DNA of 64,000 bases from Chrysophaeum taylorii (taxonomy: Eukaryota > Sar > Pelagophyceae > Pelagomonadales > Pelagomonadaceae), in assembly GCA_029834535.1 (NCBI GenBank), contig JAQMWT010000407.1, positions 124,001-188,000 on the forward strand. The letters are read 5' to 3'. Made by a program: the position numbers and the translations under genes. Positions within the stretch are counted from its first letter, which is position 1, and each line of letters starts with the position of its first letter. Below are positions 1-64,000 of the stretch, piece after piece. Under the pieces are notes generated by a model. The model saw nothing but the letters and a program-made list of their open reading frames with translations, did no database searches and had not been told where the DNA came from.

Positions 1-1
1 T

Positions 2-196
2 CTCGAGGAGTTCGAAAAGCATCGAAAATCTCAGCTCCATCGCGCGGCCTCGAAGCTTTACAAGGAGGCGAGTTTCTGCGCGCTGTGTCGCGTCCAGTGC
101 ACGAGTCCTGTCGAGTTAGAGAGGCACGTGAGCTCGAAGAAGCACACCGAGCGCGCTTCTCGTGAGGGCGTAGCGAAACCAGAGCCCGGGGTATAG
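2..196 (+). CDS. U1-type C2H2 zinc-finger protein, C-terminal end (partial)
   Basis: The frame is open from the window edge to a TAG stop and encodes 64 residues. It holds one complete finger, FCALC...H...H, with spacing C-x2-C-x12-H-x5-H. That is the long-linker pattern of U1/matrin/JAZ-type fingers, which usually bind RNA or double-stranded RNA. Just before it, H-x5-H in the stretch KHRKSQLHR looks like the second half of a preceding finger of the same type, so the protein probably has tandem fingers. The start lies outside the window. The finger is seen directly; the RNA-binding role is inferred from the family. A splicing or ribosome-biogenesis factor is likely, but the gene cannot be named. 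Confidence 0.65.
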   Translation, partial: LEEFEKHRKSQLHRAASKLYKEASFCALCRVQCTSPVELERHVSSKKHTERASREGVAKPEPGV

Positions 197-1052
197 GACG
201 GAAGGTGCCCCCCTCTAACATCGTGCAGTCCAGGGGTGGGGGTCGCAATCATGCGGTGGCGGTTTTTGTTAGCTCGAGCGGCCCGGAGTTTTAAGAAATA
301 TAGAAACCTCCGGCGGTGCGCCTTGGAGACCCCTCGTGGCCGTCGCGCGCGCGCGGCGTTCGCGGAGGTTGTTGCCGGCCGCCATCGGAGACGACGCGCG
401 CGTCGAGGACGCTGCTGTGTGACCGTGCGGAATGTAACGGCCGTCGAGTTCAACATAGGTGTTGATTCAACGGTAAATCTATGCCCAAAAATCCTCCTCG
501 CAATGACAGCAGCCCCGGCGGCGCGACGCCGCCGTTGCGGCTAGCTCTAGGCTCTCGCCGTCACCCACAATGCAGAACTTCCCCGACCCCTGAATGCCCT
601 GCGTGCACGCGCACGTATTCCCCTCTCTTGACGGGAAAAAAACCCTTTCACCACATAGCCCCTTATCCCCTGAGTTTTCCACCTGCCGACTCTGGCGAAA
701 AAAATCTCTCGGGTATGCCGCAATCTCGCCAGCTTGCCGTACCGTGCCACCCCAACGTCAATCTCTCCAAACGTGCCGCCCGCAAGGAGGATCTCCCAAC
801 AGGGGCTCGCCCCGCGCGAGATAGATACTACCGCGCGCTCTAACCGAACGAAGGCGGGCCAATGCCGCAACGAATTCCTCTCTCCGCGCTAATGCCGCAA
901 CGAACTCCTCTCCGTGCTCGCCCAGCCTTGATCATTCATCTCCGCGGTGCCAAAAAATCCATCTCGTCTATACGGCTGCTCGCCACACCTACAAGGACAG
1001 GAAGAAGTTTGTATGTAGTACAAAAAAAAAAGTCCTGTGTCGCGGGAAGAAA
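197..1052. other. Intergenic stretch without a supportable gene
   Basis: Open frames here are short and have no recognisable domain. The only structure noted is an imperfect 30-bp tandem duplication at about 863-920, built on ATGCCGCAACGAA. The stretch separates the zinc-finger gene from the 3' end of the minus-strand acyltransferase pseudogene. Confidence 0.5.
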
Positions 1053-2448
1053 CTAGTTGTGGGCAAAAAAAAAAATGGTGGAGGGTTTGGCCGAGCACGG
1101 CGATGAGGAGGGCTCCTCGCGAGGAGGCGAGGGCGATTCGGCAATAGAGCGCGGACGCGTCTTTGTTGGGTATGAGCTCGGTCTCGAGGTGGAGGGTGGC
1201 CTTGAAGGCGCGGTGGGAGATGCCGATGTACATCGCCGAGACGATGGCGAAGTTGATTTCCCATTTAACGAGGACGAGGCGGTGCGCCCGTCGTCTTCGT
1301 CCAGACGTGGAACTGAAGAATGTAGGTTTCGAGCCTTATTTTTCCAAGGGCGGCGAGGAATCGCGAATGGTAGGCCTCGAAAAACATAAAGTTCCTCGGG
1401 GGCGATGTACAACACTGCCACGAGGTGTAGGGGTGAAGTTCGTTGTACGAGAATTTATCTTTCGTAAAAACGAACGCGTACCACCACGCGCCAAAAAAAA
1501 ACCGTAGCCAAAATCCCCACCGCAGCACGGGCGCGGGGTCGGTCGTCGAGGACTCGCGTTGCGAGAGGCAGGAGCGCAGCCCGTGCCATAGATCCAGACG
1601 AACCGATCGAGATTCGACCTAAACATCCACTCGCGCATTTCGTCGTCGTCCGCGTACTTTGGGCGAAGGGGATCGTGAAAGGCTAGAAGCGTTTTGAGGG
1701 GCTGCCAGCCACACAGGACCTCGAAAATAGAGCCGTAGGATGCTGCGATGGCGATGAACCCAAAAAGATTGTGGCCGGCCATCGCGCCGAAAGCCACGCG
1801 GTAAGGGTGAAGAGCGCGCGCGGCGGGCAGATATAGTAGTACGACGCGCATTCGTCGCGGAGGAGGATATGCCAACAAGAACTACGAGAAAAAAGATGAG
1901 TCTGAAGAGGGTCTGGGCGAGGCGCGGGGCCCCAAAGTCCCCCTTCTGGGAGTAATACAGGTAATTGCCAAATCCCGTCATCCGGACGGACGCGGCGATA
2001 TACGCCCGAATCGCGTTATATAAAGCTCGGCCATTTCAAAGTACTGGTTAAAAACATCAATTGCATCCAGCCCTTCCACTCCTCGGTTTGCTCCCGCGAC
2101 AGCAGCCCTCCGCCCTTGGATTGGACGAGGGTCGCCGCGCCGAACGCCAGAACCAGAGCCCAAACCCGAGCAGCAGAACCCGTAAACGTCGCGAGACTCG
2201 GCGCCATCTTCGAACAGGTCCGTCCTGTCGCAGGCGTACACCCACGCGAGCAACACGCCGAGTTCGGCGCCGGCGCGCAACGCGGGGCCACCTTTCGCGA
2301 CATAGAGTCCGAACAAACTCGTAGCACCCAGCATGGCGAGGGAATACTGGCCGGGGGAATGGGGGCGATGTAAACGCAATCGCGCACGCCGACAACGCGA
2401 GGGCCCCGCAACCGGCGACCGGCCGCAGCGCGTCGATCGACTAGTTAA

Positions 2449-2483
<35 letters not shown>

Positions 2484-2511
2484 TCGTGGCGGCACAGGAG
2501 GCCCCATCCAT
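1053..2511 (-). pseudogene. Decayed Cas1p-type multi-TM acyltransferase copy
   Basis: Minus-strand fragments in different frames line up in order with the intact 512-residue protein at 13322-14860. VYACDRTDLFE and, in another frame, TEEWKGWMQLMFL match the N-terminal part. MTGFGNYLYY...AQTLFRL, FHDPL...DRFVW, LAALGKIRLETYILQFHVW and YISHR...LIPN follow. At least four frame changes are needed. The intact copy has no introns, so these are disruptions rather than splice junctions. The first ATG-proximal part is overwritten by an Arg-rich stretch encoded by a GAC/GTC microsatellite. The copy lies in inverted orientation to the intact gene, 11 kb away. It is best read as an old gene duplicate that lost function. 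Confidence 0.75.
2449..2484. repeat. (ACG)n trinucleotide microsatellite
   Basis: About twelve uninterrupted ACG/GAC units lie at the 5' end of the decayed acyltransferase copy. They would encode poly-Arg on the minus strand. Confidence 0.9.
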
Positions 2512-2688
2512 CCATGAGAAGAAGAATTTCTGCTTTACAACTTTTCACATTTCAAGTTTCATTTCATTCACTTTTTCTCTGGTCGCCAAAAAAAAATGAT
2601 CGGAGATAGATATACCGAAAGATATTATGTTGTTGTTGGCGAGTCAAACACGAAACGAACTTCAAAAACCCATCCAAAAGAGAAGCAG

Positions 2689-4254
2689 ATGGCCGAGGCG
2701 GAGCTGCGGTCGTGCTGGGAGCGGAAGGAGTGTCGTCCGGAGCGTATTCCAAACCCGAGCACCTTCAAATTGCCGGCGCTCGGCAGACGAAACGCGGGGA
2801 CGGGGTTGCTGTGCAAGGCGATGGCAATCTACAAGACGAAATGGTACGAGCGCACGATAAAAGTCCTGGAGGAGTCGGTCGCGAGGTACAACAAGTGTGC
2901 CCTCGCATATTTTTACATGGGCGTGAGCTCGTTTAAGGCGGATTTCCCGGTCGATCAGCGCCTCGATTATTACAGAAAGTGTGTCGAGCTCGATCCCGGC
3001 CACGCCGACGCCCGGTACAATTTGGGCTGCTTGCTGCACGACACGGAGGAGGCCGAGGAACACTACCGCGCGGCGATCGCGGCCAACGTCAACCACTCGG
3101 ACGCGCACCTGAACCTCGCTCTGTTGCTCGATCGCCGCGGCGACGAGTCCGGAGCCAGAGCAGAGTTTGGGGCGTCGATCGAGACCGCCGATCTCCCCGA
3201 CATCGAGCCCGACCCCCCGACCTTCTCCTCCGCCTCGAGGGGCTCCAAGGGCTCGTGGGGCGATCGTCCCAAGCCTCCGCAAACCAAGCAGATTCAGCAG
3301 CAGCCACCACCACCCGAGAAAGAAGAGCCTTCTTCTTCTTTTTCTTTGGAAAAAGAGCAGCCCAAGCCACCTCAGCAGCCAAAGCCCTCGAGGACGGCCG
3401 AATCGGCGCGGCCCAACCGCTCGAAGACTCCCTCGCTCGCCGATAAGCCCGAGCAGCGGCCAAAGAGCGCGAGGCGGAGTCAACAACGGTCGATAGACTC
3501 GTTCCCCGCCAAAACGGAGGCCCCGAAAAAAGGAGTTGACGCAGTCCAAACGGAGCGGCTGCCGCCGGTCGCCGGCGCCGAGCAGAAAAAGGAGGCGAAA
3601 AAAGCGGAGACGCGGCGCAAGCACCGGTCGATGAGCGACTTTATCGAGGAGTCTAACGGGAACGCGGCTCAGCGGTCGCACCGCGTCACCTTCCTGCTCA
3701 ACAAGCATCTCGAAGAAGAAGAAGAAGAAGACGTCGGAAGCGACGACGCGACGAGCATTTTGGTTCGCGCGAAACTCCACGAGGACGACGAGTGCCGCGC
3801 GTTTTTGTCTGCGAAGCACGAGGACCCCGAGGAAGCAGGCTACAAAGCCGCAGTTTCGGCCGAGCCGACGAGCGGCGCCGCGAGAGTCAACTACGGTTCA
3901 TGGCTCTATACGCGGAAACTCGACTACGACGCCGCCGAGCGCGAGTACCGCGCGGCCGTCTCGTGTGACCCCGACTGCGTCGAGGCCCACTACAACCTGG
4001 CGGTCATCCTCGACACGGTGCGAAAGGACTACGCCGCGGCCGAAGAGGAGTATAAACAATGCGTTCGCCTCGACCCGTCGCACGTCGCCGCGCGCAACAA
4101 TTACGCCGTCTTGCTCGAGGAGGTCCACAAGGACTTTGGCCGCGCTGCCGCGCAGTACAAGGCCGCGATGGAGGCAGATCCCTCGGACCCGGACATCCGG
4201 ACCAATTATAACACCTGTCGTCAAAAGACGCGCCGCAAGTCCGCCACTAGCTAG
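2689..4254 (+). CDS. Tetratricopeptide-repeat protein with disordered linker
   Basis: This is a 521-residue protein from the ATG that opens MAEAELRSCWERKE. An in-frame ATG at 2596 would add 31 residues of low-information sequence, so the internal start is preferred. Two TPR blocks are visible. The N-terminal block (YFYMGVSSFKA..., YRKCVELDPGHADARYNLG, YRAAIAANVNHSDAHLNLA) and the C-terminal block (YRAAVSCDPDCVEAHYNLA, YKQCVRLDPSHVAARNNYA, YKAAMEADPSDPDIRTNY) show the W/LG/Y/A/P spacing of 34-residue repeats. Between them lie some 200 residues rich in Pro, Gln, Lys and Ser, probably disordered. TPR arrays are protein-protein scaffolds; no partner or compartment can be deduced. No introns are needed. 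The gene is intact. Confidence 0.8.
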   Translation: MAEAELRSCWERKECRPERIPNPSTFKLPALGRRNAGTGLLCKAMAIYKTKWYERTIKVLEESVARYNKCALAYFYMGVSSFKADFPVDQRLDYYRKCVELDPGHADARYNLGCLLHDTEEAEEHYRAAIAANVNHSDAHLNLALLLDRRGDESGARAEFGASIETADLPDIEPDPPTFSSASRGSKGSWGDRPKPPQTKQIQQQPPPPEKEEPSSSFSLEKEQPKPPQQPKPSRTAESARPNRSKTPSLADKPEQRPKSARRSQQRSIDSFPAKTEAPKKGVDAVQTERLPPVAGAEQKKEAKKAETRRKHRSMSDFIEESNGNAAQRSHRVTFLLNKHLEEEEEEDVGSDDATSILVRAKLHEDDECRAFLSAKHEDPEEAGYKAAVSAEPTSGAARVNYGSWLYTRKLDYDAAEREYRAAVSCDPDCVEAHYNLAVILDTVRKDYAAAEEEYKQCVRLDPSHVAARNNYAVLLEEVHKDFGRAAAQYKAAMEADPSDPDIRTNYNTCRQKTRRKSATS

Positions 4255-4677
4255 GTCTCTGTTAATGGCGGCGGTGGTGGTGGTGGTGGTGCCAATTCAA
4301 TAAATCCATGGGCCTGGGCTGGTGGTAGCGAAAGAAGGAAAGTAACGGATTAGAGCAGGCTGACAAGCGCGATCCCCCCCCCCCGCGCTCCTCTGGAAAA
4401 AAAAATCCTCGGAGCAGCGATTCTGCGCACAACACGCCGCCGCCGCCGCCGCCGCCGCCGCCCAAGGAAGTAAGTGCGTAATCGTACGACGACATGTCCG
4501 ATGCCCCTCGCGTAGTATCTATCTATCTTTAGGGGGGGGATTGATTAATAATGGGACGATCCGATGTCCTTGGAACTTTGCGGAACGAGTCCGCCGTCCC
4601 AGGACTTTATCCGATCTACTCAACGCGATCTTCCTCTCGAAAACCACCCGGTTGGGTGGCGCCTCTTCCTGTAGATA
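4255..4677. other. Intergenic stretch between convergent genes
   Basis: There is no supportable gene. It holds simple-sequence runs: a (GGT)n tract near 4270, a poly-C run near 4375, and a (CCG)n tract at about 4437-4461. It separates the 3' ends of the TPR gene and the PX gene. Confidence 0.6.
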
Positions 4678-5358
4678 TTACACGTCGTAGAGGCCGCGCA
4701 TGTTGGGTTGGACTTGGAAGGACTGGTCGGGGGGGGCTTCGAGGGCCTTGGCCCGCGCGAGCTTCTGGGCCGCCGCCTTGGAGACTTCCTCGGCGGCCTT
4801 GAGCTCAAACTCCTCGATCCCAAAGAAGGCGATCGCGCAGGGTTCGTGGTACAAAGTAGGATTGGCGTCGAAGAGCCGCTTTAGGTACTGGTCCAGCGCT
4901 ATTTTTCGGGTGCGCACGAAATCCGAGTTGGTGTCGGTGTGGTCGAACTTGTACCAGCCATCGCGGAAGGTCTGTTTTTCGGGGAATGGCGGGGCCGACA
5001 GGCGATCGATGAGCCGGTGCTCGAGGAGAAGCTGGTGAAAAGACTGCAGCTCCGAGTATCTCTTCCCTAAAGTCTTGAGTTGGAGCCCGCGGCTGATCTT
5101 GATGATGTACTCGACGTGTTCCTTGGTCCCGATGCCGTCGCCCACGTTCAACAGCGTCTCCTTGCGGACAACGGCGTCGATGATCTCGATCGACAAAGGC
5201 GTCGACAGCTCTGCCTCGTGCTCGGGCAGGGGCTTCACCAGAAACTCCTCGTTGAACGCCTTGGCCCCGTCGTCGGTCGTCACGTCGGCGAACTTCTGCG
5301 AGTGCGACATGATGTCGAAGTACAGACCACCGATCTGCTCTGGGTGGTGGCTCTCCAT
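4678..5358 (-). CDS. PX (phox homology) domain protein
   Basis: This 226-residue protein starts at the ATG of MESHHPEQIGGLYFD. Upstream in-frame codons encode only basic low-complexity sequence. Residues about 55-165 look like a PX domain: a start IEIIDAV..., then VEYIIKISRGL, the KRYSELQSFHQLLLEH segment (the Arg-Tyr-Ser/Phe-phosphoinositide site), a Pro-rich loop APPFPEK, and the helical end RKIALDQYLKRLF. PX domains bind phosphoinositides, mostly PI3P, and recruit sorting-nexin-type proteins to endosomal membranes. A short charged C-terminal helix follows, with no BAR domain. An endosomal or membrane-trafficking role is inferred from the family. Confidence 0.78.
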   Translation of the reverse strand: MESHHPEQIGGLYFDIMSHSQKFADVTTDDGAKAFNEEFLVKPLPEHEAELSTPLSIEIIDAVVRKETLLNVGDGIGTKEHVEYIIKISRGLQLKTLGKRYSELQSFHQLLLEHRLIDRLSAPPFPEKQTFRDGWYKFDHTDTNSDFVRTRKIALDQYLKRLFDANPTLYHEPCAIAFFGIEEFELKAAEEVSKAAAQKLARAKALEAPPDQSFQVQPNMRGLYDV

Positions 5359-5972
5359 CGCGCGGCGCCGCCTGGCAGTAGGGTTTTTTTGAGCGCGCGA
5401 CTTCTTCTTCTGCTTCCGACAAAAGGGGGGGGGGGAGAAGAAGCTCCGATGCCGCATTTTATGGTGCCCAGAAAATAATGCGGAATGAGGACAGTCCGGT
5501 CGTCGATGTTTGTTGGTTGGACGCACTGCGTTTCAATCCCTGATATCAGCCAGCGGTTGGTTGATACATCGCAAGGCGCCGGAGTTCGGAGTTGTCGTTT
5601 TGTCCAGAAGGAGGTGGCGCCAACAAGAAAAGCTGTTGTTTTTCTGTCTGTCGGTCTTTCCACGCACCAGCAGCAGTGCGCTCGGCCGCCGCGTAGTTAG
5701 CAAGCAGCAAGCGCTTCGTTGCCGAGGAGCAGTTCTTGCGGTAGGTAGCACACTGCCGCGCGATCTTCCTTCGTTCCTTCGTTCGTTCGATCGTTCTATG
5801 AGGGTGAGTATGCCGAACGAGTCGCAGTATGATTGATTGATTGATTGATGATAAAGCCGCCAGCAGCATGCACGGCACGGCACGGCACGGCACGGCACGG
5901 CACGGCACGGCTCTCTCTTCTGGAGGAGTAGCGTTACTGACCATAATAATAAGATCAACTTCCATAATCTCA
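5359..5972. promoter_or_regulatory. Divergent intergenic region, repeat-rich
   Basis: This lies between the start codons of the PX gene (minus) and the rhomboid-like gene (plus), so it must hold both promoters. No TATA box is evident. Simple repeats cluster in the downstream half: CTTCGTTC runs at about 5767-5795, (GATT)n at 5830-5850, and (CACGG)8. Confidence 0.4.
5871..5910. repeat. (CACGG)8 pentanucleotide microsatellite
   Basis: There are eight perfect copies. Translation from the upstream ATG at 5868 would read through them as His-Gly-Thr-Ala-Arg repeats. This argues for the ATG at 5973 as the true start of the downstream gene. Confidence 0.95.
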
Positions 5973-7109
5973 ATGAGGAGGGTTTGGATGAGGGCGTTGT
6001 TGTTGATGTTCGTCTCGTGCGCCGAGGGCGTGGTTGTTGTCCAGAAAAGGATCGCGCCGTCGTGTGCGACGTGGCTCCCGCGCAGCAAGGCGCCGAAGCG
6101 ACGGCTCCGGCACTGGCCCGAAGCCAGGCCGTTGTGGGTGGGGTACGGCGCCGTGTCGAGTGTTGTGTTTGGGCTGACGATCGCATCTGCAATCAAGTAC
6201 GCGCTGCCCGGGGTGGTCGAGTACACGAGAAAATCCATATCCCCCTGGAGCGTGGGGGCGAACGCGCTCGTGGGAAGGTGCGTGAGCGTCCGCGCGTACA
6301 CGGTGACGGCGTCGGCGCTGATTTCGGCGGGGGCGCGGAAGCGAATCGGTAAAGGAATCGAACTGTCGACCCAGGCGCCGCTCCTGTCCGACTTTGCGCT
6401 CGACGCTGGGCGACACCCGAAGCAACACTACCGCCTCCTGACGTACTGGTTGTTTCACGCTAACCTACCGCACGTTTTGTTCGACGCTTTTTTTTTACGG
6501 TACGCGCTCTCGACTCGATCGAACGCGCGGACGCGCGACGACCTCCCCGTGTGCGGCCGCAGCATCCTGCCGCTGGCTCTAGTCGGGGTGTACGCCGGCG
6601 GCCTCGCCCACCGGTGTTTTGGGGGGAAATCGAGGGCCCTAGGGCTGGCGGGCGCGAACGCGGCTCTTCTCGGAGCTGCGCTCGCCGCCGACGTAAAGCT
6701 CCAGCAAGCCTCCGAGGCCTGGCCGGTTTTTGCGCGCGTGATGGTGTTGGGGATGGGCACTCTCATTTTCGGTTCTTCCGGGCTTCCCGTCGGCGCAGGA
6801 TTTTTGTCGGGTTTCCTCTTTGGCGAGGCCACCGGGCCTCAGGTCGTCGTCAAGGAAGACACGTACGTCCTCCGGCGAGACCAGGAGGCCAAGTTCAAGC
6901 GCTCCTTCGCCCCGAAAATCGAGGGCTCCATTTCCCTCGGAAAACCTATTATTAAACCCCGCCTCGCCCTAGCCATTCTCCTTCTCCTCATCCCCCCCCT
7001 CCGGGGATCCCTCCGCCAGCTCCCCCAGGCCCTCTACCTCGCCGCCGCGGACCCGGGCGCCCTCTCGCGCCGCGTCCTCGCCCCCCCACCAAAATTCGCG
7101 TGGTGGTAA
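5973..7109 (+). CDS. Rhomboid-like membrane protein, probably catalytically inactive
   Basis: From the ATG of MRRVWMRALLLMFVSC the product is 378 residues, with a signal-peptide-like start. A second in-frame ATG at 5868 would add residues encoded by a microsatellite. Hydrophobic segments and the order HYRLLTYWLFHANLPHVLFD (about 153-172), LGLAGANAALLGA (about 224-236) and GLPVGAGFLSGFLFG (about 270-284) fit the rhomboid core. The TM2 His cluster is kept. However, the serine motif GxSG reads GANA and the TM6 histidine is absent, so it should not be a protease. A role as a derlin- or iRhom-like pseudoprotease is inference. The TAA stop lies inside the 5-bp target duplication of the copia element that follows, so its native 3' UTR has been replaced. 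Confidence 0.6.
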   Translation: MRRVWMRALLLMFVSCAEGVVVVQKRIAPSCATWLPRSKAPKRRLRHWPEARPLWVGYGAVSSVVFGLTIASAIKYALPGVVEYTRKSISPWSVGANALVGRCVSVRAYTVTASALISAGARKRIGKGIELSTQAPLLSDFALDAGRHPKQHYRLLTYWLFHANLPHVLFDAFFLRYALSTRSNARTRDDLPVCGRSILPLALVGVYAGGLAHRCFGGKSRALGLAGANAALLGAALAADVKLQQASEAWPVFARVMVLGMGTLIFGSSGLPVGAGFLSGFLFGEATGPQVVVKEDTYVLRRDQEAKFKRSFAPKIEGSISLGKPIIKPRLALAILLLLIPPLRGSLRQLPQALYLAAADPGALSRRVLAPPPKFAWW

Positions 7110-7205
7110 TGTTACGAATGGAATGAGGCGTTAGAATAGCGATAAGAGAAAGACGTATGGATACTGGATACGTGGTGCAGGGGTAAGTGTCATAGCTTCC
7201 TCACA
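7110..7205 (-). repeat. copia-I 3' LTR (96 bp)
   Basis: It opens TGTTACG and closes TCACA, and is preceded by the target duplicate GGTAA, which contains the stop codon of the rhomboid-like gene. Four substitutions separate it from the other LTR. At 96 bp it is very short for a copia LTR. Confidence 0.93.
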
Positions 7206-7329
7206 CAGGTGCTGGAAAAGAAAGAAAAGGAAAAAGGGGTAAGTGAGACGCTCACAGAGGAGAAGCTTTGAGGAAGACGTCATAGAGGCATTGTGGCAAG
7301 AAAGAAAACAACAGAGATCAGGGCGAAGA

Positions 7330-10233
7330 TCACGAAGTGAGGTAACGAGCACGAAGCCGGAGGAAGGAAGGAGCTTCCGTACTGCGGGTGAAAATGTAGC
7401 TAAGATTGTGAAGGCGGGGTATGTGTTTGAGATCAATGATGTGGTTGCGATGATATTCGGCGGTACTGTAAAAGCGAATGTCAATATGGCGGGTGCGCCG
7501 TGTGAGACATTGGAGACGGACTTGGGTGACGGTGGTGCTATTATCAACATACATTGGGACCTTGTGACGAGGGAGATCAAAGTCATCAAAAAGTTTGAGA
7601 AGCCAAGAGAGCTCAGCAGTAGCAGCGTAAAGAGCGATCAATTCAGCTTCAAAAGAAGAGCGAGCAAGTAAGTATTGCGAGCGGGAGCAGTAGGCTATCA
7701 TAGAGCCAGCAAGGAGAAAACAAAAAACCAGTTGTAGAGTGGCGGTCATCAGGGTCGTCGGCCCAGCTGGAGTCGGAATAACCAGAGAGACGAAGGGTAG
7801 AATCGCGACCAAGAATAAGGGCAAGATCCTGAGAACCGTTGAGATAACGCAGAGTGCGGGATAAAGCGTGCCAGTGGGGTTTACCAGGATTGTGGGAAAA
7901 ACGCGCACACTGATTGACGGACCAAGTGATATCAGGGCAAAGTCATGATGGAGATGAAGAGGACACAGCCAACAATACGGCGAAAAGGGATGCGTGCCAT
8001 GAAAATGTAATCTGGAGAACCAGGAGTAGGACAATCAGCCGCAGAAAGATGAAGACCTTTGGGAGCGGGAGTGAGTTCGGGTTTACTGTTGATGAAGCGA
8101 TGTTCGGTAAGGATTTCACGGATAGCATGGGGTTGGTCAAGAGTGAGGGTTCTCCGAGGGCGATCACGCGTAATGCGAAGACCAACGTAAGAGGTGAGAT
8201 CAAGTTCATTGACGTCAGTGAAAGCGCGGAAACGGAGGAAAAAGGCTTGGTAATGGCCAATGCAATGACGAGGGTGCGCCACAAGAAGATCATCAACGAC
8301 CAAAACGAGACGTAGCACGACGGTAGAATTGGGCACGAGCTTGTAGTGGCAAGTGTCACCAGATCCGCGGACGAAGCCACAATCATTGAGAAGGAAGCGT
8401 TCCAAATAAAGCCACCAATTGCGACAAGCTTGTTTGCAACCATACCAAGAGCGACGGAGCTTGTAAACGATTTTGGAACCATCGGTGGGTTGGCGAGGAG
8501 CATAGCCTTCGGGTGGCCAGACATAGATGTCTTCGTCAATGGGAGCTTGAATAAAAGCGGAGCTGACATCCAACTTGTGCAAATCCCAGTCATGAACAGC
8601 GACAAAGGTTAGAAAGAAACGGATCGTGACGATGTTGGCAACCGGTGCGTAGGTGTCATGATAATCAATGCCGTGAACCTGGGTGTAACCGCGGACGACG
8701 AGGCGAGCCTTGTACGATTTGAAGCGGCCAGAGTCATACTTCTTGCGGAGGATCCACTTGAGGGTACAAATGTTGCCAGAAAAAGTCGAAGGAAGGCGAA
8801 CCACATCCCAGCAACCAAGCTGACCAAGAGAGCTGTATTCTTTAGCGATGGCTTGCAACCAGCCAGGACGCTCAGGATTGGTCGGAGCTAAAGCTCCACG
8901 TAAATGGGTGGAAGTAATAGTAGTTTCGTCAAGGTCTGAATACTGAGACATTTCTTCGGAAGCAGAGTAATAAGCGTGTGCATGGGGATCAACGAGGGTG
9001 TTAGCTAAACAAAGGGGAAGGAAGGCATAATGAACTAACAAACGAAAGCTAACAGAAGAGACATACGAAGAGTTACAGGAAAAAACAGAAGCGACAGAGG
9101 AAACAGAATCAACATCGTGACAGGAGGAAACAGAATCGCCCGTAAAAAAGTTTGTTGGTTGTTGTAACGCGCGTTGGTCGACTTTGCGCGGTCGGCCCCG
9201 TCTGGCGCGACGTAATGGTGCACGTTTCGTATTGTCCGGTGACAGTGTATTCAGTGACGGTTGAGTTGTTTCAGGGGTGATCAGTCCCGATAAGGCCGGC
9301 TCCGGAGCATCAAAAACAGACGACATGGGCGCGACGGCGGAAGATAAACGAGGGTCGTAATAAAATAAGTCAGGAAAACGAGAATCCACTAGAGACGGAG
9401 GAAGGGGTTGAGAGGACAGTGACTTACGCAGAGCGAAATTTTCGTCAAAAACAACATCAATCGAGGTGTGGATGACAGGACCTGTGGGGCGTTGAAGCAA
9501 TATGCGATATCCAGGGCCTGCAGAGGGATACCCAATGAAGATACCGGTTATAGCTTTGGTAGGCCATTTGTCGCCAGTAAGAATTGCAGCAGGACAGCCC
9601 CAAACACGAAGAAAATCGACACGAGGGAGAGTTTCATGTAGCATTTCATATGGCGTCATATATCCAGGATTAGAGGCATTTGGCATACGCTCAGAAATGA
9701 AGTCAGCCGTTTCCATGGCCCAACGCCAAAAATCAGGTGGACGGTGCGCATGTACCAAAAGAGTGCGAGTAATATCAGCAGTTGCGCGATGAGAAACTGC
9801 AGAAGGTTTCGAATTGTCCCATAAGAGAGCGGTCACGATCGGTGTAGATGAGGGCAATGCGATATCCGAATGGGCGAACCACGGTAGACAGAAAAAGTTC
9901 GAGTTGACGAGCGTTCGTAAGGGCATCGTGTCGTGGAGCAAAGTAACGCGTGCGGCGGCGCGTATGATCATCGACAAACGCGAGGATCGCGCGATCTTGA
10001 TATATGAAGGATGGGACGCCGGCAAACATGAGATCGGCGTGGATAATAAGGTAGGGCGCAACGGCACGTGGACGAGACAAAGGCTCGGAGGAAGGAGGCG
10101 AAGTGGAAGCGGAAGCATGAGCTTTACGTTGGCCAACATGCGCAGCATGCATTTTACCGAGAGCACAAGCAGGACAAAAAGAAAGCGACGCGAAGCTCGG
10201 GGAAAACGGTGCGCCAACAGCAAGAGAAGACAA
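7330..10233 (-). pseudogene. pol: copia-I pol: integrase, reverse transcriptase, RNase H (frameshifted)
   Basis: Minus-strand frames give the integrase zinc residues CPACALGK, catalytic-core stretches (IHADLMFAG..., LIYTDRD), and the C-terminal integrase region LRVWGCPA...GIFIGYP. The copia reverse transcriptase follows (LKWILRKKYDSGRFKSYKARLV, DVSSAFIQAPI). The usual Tyr-Val-Asp-Asp site reads Val-Val-Asp-Asp, encoded at 8289-8300. Last comes RNase H (SRSQYLLARSSFEAELIAL..., TRRTRHIDIRFY). The domains switch frame near 9.8 kb, near 7.95 kb and again within RNase H, so no single full-length product can be made. Known function of the family is reverse transcription and integration of the element RNA. 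Confidence 0.85.
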
Positions 10234-10242
10234 ACGCCGAAG

Positions 10243-12128
10243 CTAGGGAGGACGATAATGACCAAGACGAGCATGCCAAAGGTCGAAGGTAAGTTGAGTG
10301 CGTTGAGACACAGCGGGAAACGCACAAGGGTCATGGACACGGGGGCAAGAAGAAAATGCCACAAAATGTGAAACGTAGTCCACGTAGGGCGCAGCGGTCG
10401 TATTGCCGATCCAACAGACGATCAAAAGAAGACCACAGCGACGAAGCAGGGGAATAACGTGATGCGTTTGGCGGTGACGTAAAATACGTTGCGGATAAGC
10501 AGGGCCAACGGCCTGAATGGTGTGGCAATCGTAACCAACTTGCTCAAGGGCATGATCCGAAAGAATCCGTTTGTCACCAAGGCCAGGAGAGATGAGGGTA
10601 TGCGGGAACGCGACATGGATACCATGAGGGGCGGAAAGAGTGGGTGCAGGAGAAGGAAGTCCACGATTGTCAAGAGGGCCAATTGAAGGAAACGCTAAGT
10701 GGGCAGTGCCGGAACCAGAAACCAAGCCAGTGCCGAGTGCAGAAGTGATGGAGTGATGCTGAGTATTGTCAAGGTCAGTGAAACCAGTGGCAGAGTTAAA
10801 AAGGTTGACGTTGGCGCCGGTATCATAGACAACGAGACGAAGGTTGGTGCTCTGAAGGTAGTCGCGCTCACGAGCGGTGAGCAAAGCGGTAAGGGCATTG
10901 GTGGAGGAAAGGACTTGATGAATCGAGGGAGATATTGAGAGAAGATGGAAATTGAAAGACGGGTAGGTGGGTGCAGAAAGGGATGGGTCAGGAAGGGTGA
11001 CAGCGGTGGAAGGCGGGACAGAGGGTGTGGTGGAGGGTGGCAACGCAAGGAGCGACGGAGAGGATTGAGATGGAGGCAAGAGTGGAATGGGGGCGGAAAG
11101 GTAGTTGTGGTAGAAGGGTGGATGGGGCCTAGGTGGGTATTGGGGATTGGACCGAGGTGGGTATTGGGAATGTGACCGACGTGGGTATTGGCGTTGATGC
11201 CGAGGGCGGGCGGTGGCTTGTGAGAGCAAATAGCGCTGGCGCTTATGACAATCTTTCTGGTGATGGCCAGGAATACCACAAAAGTGACAAAGATCAGTAT
11301 GGCGTGGGCGCTTGCGATGGAAACCACGTGAAGATGAAGGTGGGTTGCGGAATGATGATCGAAAAGGGGGGCGTGGGCTAGAACGTTGTTGAGAGCGCAA
11401 AGCATTGAAGCGATGAAAGTACTTATCAGAAGGATGGTTGGGACGACCGTAAAAAGTTGGAACGTTCACGATGAGGGGGACTTTCACGGAACGTAGCATG
11501 GACATGCGCAGACTTGGTCTGAAGATAATCAAAAACTTTACTGTGGAGGCGATCAACGAAACCATCATATGTGCGCAATTTAGGATCAAGTGCAATGAGA
11601 TCCTTAGACAAGAGCGAGTCGGGGATTTTCTTTCGTCTGAAGCAATTGCAATGCACTTGAGTCAGGGAAATCTTGATGATGCCGAGCAACTTGAAACACC
11701 AGTGATGAACTTGTCAAGAAAAGACTCAAGTTCATCAATATTGTTGCACACCAAGGAATGCACAGTGAAGCAATTGCAGACTGAGCGACACGATCTCCAT
11801 GACCCATGTAAACATCAGTAATGCGCTTGTAAAGCCGCGTGAAGTTCATATCGCGGTTTTTACGGATATCCGCACGATCAGTATCATGCATTGGTAGCGC
11901 CATGAAGAGTGCACTGTACCAGCGTTGCTGCTTGAGACAAAATTCTTCTTCAGAGCAGCCAGAGGCGGAAATGCTAGTCCAAGTGTCAGTGGTCAAGATA
12001 ATGCGATCACCGGTGGAAATGATCATGTTTTCCAGGCGCCGGGTCCATTGGTGAAAAAGATGTCGCTCACCACTGAAGGCATCGAGTTTTTGCGAAAGCT
12101 TGCTATCCTTAATTTCGATCGAGGACAT
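10243..12128 (-). pseudogene. gag: copia-I gag, zinc knuckle and protease (frameshifted)
   Basis: The probable start is MSSIEIKDSKLSQKLDAF, 115 bp inside the 5' LTR. A Gag region of copia type (FHQWTRRLENMI, YKRITDVYMG) is followed by frame changes near 11.65 and 11.5 kb. A classical knuckle CHFCGIPGHHQKDC (C-x2-C-x4-H-x4-C) follows, then a Pro/Ser/Tyr-rich spacer, then a retropepsin site VVYDTGANVNLF. The GAG-pre-integrase motif LWHARLGH closes the frame. A host role is not expected. The spacer is very C-rich, which by itself keeps frames open on this strand. Confidence 0.82.
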
Positions 12129-12242
12129 GATAAACGATAACGAACCGAACACGTAGCAATGAACTGAAGCCGAGGAGGAGTCGCCGTTATCCGTGAAGTC
12201 AAGCTCAGGTCGTTCGACCGCGACGGACGACACCTGGTACCA

Positions 12243-12338
12243 TGTTACGAATGGAATGAGGCGTTAGAATAGCGATAAGAGAAAGACGCATGGGTACGAG
12301 ATACGTGGTGCAGGGGTAAGTGTCATAGCTTCCTCACA
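12243..12338 (-). repeat. copia-I 5' LTR (96 bp)
   Basis: It is followed by the target duplicate GGTAA, whose last base starts the ATG of the DUF3089 hydrolase gene. The LTR therefore now forms the immediate upstream region of that gene. Confidence 0.93.
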
Positions 12339-12342
12339 GGTA

Positions 12343-13245
12343 ATGATGATAAATTACGCGGCCGATGGCTCGTGGTGGCTGGCACATCCAAACCTCGCGC
12401 CGTGGACGACTACAATCTCGGTCGGGACCGAAGAAGATGAATCATCATCATCGGTTGCCGCGGACGTCTTTTTCGTCCACGGGACGATCCCCTCCCACTA
12501 CGACGGCAAGCAAGGAAACGCAGCTGACCTGCGCGATGCGATGACGCCGCGGATGCGCGAATATCTGCTCGCGCAGCCGGCGGCCTTCCCCGCGCGGGTG
12601 TTCGCGCCAATCTATCGCGCGGCCACCTTTAGCGGTCGAAAGCTTAACTGGGATTCGGCTTATCTCGACGTTTCTGCCGCGTTCCGGACATTTCTCGATG
12701 CGGCGAGACGCCCGATTTTCGTGGCCGGCCACTCCCAGGGCGCCGTCCACGCGCTGCGGTTGCTTCGAGACTTTGATCTTGGGGACCGCCTCGTGGGGGC
12801 CTACTGTCCCGGAACGGCGACCGCCGACCACCCGGGTCCCTTCGCTCCCGAGGTCGGCGGCGTCGCCCTCTGGAACTGCGTTTTAGACGACTGTCTTCTC
12901 GAAGACACCCTCGTTGGCAAATTCGCCACAGCACCGCCCCTCGTGCGTCTGGGGGGGCGCGAGCTCTGCGTCGGCCCCGTCTACGGCTGGCGTCCCGAGG
13001 ATGGTTCGCCGGTGCTTTACGACGACTGCTACGCCCGACGCTCGGTCCAAGGCGGCTTCCTAAGATTCTACGCAGCTACCGAACGACACCGCAACATTCT
13101 TCCCCATTTTGCCCCCCACCACGACCGGAAGGGCGACGCCCACGCCTTCGACTTCCACCTCGTCTGGGGTGATGTCCGCGTCCTCGCCAGATCCCAGCTC
13201 GAGGCGTGGGGGGAAATCAACAATAATAAAGAAATAAATAAATAA
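12343..13245 (+). CDS. DUF3089-family alpha/beta hydrolase
   Basis: The product has 300 residues. The N-terminus YAADGSWWLAHP and the strand ADVFFVHGTIP are typical of DUF3089 lipase/esterase-like proteins. RVFAPIYRAATFSG and AYLDVSAAFRTFL follow. The nucleophile elbow is GHSQGA (Ser131). A late His in DAHAFDFHLVWGD is the probable catalytic histidine. A hydrolytic role on an ester substrate is inferred from the family; the substrate is unknown. Without the copia insert, its ATG would overlap the stop codon of the upstream rhomboid-like gene (TAATG), leaving no room for a private promoter. Start choice rests on the good N-terminal family match. The tail ends in a (TAAA)n microsatellite. Confidence 0.82.
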   Translation: MMINYAADGSWWLAHPNLAPWTTTISVGTEEDESSSSVAADVFFVHGTIPSHYDGKQGNAADLRDAMTPRMREYLLAQPAAFPARVFAPIYRAATFSGRKLNWDSAYLDVSAAFRTFLDAARRPIFVAGHSQGAVHALRLLRDFDLGDRLVGAYCPGTATADHPGPFAPEVGGVALWNCVLDDCLLEDTLVGKFATAPPLVRLGGRELCVGPVYGWRPEDGSPVLYDDCYARRSVQGGFLRFYAATERHRNILPHFAPHHDRKGDAHAFDFHLVWGDVRVLARSQLEAWGEINNNKEINK

Positions 13246-13308
13246 ATAAATAAATAAAGAAAGAAAGAAATAACCCTCGCGACGGGTATTTATTAATAAT
13301 AATAATCT
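13229..13308. repeat. A/T-rich microsatellite cluster
   Basis: Runs of AAAT, GAAA and AAT units cover the end of the DUF3089 reading frame and the gap before the next gene. The last residues of the hydrolase (NNNKEINK) are encoded by it. Confidence 0.85.
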
Positions 13309-13321
13309 TCTAAAAGAAAAA

Positions 13322-14860
13322 ATGCGTCGTCGTCGTAGTCGTCGTATCGGCGCCATCGGCGCCGGTGCGGCGGCCGCGGCGATCGCGACGTACTGCGTCG
13401 TGTGTCTTGGCGAGCGCGGGATCGAACACTCCCCCGCACAACTCGGGGTGGCTTTTTTGGGGATCGTTGTGGTGGCGGCGTGGGCGGCGATGGAAACGTT
13501 GGAAGACGCAGAAAATGTCGCAACGTTCAGGAGCGGCGCCGAGTTTTTCGCAATTCTGTTTCTCGTGTACGCCTGCGACCGGACCGATCTCTTCGAAAAG
13601 GCACCAAAAATCCAGGACAGGACGGCGTTCTGGTCGGCGTGGGCGTTGGCGTGCGCGGTTGGTCTCGCGACGGTCGCGCCAACGAAACCGCGAATTCTCG
13701 CCCGCGACCAGACCGAAGAGTGGAAGGGGTGGATGCAATTGATGTTTTTGCTGTACCACTACTTTGTGGAAGTCGAACTTTATAACGCGATTCGCGTCTA
13801 CATCGCCGCGTACGTCTGGATGACGGGATACGGAAATTTTCTCTATTATCAAAAAACCGGAAACTTCGGCGTCGTTCGCGTCGCCCAGACTCTGTTTCGG
13901 CTCAATTTTCTCGCCTTTTTTGCGTGCGCCCTCCTTCGAAACGAGTACATGCTCTATTACATCTGCCCGATGCACACGCTCTTTACTTTGCTAGTTTGGG
14001 CTTCGCTTCGAATTCGCACATCGGTCAACGCGACAAATAAAGTCGTTCTCAAGATCATCCTCACCCTCGGCGCGACCTCTTTGGTCTACGACACCCCATT
14101 GTTCGGATGGGTCTTTGGATGGTGCCCCATCCTCCAATTTCACGATCCTCTCCACCCGCGGTTCGAGCCGACGCACGAGTGGAGGTTCCGGTCGGGCTTG
14201 GACCGTTACGTCTGGGTGTGGGGGATGGCCTGCGCGGCGGGGCTCCCCTTGATGGAACGCGTCTTCGATGCTTCCTTTGGCGGCAAGCTTGCGGTTGCCG
14301 CGGTTGCGGGGATAGCCTTTGGAGTCTGGGTCGCGTACGTCTTTCGAAACGACAAATATGCGTACAACGCGCTCCACCCGTACACGTCTTTTGTGCCTCT
14401 GACATGTTTCGTGGTTTTCCGGAACCTCTTCCCAAAGCTGCGGGGGTCTTACCTTCGCTTCTTCGCGGCTCTGGGAAAAATTACTCTCGAAACTTATATT
14501 CTCCAGTTCCACGTCTGGATGAAGACCACCGGCTTGAACGGCTCGCCCAAGTTCTTGCTCCAGCTTCTCCCGAGATCCGCCGCCGGCGAAAGCGGCGCCC
14601 AAGACGCGCTCGACCTCGCTTACTTTGCGAACTTTCTCGCCGTGACGGCCATCTACCTCTACATATCCCACCGCGTCTTCCACATAACCGCGGACCTCAA
14701 GGATGCCCTCATCCCGACCGAACCGAACAAACTCTACAAGGCGATTGCTCTCGCTTTCTTCGCTGCTCTCTTCTTCTACGCCGCGGGATACCTCGCCAAA
14801 AAATTCCTCCTCTCGGGGGGACTCCTCGGGCCGCCGCCGGCGGGACAATCCTCCTCCTGA
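13322..14860 (+). CDS. Cas1p/CASD1-type multi-TM O-acyltransferase domain protein
   Basis: This is an intact 512-residue, very hydrophobic protein. The diagnostic segment EEWKGWMQLMFLLYHYF (residues 132-148) is the hallmark of the Cas1p 10-TM acyltransferase family (fungal Cas1p, animal CASD1, plant RWA). Further family stretches are FRLNFL, LETYILQFHVWMKTT and YLYISHRVFH. Members move acetyl groups to cell-surface or Golgi polysaccharides, sialic acid or glucuronoxylomannan. CASD1 and Cas1p also carry an N-terminal luminal SGNH-esterase-like domain with a GDS motif. Here it is absent and the protein starts with a short basic, Gly/Ala-rich lead, so it resembles the transmembrane-only RWA form. 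A degenerate inverted paralogue lies at 1053-2511. Confidence 0.85.
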   Translation: MRRRRSRRIGAIGAGAAAAAIATYCVVCLGERGIEHSPAQLGVAFLGIVVVAAWAAMETLEDAENVATFRSGAEFFAILFLVYACDRTDLFEKAPKIQDRTAFWSAWALACAVGLATVAPTKPRILARDQTEEWKGWMQLMFLLYHYFVEVELYNAIRVYIAAYVWMTGYGNFLYYQKTGNFGVVRVAQTLFRLNFLAFFACALLRNEYMLYYICPMHTLFTLLVWASLRIRTSVNATNKVVLKIILTLGATSLVYDTPLFGWVFGWCPILQFHDPLHPRFEPTHEWRFRSGLDRYVWVWGMACAAGLPLMERVFDASFGGKLAVAAVAGIAFGVWVAYVFRNDKYAYNALHPYTSFVPLTCFVVFRNLFPKLRGSYLRFFAALGKITLETYILQFHVWMKTTGLNGSPKFLLQLLPRSAAGESGAQDALDLAYFANFLAVTAIYLYISHRVFHITADLKDALIPTEPNKLYKAIALAFFAALFFYAAGYLAKKFLLSGGLLGPPPAGQSSS

Positions 14861-14971
14861 TATAGTACTCTTTTTTCCTCTTCCTCTTCTTCTTCTTCTT
14901 CTTCTTCTTGAAAAAAAAGCATCATCATCATGGTCTCTTTTCTTGTTGTTTCGTTGTGGAGTCCCCGTCCT
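14861..14971. repeat. Polypyrimidine (CTT)n tract between convergent genes
   Basis: A pyrimidine-only stretch of about 40 nt (CTCTTCCTCTTCTTC...) is followed by an A run. It separates the convergent 3' ends of the acyltransferase and the acidic-tail protein. It could mark polyadenylation for either gene, but no canonical signal is seen. Confidence 0.6.
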
Positions 14972-15604
14972 TCAAAAAAAATCCCAGTCCTCCTCCTCCT
15001 CCTCGTCGTCGTCGTCGTCGTCGAGGGCCTCGACGTCAAACTCCTCCTCATCATCATCTTCTTCTTCTTCTTCCTCCTCCTCTGTTGTTGTTGTTGTTGT
15101 TGCTCCGTCTTCCTCCTCGTCAAAATCGTCGTCGTCGTCCGAGGGAGGCCGTCGCCGGTCCTTGGCGCGCGCAAGGGCGGCTTGGCGGAGGCTCGAGGGC
15201 CGCGAAAAGGCAAAGGGCCCAAGCCCTTCATCTCGCATAAAGGCCTCGGACAACCGCTCGTGCTTGTCGAACGGATTCCTCAAGATCTCGTCTACCTCGT
15301 TTGGCGAGAGCCCAAAGTAGCTGTGCCGCCGCTGGAAGGCCTCGGTCCGCGGGTCGGACGCCTCCCTCAACAGCTTGGCCTGCCGCGCGCGCTCCTGCGC
15401 GGCCCGCAGCCACTTGGGCGCCACGACCTCGCACACCACCGCACCCCCGACGCGCGCGGCACCCCCCAACGCCGGAGCGTAGGTGTCGCACACCTCCAGC
15501 GCGCAAGCCCCCGCCTGCAACACCAGCCGTCCCCCCGACGACCGCGCGAGCTCGCGGCACACGATGTCGCTCGCAGCGACCAGAGGAACCACTGCTGCAA
15601 GCAT
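14972..15604 (-). CDS. Uncharacterised protein with long acidic C-terminal tail
   Basis: This is a 210-residue open frame from ATG to stop. The first 135 residues look like an ordinary folded protein with charged helices (LRAAQERARQAKLLREASDPRTEAF) and a conserved-looking stretch FGLSPNEVDEILRNPFDKHERL. The last 60 residues are almost pure Asp/Glu with a Thr run and end EDWDFF. The acidic tail comes from GAG/GAT-type repeats, and such tails are common in nuclear histone- or nucleic-acid-associated proteins. I do not recognise the family. The opposite strand has a longer open frame over the same DNA, but that frame is low-complexity (Leu/Val/Phe runs) and less protein-like. Confidence 0.55.
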   Translation of the reverse strand: MLAAVVPLVAASDIVCRELARSSGGRLVLQAGACALEVCDTYAPALGGAARVGGAVVCEVVAPKWLRAAQERARQAKLLREASDPRTEAFQRRHSYFGLSPNEVDEILRNPFDKHERLSEAFMRDEGLGPFAFSRPSSLRQAALARAKDRRRPPSDDDDDFDEEEDGATTTTTTEEEEEEEEDDDEEEFDVEALDDDDDDEEEEEDWDFF

Positions 15605-15652
15605 TTTTTCGACACGAAACTAATAACCCTTCCTTTGTTCTTCTTCTTATTA

Positions 15653-16348
15653 TTATACAGCGACGTCGGGGAGCCACGAGAGGTGGGCGTAGTCGTAGTC
15701 CGACTTGTCGCGGACACCGAGGTTTTCGTGGCGCGCGACGCCGGGGAGTTGCTTGAGCGAGGTGTCCTTCTTGGCCGCCTCGATCGCCTTGGTCCATTCG
15801 GTACCTTGGAAGTCGTAGATGAGCTTGCGGTAAGTAATCTTGAAGACCCCCCGGTCGTTCACCCAGGTGTCGCAGTAGCGGCCATAGACCGCCGCGTTGA
15901 CGACGGCGCCATCGATGACTTTGAAGTGGTTCGCAACGAAGTAAATCGAGCTCTTGGCGGACTTCATGTCGCTGGCGAACACGACGTGGAAGTTCGACAC
16001 CGCGTGCATCGACCTGCTCGCTCGCTCGCTTCCAACAACAACCAGAACAACAACAAAAAGAACGCACGCGACGAGAGACTTTTTGAGGAAGTCCGTCGCC
16101 CCAATGCAAAATTGGGCGACGGGAACGGGTTTCTCGAGGTTTGGAATGTCCATCATTCCCCCCTCGACGAAGGCGGCCTTGATGAGATCGGGGTCGAGCC
16201 GGTCGAGCCCGCGCGTGTACAACGCAGCGAACTCCTTCATCTGTTCCCGGGCCTTGAGCTCGAACACCTCCTTGCTCTGCTTCCACACTTTGTACGCGAG
16301 GTACGCACCCCCGAGAAGGACAGCGGCGAATGCTCGATGCTCCGTCAT
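15653..16348 (-). CDS. SnoaL/NTF2-like protein with N-terminal membrane anchor (one 54-nt intron)
   Basis: The start is the ATG of MTEHRAFAAVLLGGAYLAYKVW, whose first 20 residues form a hydrophobic anchor. The body fits the SnoaL-like fold: MDIPNLEKPVPVAQFCIGATDFLKKS, then MHAVSNFHV, then VVNAAVYGRYCDTWVNDRGVF and ITYRKLIYDF. Between the second and third blocks the genomic frame inserts an unlikely Val/Leu run. Removing 16014-16067 (minus strand GTGCGTTC...GAGCAG, 54 nt, GT-AG) keeps frame and restores the domain, giving 213 residues. Family members include polyketide cyclases, dehydratases and binding proteins; the substrate is unknown. The intron is inferred and has not been shown by a transcript. 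Confidence 0.68.
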   Translation of the reverse strand: MTEHRAFAAVLLGGAYLAYKVWKQSKEVFELKAREQMKEFAALYTRGLDRLDPDLIKAAFVEGGMMDIPNLEKPVPVAQFCIGATDFLKKSLVACVLFVVVLVVVGSERASRSMHAVSNFHVVFASDMKSAKSSIYFVANHFKVIDGAVVNAAVYGRYCDTWVNDRGVFKITYRKLIYDFQGTEWTKAIEAAKKDTSLKQLPGVARHENLGVRDKSDYDYAHLSWLPDVAV

Positions 16349-16400
16349 TTCCTTTCCGATTATTATTATTCGAAGAGGAGGGTAAAAGAAAGATACGACG
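16349..16400. promoter_or_regulatory. 52-bp divergent start-to-start region
   Basis: Only 52 bp separate the ATG codons of the SnoaL-like gene (minus) and the coiled-coil gene (plus). Any shared promoter must be bidirectional or extend into the coding sequences. The gap is A/T-richer than its flanks, with an ATTATTATT run, and has no clear TATA box. Confidence 0.45.
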
Positions 16401-17348
16401 ATGGAGTGCAGGAGCAAGGCTATTATTGTGGCGTCGCGGTCGGCGCCGGTGCTGAAAGGGAGACCCCCCCAAGTAGAAGAAGAGATGCTCGAGGAGATCA
16501 AGGAGAGGCGGCGGAACGAGAGGATTGTCGAGCGGCTGATGGTCGAGCAGTTTGAAGCTGCTTTGCGCGAGCGTTGGGAAGGGGGTCCGAAGCCCGCGAC
16601 GCCGCCGGTGTTGGTCGTACCGGCGCACGACCGGCTCTACGACGCGTCGACGGAGAAGACCGAACTGTACGAGGCGCAGATCCGCGAAAGGAAAAGCCTC
16701 GTGCTGTCGCGGAGGGCCGCGAGCGCCGTCGCGGCCGCGCGCCGCAAGGACGCCGAGCTCTTGTGTCGCACGGTCGGGTGCAACGTCGGTCTCGTGCGGC
16801 GACATCTCGAGGATGAGGTGGTAAGGCGGCAGAGGGCTCGCGACGCGGAAGCGGCCGCGGCGCGGGGGGTTCGATCGAGGGAATCCGAAGCGACTTCCCG
16901 GTCGCTGCGCGAGACGGCCAGAATCGACGTTGTCGAAGCACGGCGACTCCAGCGCGCCGCGGGCAAGGAGACGCTGAGGCGGCAAGTCGAGGCCGCGAGG
17001 AGGAGGCGGCCTCCAGAGGTGAAGAAGAGGTTGGTTCTGACGGCTTTCTCGAGTCTCGTTCCGCTCGACGACGACGTATGCCGGCGGAGAAAAAGAGCCG
17101 CCCTCCTCTCGGAGTGGCGAAAGGTTCTCGAGGACGACCGGCGCCGCGTCTCGAAAATTCGCACCGCTCGCCTCGCCGAGTACGCGAAAACGCACCCTCC
17201 GACAACATCATTTCCCGACGACGTCACGACCGGACCAATCTTCGATGGCACCGACCATTTTCTAGAACCCAAAGTCAAATCACCACCAAACAATAAGCTC
17301 CCCGCCGCCGCCATGGTGTCCGCGGCAAGGATTTTTAATCATAAGTAA
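16401..17348 (+). CDS. Charged coiled-coil protein, uncharacterised
   Basis: The product has 315 residues, rich in Arg, Glu, Ala and Lys in helix-forming order (VEEEMLEEIKERRRNERIVERLMVEQFEAALRERW, later RRLQRAAGKETLRRQVEAARRRR). It is a long coiled coil with few hydrophobic cores beyond heptads. A Cys-containing stretch CRTVGCNVGLVRRH has no recognisable zinc-finger spacing. Composition and length resemble flagellar or cytoskeletal coiled-coil proteins of protists, but I do not recognise a family. The 3' end is 22 bp from the convergent amine oxidase stop, so both genes share a very compact 3' region. Confidence 0.6.
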   Translation: MECRSKAIIVASRSAPVLKGRPPQVEEEMLEEIKERRRNERIVERLMVEQFEAALRERWEGGPKPATPPVLVVPAHDRLYDASTEKTELYEAQIRERKSLVLSRRAASAVAAARRKDAELLCRTVGCNVGLVRRHLEDEVVRRQRARDAEAAAARGVRSRESEATSRSLRETARIDVVEARRLQRAAGKETLRRQVEAARRRRPPEVKKRLVLTAFSSLVPLDDDVCRRRKRAALLSEWRKVLEDDRRRVSKIRTARLAEYAKTHPPTTSFPDDVTTGPIFDGTDHFLEPKVKSPPNNKLPAAAMVSAARIFNHK

Positions 17349-17370
17349 ATACATCTTCTTCTTCTTCTTC

Positions 17371-18360
17371 TTAAGTGAGGAGCAGAGCCTGGACCTCTTT
17401 GGAAACGCGGTAGGCCGACTGCACCGCGCCTTCGATGTGGCCGTGCTCCGGATACGTTTCGGTCCCCGCGAAGAAGACGACGTCGTGGTGTGGCGTCGAG
17501 AGCTCGGGTCGGCCGAATTGGCGGGTATTCGCGGCGCCCGACGGCGGCCGCCTGAAGGTCCAGGGTTCGGTTCCCCAGGAGGTCCGCACGGTCGAAGTCG
17601 GCTCGGGAACATCCCCGAAGATGCGGCGCAGCTGCACCATGACGGCCTCGTCGTCCTCGGGAGGACCAAACATGAACCCGGCGAGGACCGATTCGCCTTC
17701 GTCGTCCGAGTTGTCCCAAACTTGCGTCAGCGGACCCTGGTTCGAGTAGGCGTTTCCCGAAAACCCCTTCTCTTTCCAGAACGGTTTGGGAAACTTGAGC
17801 CCAATTTTTGTCGCCTCGCCCATCCACGTCATCGTCGACTCCATCGCGGCTTTTTTCTTTCTAGACAGCTCTGGCTCGTACTCGATCGCCGCCGCGACCC
17901 TCGGCGGCGCCGTCACCACAGCGCACCGACCCCGCACCGTCTCCTTTTGCGTCTCGCACGCCACGCCCTTCTCGACGCGGATCGCCGATACGGGGGCATC
18001 GAGGGTGACGCGCAGGCCTACCGCCAGCTTCTCCGCCAGCTGCTGCGCGCCGCCTTCGAACCTCACGGCGCCGGGCCCCGCGGCGCCCGTGTCGGGCTCG
18101 GTCCCGTACGAGTCGACCACCGCGAGCCCCTCGGCGGCCTGCGGTACGCGCCGCACGCCCAACTCGTCGCCGAGGCGAGCGAGGCCGCGGTCGCTCGGCC
18201 AGCTCCACGCCCCGCCCATATCAATTCCCTCGAGCGTCCGGAGCCGCCCCCCGACAGCTCCCCGCGCCTCCAGCACGCGCACCTTCATCCCAGCCTGCGT
18301 CAGCTCCCGCGCGACCACCAACCCCGCAATCCCAGCGCCAACCACGATCACGTCTTCCAT
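17371..18360 (-). CDS. Flavin-dependent amine oxidase family protein
   Basis: The product has 329 residues. The FAD dinucleotide-binding motif VVGAGIAGL lies at residues 6-14, followed by the acidic strand end RVLEARGAVGGR and the substrate-domain lead DMGGAWSW. VVTAPPRVAAAI and the C-terminal FAD-contact motif FFAGTET...GHIEGAVQSAYRV are present. These define the monoamine/polyamine oxidase superfamily. The substrate is not predictable. It is shorter than the usual 450-500 residues because the substrate-binding insert is reduced, but no frame break is seen. A hAT-like transposon starts 32 bp upstream of the ATG, followed 20 bp beyond its far end by a gypsy element. The original promoter is therefore some 13 kb away or lost. 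Confidence 0.82.
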   Translation of the reverse strand: MEDVIVVGAGIAGLVVARELTQAGMKVRVLEARGAVGGRLRTLEGIDMGGAWSWPSDRGLARLGDELGVRRVPQAAEGLAVVDSYGTEPDTGAAGPGAVRFEGGAQQLAEKLAVGLRVTLDAPVSAIRVEKGVACETQKETVRGRCAVVTAPPRVAAAIEYEPELSRKKKAAMESTMTWMGEATKIGLKFPKPFWKEKGFSGNAYSNQGPLTQVWDNSDDEGESVLAGFMFGPPEDDEAVMVQLRRIFGDVPEPTSTVRTSWGTEPWTFRRPPSGAANTRQFGRPELSTPHHDVVFFAGTETYPEHGHIEGAVQSAYRVSKEVQALLLT

Positions 18361-18392
18361 CCAACGTCTTCTCTCTCGAGGGAGTTTCTTTT

Positions 18393-21368
18393 CAGCGTTG
18401 GGAATTAATTCACTGGGCTCACTTCACTAGGTTCACTGAATTTTCTTCACTTCACTTCACCGAACATTTTCGTCCGAAGTCCAATATTCACTTCACGTTC
18501 ATTCACTTTGGCTGACGGCCAAGTCTGATGAGCCAAGTCGAGCCGCGCTACCTGGAGGTGGAGGATAATGTTGATGATGAGGAGGAGGAGAAATTTAGAC
18601 GCGGAACAGAAGGAGGAAGTTCGCAAGAACGAGCCGATTGCGACGTCGATGTTGTGACGTGGAAAACACGCCCGGCAACAACAAAAGTGGACGATAAACC
18701 GGGGTTTCCCAAGGTGTGGTGGTGGGACTGCGTGCGTCGACACTGAAGGAACATCATCCTGGCCGCGTTGGCCAGTGGGAAGGCGACGACGCACGTGTGT
18801 ATCCGGTGCTGGGAGCGTCTCGAAGTGGTGACGAGAGACTTCAAGAAAGGCACGTGGCAGACAGACGACCATGCCCTCTTGGGGCCCACTTCGAGGCCGC
18901 GCATCCGGAGGGGGATTCGACGAGCTGGGACGTCAACAGCTCACCAAGAAACAGAAGACGGACCAAGAAAAGGATGGCGTCGTCGTTATGACGGCCATGG
19001 GCGGTTGTGGCAGCCTCGAAGGGTAAGTCGGATATAACGAGAGAAACTTCATGGCAATGCCCAGCCAGGCAAAGCACTCGTCCCTGATGGCGTTCTCGGC
19101 GCGGCACTACGTGTACACGTCGTAGCGGATTTTTTCCAAGCGCACCTGTGACTGACGACGAAGATCATCGCAACCTAGTTGAGGCGTAGTATTACCGCGG
19201 CGGTGGCAAAGGGAAAGGCAAGCGCCCTCGTTCATGACTCGAAAGGCGCTGTTTGAATGGGTGGGTGCTGAATACAGTTGCTTTGTTCGAATCTTAATAC
19301 ACGTCGTTACGGTGTGTTATTTATGAAGCGGCTTTCGGCAGTCCATTCGCCCAGGTGCTGCATGACGGCGGGACCCTCAAGGATAAGTTCAAGCGACAGG
19401 CCATTGGCCTATCCTTCATCTGGCCCGATTGGAGTGGCGTTGAGACGCTGTGCCTCGTTCCAGCTCACGACGGAACCGATTCCGGCACGGCTTCCCTGCT
19501 CCGTTCTGTGGTCGCGGAGCGTGCGAGAATCGATATCGATTTGGCGGCGGCCGCAACCATTGTTCAAGACCGGGCTGCAATTGGCGTCGCTGAAGAATTT
19601 TTTGTTGAGGTCGAAGCGTGTGACATGCATGATATATCTCAAAAATCTCGGCAGCGGCATGTGGTGACTTGACACGATCCAGAGGCAAGCAGGTGATCAA
19701 TCCGTTCCCAGCAGGCCAGGAGCTGCTGAACAGTGCCCACGATGAAGCCAAGTACTTTTCTTACGGCGGTACACGTTTGAAGGATCTGCATGCGCTATTG
19801 CCATTACAGCCGGGGAAATAAATCGCCGGAGCTCAAGCTCGACCTCGATAAGACGAGGTTCCGGGCGCGATACCAACTTATTCGTTCCTTGCTGCGTATG
19901 CACCACGTGCTCAAACTGTACACGGCTACCAACATTGGACTCCCCTGGACCATCAGTGATGAGCAATGGGTGGCGTTGGCTGATTTCGAGGCGATTTTTG
20001 CTATAACGGATGAGGCCGTTGTTTTTGTGCAACATGAACACTTATACCTGAGGGCGTGAGCCGCATTGATCAAGCACAACATGATCGAGTCTCTGCGAGC
20101 TGGGACGCCAGAAGTCATTGATCTCCCGAACATAACTGCGAAATCCATGCCACGTAAGACTGTCGATGTTGACGACCTCAGCGAGACCGGCAAATCTGTC
20201 TTGAACGGGCTATTGTTCTCGAATGTGAGCGTCGGTTTTGCAGGAATAATGAAAACTACGTGCGTCACTTCGACTTCGAATTCAACGATCGCGAGCTGAT
20301 TGCCTTCCTTCTTGACTTTCGGACTATCAACTGCCGGCACCTCTCGTCCAATCTGAGAGCTCAGGCCAGGAAGTTGCTCAAGGAAGAATATGTGATTTAC
20401 GCACGGACTGCATTCCACCACGAAAAGGTAAAGACTTCCTCCGAGCCTGCGCCGCCCTCCGAGCCTGCGCCTGCCCGCAGTCTCTTGGCGGCACTCGACG
20501 CACCCCGCGTTTGGGACGACAGTAGTGGCGACGTGCCTTCTTTTGCCATGCCTGAGAACCAGATCCCCGATTTCAATGTGGAGTTTGAACAGGTCTTCAC
20601 TCAATGGATCAGGCTCTCGAGATCGCTCTCAACTGGAAAGAGCATTATCCTGAACTTGAGAAGAAGGATGAAGTCGGCTTCACAGATCTGGCTGTGCTCG
20701 ACGTTGTCGTTGGGAAAGCTGTATCGACTGCTCACCAAGGAGCCGTATGGGTTCCTTCCGGACATGGCGAGAGCCTCTAAGGGTTCAATTGGTACACGTG
20801 GCGCGCAGAGCTACTGTGAGCGCTGCCTGAGCTTTGGAACTCTTGTCCTGACCGAGGGAAAGAAACACGTTGCTCGGCGCGGACGAGACGGACAAAGTTG
20901 CCCTACTGCCAATGAACAAGAATTTCATTGCGGCGGCCCGGATTAAGTACAGGGACCTCGGACACGAGACCGAGTTTTTCAAAAACGCCGAGAGCACCAT
21001 GATTCCCCGAAGACTCTTTGGAGATGGAGGTTGATGAGGAAGAACCAGACGAAGATACCGACGTCGCTCACATCGCCTAAAGTAAGAAACACTGAACCCC
21101 ATCCACGGTAACTCCTCCTTCGTCCCGAAACGCGAATGAATCTAAGAGCACCAGACCTAGGCAATAGCGCGCGGGGGGCACGGAACTGACGGGGCGCGGC
21201 AGGGACCGGCGCTGGCGTTAAAAAAAACAAAAAAAAAAAGTGGCGTTCACTTCACAAAGGTTCACTATGGCCACGTAGGGTGACGTGTTCACTTCAAATC
21301 ACTTCACCAAAAATGCGTGGCTGGTGAAGTGGTTCACGTTCACTTGCTGAAGTGAATTCCCAACGCTG
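18393..21368 (+). mobile_element. hAT-like DNA transposon, decayed
   Basis: The ends are a perfect 14-bp terminal inverted repeat, CAGCGTTGGGAATT (18393-18406, and its complement at 21355-21368), of the CAG..TGGGAA type common in hAT elements. The flanks GTTTCTTT and GTTTTCTT are near-matches for an 8-bp target duplicate. Inside each end, CACTTCAC/GTTCACT motifs recur many times, as subterminal transposase-binding repeats do. The interior has transposase remnants in several plus frames. Superfamily assignment is an inference from ends, BED-like finger and target length. Confidence 0.7.
18752..21030 (+). pseudogene. Transposase remnants (BED-like finger, HDGGT and CDMHD blocks)
   Basis: Order on the plus strand: a C-x2-C...H-x4-H arrangement (CIRCWERLE, then in a shifted frame HFEAAHPE), like a BED finger. 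A catalytic-looking block follows, LHDGGTLKDKFKRQAIGLSF. Next come IVQDRAAIGVAEEF, CDMHD, and then TRFRARYQLIRSLLRMHHVL with LPWTISDEQWVALADFEAI, similar to hAT C-terminal regions. Stops and frame changes interrupt it at least five times, so it cannot encode active transposase. The block motifs recall transposase-like proteins seen in oomycetes and other protists; the match is from memory. Confidence 0.55.
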
Positions 21369-21393
21369 GTTTTCTTCGTTTTACAAGTGGTGG

Positions 21394-21698
21394 TGTGGCG
21401 GCAACTACCGCCTCCTAAGGCTTACCCCTCTTCTAGGGAAACCCTTATTAGGGGCACCCTACTCCGTTCTGATGATGTCAGTTTTCTCTATGACATCATG
21501 TTCCCTGATTTCTGTGATTCAAGTGTTCTTAATCATAAAGCAACAGCCGATCCTCAAGTTGTGAGGATCAGTTGTTTGTGGTTGTGTGGCGGGAGAACGG
21601 CCATCCTCGTCCAGTGACTCCACCAAGGGCACGGACGCGGGCGGCGAGCCAGGATTCGAAGGCACGTCAGGTAGCCCCTAAATTCTCCTTACGCCGCA
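21394..21698 (+). repeat. gypsy-I 5' LTR (305 bp)
   Basis: It begins TGTGGCGG and ends CGCA. The interior contains a palindromic pair around GATGATGTCAG and TATGACATCATG, and an ATAAAG-rich stretch. Compared with the 3' LTR it lacks a 9-bp stretch and has a few substitutions and an extra ATC. Confidence 0.92.
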
Positions 21699-21700
21699 GG

Positions 21701-21718
21701 TGGTGGAGGATATGAGAT
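21701..21718 (+). other. Candidate tRNA primer-binding site of gypsy-I
   Basis: Two bases inside the 5' LTR the sequence reads TGGTGGAGGATATGAGAT. It begins TGG (complement of tRNA CCA-3'), and the complement runs into GAATC, a T-loop-like stretch. Gypsy-II has TGGTGGAGGAATACGAGA at the same place. The tRNA is not identified. Confidence 0.4.
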
Positions 21719-22066
21719 TCGAGCGACTATATCTGTCGCAGGGAACGAGTGCATCTTGCATTCTCTACACGGTCCGGACAAGCCGCGCGCGCCCTGATCA
21801 AGCGCACCGACAAGGAATTCCAGAGGGACCACTGCCGTGGGAAAGTTCCCCGGCCGGTTACGTTGGTCGTCGGAAGTGACGACGCGCGATTCGGTGCTAG
21901 CCGACGCGCAACCCGGGTACCGCTGCCGCAGGCGAGCGGAGTGAGATCGCAACTCACTGAGGCATTGATTGCCGGGCAGAGACGAATTCTGCCGCCCACC
22001 GGACTGATAGATTTGTCGGTGGGAGACGCACGCAACGACGATATTACGCGTGTCGTGGACGAGTAG

Positions 22067-24700
22067 ATGTTCCAGAGTCGAAGGAGCACGAGAACGACGA
22101 CGACTCAACCATTTTGGACCCGCTCTGATCTCGGCCGATTAGAACGAGCCAGAGCCGATATGAAAGACGATGATGCTGCCGACGAGCAGACGCGATATGA
22201 CGAACCGCCAAGCCGCCAGGATGAGACGAGCGAGGGGGACGATGATGATGATACTGATTATGATGATGAGGAAGAAGAGCTGAACTACAACGGCGATGAA
22301 CTGCCGAGGGCGCCGCCGGCGAGACAACCGGCAGCCCATCCAGAACGTGCGCGAGATGATGAACCACCGAACGTTGCAAAGATTTACAAAGCCCATTTAC
22401 GCGAGATACGCCGAGAAAATAAGCGCGCACAAGAAATCCTCACCCGGCTGATAGAAGAAGAGATGCGGCGTGAATGGCTACACCAGAAGAAGATAAAAAT
22501 AATGCAAGAGCAAATGCGGCACGAACACGCTCGATTAGATAAAATACACGAGCAAGTACGATGGTTGACCCGCGAGAGGAATGAGTTGCGTACGCCGAGT
22601 CGCTCGAGGCGAGCGAGCAGTCCGGAGGGAGAATTCCGACCCTCGGAGGTACCGCCGCCCACGCGAACGCGAGCGAAAGTTAGGAAGCCGCGCGACGACG
22701 ACGACGAGTCGTCCGAGATGACCGAAACGTCGTTAAACTACGAGCAAGAGCGATCCAGGTCGAAGGAGCTCACCCAAACCAAAATCCCCACAGAATCGGA
22801 GAATCTGACCGAAACGTCGTTAAACTACGGGCCGAGGCCGACAACCGCTTCTGACCCGGTGTCACCGTTGGTGGCACGATATGATTTGTCGTCAGCTGAC
22901 ACAACCCTCGGTTTTGACGACGCGCCGGAGTTATGTGTGAATCCGATTTACGAGCCCCGTGCAGCCGATGACGCCCAAAGGAATGGACCCGCCGCTGCTA
23001 CGCTCGATGCTATGAGTCTACCTCCGGACATTCAAGTGGATGACACTTCGTCTCCACGATCGATCGACGATGCGTCGCAGAGGATTATCTCGAATGATAA
23101 GCGCGCACCTGTTTACACGCCCATCGAACGTCTCGTGCCCTTTGGTGGCCATTTCTTGACAGATACGACGTTGGGGACGACGCCTTCTTCTTTTGCAGGG
23201 CCCCCCGACGAACCGACTGCAGACGTTTTTGCAGATGTTTTATTCCCTTTGACGATGGCAGACATTTCGTGTGCCGACACTTTTAGTGACGAGGCGATTG
23301 CCGATATTCTAAGCGATGGAGTGGATGATAGGCCGAGTGAAACGGCCGAGAAAATGAATACGAAAGCGGAAGAGGTGAAGAATCTTATAACGCATGAACT
23401 GCCTTTGGAGCTCAGTGAAAGCCCTGGCGTATTACTCACGAACGAAGAGTTCAAAGATTTTCAGCCTGCATATGATGATGGCTATGTGATAAAGAAAGAT
23501 CCCGAACATACCATGAGGGATGAGTATAGCTGCCGCCCGGAATCGAATTTGGATGGGACGATCAGCATGGATAAGAGGAAGATGAGCGTACCGACGATAT
23601 TGATACGACCTCACTGTTTCCTGAGGAAGAAACCGCCAGAGCGGAAAGAAGTGCAATTCCGACCCCGAGGCATGGATTTATTCGCCAACGGAGAGTTAAT
23701 TTACGTTTGGTCGGAGTTTTGTCAAGAAGACGACGCATGTGTCGATGTTCCGATAGACGAGACGATTGAGACAGTTCGGATAGGCTTGGGAGCACCAGTC
23801 GCCTACAGGGACGATCCAGAGGTACTAGGACCTGCCGAACTGACGCCAGAGAGAGACAAAGATAACAAGAGCCCCAGTCGAAGTTCGCGCCGGCACAGAC
23901 GACGCCGATCGCGCGACGACGAATACGACGGAGGCCGACACCAATATAATTTGGGTTTTTTGAGCGCAACGCTCGCGTTTACGACCCCTTGCGGTCAACA
24001 GTTACCATTAGGAGTGATGGTGTACCCGAACACGGACACCCGCACCGACGACGCAGCCGACGCCCTTGCCGCGGTCGCATTCGAAGATCTTGCTCGCCCG
24101 CCGATGGACGAGCCACCCAACGACGTGCTGACCAATCGTCGGTCTTTGGCACAGATTTATGAGCAGATGTCGAGCGATGAACTCGAAGATTCGAGCGATG
24201 AACTCGAAGCTCCACGGTACTGGGAAGGCGATTCAGATTGGGAAGATGAAGAAGCTACGCCTTGTGAACCAGTGTCCGCGATACCGTTATTTGACGAGTC
24301 GTCCACGGACGACCCACCGTTTATTTTTGACGAGGAAGCCCTCGATGCCATCGGCTTATCTTTGGACCCTCCAGGGACTACCTTTGGCGACCAAACTGGC
24401 TGTGAGCCAGACATGGATTTCTGCAGTGATAGCTCGTGTGATCATTCGACGAACGAGACGATGACCAGCGCGAGTAATGCAGACGACGATCTTACGATAG
24501 AGTTGACGTCGGGGACGACGCCATCTTTTCCTGCGGACCCCCCCGAAACGGTTTCGGTTATTGCGGATCGAGCCACGGACACGCCGCCGGAAGAAAAGGA
24601 TAGATTTAAGAAGAAGATTAGCAGCGTTCTCGAGTGGGACGAAGAAGAGCCGACGTGGAACCTGCAGGATTGGTGGACGAGAACTCGGACTTCTTGCTAA
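22067..24700 (+). CDS. gypsy-I ORF1: Gag-like protein lacking capsid and zinc finger
   Basis: This is an 877-residue, strongly acidic product. Residues about 100-185 form a coiled coil with the conserved tail RNELRTPSRSRRASSP, shared with gypsy-II. In gypsy-II and gypsy-III a capsid-like region and a CxxCGFF zinc finger follow. Here they are missing, and the coiled coil runs straight into duplicated short motifs (TETSLNY twice) and two copies of the acidic linker (compare LDAMSLPPDIQVDD with LDAIGLSLDPPGTT). A basic Ser/Arg stretch and the VMVYPNTDT region follow as in the relatives. The frame is open throughout, which suggests recombination rather than decay. It probably needs a helper Gag. 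Confidence 0.7.
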   Translation: MFQSRRSTRTTTTQPFWTRSDLGRLERARADMKDDDAADEQTRYDEPPSRQDETSEGDDDDDTDYDDEEEELNYNGDELPRAPPARQPAAHPERARDDEPPNVAKIYKAHLREIRRENKRAQEILTRLIEEEMRREWLHQKKIKIMQEQMRHEHARLDKIHEQVRWLTRERNELRTPSRSRRASSPEGEFRPSEVPPPTRTRAKVRKPRDDDDESSEMTETSLNYEQERSRSKELTQTKIPTESENLTETSLNYGPRPTTASDPVSPLVARYDLSSADTTLGFDDAPELCVNPIYEPRAADDAQRNGPAAATLDAMSLPPDIQVDDTSSPRSIDDASQRIISNDKRAPVYTPIERLVPFGGHFLTDTTLGTTPSSFAGPPDEPTADVFADVLFPLTMADISCADTFSDEAIADILSDGVDDRPSETAEKMNTKAEEVKNLITHELPLELSESPGVLLTNEEFKDFQPAYDDGYVIKKDPEHTMRDEYSCRPESNLDGTISMDKRKMSVPTILIRPHCFLRKKPPERKEVQFRPRGMDLFANGELIYVWSEFCQEDDACVDVPIDETIETVRIGLGAPVAYRDDPEVLGPAELTPERDKDNKSPSRSSRRHRRRRSRDDEYDGGRHQYNLGFLSATLAFTTPCGQQLPLGVMVYPNTDTRTDDAADALAAVAFEDLARPPMDEPPNDVLTNRRSLAQIYEQMSSDELEDSSDELEAPRYWEGDSDWEDEEATPCEPVSAIPLFDESSTDDPPFIFDEEALDAIGLSLDPPGTTFGDQTGCEPDMDFCSDSSCDHSTNETMTSASNADDDLTIELTSGTTPSFPADPPETVSVIADRATDTPPEEKDRFKKKISSVLEWDEEEPTWNLQDWWTRTRTSC

Positions 24701-25821
24701 AGAAGCCACCAGAACAACCGCTCAGCTACGTACACGAAGCTGCAGCCGACACGGAACCGATCGTCGATGATGGTGATGATCAACCGATGACGAATGAATT
24801 TACAGATGCATTCTGGAAAGACGAAATGAATGATTTATGGGAGGGGTCCTTTGCTTCCAAGAACTACGAAGACCAGGATCCCCGACCAGCGCTGATTCCC
24901 TCCGAGATTGTCTTGGAGGAAGAGCGGGAGCAGCCAGATAAAGAGGCTGCCGCGAGCGTTACGTCGATGACGCCAACAACAGATGATACGAGAGCTCAAG
25001 CCGCGGTATCGATGCCCAACCCCGGAGATGAGCGAGTCAGAGCCCGATGTGCTCACACTTCGTTGACGCCGCGAGACGGCAAGACGTTCGAAGATGATTT
25101 GGTTACCCTCCGTTGTTTAGATACGGGTACTCTTACGTTTATGGCCTGTCACATCTACAGGAATCGTGACGGACCGAAATTCTCGACGACCATCGGTGTC
25201 GATGGAATGGCAGATGTCTCTTATATTTGCCGAGAAATGGTCAGAAAGTTGGCCAAAGATCAGTTGGTTTTCGATGAAGGCGAACTTCCGATTAAGCGCA
25301 AGCTGTACGGATCAGGGTTGAATACGACGACGATCTATCGTTGGATCGCGATTCGGGTCGCCCTCGCCGACAACATCGCTGCCCCCATTGTCGCTATTGT
25401 AGCCGATACGAACTATCTGTTCCTGTTGGGAGGGCGCGATATACGAGTCTTAGGAGCCGTCGTGGACTACCCCCACGATCGAATCTGCCAAGTCGTCTAC
25501 GGGCGCAAGAAGATTAAGTTCAAGGATGAACGAATCGATGCACCAATCGTGACCTTTCGATCTATTTACGATCGAGATCCGATAACCGTGCCGATTTACA
25601 ATCATCAACACGATGCCTTTCGGAAGAGTCTCGACTTGGTCAAGGCTCGAGTTTACGCTCGTTTGAGCACGATTAAAGATCTCCGAAGCCCGCCGCCGGA
25701 ACGTACGGTAGCCTTGGCTACGCGGGGACATGCTACGACCAAACTCTCCCCAGCTCCGGGAGAAGGCGCGCGAGAAGTAGTGGCCTACGCTGCGCGCACG
25801 CTTCAGATCGAGCCCGGTTAA
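24634..25821 (+). CDS. gypsy-I ORF2: retropepsin-like region
   Basis: An open frame of about 395 codons overlaps the end of ORF1 by 67 nt in the -1 frame. Its first codon in the overlap is not ATG, so expression by -1 frameshifting is plausible. The C-terminal half looks like a retroviral-type aspartic protease: TTIGVDGMADVSYI in place of the usual Asp-Thr/Ser-Gly-Ala motif, and a flap/end region YLFLLGGRDIRVLGAVVDYP. The key Asp-Gly order is altered (DGMA), so activity is uncertain. The frame ends with TAA. The same frame then continues with protein-like sequence (MGQVFVATFAENEQLGVVEG) up to the frame change that leads into ORF3. ORF2 and ORF3 were therefore probably one Pol frame. Confidence 0.6.
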   Translation: MGRRRADVEPAGLVDENSDFLLKKPPEQPLSYVHEAAADTEPIVDDGDDQPMTNEFTDAFWKDEMNDLWEGSFASKNYEDQDPRPALIPSEIVLEEEREQPDKEAAASVTSMTPTTDDTRAQAAVSMPNPGDERVRARCAHTSLTPRDGKTFEDDLVTLRCLDTGTLTFMACHIYRNRDGPKFSTTIGVDGMADVSYICREMVRKLAKDQLVFDEGELPIKRKLYGSGLNTTTIYRWIAIRVALADNIAAPIVAIVADTNYLFLLGGRDIRVLGAVVDYPHDRICQVVYGRKKIKFKDERIDAPIVTFRSIYDRDPITVPIYNHQHDAFRKSLDLVKARVYARLSTIKDLRSPPPERTVALATRGHATTKLSPAPGEGAREVVAYAARTLQIEPG

Positions 25822-25922
25822 ACTTACAATTTACCGGTTATTTTGTCGAAACCTATGGAAATGGGACAGGTTTTCGTCGCTACTTTTGCTGAGAACGAGC
25901 AGCTGGGAGTTGTCGAAGGAAT

Positions 25923-28900
25923 GTGTTCTTCTTCGAAGAGCACGACCGGTCCGCTGCTCGGGTTGCGGTTACTGCCGCGGAAGAAGTGCCGACGCTCGTC
26001 ACTCAAGGCGAAGTCCTCGCCATGGGCGATATCGTTAGGTATGAAGATGAGTTGAACGTCTCTACGATCAACGAACTTACGAAAGAATGTGAAGAAGGAT
26101 ACGACAAGGGGAGCCTTTCTTTCACCGTTTCCGTCGCTAGTCATTTGACGCATTGCGACGCGTCTCCCCCGCCGATGTTGCTAAGCACGGCGCAGAAGGA
26201 CGCTACGACCGCTATGGCGGACAAGTCCTCCCTCAAACGACCCGAAGGCGACGACGATTTTGCTCGAAGGTCGGAAGAAGATGAAAAGAAGTGCCGCGAG
26301 ATCACCGAAGCGGAGATCCGCCGCCGATACGAAAAGGTTCAATGGCTTCCAATCACTTATCGCAAGGTGGTGATGCTGTTCAGTGGAGCCGGAGGCAGTA
26401 CTTTAGGTCTCCAACGAGCCAACGAATTGTGTGGGACGTCGTTTCGAGTCGTGCTAGCACTCGATGCGTCGGACACCGCCAACCAGATCCACCATAAGAA
26501 TTTTCCGAACATTCCTGTGGTGCAGCACACACTGTGTGGTCGCTATGTTACAACCTTACGGTTGATTGAATCTTATTTACCCTACGCGGAATGGTCGTCG
26601 TCGATGTGTGTCGCGTCGCCACCCTGCGTACACTCCGCTCTGTGCAACTTGACTTCCAGAGATGTCGGGAAGGGAGTCACCGCTACCCACTGGACGATGA
26701 AATTATGCAAGATGGCTGGTTTCTTCATGTGGTTGATAGAGCAGGAGGCCTCGATTATTTCTTACGTTGCACGTTTGCACCCTTACGTGTACGTCGTCAA
26801 TTTTTACGACATAACGCCCAGTTTGATGAGCTGTCGCGTGCGATTGTTGGTTTCCAGCCATCCGCTCCATTTGCGCGCAGTTCCAATGACTTGCAAGAAT
26901 ATGCAACAAGAGTTCGCCGCTGCGCTTGGCTACGCCGACGAACGACATTTACTTCAGATGAACAATTTAGGATCATCACGAGCCGCGACAGACGCAGCTT
27001 ATACCGTTACGCGTGTCCCGCTTCGTGTAGGACCGCACCGTTCCGATTACAGATCTTTGAATCTGAAAATGATTTCGGAGTTGCTGACAATGCCCCTTGA
27101 TTTTGATTGGGCCGGCTTCTCCAGGACGACCTCGTTGAAACACTTGGCGTCCGTCGTGCCACCAGACACGATGACCTTATTAGTACTCGATCTGCGCAAC
27201 TCTGTGACCAAGGATTTTCACCTGAGCGGCGAAGCTTTGCCGTCAGCGTTGAGTCCTGCAGACTTCGATGTGCCATGGAAAGATGCGCCGCGCGATGCGG
27301 AGTGTGCACCGCTGCCGCAAACTCCCGAGCATGTCAAGGATAACGAAGCAATGAAAGTTCAAATTCCTACGAAGGAAGAAGTTGACAAGGTTGTGCAGGA
27401 GCTGGGAATTCCTGACAATCCGCACTTAGATGACGAGGCGAAACTGATGCTCCGTCACTGTGTGCAATATTCTTGGGCCTTTTTCGACCCGATTATGAGA
27501 CCTGTGGACTCGCCTCCTGTGTCTCTACGATTCAAAGACGCGAATCCGCGACCGATAAAGATGACGCCCTACCGATTGACGCCTGCGAAGCTCGATTGCC
27601 TCCGCAAGCAGATCAGCGAGTGGTGCCGGGATGGAGTCATTCGTCCGGCCAACTCACCTTGGGGCTTTCCTGTGTTGATGCTTCCGAAGAAAGGAGCTGA
27701 GATTGGAACGTCAAACGCGTTCCGTGCTGCAGTTGACTTACGTCAGCTCAACGATCAATTGGTCAATGACAGTTGGCCGAACATTCGACAAGATGATGCT
27801 TTAGCCTTTCTCGCGATGAGACGATGGCGGACATGCATTGATATTAGATGGGGATACCACAACCTTCGTCTGGATCCGGCAGCGCAGAACGCTGTCACGA
27901 TGGTTAGCCCACTTGGCGCTCACAGTTTCTTGCGATTACCTCTAGGTGTGAAGACGGTCGGAGCTCTTTTCTGCAAGCAAATGGCGAGCGACCTTTCGAA
28001 ATGGATGTATCAAGACTTGGTTGCGTTTGTTGACGATATTATGATGGGATCCGACGATCTTCATCGACATTTACAAGTTTTGATCGAAGTGATGTGTCAT
28101 TTGGCACAGAGAGGGTACAGCGGTCGAACCGCGAAGTTCCACCTTCTCAAGGATGATATAGAATTTCTGGGACACATTTCTACCCCAGAAGGCTTGAAGC
28201 CGAATCCGAAGACGCTGGAAGCACTGCAGAAGATGCCGATTCCAGGTACTTTACCGAATACTTTCCCGAAGACCCAGATACGCTCTTTCATCGGCATGAG
28301 TAATTACTGCCGGCGATATGTGAAGGGCTACTCGAAGATCGTGGAACCGCTGAGACGATTATGCCTCGAAGGTGTAAAGTTCGAGTGGACGCCCGAGTGT
28401 CAGAAAGCTTGGGATACGATTATTGAAGCTTTGGTTGATTCCCGTGGAGTCTACCACCCCGATTATGATCTGCAGATCCGATCCGATGCTTCCAAGGATG
28501 GACTTGGAGCATATCTCTTCCAGATTGTCGAAGTCAAGGACGATGCTGGAAGAGTGACTCGAGAAGAACGAGTGATTGAATATTGGAGCCGAGCTGTGCC
28601 GAAGGAGATGCGCAATTACGAGCCCCGTCGGCTAGAGCTGCTGGCAGTTATACTTTCTCTAGAGCACTTTCGAGCCTACATCGAAGGGCACAGGACTGTT
28701 TTGGAGACCGATCACCGAAATTTGACGTTTTTACGTAAGGCGACGCACTCGTCTGGCCAGCTTGCTCGTTGGGCGATGCGCCTCGCTAATTTTGACCCTG
28801 AACTTGGTTACAAGCCGGGAATGTCACTGGGAATGAGTATCCCTGACTGTCTCTCCCGCAACCCGATAGATCATGTCATCGAGACTGACGAGTTTGGAGA

Positions 28901-30881
28901 ACCTTTGAACCACGCTTATTTAGTGTTCCAAGAGCTCCCCCGACCTGTTGATGGCCGAGGAGTTCCCGTCTCCGGCTGCCACTTCATAATGTCGTTTATT
29001 ACGACCGAACTGCCGGAAGACGAAGACGAAGACCCTGAAAAGGATCCGATGAAATTGGCTACGTCTCACGCTACGAGACAACGTCGGAAGAACCGTGCGC
29101 GCGATGAGCCACAGATCTTCAAGGACGCAGCCGCTTACAAAGATTATATCGATAAGATACCCGATAATATGACGCTCGCTGAGATCGCACGTGATCAAGA
29201 ATCTGATGCTACTTTCGAGGATATTCGCTACCGAATGGCCCAAGGTCAGGCGCCGCGACGTTCCCGAGCGAACGAACGATTCGAAGTCGTTAAAGATGTT
29301 CTTTATCGCATTTCTGCTGATTCGCACCCGATGATTGTTGCACCTGCTACGTTGCGCAAGCGCATTATTCGACTCTACCATGACACTCCGGTTAACGGTG
29401 GTCATATGGGACGTCACAGTACCGTCCAGGCTATCCAAGAACGATTTTGGTGGCCTCACATGTCGAACGAAGTTGGAGTCTTCATTGCTGAATGCTTAGT
29501 TTGCCAGAAAGCTCGTACGCCTGAGCCGAAACGAGCTGGACTCTTGCAGCAGCCCGTCTACGATGGTGATGGTGCTGTTCTTTGCATGGATTTATTTGGA
29601 CCCTTGCCCAGCGCTGGTCCCGAGACGTATCTTCTAGTATTTTTTGATCCGTTCTCGCATTTCTTGATTCTGGATGTTTTGAACGATAAGACTGCTGAGT
29701 CTGTCCTCGAGTCTTTTGTCATTAACATCCTCCTCGAGGGCTACTTGCCCCAGATGATTCGTACCGACAACGGTAAAGAGTTCGTGAACAAGTTGATGCG
29801 CGAGTTTTGCCATCTCTTTAACACCCGATACCAAACTACGATTCCTTATCATGCCCAGTCGAACCCGGCTGAGCGTAAAAACCGATTTATCAAGGCCTTC
29901 CTCCGTGCTTGCCTTCAGGGCCGGAACATCACGGATTGGCCTGACTTTGCTCATTATATTGCGTTTTGTTATAACCGCAAGTTTATTCCAGGCACGCAGA
30001 TTTCTCCCTTTATGCTGCGCCTGAACCGTCAGCCGATGCTGCCGACCGACTACACGCTTATGGACTTTGATGCGCGATTATTGCCGAAGACTCGCTCTGA
30101 TGCAGTCGCCGAAACTCGTGAACGATTGAAGTATTATACGAAAATCGTCCGCGAGGCTCGTGATAAAGCTTTGAAGAAACAACGATTGGCCTACAATGGC
30201 GATCATGTTGATGTTGAATACAAGGAAGGATCGCACGTTTTGCTCTACATTCCTTTCCTTCAGAACAAACTTCGACCGGAATGGCGAGGACCGTTTATTA
30301 TCAAGGAACGCCTTTCCCCGGTCACCTATAGGATTGAGTCTCTCGACTCTCCGCCCGAAGAACGACGTGTTCATGTTAGTCAGATCACGCCTGTGATGGT
30401 ACCTCCGATCGTTGATCAAGCCATCCGCAAACCCGAAGAAACCTTCCGTGATGATTATCAGCACGGTAAGTTTGTTGTTTTCCGGATTCCTGACCGGAAG
30501 CGCTCTGATTGGCGCAAGAAGATTTATGTTGCTGAAGTTTATGAGCCTTACGATTACCGAAATGATCGTGTTGCTCTACGTTTCTATTCCGATTTGGGTC
30601 CGAACGATGATGTGGCTTATTTCAAGCCGACCTCTCACGTTTCGCACCGCAAACTCAAGCCCGAGTTCAAGGACGTTGAAGGTCGAAGTTTCACCGACAA
30701 ATCCAGAATTTCCTCCAACACAACTCCTTGTGTCACGGATTTCGCTCCGCACGAGATTGATGTGTTGATCCCCAAGTTTACTTTACGCTGTGGCCGAGTT
30801 CCTGAACCGGTCGTCGCCCGCGTTTACCAGAAGATTCGTTCACGAGATGCTCGTAAGGCGAAGCCGCGCTCCTCGCGCTAG
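25923..30881 (+). CDS. pol: gypsy-I ORF3: Pol polyprotein with C5-cytosine methyltransferase, RT, RNase H, integrase
   Basis: A 1652-codon frame (first codon GTG; upstream stop at 25890; first ATG at 26022). Residues 148-425 form a C5-methyltransferase: motif I LFSGAGG (152-158), motif II LALDAS (178-183), motif IV ASPPC with catalytic Cys235, motif VI-like LIEQEA (Glu273), motif VIII CRVRLLV (304-310), motif IX SELLTMPLDFDWAG (385-398), motif X-like HLASVVPP (407-414). Reverse transcriptase spans about 540-760, with FVDD at 702-705. RNase H has Asp855, Glu905, Asp930. Integrase has His1153, His1161, Cys1191, Cys1194 and the DDE triad Asp1223, Asp1282, Glu1317. A GPY/F module lies near 1453, and an uncharacterised C-terminal domain spans 1513-1630. 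The frame is unbroken and all catalytic residues checked are present. Confidence 0.92.
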   Translation: MFFFEEHDRSAARVAVTAAEEVPTLVTQGEVLAMGDIVRYEDELNVSTINELTKECEEGYDKGSLSFTVSVASHLTHCDASPPPMLLSTAQKDATTAMADKSSLKRPEGDDDFARRSEEDEKKCREITEAEIRRRYEKVQWLPITYRKVVMLFSGAGGSTLGLQRANELCGTSFRVVLALDASDTANQIHHKNFPNIPVVQHTLCGRYVTTLRLIESYLPYAEWSSSMCVASPPCVHSALCNLTSRDVGKGVTATHWTMKLCKMAGFFMWLIEQEASIISYVARLHPYVYVVNFYDITPSLMSCRVRLLVSSHPLHLRAVPMTCKNMQQEFAAALGYADERHLLQMNNLGSSRAATDAAYTVTRVPLRVGPHRSDYRSLNLKMISELLTMPLDFDWAGFSRTTSLKHLASVVPPDTMTLLVLDLRNSVTKDFHLSGEALPSALSPADFDVPWKDAPRDAECAPLPQTPEHVKDNEAMKVQIPTKEEVDKVVQELGIPDNPHLDDEAKLMLRHCVQYSWAFFDPIMRPVDSPPVSLRFKDANPRPIKMTPYRLTPAKLDCLRKQISEWCRDGVIRPANSPWGFPVLMLPKKGAEIGTSNAFRAAVDLRQLNDQLVNDSWPNIRQDDALAFLAMRRWRTCIDIRWGYHNLRLDPAAQNAVTMVSPLGAHSFLRLPLGVKTVGALFCKQMASDLSKWMYQDLVAFVDDIMMGSDDLHRHLQVLIEVMCHLAQRGYSGRTAKFHLLKDDIEFLGHISTPEGLKPNPKTLEALQKMPIPGTLPNTFPKTQIRSFIGMSNYCRRYVKGYSKIVEPLRRLCLEGVKFEWTPECQKAWDTIIEALVDSRGVYHPDYDLQIRSDASKDGLGAYLFQIVEVKDDAGRVTREERVIEYWSRAVPKEMRNYEPRRLELLAVILSLEHFRAYIEGHRTVLETDHRNLTFLRKATHSSGQLARWAMRLANFDPELGYKPGMSLGMSIPDCLSRNPIDHVIETDEFGEPLNHAYLVFQELPRPVDGRGVPVSGCHFIMSFITTELPEDEDEDPEKDPMKLATSHATRQRRKNRARDEPQIFKDAAAYKDYIDKIPDNMTLAEIARDQESDATFEDIRYRMAQGQAPRRSRANERFEVVKDVLYRISADSHPMIVAPATLRKRIIRLYHDTPVNGGHMGRHSTVQAIQERFWWPHMSNEVGVFIAECLVCQKARTPEPKRAGLLQQPVYDGDGAVLCMDLFGPLPSAGPETYLLVFFDPFSHFLILDVLNDKTAESVLESFVINILLEGYLPQMIRTDNGKEFVNKLMREFCHLFNTRYQTTIPYHAQSNPAERKNRFIKAFLRACLQGRNITDWPDFAHYIAFCYNRKFIPGTQISPFMLRLNRQPMLPTDYTLMDFDARLLPKTRSDAVAETRERLKYYTKIVREARDKALKKQRLAYNGDHVDVEYKEGSHVLLYIPFLQNKLRPEWRGPFIIKERLSPVTYRIESLDSPPEERRVHVSQITPVMVPPIVDQAIRKPEETFRDDYQHGKFVVFRIPDRKRSDWRKKIYVAEVYEPYDYRNDRVALRFYSDLGPNDDVAYFKPTSHVSHRKLKPEFKDVEGRSFTDKSRISSNTTPCVTDFAPHEIDVLIPKFTLRCGRVPEPVVARVYQKIRSRDARKAKPRSSR

Positions 30882-30921
30882 CACCTCCCTGGGGCAGCTC
30901 GAATTCTTACCAGGGGAGTCC

Positions 30922-31231
30922 TGTGGCGGCAACTACCGCCTCCTAAGGCTTACCCCTCTTCTAGGGCCCCCCTTATCAGGGGCACCCTACTCCGTTCTGA
31001 TGATGTCAGTTTTCTCTATGACATGTTCCCTGATTTCTGTGATTCAAGTGTTCTCAATCATAAAGCACAGCCGATCCTCAAGTTGTGAGGACCAGGCACG
31101 GAAGTTGTTTGTGGTTGTGTGGCGGGAGAACGGCCATCCTCGTCCAGTGACTCCACCAAGGGCACGGACGCGAGCGGCGAGCCAGGATTCGAAGGCACGC
31201 CAGGTAGCCCCTAAATTCTCCTTGTGCCACA
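30922..31231 (+). repeat. gypsy-I 3' LTR (310 bp)
   Basis: It is preceded by a short purine tract (CAGGGGAGTCC), the expected plus-strand primer position, and followed by the target duplicate GGTGG. It carries the GGCACGGAAG stretch that the 5' LTR has lost. Confidence 0.92.
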
Positions 31232-31236
31232 GGTGG

Positions 31237-32755
31237 TGCTGCTGTTCTGGGGCACCCGGTGTCAACTTGGCCGTTGCCAAGCGCGGAGTAGTAAAACCGG
31301 TAGACGGTTCGAGGCGGCATTTGCACGCTTGTAGTTGGTCTCGTATGGCGTTCACAGAAAGAAAGAGTATCAGCCACCTTTCAGCACAGTATGCTGTTAG
31401 CACGTCCTTGAGCACTCGCGAGTCCATAACGCACACACCGTGCGAGGGAGGGACCCGTTGTGCTTGAATAATCTCGATAAATAAATAAATAAATACCAGC
31501 GAAGAACGCAGGGCCTTCGCGTCGGTCTCGCGCCAAATACGACGCGGAAATTATGTCAACGAATAGCATTGATCATCATCGAGGAGAATGGTTTCGTTCC
31601 GGTGGAATCATCATTCGTGTTGACTCGCTGTACGCCGACCCTTTTCTCATCGAAACGCGCGTGACCACCTCGCTCAGGTACGTCGTGGAGCCCTATCGCT
31701 GCCGCCGATCATGTTCAAAATTGCGTTCTCGCTTTGGCTTGTTTTCCAACAAAAAAAACACGCGCAACATACGCCTTGGCTGCTGCGATCAAGATTCAAA
31801 TGATACGGAGGGTCTCAGCGTTTGCCGCTTCGCTACGCGAGTCAATACCACCAAAGACCGCGAGAACGGAAGCGGCGAAAAATGCCGTCCGTTGTCGTCG
31901 TCGCGCTGCTCCTATGCGTCCGCTATAATCGACGCGGTTTGGGAGACGACGCCGCCGCCGCAATGTGAAATAAAGCGTCGTGCTCATTCCGCTTGGACGA
32001 TGCTCCTCAGGAGTAACTTTGTTTTTGGTGGGACTCCGCATCGCGCGCGACATGGCCGGTGCCGTAGCCGCTCGGGATGTCTGAGCGCCGCGAGGATCCA
32101 CGTTGTGAGCGTGCCTCATCTAGTCGTAGTTTCGTGGTGGCGGAGAGTCCAGGTGGTGTGACGAGGACTTCCATGTAGGCGAATGACGATGCGGATGGTG
32201 ATCGACCGGAGGCAGCGTCACTGAAACGCCCGCCGCTTTTTGCACGAACTCGTGCAGCTGGTACGTCCTGCGCCGGCCGGCCTCTTGCATGTCCATCGCC
32301 GCCACGTGCTTTCAGCAGCAGCATCAGCACCACCACCTTAAGCTGCCGATAGTGAACCCGCCAGGGGGGGGGTCCATCTTCTATCTGGAAGCGCTGGGTC
32401 CGACTGCGGCCACCCACACGATGATGATGATGATTCTCTTATGACAATAGACTAAGGTGTGCACACTGCAATATACTAGAATCGGCGCACACAAGGCAGC
32501 AGCAGCAGCAGCACCAGCAAGAAACCCGGAGGTGAGGTGAGGTGAGGTGAGGTGAGGTGAGGTGAAGTGATAAGTGCTGTTTCAAAAGCATGCGTTGAGT
32601 TTGTATACACACTTGTAACGAAAGTGAGAGACCGCCAGAGGCCAACGCCGCGGCGGCAGCATGCGTTGAGCTTGTAAAGACGCTTGTCTTGAACGAACGA
32701 ACGAACGAACGAACGACCAGAGGAGGTCAACGTCGAAGATTAGAAAGCGTCGTCG
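31237..32755. other. Intergenic stretch with short repeats
   Basis: No gene can be supported. Open frames up to about 200 codons on both strands lack recognisable domains. Structure seen: (GGTGA)7 at about 32531-32568, (GAAC)n at about 32693-32716, and a 71-bp direct duplication whose copies start GCATGCGTTGAG (about 32589 and 32660). It lies downstream of gypsy-I and beyond the 3' end of the ABC transporter gene. Confidence 0.5.
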
Positions 32756-34845
32756 TCAGTAGGCGTGCTCGGCGCCGGTGTAGTGGAGGGCGATGGCACC
32801 GATTGCGCGGAAGGCGACGAACATGCCGGCCAGGACAGCCCAGGCGCGGGGGGCGGAGTTCGCGTCGACGAGCAAGGCATTTTTGAGTTCCTTGCAGGCC
32901 GCGGCAGCGAGTTCTGGTTCGTCCGAGTGCTGGCGACATCGCGAATCCGTAAACTCCTCGAGGACCGCCAGATTGAGCGAGTAGGTGAGGGCGCAGCAGT
33001 AGCGGGCCCAGCGCAAAAAGGACGGGATGTAGGTGTTGCGGACGAAGAGACCGCAGAACCTAAGAAGAAGAAGAAGAAGAGCGTCAGGAATTGAAAAGTA
33101 AGAACGCACAGGTACTGGGGCATGAAGATGATGGGGTAGAGCTCGGTGGCCGTCTTGGCGTCGGGCGTGGCCGCGCTGACGCAAAAGGCGATCGAGGCCG
33201 TCGTGATGCTGAGAGCCCATATGATCGAGGTGAGTACCCAAAAATTTGAGCGGAAGCCGACGAGCATGTACGCGACGAAAATCGTCGAAACGTTCAGGCA
33301 GTAGGTCTTGACGAGCTGAATGGCGACCTTGCTGATGATGTAGGGGGCGATCGCGTAGGTACCGGAGAGGTACTCGACGACGAAGAGGCGACGCTCGTAG
33401 GCGACGGTGAGGATGACCGACATGGCGTTTCCGGCGAGCGAGAAGAGGCAGATGAGGGACAGGGAGTTGAATTGGTTGTCGAGCCGATCCTTCTTGGCAT
33501 AGTCCTCTCTGCCGGCGTCGTAGTAGATGCAAGCGATCACCGCCGTCGAGAAGACGTCGACCACGATTCGCGAGACGAGGGCATGGAACTGGCGAACTTC
33601 GATCAGCACGTCTCGCTCGATCAGGACGCGAAGCTGCGTCGAGATTGGCGCACTATCGTTGTCCACCACCGCCGGGAGGTCCTCGCAGAGTTCTGCGGTT
33701 GGGAGCAGGCCCGGCTCCGAGTGGCGCACCTCGAAGGAGCTGCGGCCCAAATCCCACCTCCCGTCGTCGTCGTCGTCGTCGTCGTCTTCTTTCGTAGTTA
33801 TCGAAGAGCTCGGGGTGGCGTCGCGAGCGAAGAACCCCGCCATCGCCAGGGTGTTGTCGTCGAGATGCGCAACCTTGAGCATGTGTTCGGCAACGTTGAA
33901 GTGCTCGGGCGCCGGGAAGCCGCGAGCTGCGAAGGTGTCGAGGACGTCCTCGCGCGCACCCGCGTACATAACGCAGCCGCGCTTCATCACGACGAGACGG
34001 TCCAGAAGGTCAAAAACGTCGCTGCCCGGCTGGTGAATCGTCGTGAGGACTATAGCTCCCAGCTTGGCGACGGCCGCCAAGACCGCGACGCACCGGAGCG
34101 CCGACTCGGAGTCGAGGCCGCTCGTTGGCTCGTCCAACAAAATAATCTCTGGCGACGTCACTAGCTGGATCGCGACCGAGAGCCGCTTCCTCTGACCGCC
34201 AGATATACCTTTCCGACCGCTTCCGCCGCCCCCGACGCGCATATCCGCGCACCGCGACAGATCCAGCTCGTGGAGGAGCGACCTTACGAGCCGGTCGTGG
34301 GACTTGAAGCTGTGGCGCTGCAGCTTGGCCGAGAACTCGACCGCCTCGCGCACCGTGACCTCCGGAATCAAAGCGTCGTCCTGCATCACGTACGCCACCG
34401 ACCGCGCGTAGTCTGACGGCCGGACCTCGCGCTCGTCGAGCATCACGCACCCCGAGGCGCGCCGTTGCCTTCCGGCAAGCACGTTCAGCACGGTCGTCTT
34501 TCCCGAAGACACCGGTCCGAGAATCGCCGTCGTCTGCGCGTGGTAGGCGGCACCCCACGCGTGGTCAAGGATCTGGAACGACCCCGCGGAGACGCACACC
34601 TTGGACCACCGCAGGTCGTACCCCGGCCGCGACGTGTCGCGGTGATAAAACTCAGACTGGACCGAGCTGTGCCGGCTATAAAGCGAAGGCACGACGCTCG
34701 GTTGCCTGCTCAGTTCGGTCCCGCCCTCGTCCTCCTCTTCCTCGTCGTCCGTCAAGCCGTCGTCCGACTTCTTTTCCACCGCGATCTCGATAAACGAGTT
34801 CAGGCTCTTGGGCGTTTTTCCATCGCTCTCATCGTCGCGCGCCAT
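32756..34845 (-). CDS. ABCG-type half-transporter (one 50-nt intron)
   Basis: The first ATG gives MARDDESDGK and a product of about 679 residues after splicing. The nucleotide-binding domain comes first: Walker A GPVSSGKTT (about 110-118), signature ISGGQRKRLSV (about 214), Walker B IILLDEP, and IHQPGSDVF with the switch His. Six transmembrane helices follow, the ABCG/White order. In-frame sequence fails after IIFMPQYL. Removing 33060-33109 (minus strand GTGCGTTC...CTTCTTAG, with CTGAC as a likely branch site) joins CT to G and continues FCGLFVRNTYIPSFLRWARY, the conserved ABCG loop, to a stop at 32756. Family members export lipids, sterols or xenobiotics as dimers; the substrate here is unknown. 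It is divergent from the TLC-like gene. Confidence 0.88.
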
Positions 34846-35083
34846 CGTCGCCGTTCCCCCTACAATTCTTGTGGCATTTGTTCCGCTCGTGTCACTCGGT
34901 CTATTTAGGTCAAGCGTGCTTGACAAAAGTGCTTCCAAGAAAGTTGAGGGCCGTACCACCAAAAATCAGCACCTCATTTTTCCCCCCCCACTTTCTTCTG
35001 TTTTCTACCCCGCTTTGGTTCTTTTCAGAACGGGCCTAAATAAAGAACTATAACGGTTCTTCCACAACTTGTTTAAGGGTCAA
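34846..35083. promoter_or_regulatory. Divergent promoter region, ABCG and TLC-like genes
   Basis: This 238-bp region lies between two ATG codons pointing apart. It contains a poly-C run (about 34981) and a TAAATAAAG stretch near 35038 but no clear TATA box. Confidence 0.4.
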
Positions 35084-35884
35084 ATGATGAATCTCTCAGT
35101 GGTTGTGGAGCGACTTGACGACTGGCCTCACGCGGCCTTCTACGGCGTCGCTGCCTGCGCCTACCTCGCGAACCTCGCGGTCATCGATCGGCTGCTGCGG
35201 TCTTCGAACAAGAAATACCTGAAGATCGCGCCAGGTCGCCGCTGGTACATCCTCTTCAACATCACCAAGTCCCTCTTCCTGACTATTATCGCGCTCATCA
35301 CCTTCGTGTCCCTCAGGACCGGCAACTTGAACTTTGTGCGCACGGGTGCTTGGTCCGGGAACCTCTTCTTCCTCAACATGACTGGCTTGTATGCGATGAC
35401 GGACGAACTCCCGTTACTACTTAGTCGAGAAAAGATGATGCTATCCACCTTGCTGCATCACGTTTGCGTTGGGTTTATCCACGTCGCGCTCATCTTCTCC
35501 GATTTTCGCGACGAGGGACTCCACAAGAGCGCCTATGCCTACGGCATCTTCTCCTCCTTCGCCGGGCCCGTCAATTTCTACCTTGGTTTTCGATTTTTGG
35601 TCGACAACGCCAATTGCCTCAAACGTGTGGGCTACGTCTCCTACGTCTTCGACTGCGCCCTCAACTGGACTTGGCAAGTTTGCTACGCGGCCAAGTTGGG
35701 CTACCTTTGGCGCCATGACTTCACACCTCGCCGTCTCCTCGGACTCCTCCTCTACTGGACCATGTTAGCTGTTTGGGTGCGCGACGACCTCATTCTCATG
35801 CGCCACCTCCGCAAGCCTGACGCCGCCGCCGCCGCCGATTTCGGTTCTCGTAAGAATCTTCATTCAGATTCTGTCGTCTCGTGA
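35084..35884 (+). CDS. Multi-spanning membrane protein, TLC-domain-like (original copy)
   Basis: This is a 266-residue protein from the first of two adjacent ATGs, with about seven hydrophobic helices. The central part, NLFFLNMTGLYAMTDELPLLL...LSTLLHHVCVGFIHVAL and FAGPVNFYLGFRFLV, matches the TLC (TRAM-LAG1-CLN8) pattern with its His-His pair. TLC proteins act in ceramide synthesis, lipid sensing or ER transport; no specific role can be given. The assignment is by motif memory and is tentative; the gene itself looks intact. A 99.5% identical copy at 42700 lacks the last eight residues, and the copy helps set the start at MNLSVVVERLDDW. Confidence 0.7.
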   Translation: MMNLSVVVERLDDWPHAAFYGVAACAYLANLAVIDRLLRSSNKKYLKIAPGRRWYILFNITKSLFLTIIALITFVSLRTGNLNFVRTGAWSGNLFFLNMTGLYAMTDELPLLLSREKMMLSTLLHHVCVGFIHVALIFSDFRDEGLHKSAYAYGIFSSFAGPVNFYLGFRFLVDNANCLKRVGYVSYVFDCALNWTWQVCYAAKLGYLWRHDFTPRRLLGLLLYWTMLAVWVRDDLILMRHLRKPDAAAAADFGSRKNLHSDSVVS

Positions 35885-36353
35885 CCAACGCCCTACACAC
35901 TCAACATCAGATTTTCCTTTCTTTTTCTGGGAACGAAAGATTTTCACTAAACCACAGAAAAAAAAACTTTCTGTTTCCAAAGATAATATTATTGCGATTG
36001 TCCGGAAATCGCGACGAAGAAATTTTGACATAAAATAATCACCACAAAAGATGATATGTTAAAAATTGATCGACTTCTTTATTTTTGTTGCAGCTTGCGA
36101 GGGCATCCGCACCTCTTCGCCTCCCGGGCGGGCTGGTTGGAAGCCGGAATGTTCGCACTGGGACGGGCCGGAGGTAGCAGAAGTAGACGTTAACGACGAG
36201 ATGGTTGTCAGTCAAATCGCGGTCTCCGCGCCGCATGGCGACAGGCGTCGAGTGCTCCTGACGCTCCTTTTTGCGCGCCCTTCGTCTCTCGACCCCGTGA
36301 CTTCCAAATCCCACGGCGCTGCGATTAGCCCACGCCCCGTGCACTCGGCTATA
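35885..36353. other. Intergenic stretch
   Basis: No gene is seen. The first 170 bp are A/T-rich with CTTTCTG/CAGAAAG inverted pairs (about 35920-35985). They could be the 3' UTR of the TLC-like gene. The rest is GC-rich with a CTCCCGGGCGGGCTGG block that resembles blocks at about 38815 and 40445. Confidence 0.4.
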
Positions 36354-36354
36354 C

Positions 36355-36432
<78 letters not shown>

Positions 36433-36433
36433 G
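36354..36433. repeat. (TTAG)20 tetranucleotide microsatellite
   Basis: About twenty uninterrupted TTAG units. It is not the TTAGGG telomere unit, so a telomeric origin is not supported. Confidence 0.95.
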
Positions 36434-36747
36434 TTGCGGCTCAATTTACCGGTACGGAATGTAACAATGACATAGTGGCGAGGCCTTAAAACTAAGCTCC
36501 CCATACGACGCGTGGGCTCGAGGTGAAGGTCGGCACCCGCGGAGTCGTCGTAGTGCGCTTTGCCGACTGCTTCTTGCACGTTGTCTACATAAAATCCAAA
36601 CTCGTTTCGGCGTGCTTGTTCGACCACTAACGAAACTCCAGAGATGTCACCCATGTCGTATATGACTCTCCTGGTAACTCCGGTACACCAAATCTGATCC
36701 TTCCTCTTTTCCTTCCTTTGGGAGGTTTCTCTCCGAGTCACATTCAT
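36427..36747 (-). CDS. Short hypothetical open frame
   Basis: A 106-codon frame with mixed, protein-like composition (VIYDMGDISGVSLVVEQARRNEFGFYVDN...HYVIVTFRTGKLSRNN). No family is recognised. It may be a fragment of a mobile-element protein; context on both sides is repeat DNA. Its 3' end runs into the TTAG microsatellite. Confidence 0.22.
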
Positions 36748-38937
36748 GGCTTTCCCTCATAATCCTTACCCCTTCCTCCCTTCCGCTTTCCTTTCAAACA
36801 ACCCGACAAGAAGTTCGTCCGGTTCTCTGTCCGACCTTGGAGTAATCCACCCTCGCGTGCCGCAAGGTCTTCTCAGGCCGTATGCCCCTGGGAAGTGAGG
36901 AGCTCCAACTATTACTGCAGTAGTAGCAACACGTTGTGTGGCGGAATGGTCTAGTCACATCTTAGACCGCACGCGGTCTCTACCATACCTCTGCAGAGGG
37001 TCAAACCTCTCCAGAGGGTGCAAAGAAATCTGGAGTTTCTAACCCTTATACCGTCCGTTGAGAACGACATCTCTTCCTTACCCTTATTCTTCCCTTTCGC
37101 GCAACCTCACAATAACAAAAGGTGAGGGTAGGAATGCCGGTCCTGGTGTGTGCGAGTGCCCGGGGCTATATATACCCTTGTGAATAAGTCCTCTGAATTC
37201 TGCTCGCGCTCATCATAATGGCTTAGCGTGTCCCGTAGAAAAGTAGTCTTACATCTTCTACTAGGTGTAGTTTTGCGCGTCGTCTGTCGTGTGCTGAGTT
37301 TAGGGGAACTAACCTGTTCCCTGAACTCTTACCTGCCAGACTCACACGGTGAGGCGGGATGGTTCTTCAGTGACATTTTACCACTGCACTCCAGAAACCT
37401 CAGGAGTTCGTGAACGCACTTGCCTGCACTTGTTTCTCTTCAGTCAGGGTTAAGATTATTAGTTGCTTCGGTAATCCAGGCGTGGCTCACCGGCTTTTTC
37501 GACTTGTCGTGGTTGAGGGCGGCACCGAGCGCAGATCGACAAGCGCGTGACGCAGGTTCCTTTCATGAACTGCGCCTCCTGCGAAGCAGAGTTTCTAGCG
37601 ACCTCGGTGTTTGATCGGATTCATATGCTACGAAATTTCATTTCGAAGATCGCAGCGTAGGGTAGCTCGTTCTTCAGCCGCGTGAAATCTTGCTTCAACG
37701 CCGCGGTTTCCGCCGCTTTCAGTCCCTCAAATTTTCGAGTTGTGGCCACGCGAAGAAGCGGTTATAGCATTTGTTGTACACGTCAACCATGCGCAGGATC
37801 AAGGGAAAACGACGTGCAGTGGATACGGATCGAAACTTGTCTACGAACTGCCGGTGATCCTTCTCGCGGTCATCGTAATCTTCCGTGATTTGGCGGAAAA
37901 TGCCTCAGATCTGCTTGGCGCCGACCTCGAGCGTGCCCTTTCAAGGCGCGGCTTTGGTTTCACTCTACGCGTTGCGGTCCTTGCGCTCATAGCCATGACG
38001 ACGACGGTCGGGAGCTCGGAATCCGACCAAACTTGCCGGCGAGTGCCAGAGGACAGGACAGCCCTGACCAGCTCGTCGTCGTAGTCGAGACAGAACTTCT
38101 TCGGCTTTGCGCGTGCGTGATTGTCGCACCGAGTCTCAGTCGATTGCCTACAGGGGGAAAATGCGCCAGCCTACAGGCCCGGGATAAGGTCCCCGTGATG
38201 TGTTTTGGCATACTCCATAATGGCCCTCGGCGTTCGGCGGCCTGGAACGCGCCGACCTAGGCGCTTTTTCGGCGTCGGTTTCCACGGTGGTGCGGCGGCG
38301 CTGGACGTGTCGCGGTGCACTTGACTGCCCAACGCGAGAGGCTGAGCGCCGTCGGTCACGCGAACCAGAAACAAGAGTCAAAACTGACTGCAACATCAGA
38401 ATAACTCCGAAAACCCTCCTCTCCAAGGGGCGTGACGTCAAACTGACTCACTTTTTTTCGGGGGAGATTTTCGAGCGTTGTCAGGGCTGATGTGGTGGCC
38501 CAGTATGTAACGGTTTCCCAACCTAAATTGTTTGTCTTTAAATAACTAACTAACGAACTTCAGACCTCTCCCGAGCATGGGAGCCAGGCCGGACCGGCAG
38601 GAGCCGGTACGGAATCACAGAGGAAAATCACGCAGTTGGGGCAGAGGCGAGGGACGAGGACGGACTTGTTGATGGTGGACCGCCACTGCGCGCGGTCTTG
38701 TGCGAGGTCGTGCAACAGCGTCGCAGGCCGCGGACGCGTTGGTCCACGAACAACTGACCTGTCCGCCGCGTTCTGCCCAACAGAGCGACCCCGATCCCAG
38801 CGCGGACTTTCCGGGTGCTAACCGGCAGCCCGGGAGGCGAGCAGGCACCGTCTCGCTCCGGGACGGCCGGGGCCGCCGCAGGGAGCAAGCGTGTTAGGCG
38901 CCGTCCTCCATCGCAACCAACGGCTAGCGATCGCAGT
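36748..38937. other. Repeat-derived DNA without a clear gene
   Basis: Open frames are short and unrecognised. At 36936-37040 a block TGTGGCGGAATGGTCTAG...CTTAGACC with a self-complementary arm starts like the gypsy LTRs, but the resemblance stops early. The 66-bp TATA-bearing repeat lies at 37117. CCTGCACTTGT at 37424 repeats at the ends of Helitron-type fragments elsewhere. At 38590-38700 the minus strand reads WRSTINKSVLVPRLCPNCVIFLC, an unplaced Cys-containing fragment. Confidence 0.4.
37117..37182 (+). promoter_or_regulatory. 66-bp repeat with TATA box, copy 1
   Basis: It starts AAAAGGTGAGGGTAGG, has a central CCGGTCCTGGTGTGTG and ends GGGGCTATATATACCC..TTGTG. A strong TATATATA flanked by a GGGG/CCCC inverted pair suggests a core promoter, perhaps from a retroelement LTR. 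Confidence 0.55.
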
Positions 38938-39656
38938 GTCGACTACTAAGAGGGGGGTGTGTGTGGGGAGCATGAAGGATGTGGGTGGGTTAGGCTAAAT
39001 AGTTTGCTGCTCGTCCCAATCAATCAGGGTTTAGGGTCAGGTAGGCGCGAGCCAGACCTGAGGTCCAAGCCGTCTACGGCGACCTCGCAGACTATTTCCA
39101 CGACCCGCGGTGGCTCTTGCAGCGCGCCATTCTCACGCCCCGCCGAAACGATGTTGTCGATGCAGTCTGTCAACGCGCGCATGACCGCGGCCTTTCCCGC
39201 CCGAGGACATCGTCTTCTGGGTCGACGACTCCACGTTGCGTAATAACGACCAGCCCCCCTCCCGGCGTCTGCACGCGCAATGTCGTCTACTGCGAGGTTC
39301 TCGGGTAGCGGTAGCCACCCTCTCTCCCGCAGCAGAGGCGTCGAGCGCAGAGCCCAGCAGGCCGGAGCACCGACTCATGCGCGTGTTGAACAGAGAACAA
39401 GAAGAGGCACCTATAGAAGGTTGGGTGTTTGCGAGGTCGAAGTGAGCGCAGCACGAAACTGTGTGGGGTTTGAGAATTGGGGCCGATTGAACGTACTGCC
39501 CTGCACTTGTCTATGGCCGCAGCACCGACTCATTCGTGTCGAACAGAGAACGAAGACGTTGGGAACCCTTAGAAAGACGACTGGTTGACGCCGAAAGGGG
39601 TTTAAGATTTGGGACCAAGTGAATCTGGGGTTTGAGATTCGGGACCAGGTGAACTT
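38938..39656 (+). mobile_element. Helitron-type helicase fragment, short copy
   Basis: It shares GTCGACTACTAAGAGGGGGG and the helicase-coding stretch VYGDLADYFHDPRWLLQRAILTPRRNDVVDA with the two longer copies at 46-47 kb and 54-55 kb, then jumps to their 3' part (DDSTLRNNDQPP). GGGACCAGGTGAACTT units follow as in the long copies. The pattern ILTPRRNDVVD...N is that of the Pif1-like helicase of Helitron elements. The internal deletion removes the other helicase motifs, so it is a defective derivative. Confidence 0.6.
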
Positions 39657-40090
39657 AAATTGTTGTCCACAATAATTAATTGGGAAACGTGTGTCAGTGA
39701 GTGACAAGCACTTACCGGACCTCTACTTTCTGTTCGAATCCCTATGTATGCTCGAAACGGGCCGACAAAATCTACGTTTTGTAAAGCCGATTCATTTCAA
39801 AACGCTTCACTCGCGGCCTACTTTCTGTTCTTTGCTAAATGTATGAGCCAAAAGCCTTAATATTTATAAAATGTTTTCTTCTTAGTATCTACGGCGACCC
39901 TTGTAGTATCGGAGACACCGTAGAAGTTTGAATGAGAATCTGGGTGGTTGCTGTACGTACGTCTCGAGTTCGGATCCTGTTAGTATTTCGAAGGAGAAAA
40001 CTCTTAGTCGTGAGTGTTAGTCGTGAGTATTTCGAAGAAGAAAAACCGTAGTATTCGTTGAAAAGAAAACCCTCTCGGATGGTCGATTTC

Positions 40091-40156
40091 AAAAGGTAAG
40101 GGTAGGAATGCCGGTCCTGGTGTGTGTGAGTGCGCGGGGCTATATATACCCCTGTG
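40091..40156 (+). promoter_or_regulatory. 66-bp repeat with TATA box, copy 2
   Basis: Same unit as at 37117, with GGGGCTATATATACCCC intact. Only a few bases differ. Confidence 0.55.
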
Positions 40157-40253
40157 CTTCCCCATCATAGTGAAACGTGAACATCTGGGGCGAGTCAAGC
40201 ATGTATGTGTATGCGAGACGATGGGGACCCAGCAGACGACGACGCCCATAACC

Positions 40254-40319
40254 AAAAGGTGAGGGTAGGAATGCCGGTCCTGGTGTGTGTGAGTGCGCGG
40301 GGCTATATATACCCCTGTG
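40254..40319 (+). promoter_or_regulatory. 66-bp repeat with TATA box, copy 3
   Basis: Almost identical to copy 2, 163 bp downstream and in the same orientation. The two copies form a direct pair. Confidence 0.55.
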
Positions 40320-40629
40320 GATTTGTATGCTGTATGCTGGTGTAGTCGTAGATCGTGAGTATTTCGAGGAAGAAAACCCTAACCTTCCGTCTTCGCCCCC
40401 CGGCCACACCCCGTCCCTCAGCGAACGTTCCGGCTGCCAACCGGCACGCCCGGGAGGCGAAAAGGTGCCAACCTACGCCGGGAGGGCGGGATGGCCCTCG
40501 CAAGGCCCAGGATTCGTGAGGCACCGTCCTCCATCGCCCGCAGTCAGCGATCAGGGTAAGGTTGTAGTCGTAAAAATCGAGACTATTTCGAAGAAGAAAA
40601 CCCTTTCGGCCGATCTTTTTTTGAAGTAA

Positions 40630-42170
40630 GGTTGTCGCGTGCGACGGCGATGGAGCCTTCGCCCGGCAAACGGGACGACGCGCTCGAGCCAGGGACGCTA
40701 CGCGAGCCTCGACGCCGGCATCGCACGCCGGCGTTTTACGTTTGGGGTTCTTTCGGGGTTCTGGCGCGCGCAAAAATGCGACGCGATTTCGCCTTTATTC
40801 CGCGCGAACTCTTCGGTACACCTACGCGACCGCGGTCTCGGACTCGCCCGCGGGTTGACGTCCAGTCGACAAATCCGAAAAAAAACTCGGCGGCGCGCTC
40901 GACCGGCGGCGCGCCGCGCCGCCGGGCCCGGCGCTTCGATGCCGGCGTCTTCGTCGCCAGCGGCCACCGCCGTCGCGACCGCGGCCTCGGACTCTCCCCC
41001 GCTACGGATCGAAGACCACGAAAAACGCGGCGACGACCGCGACGAGCGTGCCGCGCGCGCGCGCCGACGACCCGGCCGCGCGCCCGCGCGCGCCCACGAC
41101 GACCGCCCGTGGCCGCGCTCTGGCCATCGCCGACGGAGAAGAAGAAGACGAAGACCGCCTCGACGCCGGCATGGCATGCCGGAATTTTTCGTTCGATGTT
41201 CTTTGCGGTCAAAGCCCGCTTCCACGGCTACGACTCGCTCTTCCGACGGGCCGTCCTCGAGAACGCGCGCGACCGAACGAGACTCGACCGTCGACTCGGT
41301 GGATCGACCACCGTTTAACCTCCGTTACGATGCGTGCCGGCGGCTTCGTCGCCGCGAGCGGCCACCGCCGTCGCGACCGCGGACTCGGACTCGCCCGCGG
41401 GTTGACGTCCAGTCGACCAACCCGAAAAAAAACTCGGCGGCTCGCTCGACGGGCGGCGCACCGCGCCGCCGGGCAGCGCTTCGATACGATGCGTCTCGGC
41501 GTCTTCGTCGCCGCCGTCGCGACCGCGGGTTGACGTCCAGTCGACCAACCCGAAATAAAAACTCGACGGCGCGTCGAGCTGGACGCGTGCGCCAGCGCTT
41601 CGATACGATGCGTGCCGGCGTCTTCGTCGCCGCTGCGAGCGGCCACCGCCGTCGCGGACTCGGACTCGGACTCGCCCGCGGACTCGGACTCGCCCGCGGT
41701 GTCCAGTCGACCAACCCGAATAAAAACTCCGCGGCGCGGCGCGCCGGCGCTCGACGCGTCTGCCAGCGCTTCGATACGATGCGTGCCGGCGTTCGTCGCC
41801 GCTTCGATACGATGCGTGCCGGCGTCTTCATCGCCGCTGCGAGCGGCCACCGCCTTCGCGACCGCGGCCTCGGACTCTACGAGCGCGCCGCGCGCCCGCG
41901 CGCCGACGACCGGCCGCGCGCCCGCGCGCGTCCACCACGACCGCCCGTGGCCATCGGCCATCGCCCACGGAGACGAAGACCTCCCCGCTCGCGTCTACGG
42001 CGAAGCCCGCTTCCGCGGCCACGCCTCGCTCTTCCCGCTGCGGCCGTCCTCGCCGCGAGAACCTCTGGACCGTCGACCGCGACGGCGCGTCCGCTATCTA
42101 TGGATTATGCGCGACGCCCTCCTTCTCACTACGCCCGCCGCCACCCCGGCGCCTATTGTCTATAATGAAA
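40630..42170. repeat. GC-rich degenerate minisatellite region
   Basis: Units containing GCTTCGATACGATGCGTGCC, GCGGCCACCGCCGTCGCG and GTTGACGTCCAGTCGACC recur with spacings of about 130-170 bp between 40.85 and 41.99 kb. All three plus frames stay open for long stretches because of Arg/Ala-coding CG repeats. A short more protein-like stretch, MFFAVKARFHGYDSLFRRAVLENARDRTRL (about 41200-41318), has a degenerate echo near 42000 (ARFRGHASLF). This suggests that a gene end was duplicated with the repeats. No gene is called. Confidence 0.55.
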
Positions 42171-42382
42171 TACTCCATTAAACAAAGCGGCCATCCGCCA
42201 TCTCATAGTCCATCTCATAGTCCATCCGCAAAAAACGCAAAGCCGAAAATAAACAGGCATAACGCTAACCCCCATAACGCTTCGCGCAACGGAAAGCAAG
42301 GAAAACGGTACCCACCCTAACCCAAGAACGAAAAATTGCGCAGAAATCTTCAAGAACCGAAAAGACAGAATTTCCAGGGCGT

Positions 42383-42634
42383 GCGACGGCGTTTTTGGTC
42401 GGCTCCCGAGACGCGGCGGCCGTCGAGGCGGTGGGGGGTCCGGGGGTGTCCCCCGGCGGGGGGTTTGGGGGGCAGAGCCCCCCAATTCCCGGGGGGTTCG
42501 GGGGGCTTGCGACGGCGTTTTTGGTCGGCTCCCGAGACGCGGCGGCCGTCGAGGCGGTGGGGGGTCCGGGGGTGTCCCCTGGCGGGGGGTTTGGGGGGCA
42601 GAGCCCCCCAATTCCCGGGGGGTACGGGGGGCTT
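42383..42634. repeat. 126-bp tandem duplication
   Basis: Two adjacent copies (period 126 bp, starting GCGACGGCGTTTTTGG) are nearly identical. Each ends in a G-rich stretch with GGGGGGTTTGGGGGGCAGAG and a CCCCCC run, which could form hairpins or G-quadruplexes. Confidence 0.9.
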
Positions 42635-42699
42635 GCCCCCCGAGAAAAAGGCCGAAAAAAACCCGACTTGGCCTTACTAGTCACAACTTAAAAGGTCAA

Positions 42700-43626
42700 A
42701 TGAATCTCTCAGTGGTTGTGGAGCGACTTGACGACTGGCCTCACGCGGCCTTCTACGGCGTCGCTGCCTGCGCCTACCTCGCGAACCTCGCGGTCATCGA
42801 TCGGCTGCTGCGGTCTTCGAACAAGAAATACCTGAAGATCGCGCCAGGTCGCCGCTGGTACATCCTCTTCAACATCACCAAGTCCCTCTTCCTGACTATT
42901 ATCGCGCTCATCACCTTCGTGTCCCTCAGGACCGGCAACTTGAACTTTGTGCGCACGGGTGCTTGGTCCGGGAACCTCTTCTTCCTCAACATGACTGGCT
43001 TGTACGCGATGACGGACGAACTCCCGTTACTACTTAGTCGAGAAAAGATGATGCTATCCACCTTGCTGCATCACGTTTGCGTTGGGTTTATCCACGTCGC
43101 GCTCATCTTCTCCGATTTTCATGACGAGGGACTCCACAAGAGCGCCTATGCCTACGGCATCTTCTCCTCCTTCGCCGGGCCCGTCAATTTCTACCTTGGT
43201 TTTCGATTTTTGGTCGACAACGCCAATTGCCTCAAACGTGTGGGCTACGTCTCCTACGTCTTCGACTGCGCCCTCAACTGGACTTGGCAAGTCTGCTACG
43301 CGGCCAAGTTGGGCTACCTTTGGCGCCATGACTTCACACCTCGCCGTCTCCTCGGACTCCTCCTCTACTGGACCATGTTAGCTGTTTGGGTGCGCGACGA
43401 CCTCATTCTCATGCGCCACCTCCGCAAGCCTGACGCCGCCGCCGCCGCCGATTTCGGTTCTCGTAAGAATCTTCATTGCACTTCGTTGGGTGGCTCGTCC
43501 GGCGGCAGCGAGCACGATCTTCGAATGCGGCCGCGACAAGGGCGTCGGCTGCGTCGTCGGAGCGGGCGTCCGTGTCCGGGTATATCATCACTCCTAATGG
43601 TAACTGTTGACCGCGAGGGGTCGTGA
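42700..43626 (+). CDS. Second copy of the TLC-like gene, 3' end fused to gypsy DNA
   Basis: Identical to 35084-35864 except for four substitutions (one changes Arg to His in DFRDEG) and one ATG instead of two. Similarity ends at 43477. From there the frame reads antisense gypsy-II sequence (SLGGSSGGSEHDLRMRPRQGRRL...) to a stop, replacing the last eight residues by about fifty foreign ones (308 total). All membrane helices are retained. The native promoter is absent apart from a few bases (CACAACTT...GGTCAAATG), so expression is doubtful. High identity means a recent event. Confidence 0.65.
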   Translation: MNLSVVVERLDDWPHAAFYGVAACAYLANLAVIDRLLRSSNKKYLKIAPGRRWYILFNITKSLFLTIIALITFVSLRTGNLNFVRTGAWSGNLFFLNMTGLYAMTDELPLLLSREKMMLSTLLHHVCVGFIHVALIFSDFHDEGLHKSAYAYGIFSSFAGPVNFYLGFRFLVDNANCLKRVGYVSYVFDCALNWTWQVCYAAKLGYLWRHDFTPRRLLGLLLYWTMLAVWVRDDLILMRHLRKPDAAAAADFGSRKNLHCTSLGGSSGGSEHDLRMRPRQGRRLRRRSGRPCPGISSLLMVTVDREGS

Positions 43627-46319
43627 ACGCGAACGTGGCAGACGAGTGGCCCGAGTCTTCTCGGTAACGTCCATCGTCCGAATCGCGATCGCGAGATCTT
43701 CGTCGCCGGCGTCGGCGCGAATGTCTGCTAGGGCTCCGGCTTTCTTTCCGCCGGCGCGGACGCGAGCTGCTACGGCTCTTGTCGTGGCGTCGGGGGCTCC
43801 GGCTATCTCGACGGCCCGGTCGTGTCGAAGACTATCGGCCCTGTCCATCTTTCAAGTGCCTCGCGGAATCCATGACCGTGGTCAGCTGTGTGCCCTTGTC
43901 GTTGAGTCTGCTCTGAATATCGTGAGCAGCGCTCGAACCGAGAGTGGCATTTGAACTGCCATCATCGCGCGACTGGGTATATTTCTTCTGTCGACTCTCC
44001 CATCGTCCTCGAGGGAGAGGTTTCTTATCGTTTTCGATGTACTTGCACATCGCAAAATGATAGTCATCGGGTTCGCGGTTGCAAAGGACGCGGCTCCCAT
44101 GTTCATCCTTGTCGTGGGTTGAGAGGAAGAATCCACAGTCCTTGCATGTGCTCTCGTACCACTTTTTCGGATTCTCTTCTAAACGTAACGATTCGAATTT
44201 CGTCTTCTTATCTTTCGGTCCCGAAGCGAGCGCTCGGCCTCCGCGTCCAGTCGGCGGCTTCTGCGGCTTCCCGCTCGACGGGTTCGGCACGTTGCGGCTG
44301 TTCCGCTCCGCCAACGCGGTCGCGAAATCATTCTCAAGCCACGTAATCAGTGACAACGTCGACGTAAAAGTGTTGTACGTAGTCGGGTGCCCGCTGCGCA
44401 TAGTTCGCACGCGGGATTTTTATTCGCTGGACTCCAGTCCACGTATCAAATAAGAGATGATCTCAACGTCATTGAGATCTCGATTGGCCACAGAGCAGTA
44501 GGCCGTCGCCTCGCTCAGAAATTTGGCGCAATAAGTGTGCACGCAGCGCTCTCCAGATCGTTTCGGAACTGTCGCCTGGGTCGTACCCTGAAGTTTTCGT
44601 AATAATTCCTCTGTCGTCATCGGCAAAGGGCAACTCGCTCGGAAGTATCTCAAAATCTTGAGGCAGTACTCTTTGTTCAGTCGTCGTAATCGTCGCACCA
44701 CTGAACCGTACTCCTCATCATCGATATCCCGACGTAAATAAAAAGACGCTGGATGATCAAGATCCTTGCATGCGCCCTCGTACTTTTTCAAGTGTTCTCG
44801 GAAAATCGGTGCGACTGTGTCGCGTAAGCTTACTGGCAGCAGGTACCGCAGCTTTTCCATGCTAAAATGGTCTTCGGCCAACGTGCTCATCACTGTGTCT
44901 GCATCTAAATCGAACTGGTCCTGGTCGCGACCATCGAGAACCAATTTAAACGTTTCAGTCTTTAATCCGGAGGTCGGTCGCCTATCCTTGCTCCGATCGT
45001 GTTTGGCTAACGCACTGGCGAACCGGTCCGTAAAGTCCATGAGGAACTTCAGGTTGTCGATCCTTCCGTCGTTGTGCGTCTCCTCCTTATCTTCGTAATC
45101 ATCGTCATCATAGCGCGGCTTCCTAGCTTTCGCGCGAGTTCGCGTAGGCGGCGGCTCTTCCTCGGGTAGGGATCCCGGGCTGCTCGCTCGCCTCGATCGA
45201 CTCGGCGTACGTAACTCGTCCCTTTCTCGGGTCAATGAATCTACTCGATCTTGGAGTTCATCGGATCGAGCTTGGAGTTCTTCTGCTCGAGCGTTCGCTT
45301 TCCGCACTTGTTCTCGTAACTCTTCTGTCTCCTTCCGGCGTAGTCGCTCCTTTAGATTGCTTGCTTTCCTCCTCGATCTGTTGTAGAAGTCTCTCTTGCG
45401 AGCGTTCGTTTTCTTGGCGTAATGCACGTAGATGAGCTTCGTAGAACTCGTTCGTGCTCGTTACATCCGGGGTTCGTGCACGCGTTGACGGAGCTGTCGG
45501 TTGTCCCTCCGTCGGCGCTTCCACTGGTTCACCGTCGTTGTAGTCCAGCTCTTCTTCATCGTCATCAACCTCATTATTGTTATCATCATCTTCATCGTTC
45601 CCCTCGCTCGTCTCAACGGGACGGCTTGGCATTTCCTTGTATCGTATCTGCTCGTCAGCGGCATCATCTTCTTCCATATCGGCTCTGGCTCGTTCTAATC
45701 GGCCGAGATCAGAACGGGCCCAAAATGGTTGAGTCGTCGTCGTTCTCGTGCTCCTTCGACTCTAGGACTTCTACTCGTCCACGACACGCGTAATATCGTC
45801 GCCGCGTGCGTCTTCCACCGACCGATCTATCAGTCCGGTAGGCGGCAGAATTCGTCTCTGCCCGGCAATCAATGCCTCAGTGAGTTGCGATCTCACTCCG
45901 CTCGCCCGCGGCAGCGGTACCCGAGTTGCGCGTCGGCTTGAACCGATTCGCGCGTCGTCACTTCCGACAACTAGCGTATCTGCCCGGGGAACTTTCCCAC
46001 GGCGATGGTCCCTCTGGAAATCTTCGTCGGCGCGCTTGATCAGGGCGCGCACGGCTCGTCCAGGCCGTTTAGAGAATGCAAGATGCACTCGTCCGCTGCG
46101 ACCGATATGGTCGCTCGAATCTCGTATTCCTCCACCACCTGTGGCGTTAGGAGAAATTATGCCTACCTGGCGCGCCTTCGAATCTAGGCTCGCCGCTCGC
46201 GTCCGTGCCCTTGATGGAGTCACTGGACGAGGAAGGCCGTTCTCTCGCCACACAACCACAAACAACTTCCGTGCCTGGTCCTCACAACTTGAGGATCGGC
46301 TGTTGCTTTATGATTAAGA
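43478..46319 (-). mobile_element. Truncated Ty3/gypsy element (gypsy-II)
   Basis: The minus strand carries the inner 180 bp of a 5' LTR closely related to gypsy-I (46140-46319, ending ...GCCACA). Then come the same primer-site-like sequence, coiled coil, capsid-like and zinc-finger Gag, and the start of the acidic linker. It is cut at 43478, where the TLC-like copy begins, and at 46319, inside the LTR. There is no pol. Confidence 0.85.
43832..45677 (-). pseudogene. gag: gypsy-II Gag: coiled coil, capsid-like region, unusual zinc finger
   Basis: It starts MEEDDAADEQIRYKE. A frame change falls near 45.35 kb and another near 44.42 kb. The coiled coil LREQVRKANARAEELQARSDELQDRV leads to RDELRTPSRSRRASSP as in gypsy-I. 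A helical capsid-like stretch follows (FLMDFTDRFASALAKHDRS, SGLKTETFKLVLDG, FREHLKKYEGACKDL, CAKFLSEATAY). The zinc finger CKDCGFFLSTHDKDEHG...C has C-x2-C-x6-H-x10-C spacing instead of the standard C-x2-C-x4-H-x4-C. Capsid and nucleic-acid binding roles are inferred from position. Confidence 0.7.
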
Positions 46320-46328
46320 TAATATAGA

Positions 46329-47331
46329 ACAAGTGCAGGCCAGTAAGTTCACCTAGTCCCAATCTCTAACCCCAGTAAGTTCACCTGGTCACCTGGTCCC
46401 AGTAAGTTCACCTGGTCCCAGTTAGTTTCATATAAGTTCACCTGGTCAGTAAGTTCACCTAGCTCACACGAACTCCTCTGAGCTCGTCGCTCTCGCCTCC
46501 GCACGCGCCGCCAACCTTTGAGTGAGTTTACTCTAAAAACCCTTTGCTCTAAAACCCCAGTATGTTCATCTGGTCCCAGTTTCACCTGGTCACTCAGTTC
46601 ACCTAGTCCCAATCTCAAACCCCAGTAAGTTCACGTGGTCCCAGTCCCAATCTCAAACCCCAGTAAGTTCACGTGGTCCCAGTAAGTTCACCTATAGTGC
46701 GCGTGTAGACGCCGGGAGGGGGCTTATCGGTATTGCGCAGCACGTGTGGGGTAGGGTGGAGTCGTCGACCCAGATGAGTATCGACAGAGAGCCACGTAGA
46801 GCTGGACGTGGCAGAAGACGGGCTTGGGAAAGAGGACGCCGACCTCGCGGGGCGTCTGGCCCTGGCTCTTGTTGATCGTTTGGCGTAGGCGGGCCTTAAG
46901 GGATACAGGTTGGAGGAGCCTCGGTGACAACGACACGATCGATCATGTATCTGGTGCCGTTGCAGTGGCCGTACGACGGGTCGAGGTTGCGAAGACTTTA
47001 CGCTCGAGATCAAAGTCAGCATGCCGTTAGTTGTCAGGGAGTTGAAAACTCGACTGTAAAGAGCGAGGCGTCGTCTTCCGACCCAACCTAGTCGGCCGAA
47101 AAGAACTCCGACGCCTCGTCTCCGGGAAAAAAAGGCCGCGGTCATGCGCGCGTTGTCAGCATCGACAACATCGTTTCGACGGGGCGTGAGAATGGCGCGC
47201 TGAAAGAGCCGCCGCGGCTCGTGGAAATAGTCTGCGAGGTCGCCGTAGACGGCTTGGAGGATCACTGTCTGGCTCTTGCGCCTACCTGATCCTTACTCTC
47301 ACGCCTACCTGTTCCTTACCCTAAATCGAGG

Positions 47332-47367
<36 letters not shown>

Positions 47368-47402
47368 AACAAACAGACAAACATCTGTCGATTAGTAGTT
47401 AG
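46329..47402 (-). repeat. Left arm of long inverted repeat
   Basis: Reading outward to inward it holds ACAAGTGCAGG, about 350 bp of GTAAGTTCACCTGGTCCCA tandem units, helicase remnants, a CAGA/CAAA microsatellite and CTGTCGATTAGTAG. The same order, reversed, occurs at 54349-55451. The middle 60-80 bp between helicase and microsatellite differ between arms. Confidence 0.75.
46724..47265 (-). pseudogene. Helitron-type Pif1-like helicase remnant
   Basis: The minus strand reads LQAVYGDLADYFHEPRRLFQRAILTPRRNDVVDADNARM. After a frame change it reads LKARLRQTINKSQGQTPREVGVLF and PVFCHVQLYVALCR. These correspond to the late helicase motifs of Pif1/Helitron proteins (TINKSQGQT, QLYVALSR). The ATP-binding half is missing. 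Confidence 0.72.
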
Positions 47403-48138
47403 GATCACAGGAATCAGGGTGACACATGTCACGGAAAAGAAAGATGATGTCACAGTGAAAACTGACATCATCAGAACGGAGTAGGCTGCCCCTTATAAGG
47501 GGGGGGCTAAATGAGGGGTAAGCCTTAGGAGGCGGGAGTTGCCGCCACAAAAGGCTTGGGATGACAGCTGTCTTCATGACAGGATGCTGACGTAGACTAC
47601 GGGCGGGGCCCGTCCTCTTTTCGCCTCCCCCGCGTCTCGGCGATGACCCCGACTAGGCCCCGCATGCCTATCTATGCCCTTCCGGCACATCCTTCATGCC
47701 CCGCACGACACACCATAACCTTCAAGCACCCACACGCACCACCCCCCTCTTAGCAGTCGACCTTAAGAGATAGACCTGGAAGCTTGTGAGTAAAGGGTAA
47801 TGGTGCGGTGAACGAAGGGTAAGGCTGACAGCAGACGTTGCTGTTCCCAGAGTTTGTTTAAGCGCAGCCCTCCGCGGTTGTGCTTGGAGGACTTGTGGCC
47901 GAGTGGAAACAAAAGTCGAGGTTAGTGACATGTCCTACTTTCGAGAAATCGACAAATAAAGTTCTTGTTTTGTATAGGTTTCTATACATGTGGCGATGCG
48001 AGCGGGAGATCAGAGAAGGGTTTTTTTTGTCCGCTAAGCACCGTTCTTGCGCCAGTGGACGCTCCTAGCCTTGCCCTTCATGACCGACGCGTTAGCTCAA
48101 AACTTCAAGTGCCTATTACTTCCGCCATTCTCAGCCTC

Positions 48139-50640
48139 TCAGCCACACTTGCGGCGAGACTCGCGGCGAAGCTTCTTACGAGAGGCAACAGTGTCGTAGG
48201 CGTGGGCGGCGATTCTGTCGGGGATTTCGCCACCACTGTGGAGCGTGAAGCCGTGCAGAATGACATCTATCTCGTGAGGGGCGAAGTCAGTAACGCAAGG
48301 GGTGCAGCGAATGGTGATGTTTTTCTTGAGAGTGACGCTGCGGCCTTCGGGCGTTTTAGATTCAGGGTTGAGGCGTCGGGTGAGTAGGTGCGAACGTGGC
48401 TCATAATTGCTGAGGTCGTCATTGTCGCCGAGATCAACATAGAAATGGAGAGCGAGACGGTCGGTTTCCCAGTCGTAGGACTCGTATATTTCGGCGACGT
48501 GGAGCTTGGTACGCGAGAAGCGGTCCGAGGAATCGGGAATGCGGAAGATGATGAACCGTCCACGCTCGTAATCGAGGCGAGGGACGTGCGGTGGCTTAGG
48601 AACGGCAGTGTCGACAATCGGAGGTACCGAAACCGGAGTGATCTGCTGGACGTGAACGACACGCTCCTCGGCACGGTCATCGAGCGACTTGATTTTTTAG
48701 GTGACGGGCGAGATTTGCTTGGTGATCAGGAAGGGTCCACGCCATTTAGGGCGTAACTTGTTTTGTGGCTTCGGGATGTAGAGGTGGACGTGCGATCCTT
48801 CGGTGTACTCGACGTCGACGTGGTCGGCGTTATAGAGTAGCTTCTGCGTTTGCTTGGCCTTATAGGAGCCTCAGCTACCACTTGGGTATAGAATCGGAGG
48901 GCGTTGCGGTTATCAGTCAGAGCATCCTCTCGGGTCTTCGGCAGAATCCGATGTAGAGCGGGCGACAAACTGTAGTCCGTTGGAAGCATCGCCTGGCGGT
49001 TATTCCGAAGCATGAAAGGCTAAATCTGGGTGCCAGGGATGAACTTGCGGTTGTAGCAGAAGGAAACATACTTCGCGAAAGAGGGCCAGTCGGTAATACT
49101 GTGGATTTGGAGACATGCGCGAAGGAAAGCTTTGAGGAAACGGTTCACGCGTTCCGCAGAATTGGCTTGGGCGTGATAAGGCGTCGTCCTGCTGTACGGA
49201 AGGGAAACGCCTCTAGGAATTCACGCACCAGCTCATTAGTGAACTAGCTGTCGTTATCAGTGATGATTTTGATCGGAAGAAAACTCTGCAGAATGATGAT
49301 GGTCACAAAGGACTGCGGAATCGTCTCAGCGGTCTTACTTTGAAGGACGTCCAGGATCTTTAAATGACTGAACAGATCGAACATGACAAGGATGTAGGAG
49401 TGCGGTCCGTGATTTGGCAGAGGCCCGAAGAGATCCATGAAGAGAGTCACACTGTCACTATCATCCTTAGGCTGCTGAAGGAGACCATGGCGCTTGGGCT
49501 CTGGTGTTCGAGCTTTCTGACACACGAGACATCGGTGTGAATTACCTACATCATTCGACATGTGCGGCCACCAGAAGCGCTCCATGATGGTGCGGCAGGT
49601 GCTGTCGCGACCCGTGTGACCACCATTGACCGGATTGTCATGATAAAGGCGGATGATCTTCTCGCGCAGACACGCAGGGGCCACGAACGTTGGGGTCATG
49701 TCGGCGGCGATCCTAAAGAGCACACCATTGATGACTTCGATGCAGCAGTCTCCATACTTGCGGAAGGAATGACCGTTGGCCATGCGGGGGCGGAACGACT
49801 CGCAGGTCTCATCAGTCTTCTGCGCCTCGGCGATCTCACTCATATTCAGGTTCTGAGGGATAGCGTCGATGTAGGCTTGCCTGACGGCGGCGTCGTGGAG
49901 AGGATGCTTTTGAGTATGCAAACGAGCTCTCTGGCGTTGTCGCGTAGCGCTCGCGACGTGCATGTGAAGGGATAGTATGGGGGATCTTCTTCTTCTACGG
50001 GGATGTCCGTGGTGATGAAGGACAGGGTTAAGTGACAATCGGGGATCGGCATGCCATCGTCGTCATTTGTCTTAAGCAGCTCTTTTGCACGACCAAATAA
50101 GCGCGGTTGAGAGGCTTTCTCCACATTCATCCGTCTCAATCACATGATCGATCGGATTGCGCGAGAGGCAGTCTGGGATGCTCATGCCAGGGGACTTGCC
50201 TGGTTCGCAGCCAAGCTCAGGATCGAAATTGGCGAGGCGCATCGCCCAGCGGGCGAGCTGACCTGGCGAGTGGGTCGTGTTGCGCAGGAAAGTCAGATTG
50301 CGATGATCCGTCTCTAGAACCGTGCGGTGCTCTTCGATGTACGGTCGAAAATATTTCAAAGACAGGATGACTGCGCGAAGCTCAAGGCGACGCGGCTCGT
50401 ACTGGCGCATTTCCTTGGGAGCCGCTCGGCTCCAGTACTCGATGATCTGTGTTTCTCGCGACTTGACCCCAATTTCGTCCTCGATTTCCACCACTTGGAA
50501 GAGGTAGGCGCCGAGCCCATCCTTGGAGGCGTCCGAACGGATCTGGAATGGCAGGTCGTACTCGGGGTGGCAAACTCCGCGAGACTCGACCAACGCTTCG
50601 ATGATCGTGTCCGAAGCTTTTTGGCACTCGGGCGTCCACT
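48139..50640 (-). pseudogene. pol: gypsy-III pol remnant: RNase H, integrase, C-terminal domain
   Basis: RNase H (IRSDASKDGLGAYLFQVVE, RRLELRAVIL, LETDHRNLTF) is followed after frame changes by integrase: LYHDNPVNGGH, CLVCQKARTPEPK, LFMDLFGPLP, ITDND. The third catalytic Glu region is degraded. After another shift come ALRFYTQVV and the C-terminal domain FIIFRIPDSS...LHVAEIYESYDW...TPCVTDFAPHEIDVI, ending KCG-stop. It is about 60% identical to gypsy-I by eye in intact stretches. The reverse transcriptase has been removed by a deletion that joins the acidic linker at about 50.71 kb to the end of the RT connection region. Confidence 0.75.
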
Positions 50641-50710
50641 TAAACGGGACACCATCGAGATGATCGAGATAGAGTCGGCGCAGCGGCTCCAGAAAGCTGT
50701 GAGCTCGTAT

Positions 50711-53706
50711 TCACATCTTCTGTAGGCTCCATTTCGTCTCGTTCTTGTCGATCGTCCGATCAACTTCCGTATTTTGGCGGCGGCTTCTCTCATCAGCCAT
50801 GGTCCGCTCAAGCTCTTCAGTGATCGCGCGGCCATCATCAAAACTTGGCGGCGAATCTTGCCAATCCTCTGTTGGTAACACGTTAGAGCCTTCGCAAAGC
50901 TCCAAAAGACGACTCTCGTATCATCGTGTTCGTCAATTCCTGAGACTTCATATCTTCTTCTTCAGTCGTTCCGCTCGGACCATCATCAGCGATATCGCAT
51001 TAAATGTTCGAAATCGGTTCGTCGGTGTCCAAAATCGGTTCGTCGGGGGGCACTCAAGAGAAGAAGGCGCCGTCCCCGACGTCAAATCCGTCAGCAAACG
51101 ACCATCGTCGGTGACGTAAAGATCAATGGGTGCGAAAAAGAAACGCTATTCTCATCAGAAAGGGTGCCCTCAGAGGCGTCATCCATTAACTCAGGGATCG
51201 AAGCGTCATCTACCTGAGTGTCGGGATGCAAATCCAAATATAAGCCAATGGCGTCCAGTGCAGCATCGTCAAATCCCCCAGTGCAGACTTTGTCCATTGA
51301 ATCGTGCTGGTCCACAGGGCTGGAAGTCGGCTGAAAATCCACAAGGGAATCCTCGTCGGAGTCCGTATCCCCTGACCAATACGATGAGTTGCCGCAGAGT
51401 GCCTGGTCCGCAGCGTGGCGTAAGGCGGCTTCCAGTTCGTCACCTGCCTATTCATCTATGAACTGTATGGAATCAAAAGGACAAGTAGTAACATCGGGCG
51501 CCATAGAAACATGAGCGGTCGACTGCTGCGTTGGTAGTCGATCCAAAACACTGGCACCTGTGGTGATTTCGGTGGGTTGGGTGGTTTGGGGGTGCTCGTT
51601 CCTGTAGAAGTAGGCACCAAAAGGTGTCGTCTTATCCGAAGACACTCGAAATGCGAACGTGGCGTACCAGTGGCCAGAATCATCCTCGCCATCATGGAAG
51701 TATCAGCCCGCATCAGTTCGAACGCTTCTTTTGTCATCCTGGTGGAGGTAGTCGCGGCGGCGGGGACTGTGGCCGCGGCGCTTATTATTTGACGAACGGG
51801 ATTTCGACGAAGTAGTGGAATTCGTCTTGTTGTCAATATAGTCCTTCGACAAATCGTCAAGTTGATCTAGCCGAAAGGATCGAGTGGTGCTGGCGGTGGC
51901 GTTGGCATTGGCGTTGCTACCGTTGTTGCGGGGCTCGTCGCGCTTGCGGTCTTCACGCCTTCGCCGGTCGCGCGGCTCATCCTTCATCCATCGGCTGCGC
52001 GAGTCGGGGCGACGTTCGCGTTCAGAGCGGGAAATCGGTCGTCCTCCACCCGGGACGCGAGCGTACATCGCGCAGTAATATGGATCCGGGTCCCGAGTGC
52101 AGACTAGCTGTCCAGTAGCTTCCTCATCATGGGTCGACCAAAAGAAACCACAGTGCTTGCAGGTCCACTTCAACCATCGCGTCGGATCGTTCATCAAGTT
52201 GGGCAGTTGGCCACGGCATCGGAGTCTTTCGTTACTCTTTGAGATGTAGCCACAGCACGAGCTCCGCGTCCGCGCGGTGGTCGGTTCGGATTCTGGGGAG
52301 GTCGCGGTCTGCGTTTTTTCCTTTCCTCCATAGTAGTCACTTGAACAACATTTTCGTGACGCTAAATCAGAGCCATCGCGTCCGTAAAGGTCACGTAGGC
52401 GTCTGCATTGCACGTCCGGGTATTGCGAACTTTGCGTCTCACTTCTTCAGAATCGAGCCCACGAATAAGGTGATCCAGGATCTCTACATCATGGATTTGC
52501 CGACCTGAAGCTGTCGCAGAACGCTAGCGTTTCGTTCTGAAATGCCACGCAGTAGGTCTGAACGTGACGTTGACCGTCCTTTTCAAGGTTCGTCTCTTGC
52601 GTTACATTCTTCGGAGCTTCAGGAGCACTTCCTCCTTCGTACGCGGAGGGCGGCAGGTATATCTATAATAGTTCAAAATTTAACTCATATACTTCTTGTT
52701 TAATTGACGTAAGCTTCGGACGGCTTCTCTCCGCAATCCTCATCGTTCTCGTCCAGAAAGAGGTAAAATTGTGGAGGATGCGCCAATTCGGAGCAAAAAG
52801 CGTCGTATTCAAGGAGATGCTCACGAAAGATCGGCGCTACGATGTCTCTCTCATCTGTACTGGCAATACATACCGGAGCTTCTCGAGGTTGTAATGGTCG
52901 TCAGACAATGCATTCAGGATCGCCGAAGCATCTAAGTCGAACTGATGCTTCGACCTTTAGACGAAACACCTCAGTCTTGAGACCACTACTTGGCCGTTGG
53001 TTCGACTTAGCCGCTTTGGTCATAGCCGTCGCGAAAGCTTCGGAAAGCACTCGTACATACTTCTTTCCCTCTTCGTCATCGTCGTTCTGCCTTGAACTTC
53101 TTTCGTCCGGAGCCTCGGCTTCATGTCCTCTGTTAGAGCGTTCCTCAGGGGTGCGCTGGTTTGGTCGTACAGTTCTCAACTCCTCGGGGCTTCTGCTCGC
53201 GGACCGGCGTTCGATCTCACGGCGTAATCGATCAGATTCTTCCCGAAAAGAGCGAAAGTCTTCTTGTACTCGCCGTAGCTCAGCCTTTAATTCTTCCTTC
53301 TCCCGTCGGCGGCGTAGCTGAGCTTCTTCTTCGCGTCGCAGCCGTATCTCGGCCTCTACAGCGCGCATCTCCGAAGTTCCTCGATCATTCTCGGCCTTAA
53401 TCGCGGCTGCCTCTTCATCGTCGTCATCTGACGTTCTAGGTTGTGCCGGAGCTGGTCCTCGACGCGGTGCCATCGGCGGGCGGCGGCTTGGCTCATCGCC
53501 GTCGTCATCATCATCATCATCATCATCATCTTTCTCATTCTCATTATTACTCTCTTCATCATCGTCGTCGTCGTCGTCGTCTCTATCTGACGGGTAATGG
53601 ACGGGGGCACGTACTCCAGCTCGTCAGCTGTTTCTTCCGCGATCTCAGCTCGATCTAGTCGCCCTCGCGCAGAGCGGCTCCAAAAGGGTGTCGACGCCGT
53701 GCTCAA
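50711..53706 (-). pseudogene. gag: gypsy-III Gag and acidic linker remnant
   Basis: Starting near 53.7 kb, an acidic lead and an Arg/Glu coiled coil (MRAVEAEIRLRREEEAQLRRRREKEELKAELRR) are followed by SNQRPSSGLKTEVFRL, the capsid-like anchor shared with gypsy-II. A zinc finger follows, CKHCGFFWSTHDEEATG...C (C-x2-C-x6-H-x9-C), in a Ser/Arg-rich frame (52413-51703). Then comes the acidic linker (LDLHPDTQVDDASIPELMDDAS; VLPTEDWQDSPPSFDDG), which aligns with gypsy-I ORF1. There are several frame changes and stops. Confidence 0.68.
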
Positions 53707-54348
53707 TCGCGGCGCGCACTCGGGCTCAAGAGTATGCCCACGACACGATTCGGACTTCGAAATCGGTCGTCAAACGCAAATCACGTCGATTAACAACTCA
53801 TGGCGAGCGAGGAACTCCCTCCCTCGGTATAGGCACTCACTCTCAGAAGCCTGTGGTTCGCGACACCACCTTCGCCGAACTCGCAGCGGGAACACAGATG
53901 AAAAACGTGCCGTTCACAACGCACGGTCGTACGATCCGAAGATCACGTACAAAGTTCGAAAAGGTACGCGGAGAGACTCAAAGCGTGAAAAAACGGTCGT
54001 ACTGGAACACCTCGGCGCGCGTGATCAGGGCGCTTACGGATAGCTCAGGCCGCCTAGTCCGTTCAACAGCGGGATCCGCTCGTGCTCGATGACCGATGTA
54101 GTCGTCCATTTCGTGGCCTCCACAAACTATGGCCGTAGAAACGGGCCGGGCTTGCTCAGGGGGCTTTCAGCTAGACACGCCGGCGCCTCTAGAACCCGAG
54201 GTCGGAGTGCTAGGGTGGGGGTCGGTCGCTCGTCACCACACACTCACTCGCGAATCCTCCTAAACTCCTCACTCGCGAAACCGCCTAACTCGAGGCTGGG
54301 AGATCGTTTAAGATAGAAGATACTGCTCTTATGAAGGCGGTGTCCTTA

Positions 54349-55451
54349 CTACTAATCGACAGATGTTTGTTTGTTTGTTTGTCTTTAAATGTCGACTGCT
54401 AAGAGGGGGGTGTGTGTGGGTGTTTGTTCCCTTGATCCTCCAAGCCGTCTACGGCGACCTCGCAGACTATTTCCACGACCCGCGGCGGCTCTTTCAGCGC
54501 GCCATTCTCACGCCCCGTCGAAACGATGTTGTCGATGCTGACAACGCGCGCATGACCGCGGCCTTTTTTTCCCGGAGACGAGGCGTCGGAGTTCTTTTCG
54601 GCCGACTAGGTTGGGTCGGAAGCCGACGCCTCGCTCTTTACAGTCGAGTTTTCAACTCCCTGACAACCAACGGCATGCTGACTTTGAGCGCGAGCTTAAG
54701 GTCTTCGCAACCTCGACCCGTCCCACGGCCACTGCAACGGTACCAGATACATGATCGATCGTGTCGTGTCACCGAGGCTCCTCCAACCTGTATCCCTTAA
54801 GGCCCGCCTACGCCAAACGATCAACAAGAGCCAGGGCCAGACGCCCCGCGAGATCGGCGTCCTCGTGCCCAAGCCCGTCTTCTGTCACGTCCAGCTCTAC
54901 GTGGCTCTCTGTCGATCGGCAACCCCGAGGATATCCTCTTCTGAGTCGACGACTCCACCCTACCCCACACGTGCTGCGCAATACCGATAAGCCCCCTCCC
55001 GGCGTCCACACGCGCACTGTAGGTGAACTTAGTGGGACCAGGTGAACTTACTGGGTCTAGACATTGGGACTAGGTGAACTGAGTGACCAGGTGAACTTAC
55101 TGGGACCAGGTGAACTTACTTACTGGGACGTACTTACTGGGACCAGGTGAACTTACTGGGTCTAGGCATTGGGACTAGGTGAACTGAGTGACCAGGTGAA
55201 CTTACTGCGTTTTTTAGAGAATTCAAACTCAAAGGCTGGCGGCGCGTGCGGATCAAAGCAGCTTGGATTGGCGGGGGTGAGAGCGACGAGCTCAAAGGAG
55301 AGTGGGGTGAGTGGGTGGGAGCACGAGTGGGTTTACGCCGGGTTAGAGATTGGGACTAAGTGAACTAACTGACCAGGTGAACTTACTGGGACCAGGTGAA
55401 CTTACTAGGGTTAGAGATTGGGACTATGTGCACTTACTGGCCTGCACTTGT
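54349..55451 (+). repeat. Right arm of long inverted repeat
   Basis: It reads inward to outward CTACTAATCGACAG, a TGTT microsatellite, GTCGACTGCTAAGAGGGGGG, helicase remnants, about 420 bp of GGGACCAGGTGAACTTACT tandem units and GGCCTGCACTTGT. It is the reverse complement of the left arm 7 kb away, with small indels. Confidence 0.75.
54436..54990 (+). pseudogene. Helitron-type Pif1-like helicase remnant
   Basis: LQAVYGDLADYFHDPRRLFQRAILTPRRNDVVDADNARM is followed in another frame by LKARLRQTINKSQGQTPREIGVLV and PVFCHVQLYVALCR, as in the left arm. The frame change occurs in the same segment in both arms, so it predates their duplication. Confidence 0.72.
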
Positions 55452-56281
55452 GCTTTCAAAATTTTGAACCAAAGAGCCATTTTACGATCTCCTGTTGGGC
55501 GCCTGGCGTCGGCGTGTGAGTCGAAAGGAATTTCTATGCACGTCAGGGATCGGCATACGGGCGCTCCCAACGCGGCGGATTCGCTCGCCGGGCTTGAAAA
55601 AAAGCCGTAGATCTGATTGATAGGAGGCTGTTACGTTGCCAAGAGCCTTAACGACGACGACGACGCTTGGGAGAGCCGCTCGACGACGACCTGGGGCGCA
55701 TCATGAACATCATGGGACTCCTCGACGGCAGCATCGACTTGTAATGTTCTTTGCTCACCCACTTGTAGGCGAGACTGTTCGCACCCGCGAAGCCTAAAGG
55801 TGGTCCGGTGCAGGCTATCCTTCCAAGCAACAAAAACCAGTCACTCGAGAGAGAGTGATTGACCTAGAGGGGACGTGTGGTTGACACGGTGCTCTTAATT
55901 CGAACTGTTCAAGTATTGACGGTAGATATTAAGAAGGGTCTATGGTCACCAACGAAGAGTTTAGGTGTAAAGGTTAGAACGCATGCTGATTAAAGCAGCT
56001 TAGATTAGCGAGGGTCAGAGCGTCGAGCGGAAAGGGAAACTGGGGTGAGTGGAAGGATGGACGTTGACGCAATCCGACGATTACAGGGGACGGCCAAGCG
56101 CGAGCCTAACCGCCCGGGCGCCGCCAGGGACCCGGCGGCCGGGAGACGTAGGGGCCGTTGGCGTTTCTGTAAGCGTCTTGGCGCTCCCTGAACTAAGGGC
56201 AAGGTGCGCTGAACACCCCCTCGAGTGATGCTATGGTGTACGTAGGTGCACATGGCTCACTCGCTGGTACGTCTCCGTGTT
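55452..56281. other. Stretch without a firm gene
   Basis: On the minus strand at 55648-55833 an open frame ends in Ser and Arg runs (LGFAGANSLAYKWVSKEHYKS...SPKRRRRR). It is unrecognised and may be the tail of a basic nuclear or element protein. The remainder shows no structure beyond short GC-rich inverted pairs near 56110-56160. Confidence 0.3.
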
Positions 56282-58311
56282 TCATTCGCGGACCATGTAA
56301 CGACGGCGAGCTTGAGAATCATACATGTCGGTAAGGAGCAGGTTCGGTGGAGTGTCCAAGACCTGAGGTAAGTCGCCACACGAAGTAATTAGGCAAGAAT
56401 CTTGGTCTTTGCGTGTGAGCATGTCCTTTTGCTCGTTGTAGTCCACGTTCACTAGAAATCGTGCTATGAGGTCGGAAGCCACGGTTGACAGGAGCTTCGA
56501 GAAGAAGCCTGCCTCATTAGTCTTTGTTGGACACCAGAAATAACATATGCGGCGTGGGTGATCATGATCGCCCTGATAGTCGCGTATGGGAAGATTCTTA
56601 TGTCGATGTGTTTTGTTTGTTGTGTTATTTTTGGATGGTTGGCTGTCGCTACAGCTTCCCTCGTTGTCACTCAGCAGAGCCACTGGAGGTACATCGTGAC
56701 ATGTGGGGTATCCAAATAGGAAGGGCGCCGATTCCATAGGCGTATGGAACCATACTGCTTCATCTGCGGTGGATGCAGCAGCAATGATCTCTGCGCGCAG
56801 TGTTGATTTGGCTGTGACAGTTTATCTCCGGGAGGACTAGGAAACAAGGCAGCCGAATACGTAGACTCAGTAACCAGTCGTAGATCGCAGGCGAGTGTCT
56901 TGAGGGTCTGCGAAGTCGGCATCACTGAATGCTACTACGGGGCATGAAGAAATCCTCCTACGTTCGGGGTACTTGATGCATAACACTTTGAAGATGTCAG
57001 ATGACAGAGGTGAGCCATCTGCCTAGTAAACCAGTCCGTGGTCAGAGTTTGTGTGTAAATACCTAAATGTCATTTCTAACCAAACCACGTGCAGGCGTTC
57101 AGGCGAATGCATGACTTTGCAAGCGCGGTTGAGTGTGGTCGTTATGTCTGGCCTGACTGTGATACACAGGTATATCAGTGACCCACATATCGATAGGAAT
57201 GAATCTCTGATCTTGGCTTGTATAGGAGTTATTAATGGAGTGTGATTCTTCTTCTGCAGGTCTTTGAAATCTGAATGGTGCGGGGCGCGTTTAGTAGAGA
57301 GTTGTCCCAAGTTGAATTTAGAGAGAAGCTCTCTGACTTATGTCCAGCGCTCATTGTGAACACCAGCTTGACTGAATAATAGGTGCACTTGAGACCAAGA
57401 AAGGACTTGACATTTTCCGCACACTTACTTAACGCCATCACCAAGTGGTTTGAAGAGTGCGTCTTCTACTTTTTAAATGAGCGCTGTGTCTGTACCTGTT
57501 ATCAGCAGGTCATCAACAATGCTGTAAGTGCACACCACTTATTAGTGGCAGTGTCATGACTCGTGAACAGTGTGGCATCATTCCTGCTATAGGTGAAGCC
57601 AAGGTCTATCAGGAACTTGTCCAGGTGCTTGGAGGAGAGAGCGAGCGACGATTGGAGTTCATAGAGCGCCTTGATCAATCTAAGTGCAATCTTACCTTTA
57701 GGATTGAGTTGTCGAAACTTGTCGATGATCTCAGGCTCCACTTGCAAACCTTTCGGGAGATCCACCCGTATAGGTCGGTTAGTGAGTCTTTGGATGAATG
57801 CATGAGGAACATCACAGTGATGCACAGGCAACCGATTGTGTGTAGCAAGAGCGATTAATGTGCGGCCAGTGGCCAGCATCGTCGTCGGTGAATGCACGTT
57901 ATAGAAGTCGAGTCCGACTCGGGCTAAGAAGCCTTTGATTACTCATCTGGCCTTGTGTTTCAGGTTGGCACCATTCTCTGTCTTGACTTTGAGAACTAGG
58001 CGTGTCGGAAGAGCGGATCTGCCTTCTGGTGCGAGAGACAGGCGTACGACTCCTTTATCGGTGATACCATCGAAATCTTTGATGATACCTTCCAGGTGCT
58101 TGCGTTTCTCATCGTCTGACATTCCTTTTAACTCGAGGATCTGATCAGGCGAGTATTCGAGATCGCCATTTTTTATGTCGAGACCATCACCAGGCTGCTT
58201 TGAGAGCGGGTCAAAGGTGAGGTGTACTGCCTCCACTTGACTAGCGTCCGTATCTGAGCTGAGAGCGTAGATCCTTGTTGGGGTCAAGATGCTGCCCAAA
58301 CAGGTGGTCAT
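56282..58311 (-). pseudogene. pol: Second Ty1/copia pol remnant (copia-II)
   Basis: In minus-strand order: GVVRLSLAPEGRSALPTRLVLKVKTENGANLKHKAR, the start of a copia reverse transcriptase. It continues with CDVPHAFIQRLTNRPIRVDLPKG and KIALRLIKALYELQSS. After shifts, LDKFLIDLGFTYSRNDATLF follows. Near 57.2 kb SICGSLIYLCITVRPDITTTLN lies upstream of RNase H. The distal piece (LARFLVNVDYNEQKDMLTRK..., DSQARRRYMVRE) ends the similarity. Stops and frame changes are frequent. LTRs were not located, so the limits are approximate. Confidence 0.7.
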
Positions 58312-59429
58312 TTTCGCAGCCTTTGAACAGGGATTCCCGTGAGTTGTTCAGTGCGTCTATTGCAGGCGCGGCGTCGGTGGATCCGAAGAGAGCAAGCGAG
58401 ATGTCCTCATAGGTAGCCGGCTCGGGAAAATACCCTGGGGGGGGGTGTGATTTACGTACCCAGGGATAAACAATTTTGGGTACGCCCATCTGTGCCTCTG
58501 GTAGAGAATGGTGGCAGTGGTAGTGCTGCCTTTCGTCCTGTCCTCTAACGACACAAAGAGCAGCACAGTGTTCGACACAGCGATTTGGGGGTTGTTTAGT
58601 GTGAGTATGAGGCTAGGGGGGGGGTGTCCTAACCCTAAATGGAATTTTCTATCTCTGCGCCCTCACAGATTGAACTCGGTGATGAGCGAAATCTGGGACA
58701 AACAAAACAAATGTCTGGCCAGAGACAAATAGACGTTGAGTCGTGAGAAGGCGTGAAGGAAAGTGTGCGAAGTGCATGAAAGAGATAGAGGAGAGCGGAA
58801 GAGTAGGGGAGTGTGAGTGAGAAAGGAGAAAGAGCGCCAAGTTGAGTGTCGAATAGGTTGAGAGGGGAAGCAAAAGGAAGATGATATTGCAAGAAGAGGT
58901 GGATGATCAAGAAAGGAAAAAGCATCGATAGTGAGAAAGTAGAAAAGTGGAGGAAGATGCTAAGTGGCTGGGGAATCATCTGAGTAGAGCGGGTGGTCTA
59001 ACGAATAATAACAGGAGGGATCATGGTTCAGGCAGTCGGGAATTGTGCAGCAGACCAATGGTTGATCGAAAGGCGAATAGTGAAAGTGGCCGTAGGGATG
59101 AGATTCTGTTGTGACTAAAGTTTTGCTAGTAAAGGTTTGACGATGTGACGGAGCGCCAGCGTGATCCCATGAAGAGATATGACCATTTAACCAAATCGGT
59201 TTCGACATGGTAAGGCAATCGTCGTAATGAGAGCGAGTAAGGCAGAGCTGTTCCTGGAAGATGAGAGAACCAGAATTGCCTGTCACATACGTGTCGAAGT
59301 TGTCGTCCTGAGTGTAGCGTGGGACAGCTGAAGCTAGGCTATGAGCGTGTCAAGTAATATGCGGATAATCGTAGTGCGATGACGATATCGTGACAAAGTT
59401 GTCTGGGGTTGGCCATAAATTTGAAAACT
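58312..59429. other. Probable upstream part of copia-II, no clear domain
   Basis: Minus-strand frames are short. One (58241-58489) reads FPEPATYEDISLALFGSTDAAPAIDALNNS and joins the RT lead of copia-II, so it is probably the end of its integrase-RT spacer. G runs occur at 58437-58446 and 58616-58624. The rest is unassigned. Confidence 0.35.
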
Positions 59430-61028
59430 CTAATTTGTTGTAGACTTGCGTTCGTAGTCTCGTGTAAGTCGCCAGTGGCTATCATCGAAAGATGATTGGG
59501 CGGAGACTGAGGTTTGCGAGTGTATCACGTATGATGGTGGATGCAGGCGTGTGTCTTCTGCTGAAGAGTCGGTGCCCTGTGCAGAAAGTGTAGAAGAGTC
59601 GGGCAACAGAAGAAAATGCCTGAAGGCGATGAACTGCTTGAAGATAGTGTCCGTGCCAGGGGGGGAGTTGACTTCGAAGGTATGGTCAAAGTCGCATCTT
59701 TCGTGTTCTGTTCGATAAAGTAATCCTGAACGGTGACGATCGACGGATCCAGTGTGTATTTCATGTCCGGAGTCGTTTTCATCAGAAAAAAACGAAGCGT
59801 TTTCACCAGAATCAAACTTCCCTTGATGTACAAGCGCGAGGAAGCGTTGTGCATCCATGGTGAATCGTGCAGTGACTGAAAGGTGAGACATTCGACAGGA
59901 GGGTGTTGTCGATATGCGAGAGCTGTACAGTATACAACATGTAGGGAGCGTATGTTTCAAGAGAGGATTAATCTGTGGACGGGGGATGTTCGGAGAATGA
60001 ACATGATGTGAGGTCCTTTCCATAATGCGAGAACTGTCCGATAATGAGTTATGCGATACTGTGACTAGCAGAGAATGTGTGGGGATCAAGAAGTAGATAG
60101 GCATGGCAGTTAACTTCCCTTGATTCGTAACACAACTGGGTGGGGCTTGCGGTGTGCGGCAGTGACATTTGGTGGAATGCTGAGAGCAGATCGCGTGTCC
60201 AACCGGTGGAGATTGGGGGTTATCCTCGCGGGTGTTACGGAAAGCGTCGACTGGGTGCGAATCGCAATGGCGGCTGTTGGGCTCAGAGTTCTGCAAGATG
60301 GAACCTGCAGTGTGAACAGAGAGGAGCGAACCGAGTGCGTCATAAGAGCGTAATGCGCTTGTGCAGTCTGAGCTGTGTCCGAAGCATGATTCTGGTAACA
60401 ATGTCGACAGATGCGAGATATGATCAGAACTGGACGAGGATTTCGCGTGAAGTTGTGTTGTAACCGAACCATAGTGGTGCAGAGCTTCAACGTCAAGCAT
60501 GGTGCTGGGAGAGACGTGAAAAGAGGTGAGTAAAGGACTCTGCGTGCGGCTATCATTTGGTGGCGGGCATTTATTGCACGAGACTAGAGATAACTGCGAC
60601 GTGTGGCTTTGGCGTGACTGAACTTCGTTTGCATATGGCAGCATGCTGGATAAAATCGAGCGAGGGTGGAATGCTGAAACTTGAGAGGTGTGACCTGCAA
60701 GAGACTGACGGAAGAGCGTGGGAGGCTCTGAATTGCATTGATGACGGAATTTAATGTCATCACAAATCGTCGGGGATTTGGTCGTCGGGAGTCGCGTTGA
60801 AGCGGGGAGGAACGACGAATACTCATCAGGTCTTGGCGTGTGACAGAGGTCCTTAGAAAGAGGGACTTCAGTACGTGCCTTGAATTGAGTTCCGATGTAG
60901 CCAGAGTAGCCATAGGAGGCATGACTGATACGAATCGAAACGAATCTTGTCGTCGGTGGAAAACTAATGCGCCCTCGTAATTCGGACTGGGTGAAATCTT
61001 CGAGTTGTCGGTGAGACGGAGAGACCAT
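59430..61028 (-). CDS. Long C-rich open frame, unrecognised
   Basis: This is a 532-codon frame rich in Ser, Thr, His and Pro. Only its last third (TMDAQRFLALVHQGKFDSGENASFFSDENDSGHE...FKQFIAFRHFLLLP) has an ordinary mixed composition. It overlaps the preceding 994-codon frame by 65 nt in a different frame. The coding strand is C-rich and G-poor, which lowers stop frequency by chance, so openness alone is weak evidence. Position upstream of copia-II pol suggests a mobile-element reading frame or its decayed relic. No family is recognised. Confidence 0.3.
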   Translation of the reverse strand: MVSPSHRQLEDFTQSELRGRISFPPTTRFVSIRISHASYGYSGYIGTQFKARTEVPLSKDLCHTPRPDEYSSFLPASTRLPTTKSPTICDDIKFRHQCNSEPPTLFRQSLAGHTSQVSAFHPRSILSSMLPYANEVQSRQSHTSQLSLVSCNKCPPPNDSRTQSPLLTSFHVSPSTMLDVEALHHYGSVTTQLHAKSSSSSDHISHLSTLLPESCFGHSSDCTSALRSYDALGSLLSVHTAGSILQNSEPNSRHCDSHPVDAFRNTREDNPQSPPVGHAICSQHSTKCHCRTPQAPPSCVTNQGKLTAMPIYFLIPTHSLLVTVSHNSLSDSSRIMERTSHHVHSPNIPRPQINPLLKHTLPTCCILYSSRISTTPSCRMSHLSVTARFTMDAQRFLALVHQGKFDSGENASFFSDENDSGHEIHTGSVDRHRSGLLYRTEHERCDFDHTFEVNSPPGTDTIFKQFIAFRHFLLLPDSSTLSAQGTDSSAEDTRLHPPSYVIHSQTSVSAQSSFDDSHWRLTRDYERKSTTN

Positions 61029-64000
61029 GGTTGCGAAACGAGCGCAGAGCCGGGCGGCGATGCGACAAGCGAGCGTGCGTCTCAGTTGACTGTGAGTGTA
61101 CCATGGGTATGGCGCAATGTTCGTAGTCTAAACCGAGAGGGGCGGTGAGCGTGCCGTGAGTGCATTGTAGCCTGTGCGGTGTCTGGGCTTTAATCGGAAT
61201 ATGACATATGACGTCATGCGAAGCGATGGGAGCTGAATCAGACGTGATGGGACTGGCTAGTAGTGCCGGGAGCAGCATGTCGGGGGTAGCGCTCAGAGAT
61301 GAGGGTGGAACGCAGTCCACTTCTATCTTGGTTGCCGTGTGTCGCGGTACTATGGGCGTAAACAAATGACATGAAGTAAATGCTTGTGTCCCAAACGAGA
61401 ATGCGGTTATAGTCGCATGGGAAGGTTGCATTTTGTCTCTGCTGCAGTCAAAAGCCTTGGAGGAAACCAATGGAGAAACCACGAGCACATGGATGGCGTC
61501 TGGTGGCCAAAGTTCCTGTGGGGGTGGTTGAGGTGACTCCAAAGTAGGATTCCTTCTTGGGTATGACCCAAGCGTTGCAATGAGTTCATGCTCGAGATCA
61601 TAGTCGTCCATTAGATGACTTGAGGTGGTCGCGAATGAGCGATACGTTGACCTGGTGTCAGGGGAGACCGAGGTGGTGCAGTGACCTGACTGGCTGAGGT
61701 AGCCGTGCTGGTAAGATTCCAGCGGGTGCGCATAACTCTTCAGAGTGCTGACATTGGCTTGTGCCTGATCTGCAGTCGTGCAGGGAGGCGAGATCGTCTG
61801 TGCTAATACGGATTGCAGCGACAGGGAAGGGTCAGGTGCCTGGGAGGCTGAAAGGCGGCCTTTGTCTTCCAGAGGCGAAGGGAACAAGCAAAGCTGTAGC
61901 TTCGTCTCGTCGTGATCGGATAGGCGCAATGAGCTTCTGCGCGTGATCGTGGTGCGCTTACCTGTGTCTTCAAGATGTACCTTGGTGTCCTTTGGTGGTG
62001 CTTCTGCGAGCGGGACATATCTTAAGGATTGGTCCATCGGATGGGATGCATCAGCTATGAATGAGACAGGAGCCAGTAGCAGTGCAAGGTCAGGTGACAG
62101 AACGTTTGCGTGGTCGAGTAATTGAGCGTTGGACCAGAGCATCGTCTGCATAGTCTGGAACCGTGTTGTGCAGTTGGTTTGCGTTGTCTCGTCTGCTACA
62201 TCAATGAGCTGGCTGGTGTAGCTGGCCGTTGTGGTCTTATCTTTCGTATTGTCGTCCAATAGAGACTGCGAGATAGTACTTGCTATGTGCGAGATTGTAA
62301 GTAGCTGTTGAGCAGCTGTTGAGAGTTGAGTGCTTTCTTGTCTGGCAGTTTCTGTGGCCTTGGAGTTCCAGAGACATGATTGCGCAGCTTCAGACGTCTT
62401 GGCATTGGGGATTGCCTTAAAGTAACTCGTAAGTTCAAAGTCGGACGTCGGAAAATGCATGGATAGACCTGTGAGGTCACCAATTGAAATACGCCCTCGT
62501 AAGGCGTGCGCGACGTGGTGCGGGCGCGAGCGACTTATGTTGGTGATCTGAAGGTCGTGAGATACGTTGCGGCGCGGAGCGTCCGTAGAAATGACGAGTG
62601 TCGTGGTGTTAGAGGCGGTGACGCGGAGAGCATCGAAAAGCGTGTCATGCTCCAAGAGCAAAAGCGCGAGATGCGGGTGGTCCGAAGTCAGTGCCAAAAG
62701 GAGTATAGCTCGCGGCTGACCTGTCTGCAAGGTAGGGCAGATGGGCGCGTGAGCTGAGATCCCGTGGTGGAGAGTATCCCGCCTGAAATGCTTGGGGTCC
62801 AGTGCGGGAATTCGAAAAGAGGGGTCGCCGAAGGAGAGTGCAGTTGAACCGAAGGCGATGAAAAGGTCAGTCCTGATGGGTGCATCCTCAATAGCGGAGA
62901 TGCTGGGACCAGAGCAGTGAGTGCCGTATTGACCAGGGTTGCCCTTAGGCGTGTAGAGCATTCGAAGGTGCGGGTATGTGACATGCGTCCTCAAATGAGG
63001 AGTGACGTGCTGAGCGATAAGACGCTTTTGAGGGAGGCAACGTACGTGACTTGGGTGCATGTTTGTGGTGGAGCCGGCAGCTGGCGTGGAACGTTTGTCG
63101 TGCATTCCAGTGATGCGAAAATGCTTACAGAAGTGGTTTAGTTGGAGCGAGTCTGTGCATAGTGCGCGGAGAATGTTTGCTGAGAGCGCAACATCAATTT
63201 TCCGGGGGCAGCGCAAGTGTGTGGCGTCCAGAAGAGAGCTGTGCAAGGGGACATAAAGGACCGAAGTGGTCGCAATGGAATCCTGCATAGTTAGCGGCTG
63301 ATCGGGTCGTTCAGAACTCTCGAAATCTGTGTCTGTTACTGCGGCCATGGGGAAAGCTTTCCAGAAGTTTGGTCGCGGTGAGACATGAGGATCGGCAGCC
63401 GAAAGGATTGCGTCCTCTGACTGAAAGTTGTGGAGCGGGTGATCAGGTGCTGCGACTGGTGCTCGTGCGAAGACATATGGTGGTCGCAGATGGGTCCATG
63501 CAACCTGCTGAGCAGTGTCATCCAGTGCATCCGGCCGGGAAGGTGGATGGTGGGTGCAGCAGCGAGCGCCGGTGAGCGGCAGTGCGCGCCTGTCTTCGTG
63601 GAGAGAAGGCGGCGAGGCGGAACCAGCTTCAAAGTGATCGGGGGCTGCTGATCGAGAGATATCGAATAAGGCGGGAATGCCTAGTGAATCTGAGCTGATA
63701 CCTGCAGGTGCGGTGAGTGCCTGCGAGTATGTTGACCGTGGGACCGTTGACAGCGTGTCTTGTCCTTGTGGATACGGCATTGCGGGGTCATTGGTGGTGC
63801 TTGGATCAGGCGGCTGATCTGGAATGGTCGAGGAGACCATCTTCGAGACTAGTGAAGTGGGTCTTGCTTCTTCGCTGTATGCATCATACCAGGGGGCTGA
63901 ATCGGAGGGGATGTTGTCAGTGGCCTGCGGCTCTTGTGCCTGGGGCATAGAATACGGCGGAGCCTTAGGTTCTTGGGTGTGGTTGCCATAGTCGATGTAG
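60964..64000 (-). CDS. Very long open frame, unrecognised, start outside window
   Basis: At least 1011 codons are open (994 from an internal ATG at 63948, with 17 more codons open to the window edge). Composition is Ser/Thr/Pro/His/Leu-rich. A central part looks folded: IEDAPIRTDLFIAFGSTALSFGDPSF and RAILLLALTSDHPHLALLLLEHDTLFDALRV. Another helical stretch is STQLSTAAQQLLTISHIASTISQSLL. No zinc knuckle, protease or nucleotide-binding motif was found. It ends 65 nt inside the next frame, and a -1-type arrangement would join them. It may be a structural or accessory protein of a large retroelement with copia-II, or a C-rich frame open by composition. Confidence 0.35.
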   Translation of the reverse strand, partial: YIDYGNHTQEPKAPPYSMPQAQEPQATDNIPSDSAPWYDAYSEEARPTSLVSKMVSSTIPDQPPDPSTTNDPAMPYPQGQDTLSTVPRSTYSQALTAPAGISSDSLGIPALFDISRSAAPDHFEAGSASPPSLHEDRRALPLTGARCCTHHPPSRPDALDDTAQQVAWTHLRPPYVFARAPVAAPDHPLHNFQSEDAILSAADPHVSPRPNFWKAFPMAAVTDTDFESSERPDQPLTMQDSIATTSVLYVPLHSSLLDATHLRCPRKIDVALSANILRALCTDSLQLNHFCKHFRITGMHDKRSTPAAGSTTNMHPSHVRCLPQKRLIAQHVTPHLRTHVTYPHLRMLYTPKGNPGQYGTHCSGPSISAIEDAPIRTDLFIAFGSTALSFGDPSFRIPALDPKHFRRDTLHHGISAHAPICPTLQTGQPRAILLLALTSDHPHLALLLLEHDTLFDALRVTASNTTTLVISTDAPRRNVSHDLQITNISRSRPHHVAHALRGRISIGDLTGLSMHFPTSDFELTSYFKAIPNAKTSEAAQSCLWNSKATETARQESTQLSTAAQQLLTISHIASTISQSLLDDNTKDKTTTASYTSQLIDVADETTQTNCTTRFQTMQTMLWSNAQLLDHANVLSPDLALLLAPVSFIADASHPMDQSLRYVPLAEAPPKDTKVHLEDTGKRTTITRRSSLRLSDHDETKLQLCLFPSPLEDKGRLSASQAPDPSLSLQSVLAQTISPPCTTADQAQANVSTLKSYAHPLESYQHGYLSQSGHCTTSVSPDTRSTYRSFATTSSHLMDDYDLEHELIATLGSYPRRNPTLESPQPPPQELWPPDAIHVLVVSPLVSSKAFDCSRDKMQPSHATITAFSFGTQAFTSCHLFTPIVPRHTATKIEVDCVPPSSLSATPDMLLPALLASPITSDSAPIASHDVICHIPIKAQTPHRLQCTHGTLTAPLGLDYEHCAIPMVHSQSTETHARLSHRRPALRSFRNHGLSVSPTTRRFHPVRITRAH

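Follow-up and report, generated by a model that had tools for sequence, protein, structure and literature searches.

The window analyzed here, a stretch of 64,000 nucleotides from a Chrysophaeum taylorii contig (JAQMWT010000407.1), harbors a Ty3/gypsy LTR retrotransposon with two LTRs and the Pol order RT - RNase H - integrase. Its Pol frame additionally comprises, within a single frame of 1662 aa from stop to stop, a C5-cytosine methyltransferase (MTase) domain upstream of the reverse transcriptase (RT). The first-pass annotation of this DNA had proposed such an element, and this proposal is supported by the LTR pair, the Pol domain order, a match to PF00145, and hhalign profile alignments. 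The features are:

21394..21698, + strand: 5' LTR (305 bp, TG...CA; direct repeat with the 3' LTR)
22067..24697, + strand: ORF1 (877 aa; Gag-like from position alone)
24622..25818, + strand: ORF2 (399 aa; probable protease region)
25893..30878, + strand: Pol frame, in the order MTase - RT - RNase H - H2C2 - integrase core
26340..27200, + strand: C5-cytosine methyltransferase domain (limits approximate; PF00145 and hhalign)
26376-26396, + strand: motif I LFSGAGG, covered by PF00145 and the profile alignment
26454-26471, + strand: II-like LALDAS
26613-26627, + strand: motif IV ASPPC, with the catalytic Cys, then V rather than Q
26736-26753, + strand: motif VI equivalent IEQEAS, E-Q in place of E-N, in register with ENV
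26832-26852, + strand: motif VIII CRVRLLV (SRVR or SRTR in relatives), both Arg in register
27054-27116, + strand: motif IX SLNLKMISELLTMPLDFDWAG (motifs IX and X together 27054..27164)
27141-27164, + strand: motif X HLASVVPP
27249..27284, + strand: junction lacking a linker of ca. 115 aa
28026-28043, + strand: RT motif FVDDIM in the Pol frame
30922..31231, + strand: 3' LTR (310 bp)

Alignment of the LTR pair (21394-21705 vs 30922-31238) gave 321 columns with 11 mismatches and 13 gap positions. GGTGG at both outer LTR flanks (21389-21393 and 31232-31236) might be a 5-bp target duplication, a reading that is uncertain because the internal sequence likewise starts with GGTGGTG. Pfam scans returned no match for either ORF1 or ORF2, the latter of which contains a VDGMADVS stretch (25198-25221) that we take to resemble a retropepsin active site. 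The Pol frame matches PF00078, PF17917, PF17919, PF17921, PF00665, and PF22938 above cut-offs, with RVT_1, RNase H, H2C2, and rve in order and in a common frame with the MTase. All 29 of the 29 close copies that were fetched (L010-L038) carry ca. 340 nt (ca. 115 aa) between MTase and RT that are absent from the window copy, and the three frames of the latter (22067-24697, 24622-25818, and 25893-30878) form no continuous reading frame. Uninterrupted frames of 3063 and 3067 aa holding the MTase exist in two of the 111 rows of the window clade, and the RNase H rows near these two MTase rows list identical frame lengths. Given the missing linker and the three broken frames, compared to the long frames in relatives, the window copy is decayed.

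The ordered C5-MTase motifs lie in one Pol frame upstream of RT where the first-pass annotation had placed them, and the small gap that it had claimed between motifs VIII and IX (ca. 70 residues) measures ca. 67; the catalytic Cys, which it had put at residue 235, is instead residue 245 of the stop-to-stop frame. A search with PF00145, which the same annotation had suggested, is significant when restricted to the domain (25.1 bits, E 1.4e-5; cut-off 22), while the whole 1662-aa frame stays below the cut-off (19.7 bits, E 6.4e-4). PF00145 also matches 8 of 8 aligned copies (set A1; best E 4.3e-6), spanning motifs I-III only in the A1 member displayed, as well as copy L016 (22.6 bits) and the diverged copy L069 (29.0 bits, E 9.4e-7), whose IX-X part aligns to positions 255-310 of the Pfam PF00145 profile with E 0.043.

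An alignment of 11 out of 40 available MTase rows (5 from clade A, 3 from B, and 3 from C; clades ca. 40% identical) matched phage Dcm/DNMT2 from motif I through X in hhalign (96.3%, E 1.7e-9), a score that none of 100 shuffles reached. Using the deeper alignment, the part after motif III alone outscored 200 of 200 shuffles and the middle alone 196 of 200, with a 5-column match that puts ASPPC on the catalytic Cys of Dcm. The shallow gypsy profile, from which 5 of 35 rows with stops were left out, reached 92.0% against Dcm. With close copies alone, local hhalign of the C-terminal part recovered motifs IX-X (2/150 shuffles as high) and global hhalign of the same part returned nothing (33/150), the middle part with motifs IV-VIII was not significant (41/200), and a MAFFT register test failed (80/200). 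These failures of the shallow tests are superseded by the deeper alignment that includes the diverged clade.

ASPPC and WLIEQEAS are invariant in all 35 of 35 copies of clades A, B, and intermediates, as is the first Arg of motif VIII, and the decayed copy L051 has a stop in place of the second; across the 11 rows of clades A, B, and C, C130, E168, Q169, E170, R200, and R202 are invariant. The residues of PCQ, ENV, and QRxR that accompany the catalytic ones are normally conserved in C5-MTases and have changed here to PCV/PCI, EQE, and CRVR/SRVR/SRTR, respectively. At the sequence level, the Pol domain can be considered established as a C5-MTase homologue over its whole length that keeps the Cys, the motif VI Glu, and the two motif VIII Arg. 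Its candidate MTase activity is not certain because of the three changed catalytic neighbors.

Searches of the PDB with a single gypsy MTase sequence gave DNMT2/tRNA C38 MTases as sole matches up to E 1 (E 0.086 and 0.097, not significant), and a deeper profile ranked the cytosine-specific MTase 3g7u first (E 0.8) with DNMT2 at E 2, none of them significant. No DNMT3 chain was among the matches up to E 1 or, with the deeper profile, up to E 5. Similarity to DNMT2 covers motifs I-III, with no match beyond motif III. Neither the MTase domain nor the Pol frame restricted to it matched anything at E 0.01 in a search of limited sensitivity across a 5.8-billion protein set, and IMG/VR scans with A1, A2, and A3 found no relative. 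The shallow gypsy alignment scored near 0% in hhalign against a single host DNMT5 row, compared to 97.9% for the Dcm alignment against the same row, with both sides of the gypsy test being shallow. A tree of 22 rows, with the gypsy and copia clades starred, grouped the gypsy clade together with DNMT2 and a single phage Dcm (84/82), a long-branched placement that we set aside. We describe the gypsy MTase as an orphan type with altered motifs (PCV/I, EQE, [C/S]RxR).

Besides the window clade, a diverged clade accounts for 151 rows in the genome, and the RTs of clades carrying the MTase are 58-60% identical, which indicates that the MTase is old in this gypsy lineage. Domain stops were counted by hand in 22 of the 111 window-clade rows, and at one of six places fetched (L064) a related copy has an RT and no MTase match, so that not every copy retains the domain. 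Comparing clades A and B by pairs, we obtained dN/dS values of 0.065 for the MTase (with dS near saturation) and 0.041 for RT (90 pairs each), 0.169 for the stretch preceding the MTase (90 pairs), and 0.238 for the linker that follows the domain (87 pairs, since 3 of 90 fell under the threshold of 30 codons). Median dN was 0.116, 0.051, 0.340, and 0.173, respectively, and the high ratio of the linker is partly due to its low dS (0.70 vs 1.78). Within the MTase domain, dN is lowest in the VI-VIII block (0.051) and reaches 0.221 in the IX-X block, above the value of the linker. A pair inside clade C (L065-L066) yielded dN 0.116 and dS 1.51 for the MTase (ratio 0.077) and dN 0.067 and dS 1.32 for RT. 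These codon comparisons indicate that the gypsy MTase is under purifying selection.

Another MTase is carried by a Ty1/copia family with 115 rows in the genome and matches Dcm in hhalign (94.3%). Gypsy and copia MTases matched each other at 0.9%, or 0.1% with the deeper alignment, using profiles so shallow (Neff 1.6 and 1.2) that a distant common origin may exist. With the copia MTase, no match was found up to E 1 in the PDB or at E 0.01 in the 5.8-billion protein set, the latter with limited sensitivity. The codon comparison that includes the copia RT dropped pairs under 60 codons, keeping 10 of 15 copia RT pairs, and left out L003, L004, and L007, which duplicate the loci L045, L039, and L046. 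The host-type genes detected are those of the maintenance enzyme DNMT5 and of DNMT2, which acts on tRNA and is encoded separately from the elements (L001; match to 1g55 with E 3.9e-39); a GTDB scan with this DNMT2 returned no match. An exon-by-exon PF00145 search, in which 123 of 474 candidates were scored, revealed no host DNMT1, DNMT3, or other DNA-type DNMT besides DNMT5 among the rows checked. The Rubisco of this genome reads as red-type.

The coding interior of the element bears no sign of mutagenic CpG methylation, and its LTRs are CpG-poor. CpG observed/expected is 1.30 for the element as a whole and 1.23 for the window, i.e., without depletion, with 1.34 in the interior and 0.75 and 0.64 in the LTRs; values as low arose in 164 of 2000 shuffles of the 5' LTR and 19 of 2000 of the 3' LTR. 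Among 28 copies (L021 and L022 were left out of these comparisons), transitions in the MTase region showed no CpG excess, whether found in single copies (0.083 vs 0.085 per site, Fisher p 1.0) or shared (12/181 vs 23/354, p 1.0). With RT included, shared transitions lean toward CpG without reaching significance (27/327 vs 39/728, p 0.075), and 2 of the 11 mismatches between the LTRs are transitions at a CpG. We see the CpG-poor LTRs beside an interior at 1.34 as a weak hint for self-methylation.

On balance, the window copy is a decayed member of a high-copy Ty3/gypsy family with a C5-MTase encoded in Pol between the protease region and RT, and we favor as the probable explanation that this MTase methylates the new cDNA of the element itself. 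The MTase would be made and packaged together with RT, then either be released by the protease or work as the N-terminal part of RT, and methylate cytosines of the new cDNA inside the particle or ahead of integration. New copies would land pre-methylated, and host DNMT5, as the only DNA-type DNMT detected, could copy these marks at each division. Possible benefits include protection where the host attacks unmethylated DNA, a limit that the element would set on its own copy number, and target-site choice; the first-pass annotation had proposed hiding from excision or mutation, tolerance of host silencing, or shaping of host methylation as what an element might gain. Given that the host enzymes detected are DNMT5 and DNMT2 and that two LTR superfamilies contribute hundreds of MTase rows, one could speculate further that retrotransposons are the sole source of de novo cytosine methylation and that host DNMT5 maintains marks written by parasites, which we regard as rather improbable.

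A less probable alternative is an active C5-MTase that, like DNMT2, acts on RNA, such as the genomic RNA of the element or its primer tRNA, instead of cDNA. The absence of CpG decay from the coding interior and the non-significant PDB matches of the single sequence, solely to DNMT2/tRNA C38 MTases, would suit this possibility, and the passages of de Mendoza et al. on LINE elements raise RNA methylation for that case (PMC5890265). However, the DNMT2 likeness ends after motif III and yields first rank to 3g7u with the deeper profile, and a Pol position adjoining RT fits cDNA equally. Somewhat less plausible still is a catalytically dead domain kept for binding of SAM or nucleic acids, interference with DNMT5, or integration targeting; the altered neighbors of the catalytic residues would fit such a protein, but the Cys, motif VI Glu, and motif VIII Arg do not vary across clades that are ca. 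40% identical, and the VI-VIII block is the slowest-evolving part of the domain. That the MTase is a captured host or foreign gene drifting as a passenger would agree with the domain stops and the MTase-less copy L064, yet is contradicted by the low dN/dS between clades A and B (with dS near saturation) and within clade C, making this reading very unlikely. The least credible idea, a chance likeness over-read by the first-pass annotation in an unrelated Pol spacer, finds some room in the non-significant shallow tests but is rejected on the PF00145 matches and the whole-length profile alignment with its shuffle control.

The element is of interest beyond this locus: with C. taylorii, retrotransposons appear to have acquired cytosine methyltransferases in a further lineage besides the dinoflagellates and charophytes. 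Within one 71-Mb genome, two LTR superfamilies bear MTases that are not detectably related, which lowers the likelihood of a stray capture and raises that of a recurrent advantage. With DNMT5 and DNMT2 as detected host enzymes, this genome is well suited for asking how de novo methylation originates in DNMT5-reliant lineages, and, for enzymology, an orphan MTase with EQE replacing ENV is an unusual type of sequence.

The concept itself is known, as the first-pass annotation had pointed out. De Mendoza et al. 2018 (PMC5890265) describe DNMTs of Symbiodinium that reside in LINE and DIRS elements as well as a DNMT3 within the Pol of a Klebsormidium LTR gypsy, report that isolated SymbioDIRS-Dnmt3 domains methylate CpG when expressed in yeast, and propose cDNA methylation; KnitGypsy-Dnmt3 had no activity in yeast, a result that its authors call inconclusive. 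PMC6338049 likewise bears on this subject. KnitGypsy-Dnmt3 of Klebsormidium nitens is the closest published gypsy and, as portrayed there, resembles our element in being an LTR gypsy with several copies whose Pol frame includes a C5-MTase under purifying selection. Its MTase belongs to the DNMT3 family and its repeats are DIRS-like (PMC5890265, Fig. 4 legend), whereas the element described here has an ordinary LTR pair, another host, and an MTase without significant match to any solved chain. SymbioDIRS-Dnmt3 and SymbioLINE-Dnmt resemble our case in their hundreds of retroelement MTases per genome, the former also by an MTase in one frame with RT and the latter by forming an orphan clade, but they represent DIRS and LINE classes, and de Mendoza et al. 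state that no DNMTs occur in Symbiodinium Copia elements, whereas a Copia family of the present genome has one. A sentence in PMC12344493 mentions DNMT3 in "LTR Copia and DIRS" elements, citing de Mendoza 2018, which may be a slip because the cited work describes a Gypsy; as worded, it shares with our genome a C5-MTase in a Copia, though the copia MTase found here is not assigned to DNMT3. Compared to these systems, the new aspects are the host, likely a new lineage for MTase-bearing retrotransposons, the orphan MTase with altered motifs, and the fact that two LTR superfamilies within a single genome both carry MTases.

The gypsy copy with a C5-cytosine methyltransferase (MTase) domain resides in a eukaryotic genome of 70.8 Mb and 697 contigs and is composed of the following features of the window:

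21394-31231, + strand: gypsy LTR element of 9.8 kb with an LTR pair and three long frames
21394-21698 (305 bp) and 30922-31231 (310 bp), + strand: LTRs, starting with TG and ending with CA
22067-24697, 24622-25818 and 25893-30878, + strand: the three long frames, from ORF reading

The third frame encodes RVT_1, RNase H, an H2C2 zinc finger and an integrase core in Ty3/gypsy order (Pfam), and the C5-MTase motifs that the first-pass annotation had named upstream of the reverse transcriptase (RT) were indeed found in order at ca. 26340-27200. GGTGG flanks the element at both outer sides but is only possibly a target duplication, because the internal sequence opens with GGTGGTG as well. The frames of this copy are interrupted rather than continuous, and it lacks a linker of ca. 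115 aa present in 29/29 fetched close copies. Protease active sites usually read DSGA or DTGA; protease-like sites reading DGMA or DGGA were seen at window 25198-25221, near residue 82 of P0002 and in the fetched place L064, in gypsy as well as copia elements.

The Pfam C5-MTase family PF00145 matched the domain when scanned alone (25.1 bits, E 1.4e-5), bearing out the annotation's assignment, and scored 19.7 bits on the whole frame, below the cut-off of 22. It also matched eight of eight members of an alignment of the MTase domain, with the displayed match spanning motifs I-III. An hhalign comparison of 30 close-copy rows with ten phage Dcm enzymes and the host DNMT2 likewise covered I-III (92.0%, E 6.5e-7). 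For the C-terminal part of these close copies, local hhalign placed IX-X correctly (2/150 shuffles as high) and global hhalign gave no match (33/150), while their middle part was not significant (41/200 shuffles as high) and testing the register with MAFFT gave a negative outcome (80/200). Across an 11-row alignment of clades A, B and C, hhalign against Dcm extended over residues 42-315, from motif I to X (96.3%, E 1.7e-9), so that PPC, EQE and RxR face PCQ, ENV and the motif VIII arginines of Dcm, respectively, and the IX-X blocks of both sides coincide. Column shuffles matched this score in 0/100 cases for the whole and 0/200 after motif III; for the middle alone, 4/200 were as high and the best match comprised just five columns, with ASPPC on the catalytic Cys of Dcm. 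In the clade C copy L069, Pfam found PF00145 in two stretches (29.0 bits, E 9.4e-7), and the C-terminal piece alone matched profile positions 255-310 (E 0.043). At the level of sequence, it is this deeper A/B/C alignment that settles C5-MTase homology from motif I to X.

Searching the genome with the window MTase domain (111 of 1470 candidates scored) returned at least 111 rows of 79-100% identity, 89 of them free of in-frame stops by hand count, and the clade C MTase gave at least 151 matches (144 of 846 scored); these lower bounds count rows and not insertions, because some rows are fragments of one copy and some contigs are mirrored. On contigs C10/C297 and C25/C521, the positions of the rows mirror each other and their scores are equal or nearly so; these contigs are probably haplotype duplicates, which would inflate the numbers of copies. 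Two rows place the MTase within long frames (3063 and 3067 aa). Identical frame lengths are given for RNase H rows slightly downstream on the same contig, so that the MTase is part of one long polyprotein in both.

Among six places with gypsy RNase H fetched out of 150 rows, three (L065, L066 and L069) form clade C, which is 58-60% identical to the window copy in RT and 40-42% in the MTase and carries the motifs FAGAGGS[ST]LG, ASPPC, LEQEPS, SRTRLL and LGSMVPP. L067 and L068 are B-like. At L068, the truncated MTase of a gypsy copy (2242-4401, + strand) adjoins the RT of an MTase-bearing copia element (231-1190, - strand), and one MTase element seems to have inserted into another. L064 has an RT and no MTase match; it is clade-C-like, the text flanking the MTase in other copies stands close together there, and it is a deletion derivative without MTase.

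Codons were compared in 35 copies of the 111 rows (30 from clade A, among them the window copy, three from B and two intermediate). Median A-B dN/dS was 0.065 for the MTase and 0.041 for RT (90 pairs each); the 66 residues preceding the domain gave 0.169 (90 pairs) and the linker of 113 residues following it gave 0.238 (87 pairs). These ratios are rough because dS is near saturation in MTase (1.78) and RT (1.35) yet just 0.70 in the linker. Ranked by dN alone, RT (0.051) is followed by MTase (0.116), linker (0.173) and pre-domain (0.340), and within the MTase dN is lowest in VI-VIII (0.051) and highest in IX-X (0.221), with I-III at 0.085, IV at 0.097 and the target-recognition region at 0.121. 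The clade C pair L065-L066 gave dN over dS of 0.116/1.51 (MTase) and 0.067/1.32 (RT). The closest clade A pair differs by an MTase dS of 0.004, which indicates either recent movement of the family or a duplicated contig stretch. ASPPC and WLIEQEAS are unchanged in 35/35 copies, and residues neighbouring all three catalytic motifs are altered, which leaves room for a catalytically dead or RNA-directed enzyme.

A PF00145 profile search of the genome gave at least 57 rows (123 of 474 candidates scored), of which the first is DNMT2 (E 3.9e-39 to 1g55) and the second DNMT5 (E 3e-143 to 7r76). No further host DNMT was seen among the matches listed, searched exon by exon without introns and with 19 of the 55 remaining rows checked (places L003-L008, L040-L044 and L070-L077). 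All 19 belong to a single other family, Ty1/copia, represented by one element:

L040:3097-8952, + strand: Ty1/copia MTase element, C5-MTase upstream of integrase and RT

Within its frame of 1952 aa, PF00145 covers residues 349-475 and RVT_2, the Ty1/copia RT, residues 1686-1933, with a weak match to an integrase core (17.2 bits, below cut-off) between them at 1016-1110. The copia MTase retains LPCQ and ENV, with a poor, degenerate motif I; PF00145 matches 4/4 (best E 3.9e-10), and the genome holds at least 115 matches to it. Median dN/dS is 0.169 for this MTase (55 pairs, 11 places) versus 0.190 for its RT (10 pairs). In hhalign of shallow profiles, the gypsy and copia MTases showed no mutual similarity (0.9% and 0.1%). 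Each of them aligns with Dcm, so that two separate captures are the simplest reading; with profiles this shallow, they may still share an old common origin. The window itself has two relevant matches, at 62788-63312 and 57277-58164 (both - strand): a copia RT 37% identical to the MTase-copia RT and, ca. 5 kb upstream of it, a remote match to the copia MTase (24%, E 1.6e-4) whose PCQ and ENV are gone, perhaps the relic of a dead MTase. A further copia element at 7935-10421 (- strand), with RVT_2 and a retroviral SH3, matches MTase-copia only in RT.

The large subunit of Rubisco on contig C697 matches 7yk5 (E 1.7e-299), 5mz2 and others over its full length, entries which we take to be diatom and red-algal, and, combined with the presence of DNMT5, this match suggests an alga whose plastid is of the red lineage, e.g., an ochrophyte or haptophyte. 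Pelagophytes and diatoms possess DNMT5 according to a passage in PMC9998398, and a passage in PMC10538959 describes it as a maintenance enzyme, present in Cryptococcus neoformans, a species without de novo activity.

CpG observed/expected is 1.30 for the element and 1.34 for its interior. CpG sites in the MTase region showed no transition excess across 28 copies, neither single-copy (0.083 vs 0.085 per site for other C/G) nor shared (12/181 vs 23/354); once RT is added, the shared transitions tend towards CpG (27/327 vs 39/728, p 0.075). The CpG ratios of element and interior and the transition rates of the MTase region speak against strong CpG marking. The LTRs, the expected site of the promoter, are CpG-poor, at 0.75 (21394-21698) and 0.64 (30922-31231), with 164/2000 and 19/2000 shuffles as low; this could reflect decay of methylated CpG or mere composition.

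As the first-pass annotation had stated, the concept is known, since C5-MTase retrotransposons, one of them a gypsy, have been published from 2018 on. Its suggestion of a new host lineage is likely to be right, as far as open-licence literature shows. Within the same literature, the orphan MTase type with EQE, the deep MTase conservation within one gypsy lineage and the additional MTase that a copia family of this genome carries also appear new. According to a passage in PMC12344493, which refers to the 2018 work, DNMT3 occurs in "LTR Copia" elements; this may be a slip. A passage of a 2019 paper (PMC6338049) counts stramenopiles among the groups in which gypsy and DIRS elements encode Dam and Dcm; it does not pair each enzyme with its carrier, so that an earlier stramenopile case is possible. 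Regarding function, the element synthesizes its cDNA before integration, with the MTase adjoining RT in the polyprotein, and the simplest role would be methylation of the element's own cDNA. Such a role would resemble the cDNA methylation proposed for DIRS elements, where the MTase domains were found to methylate CpG in yeast (PMC5890265).
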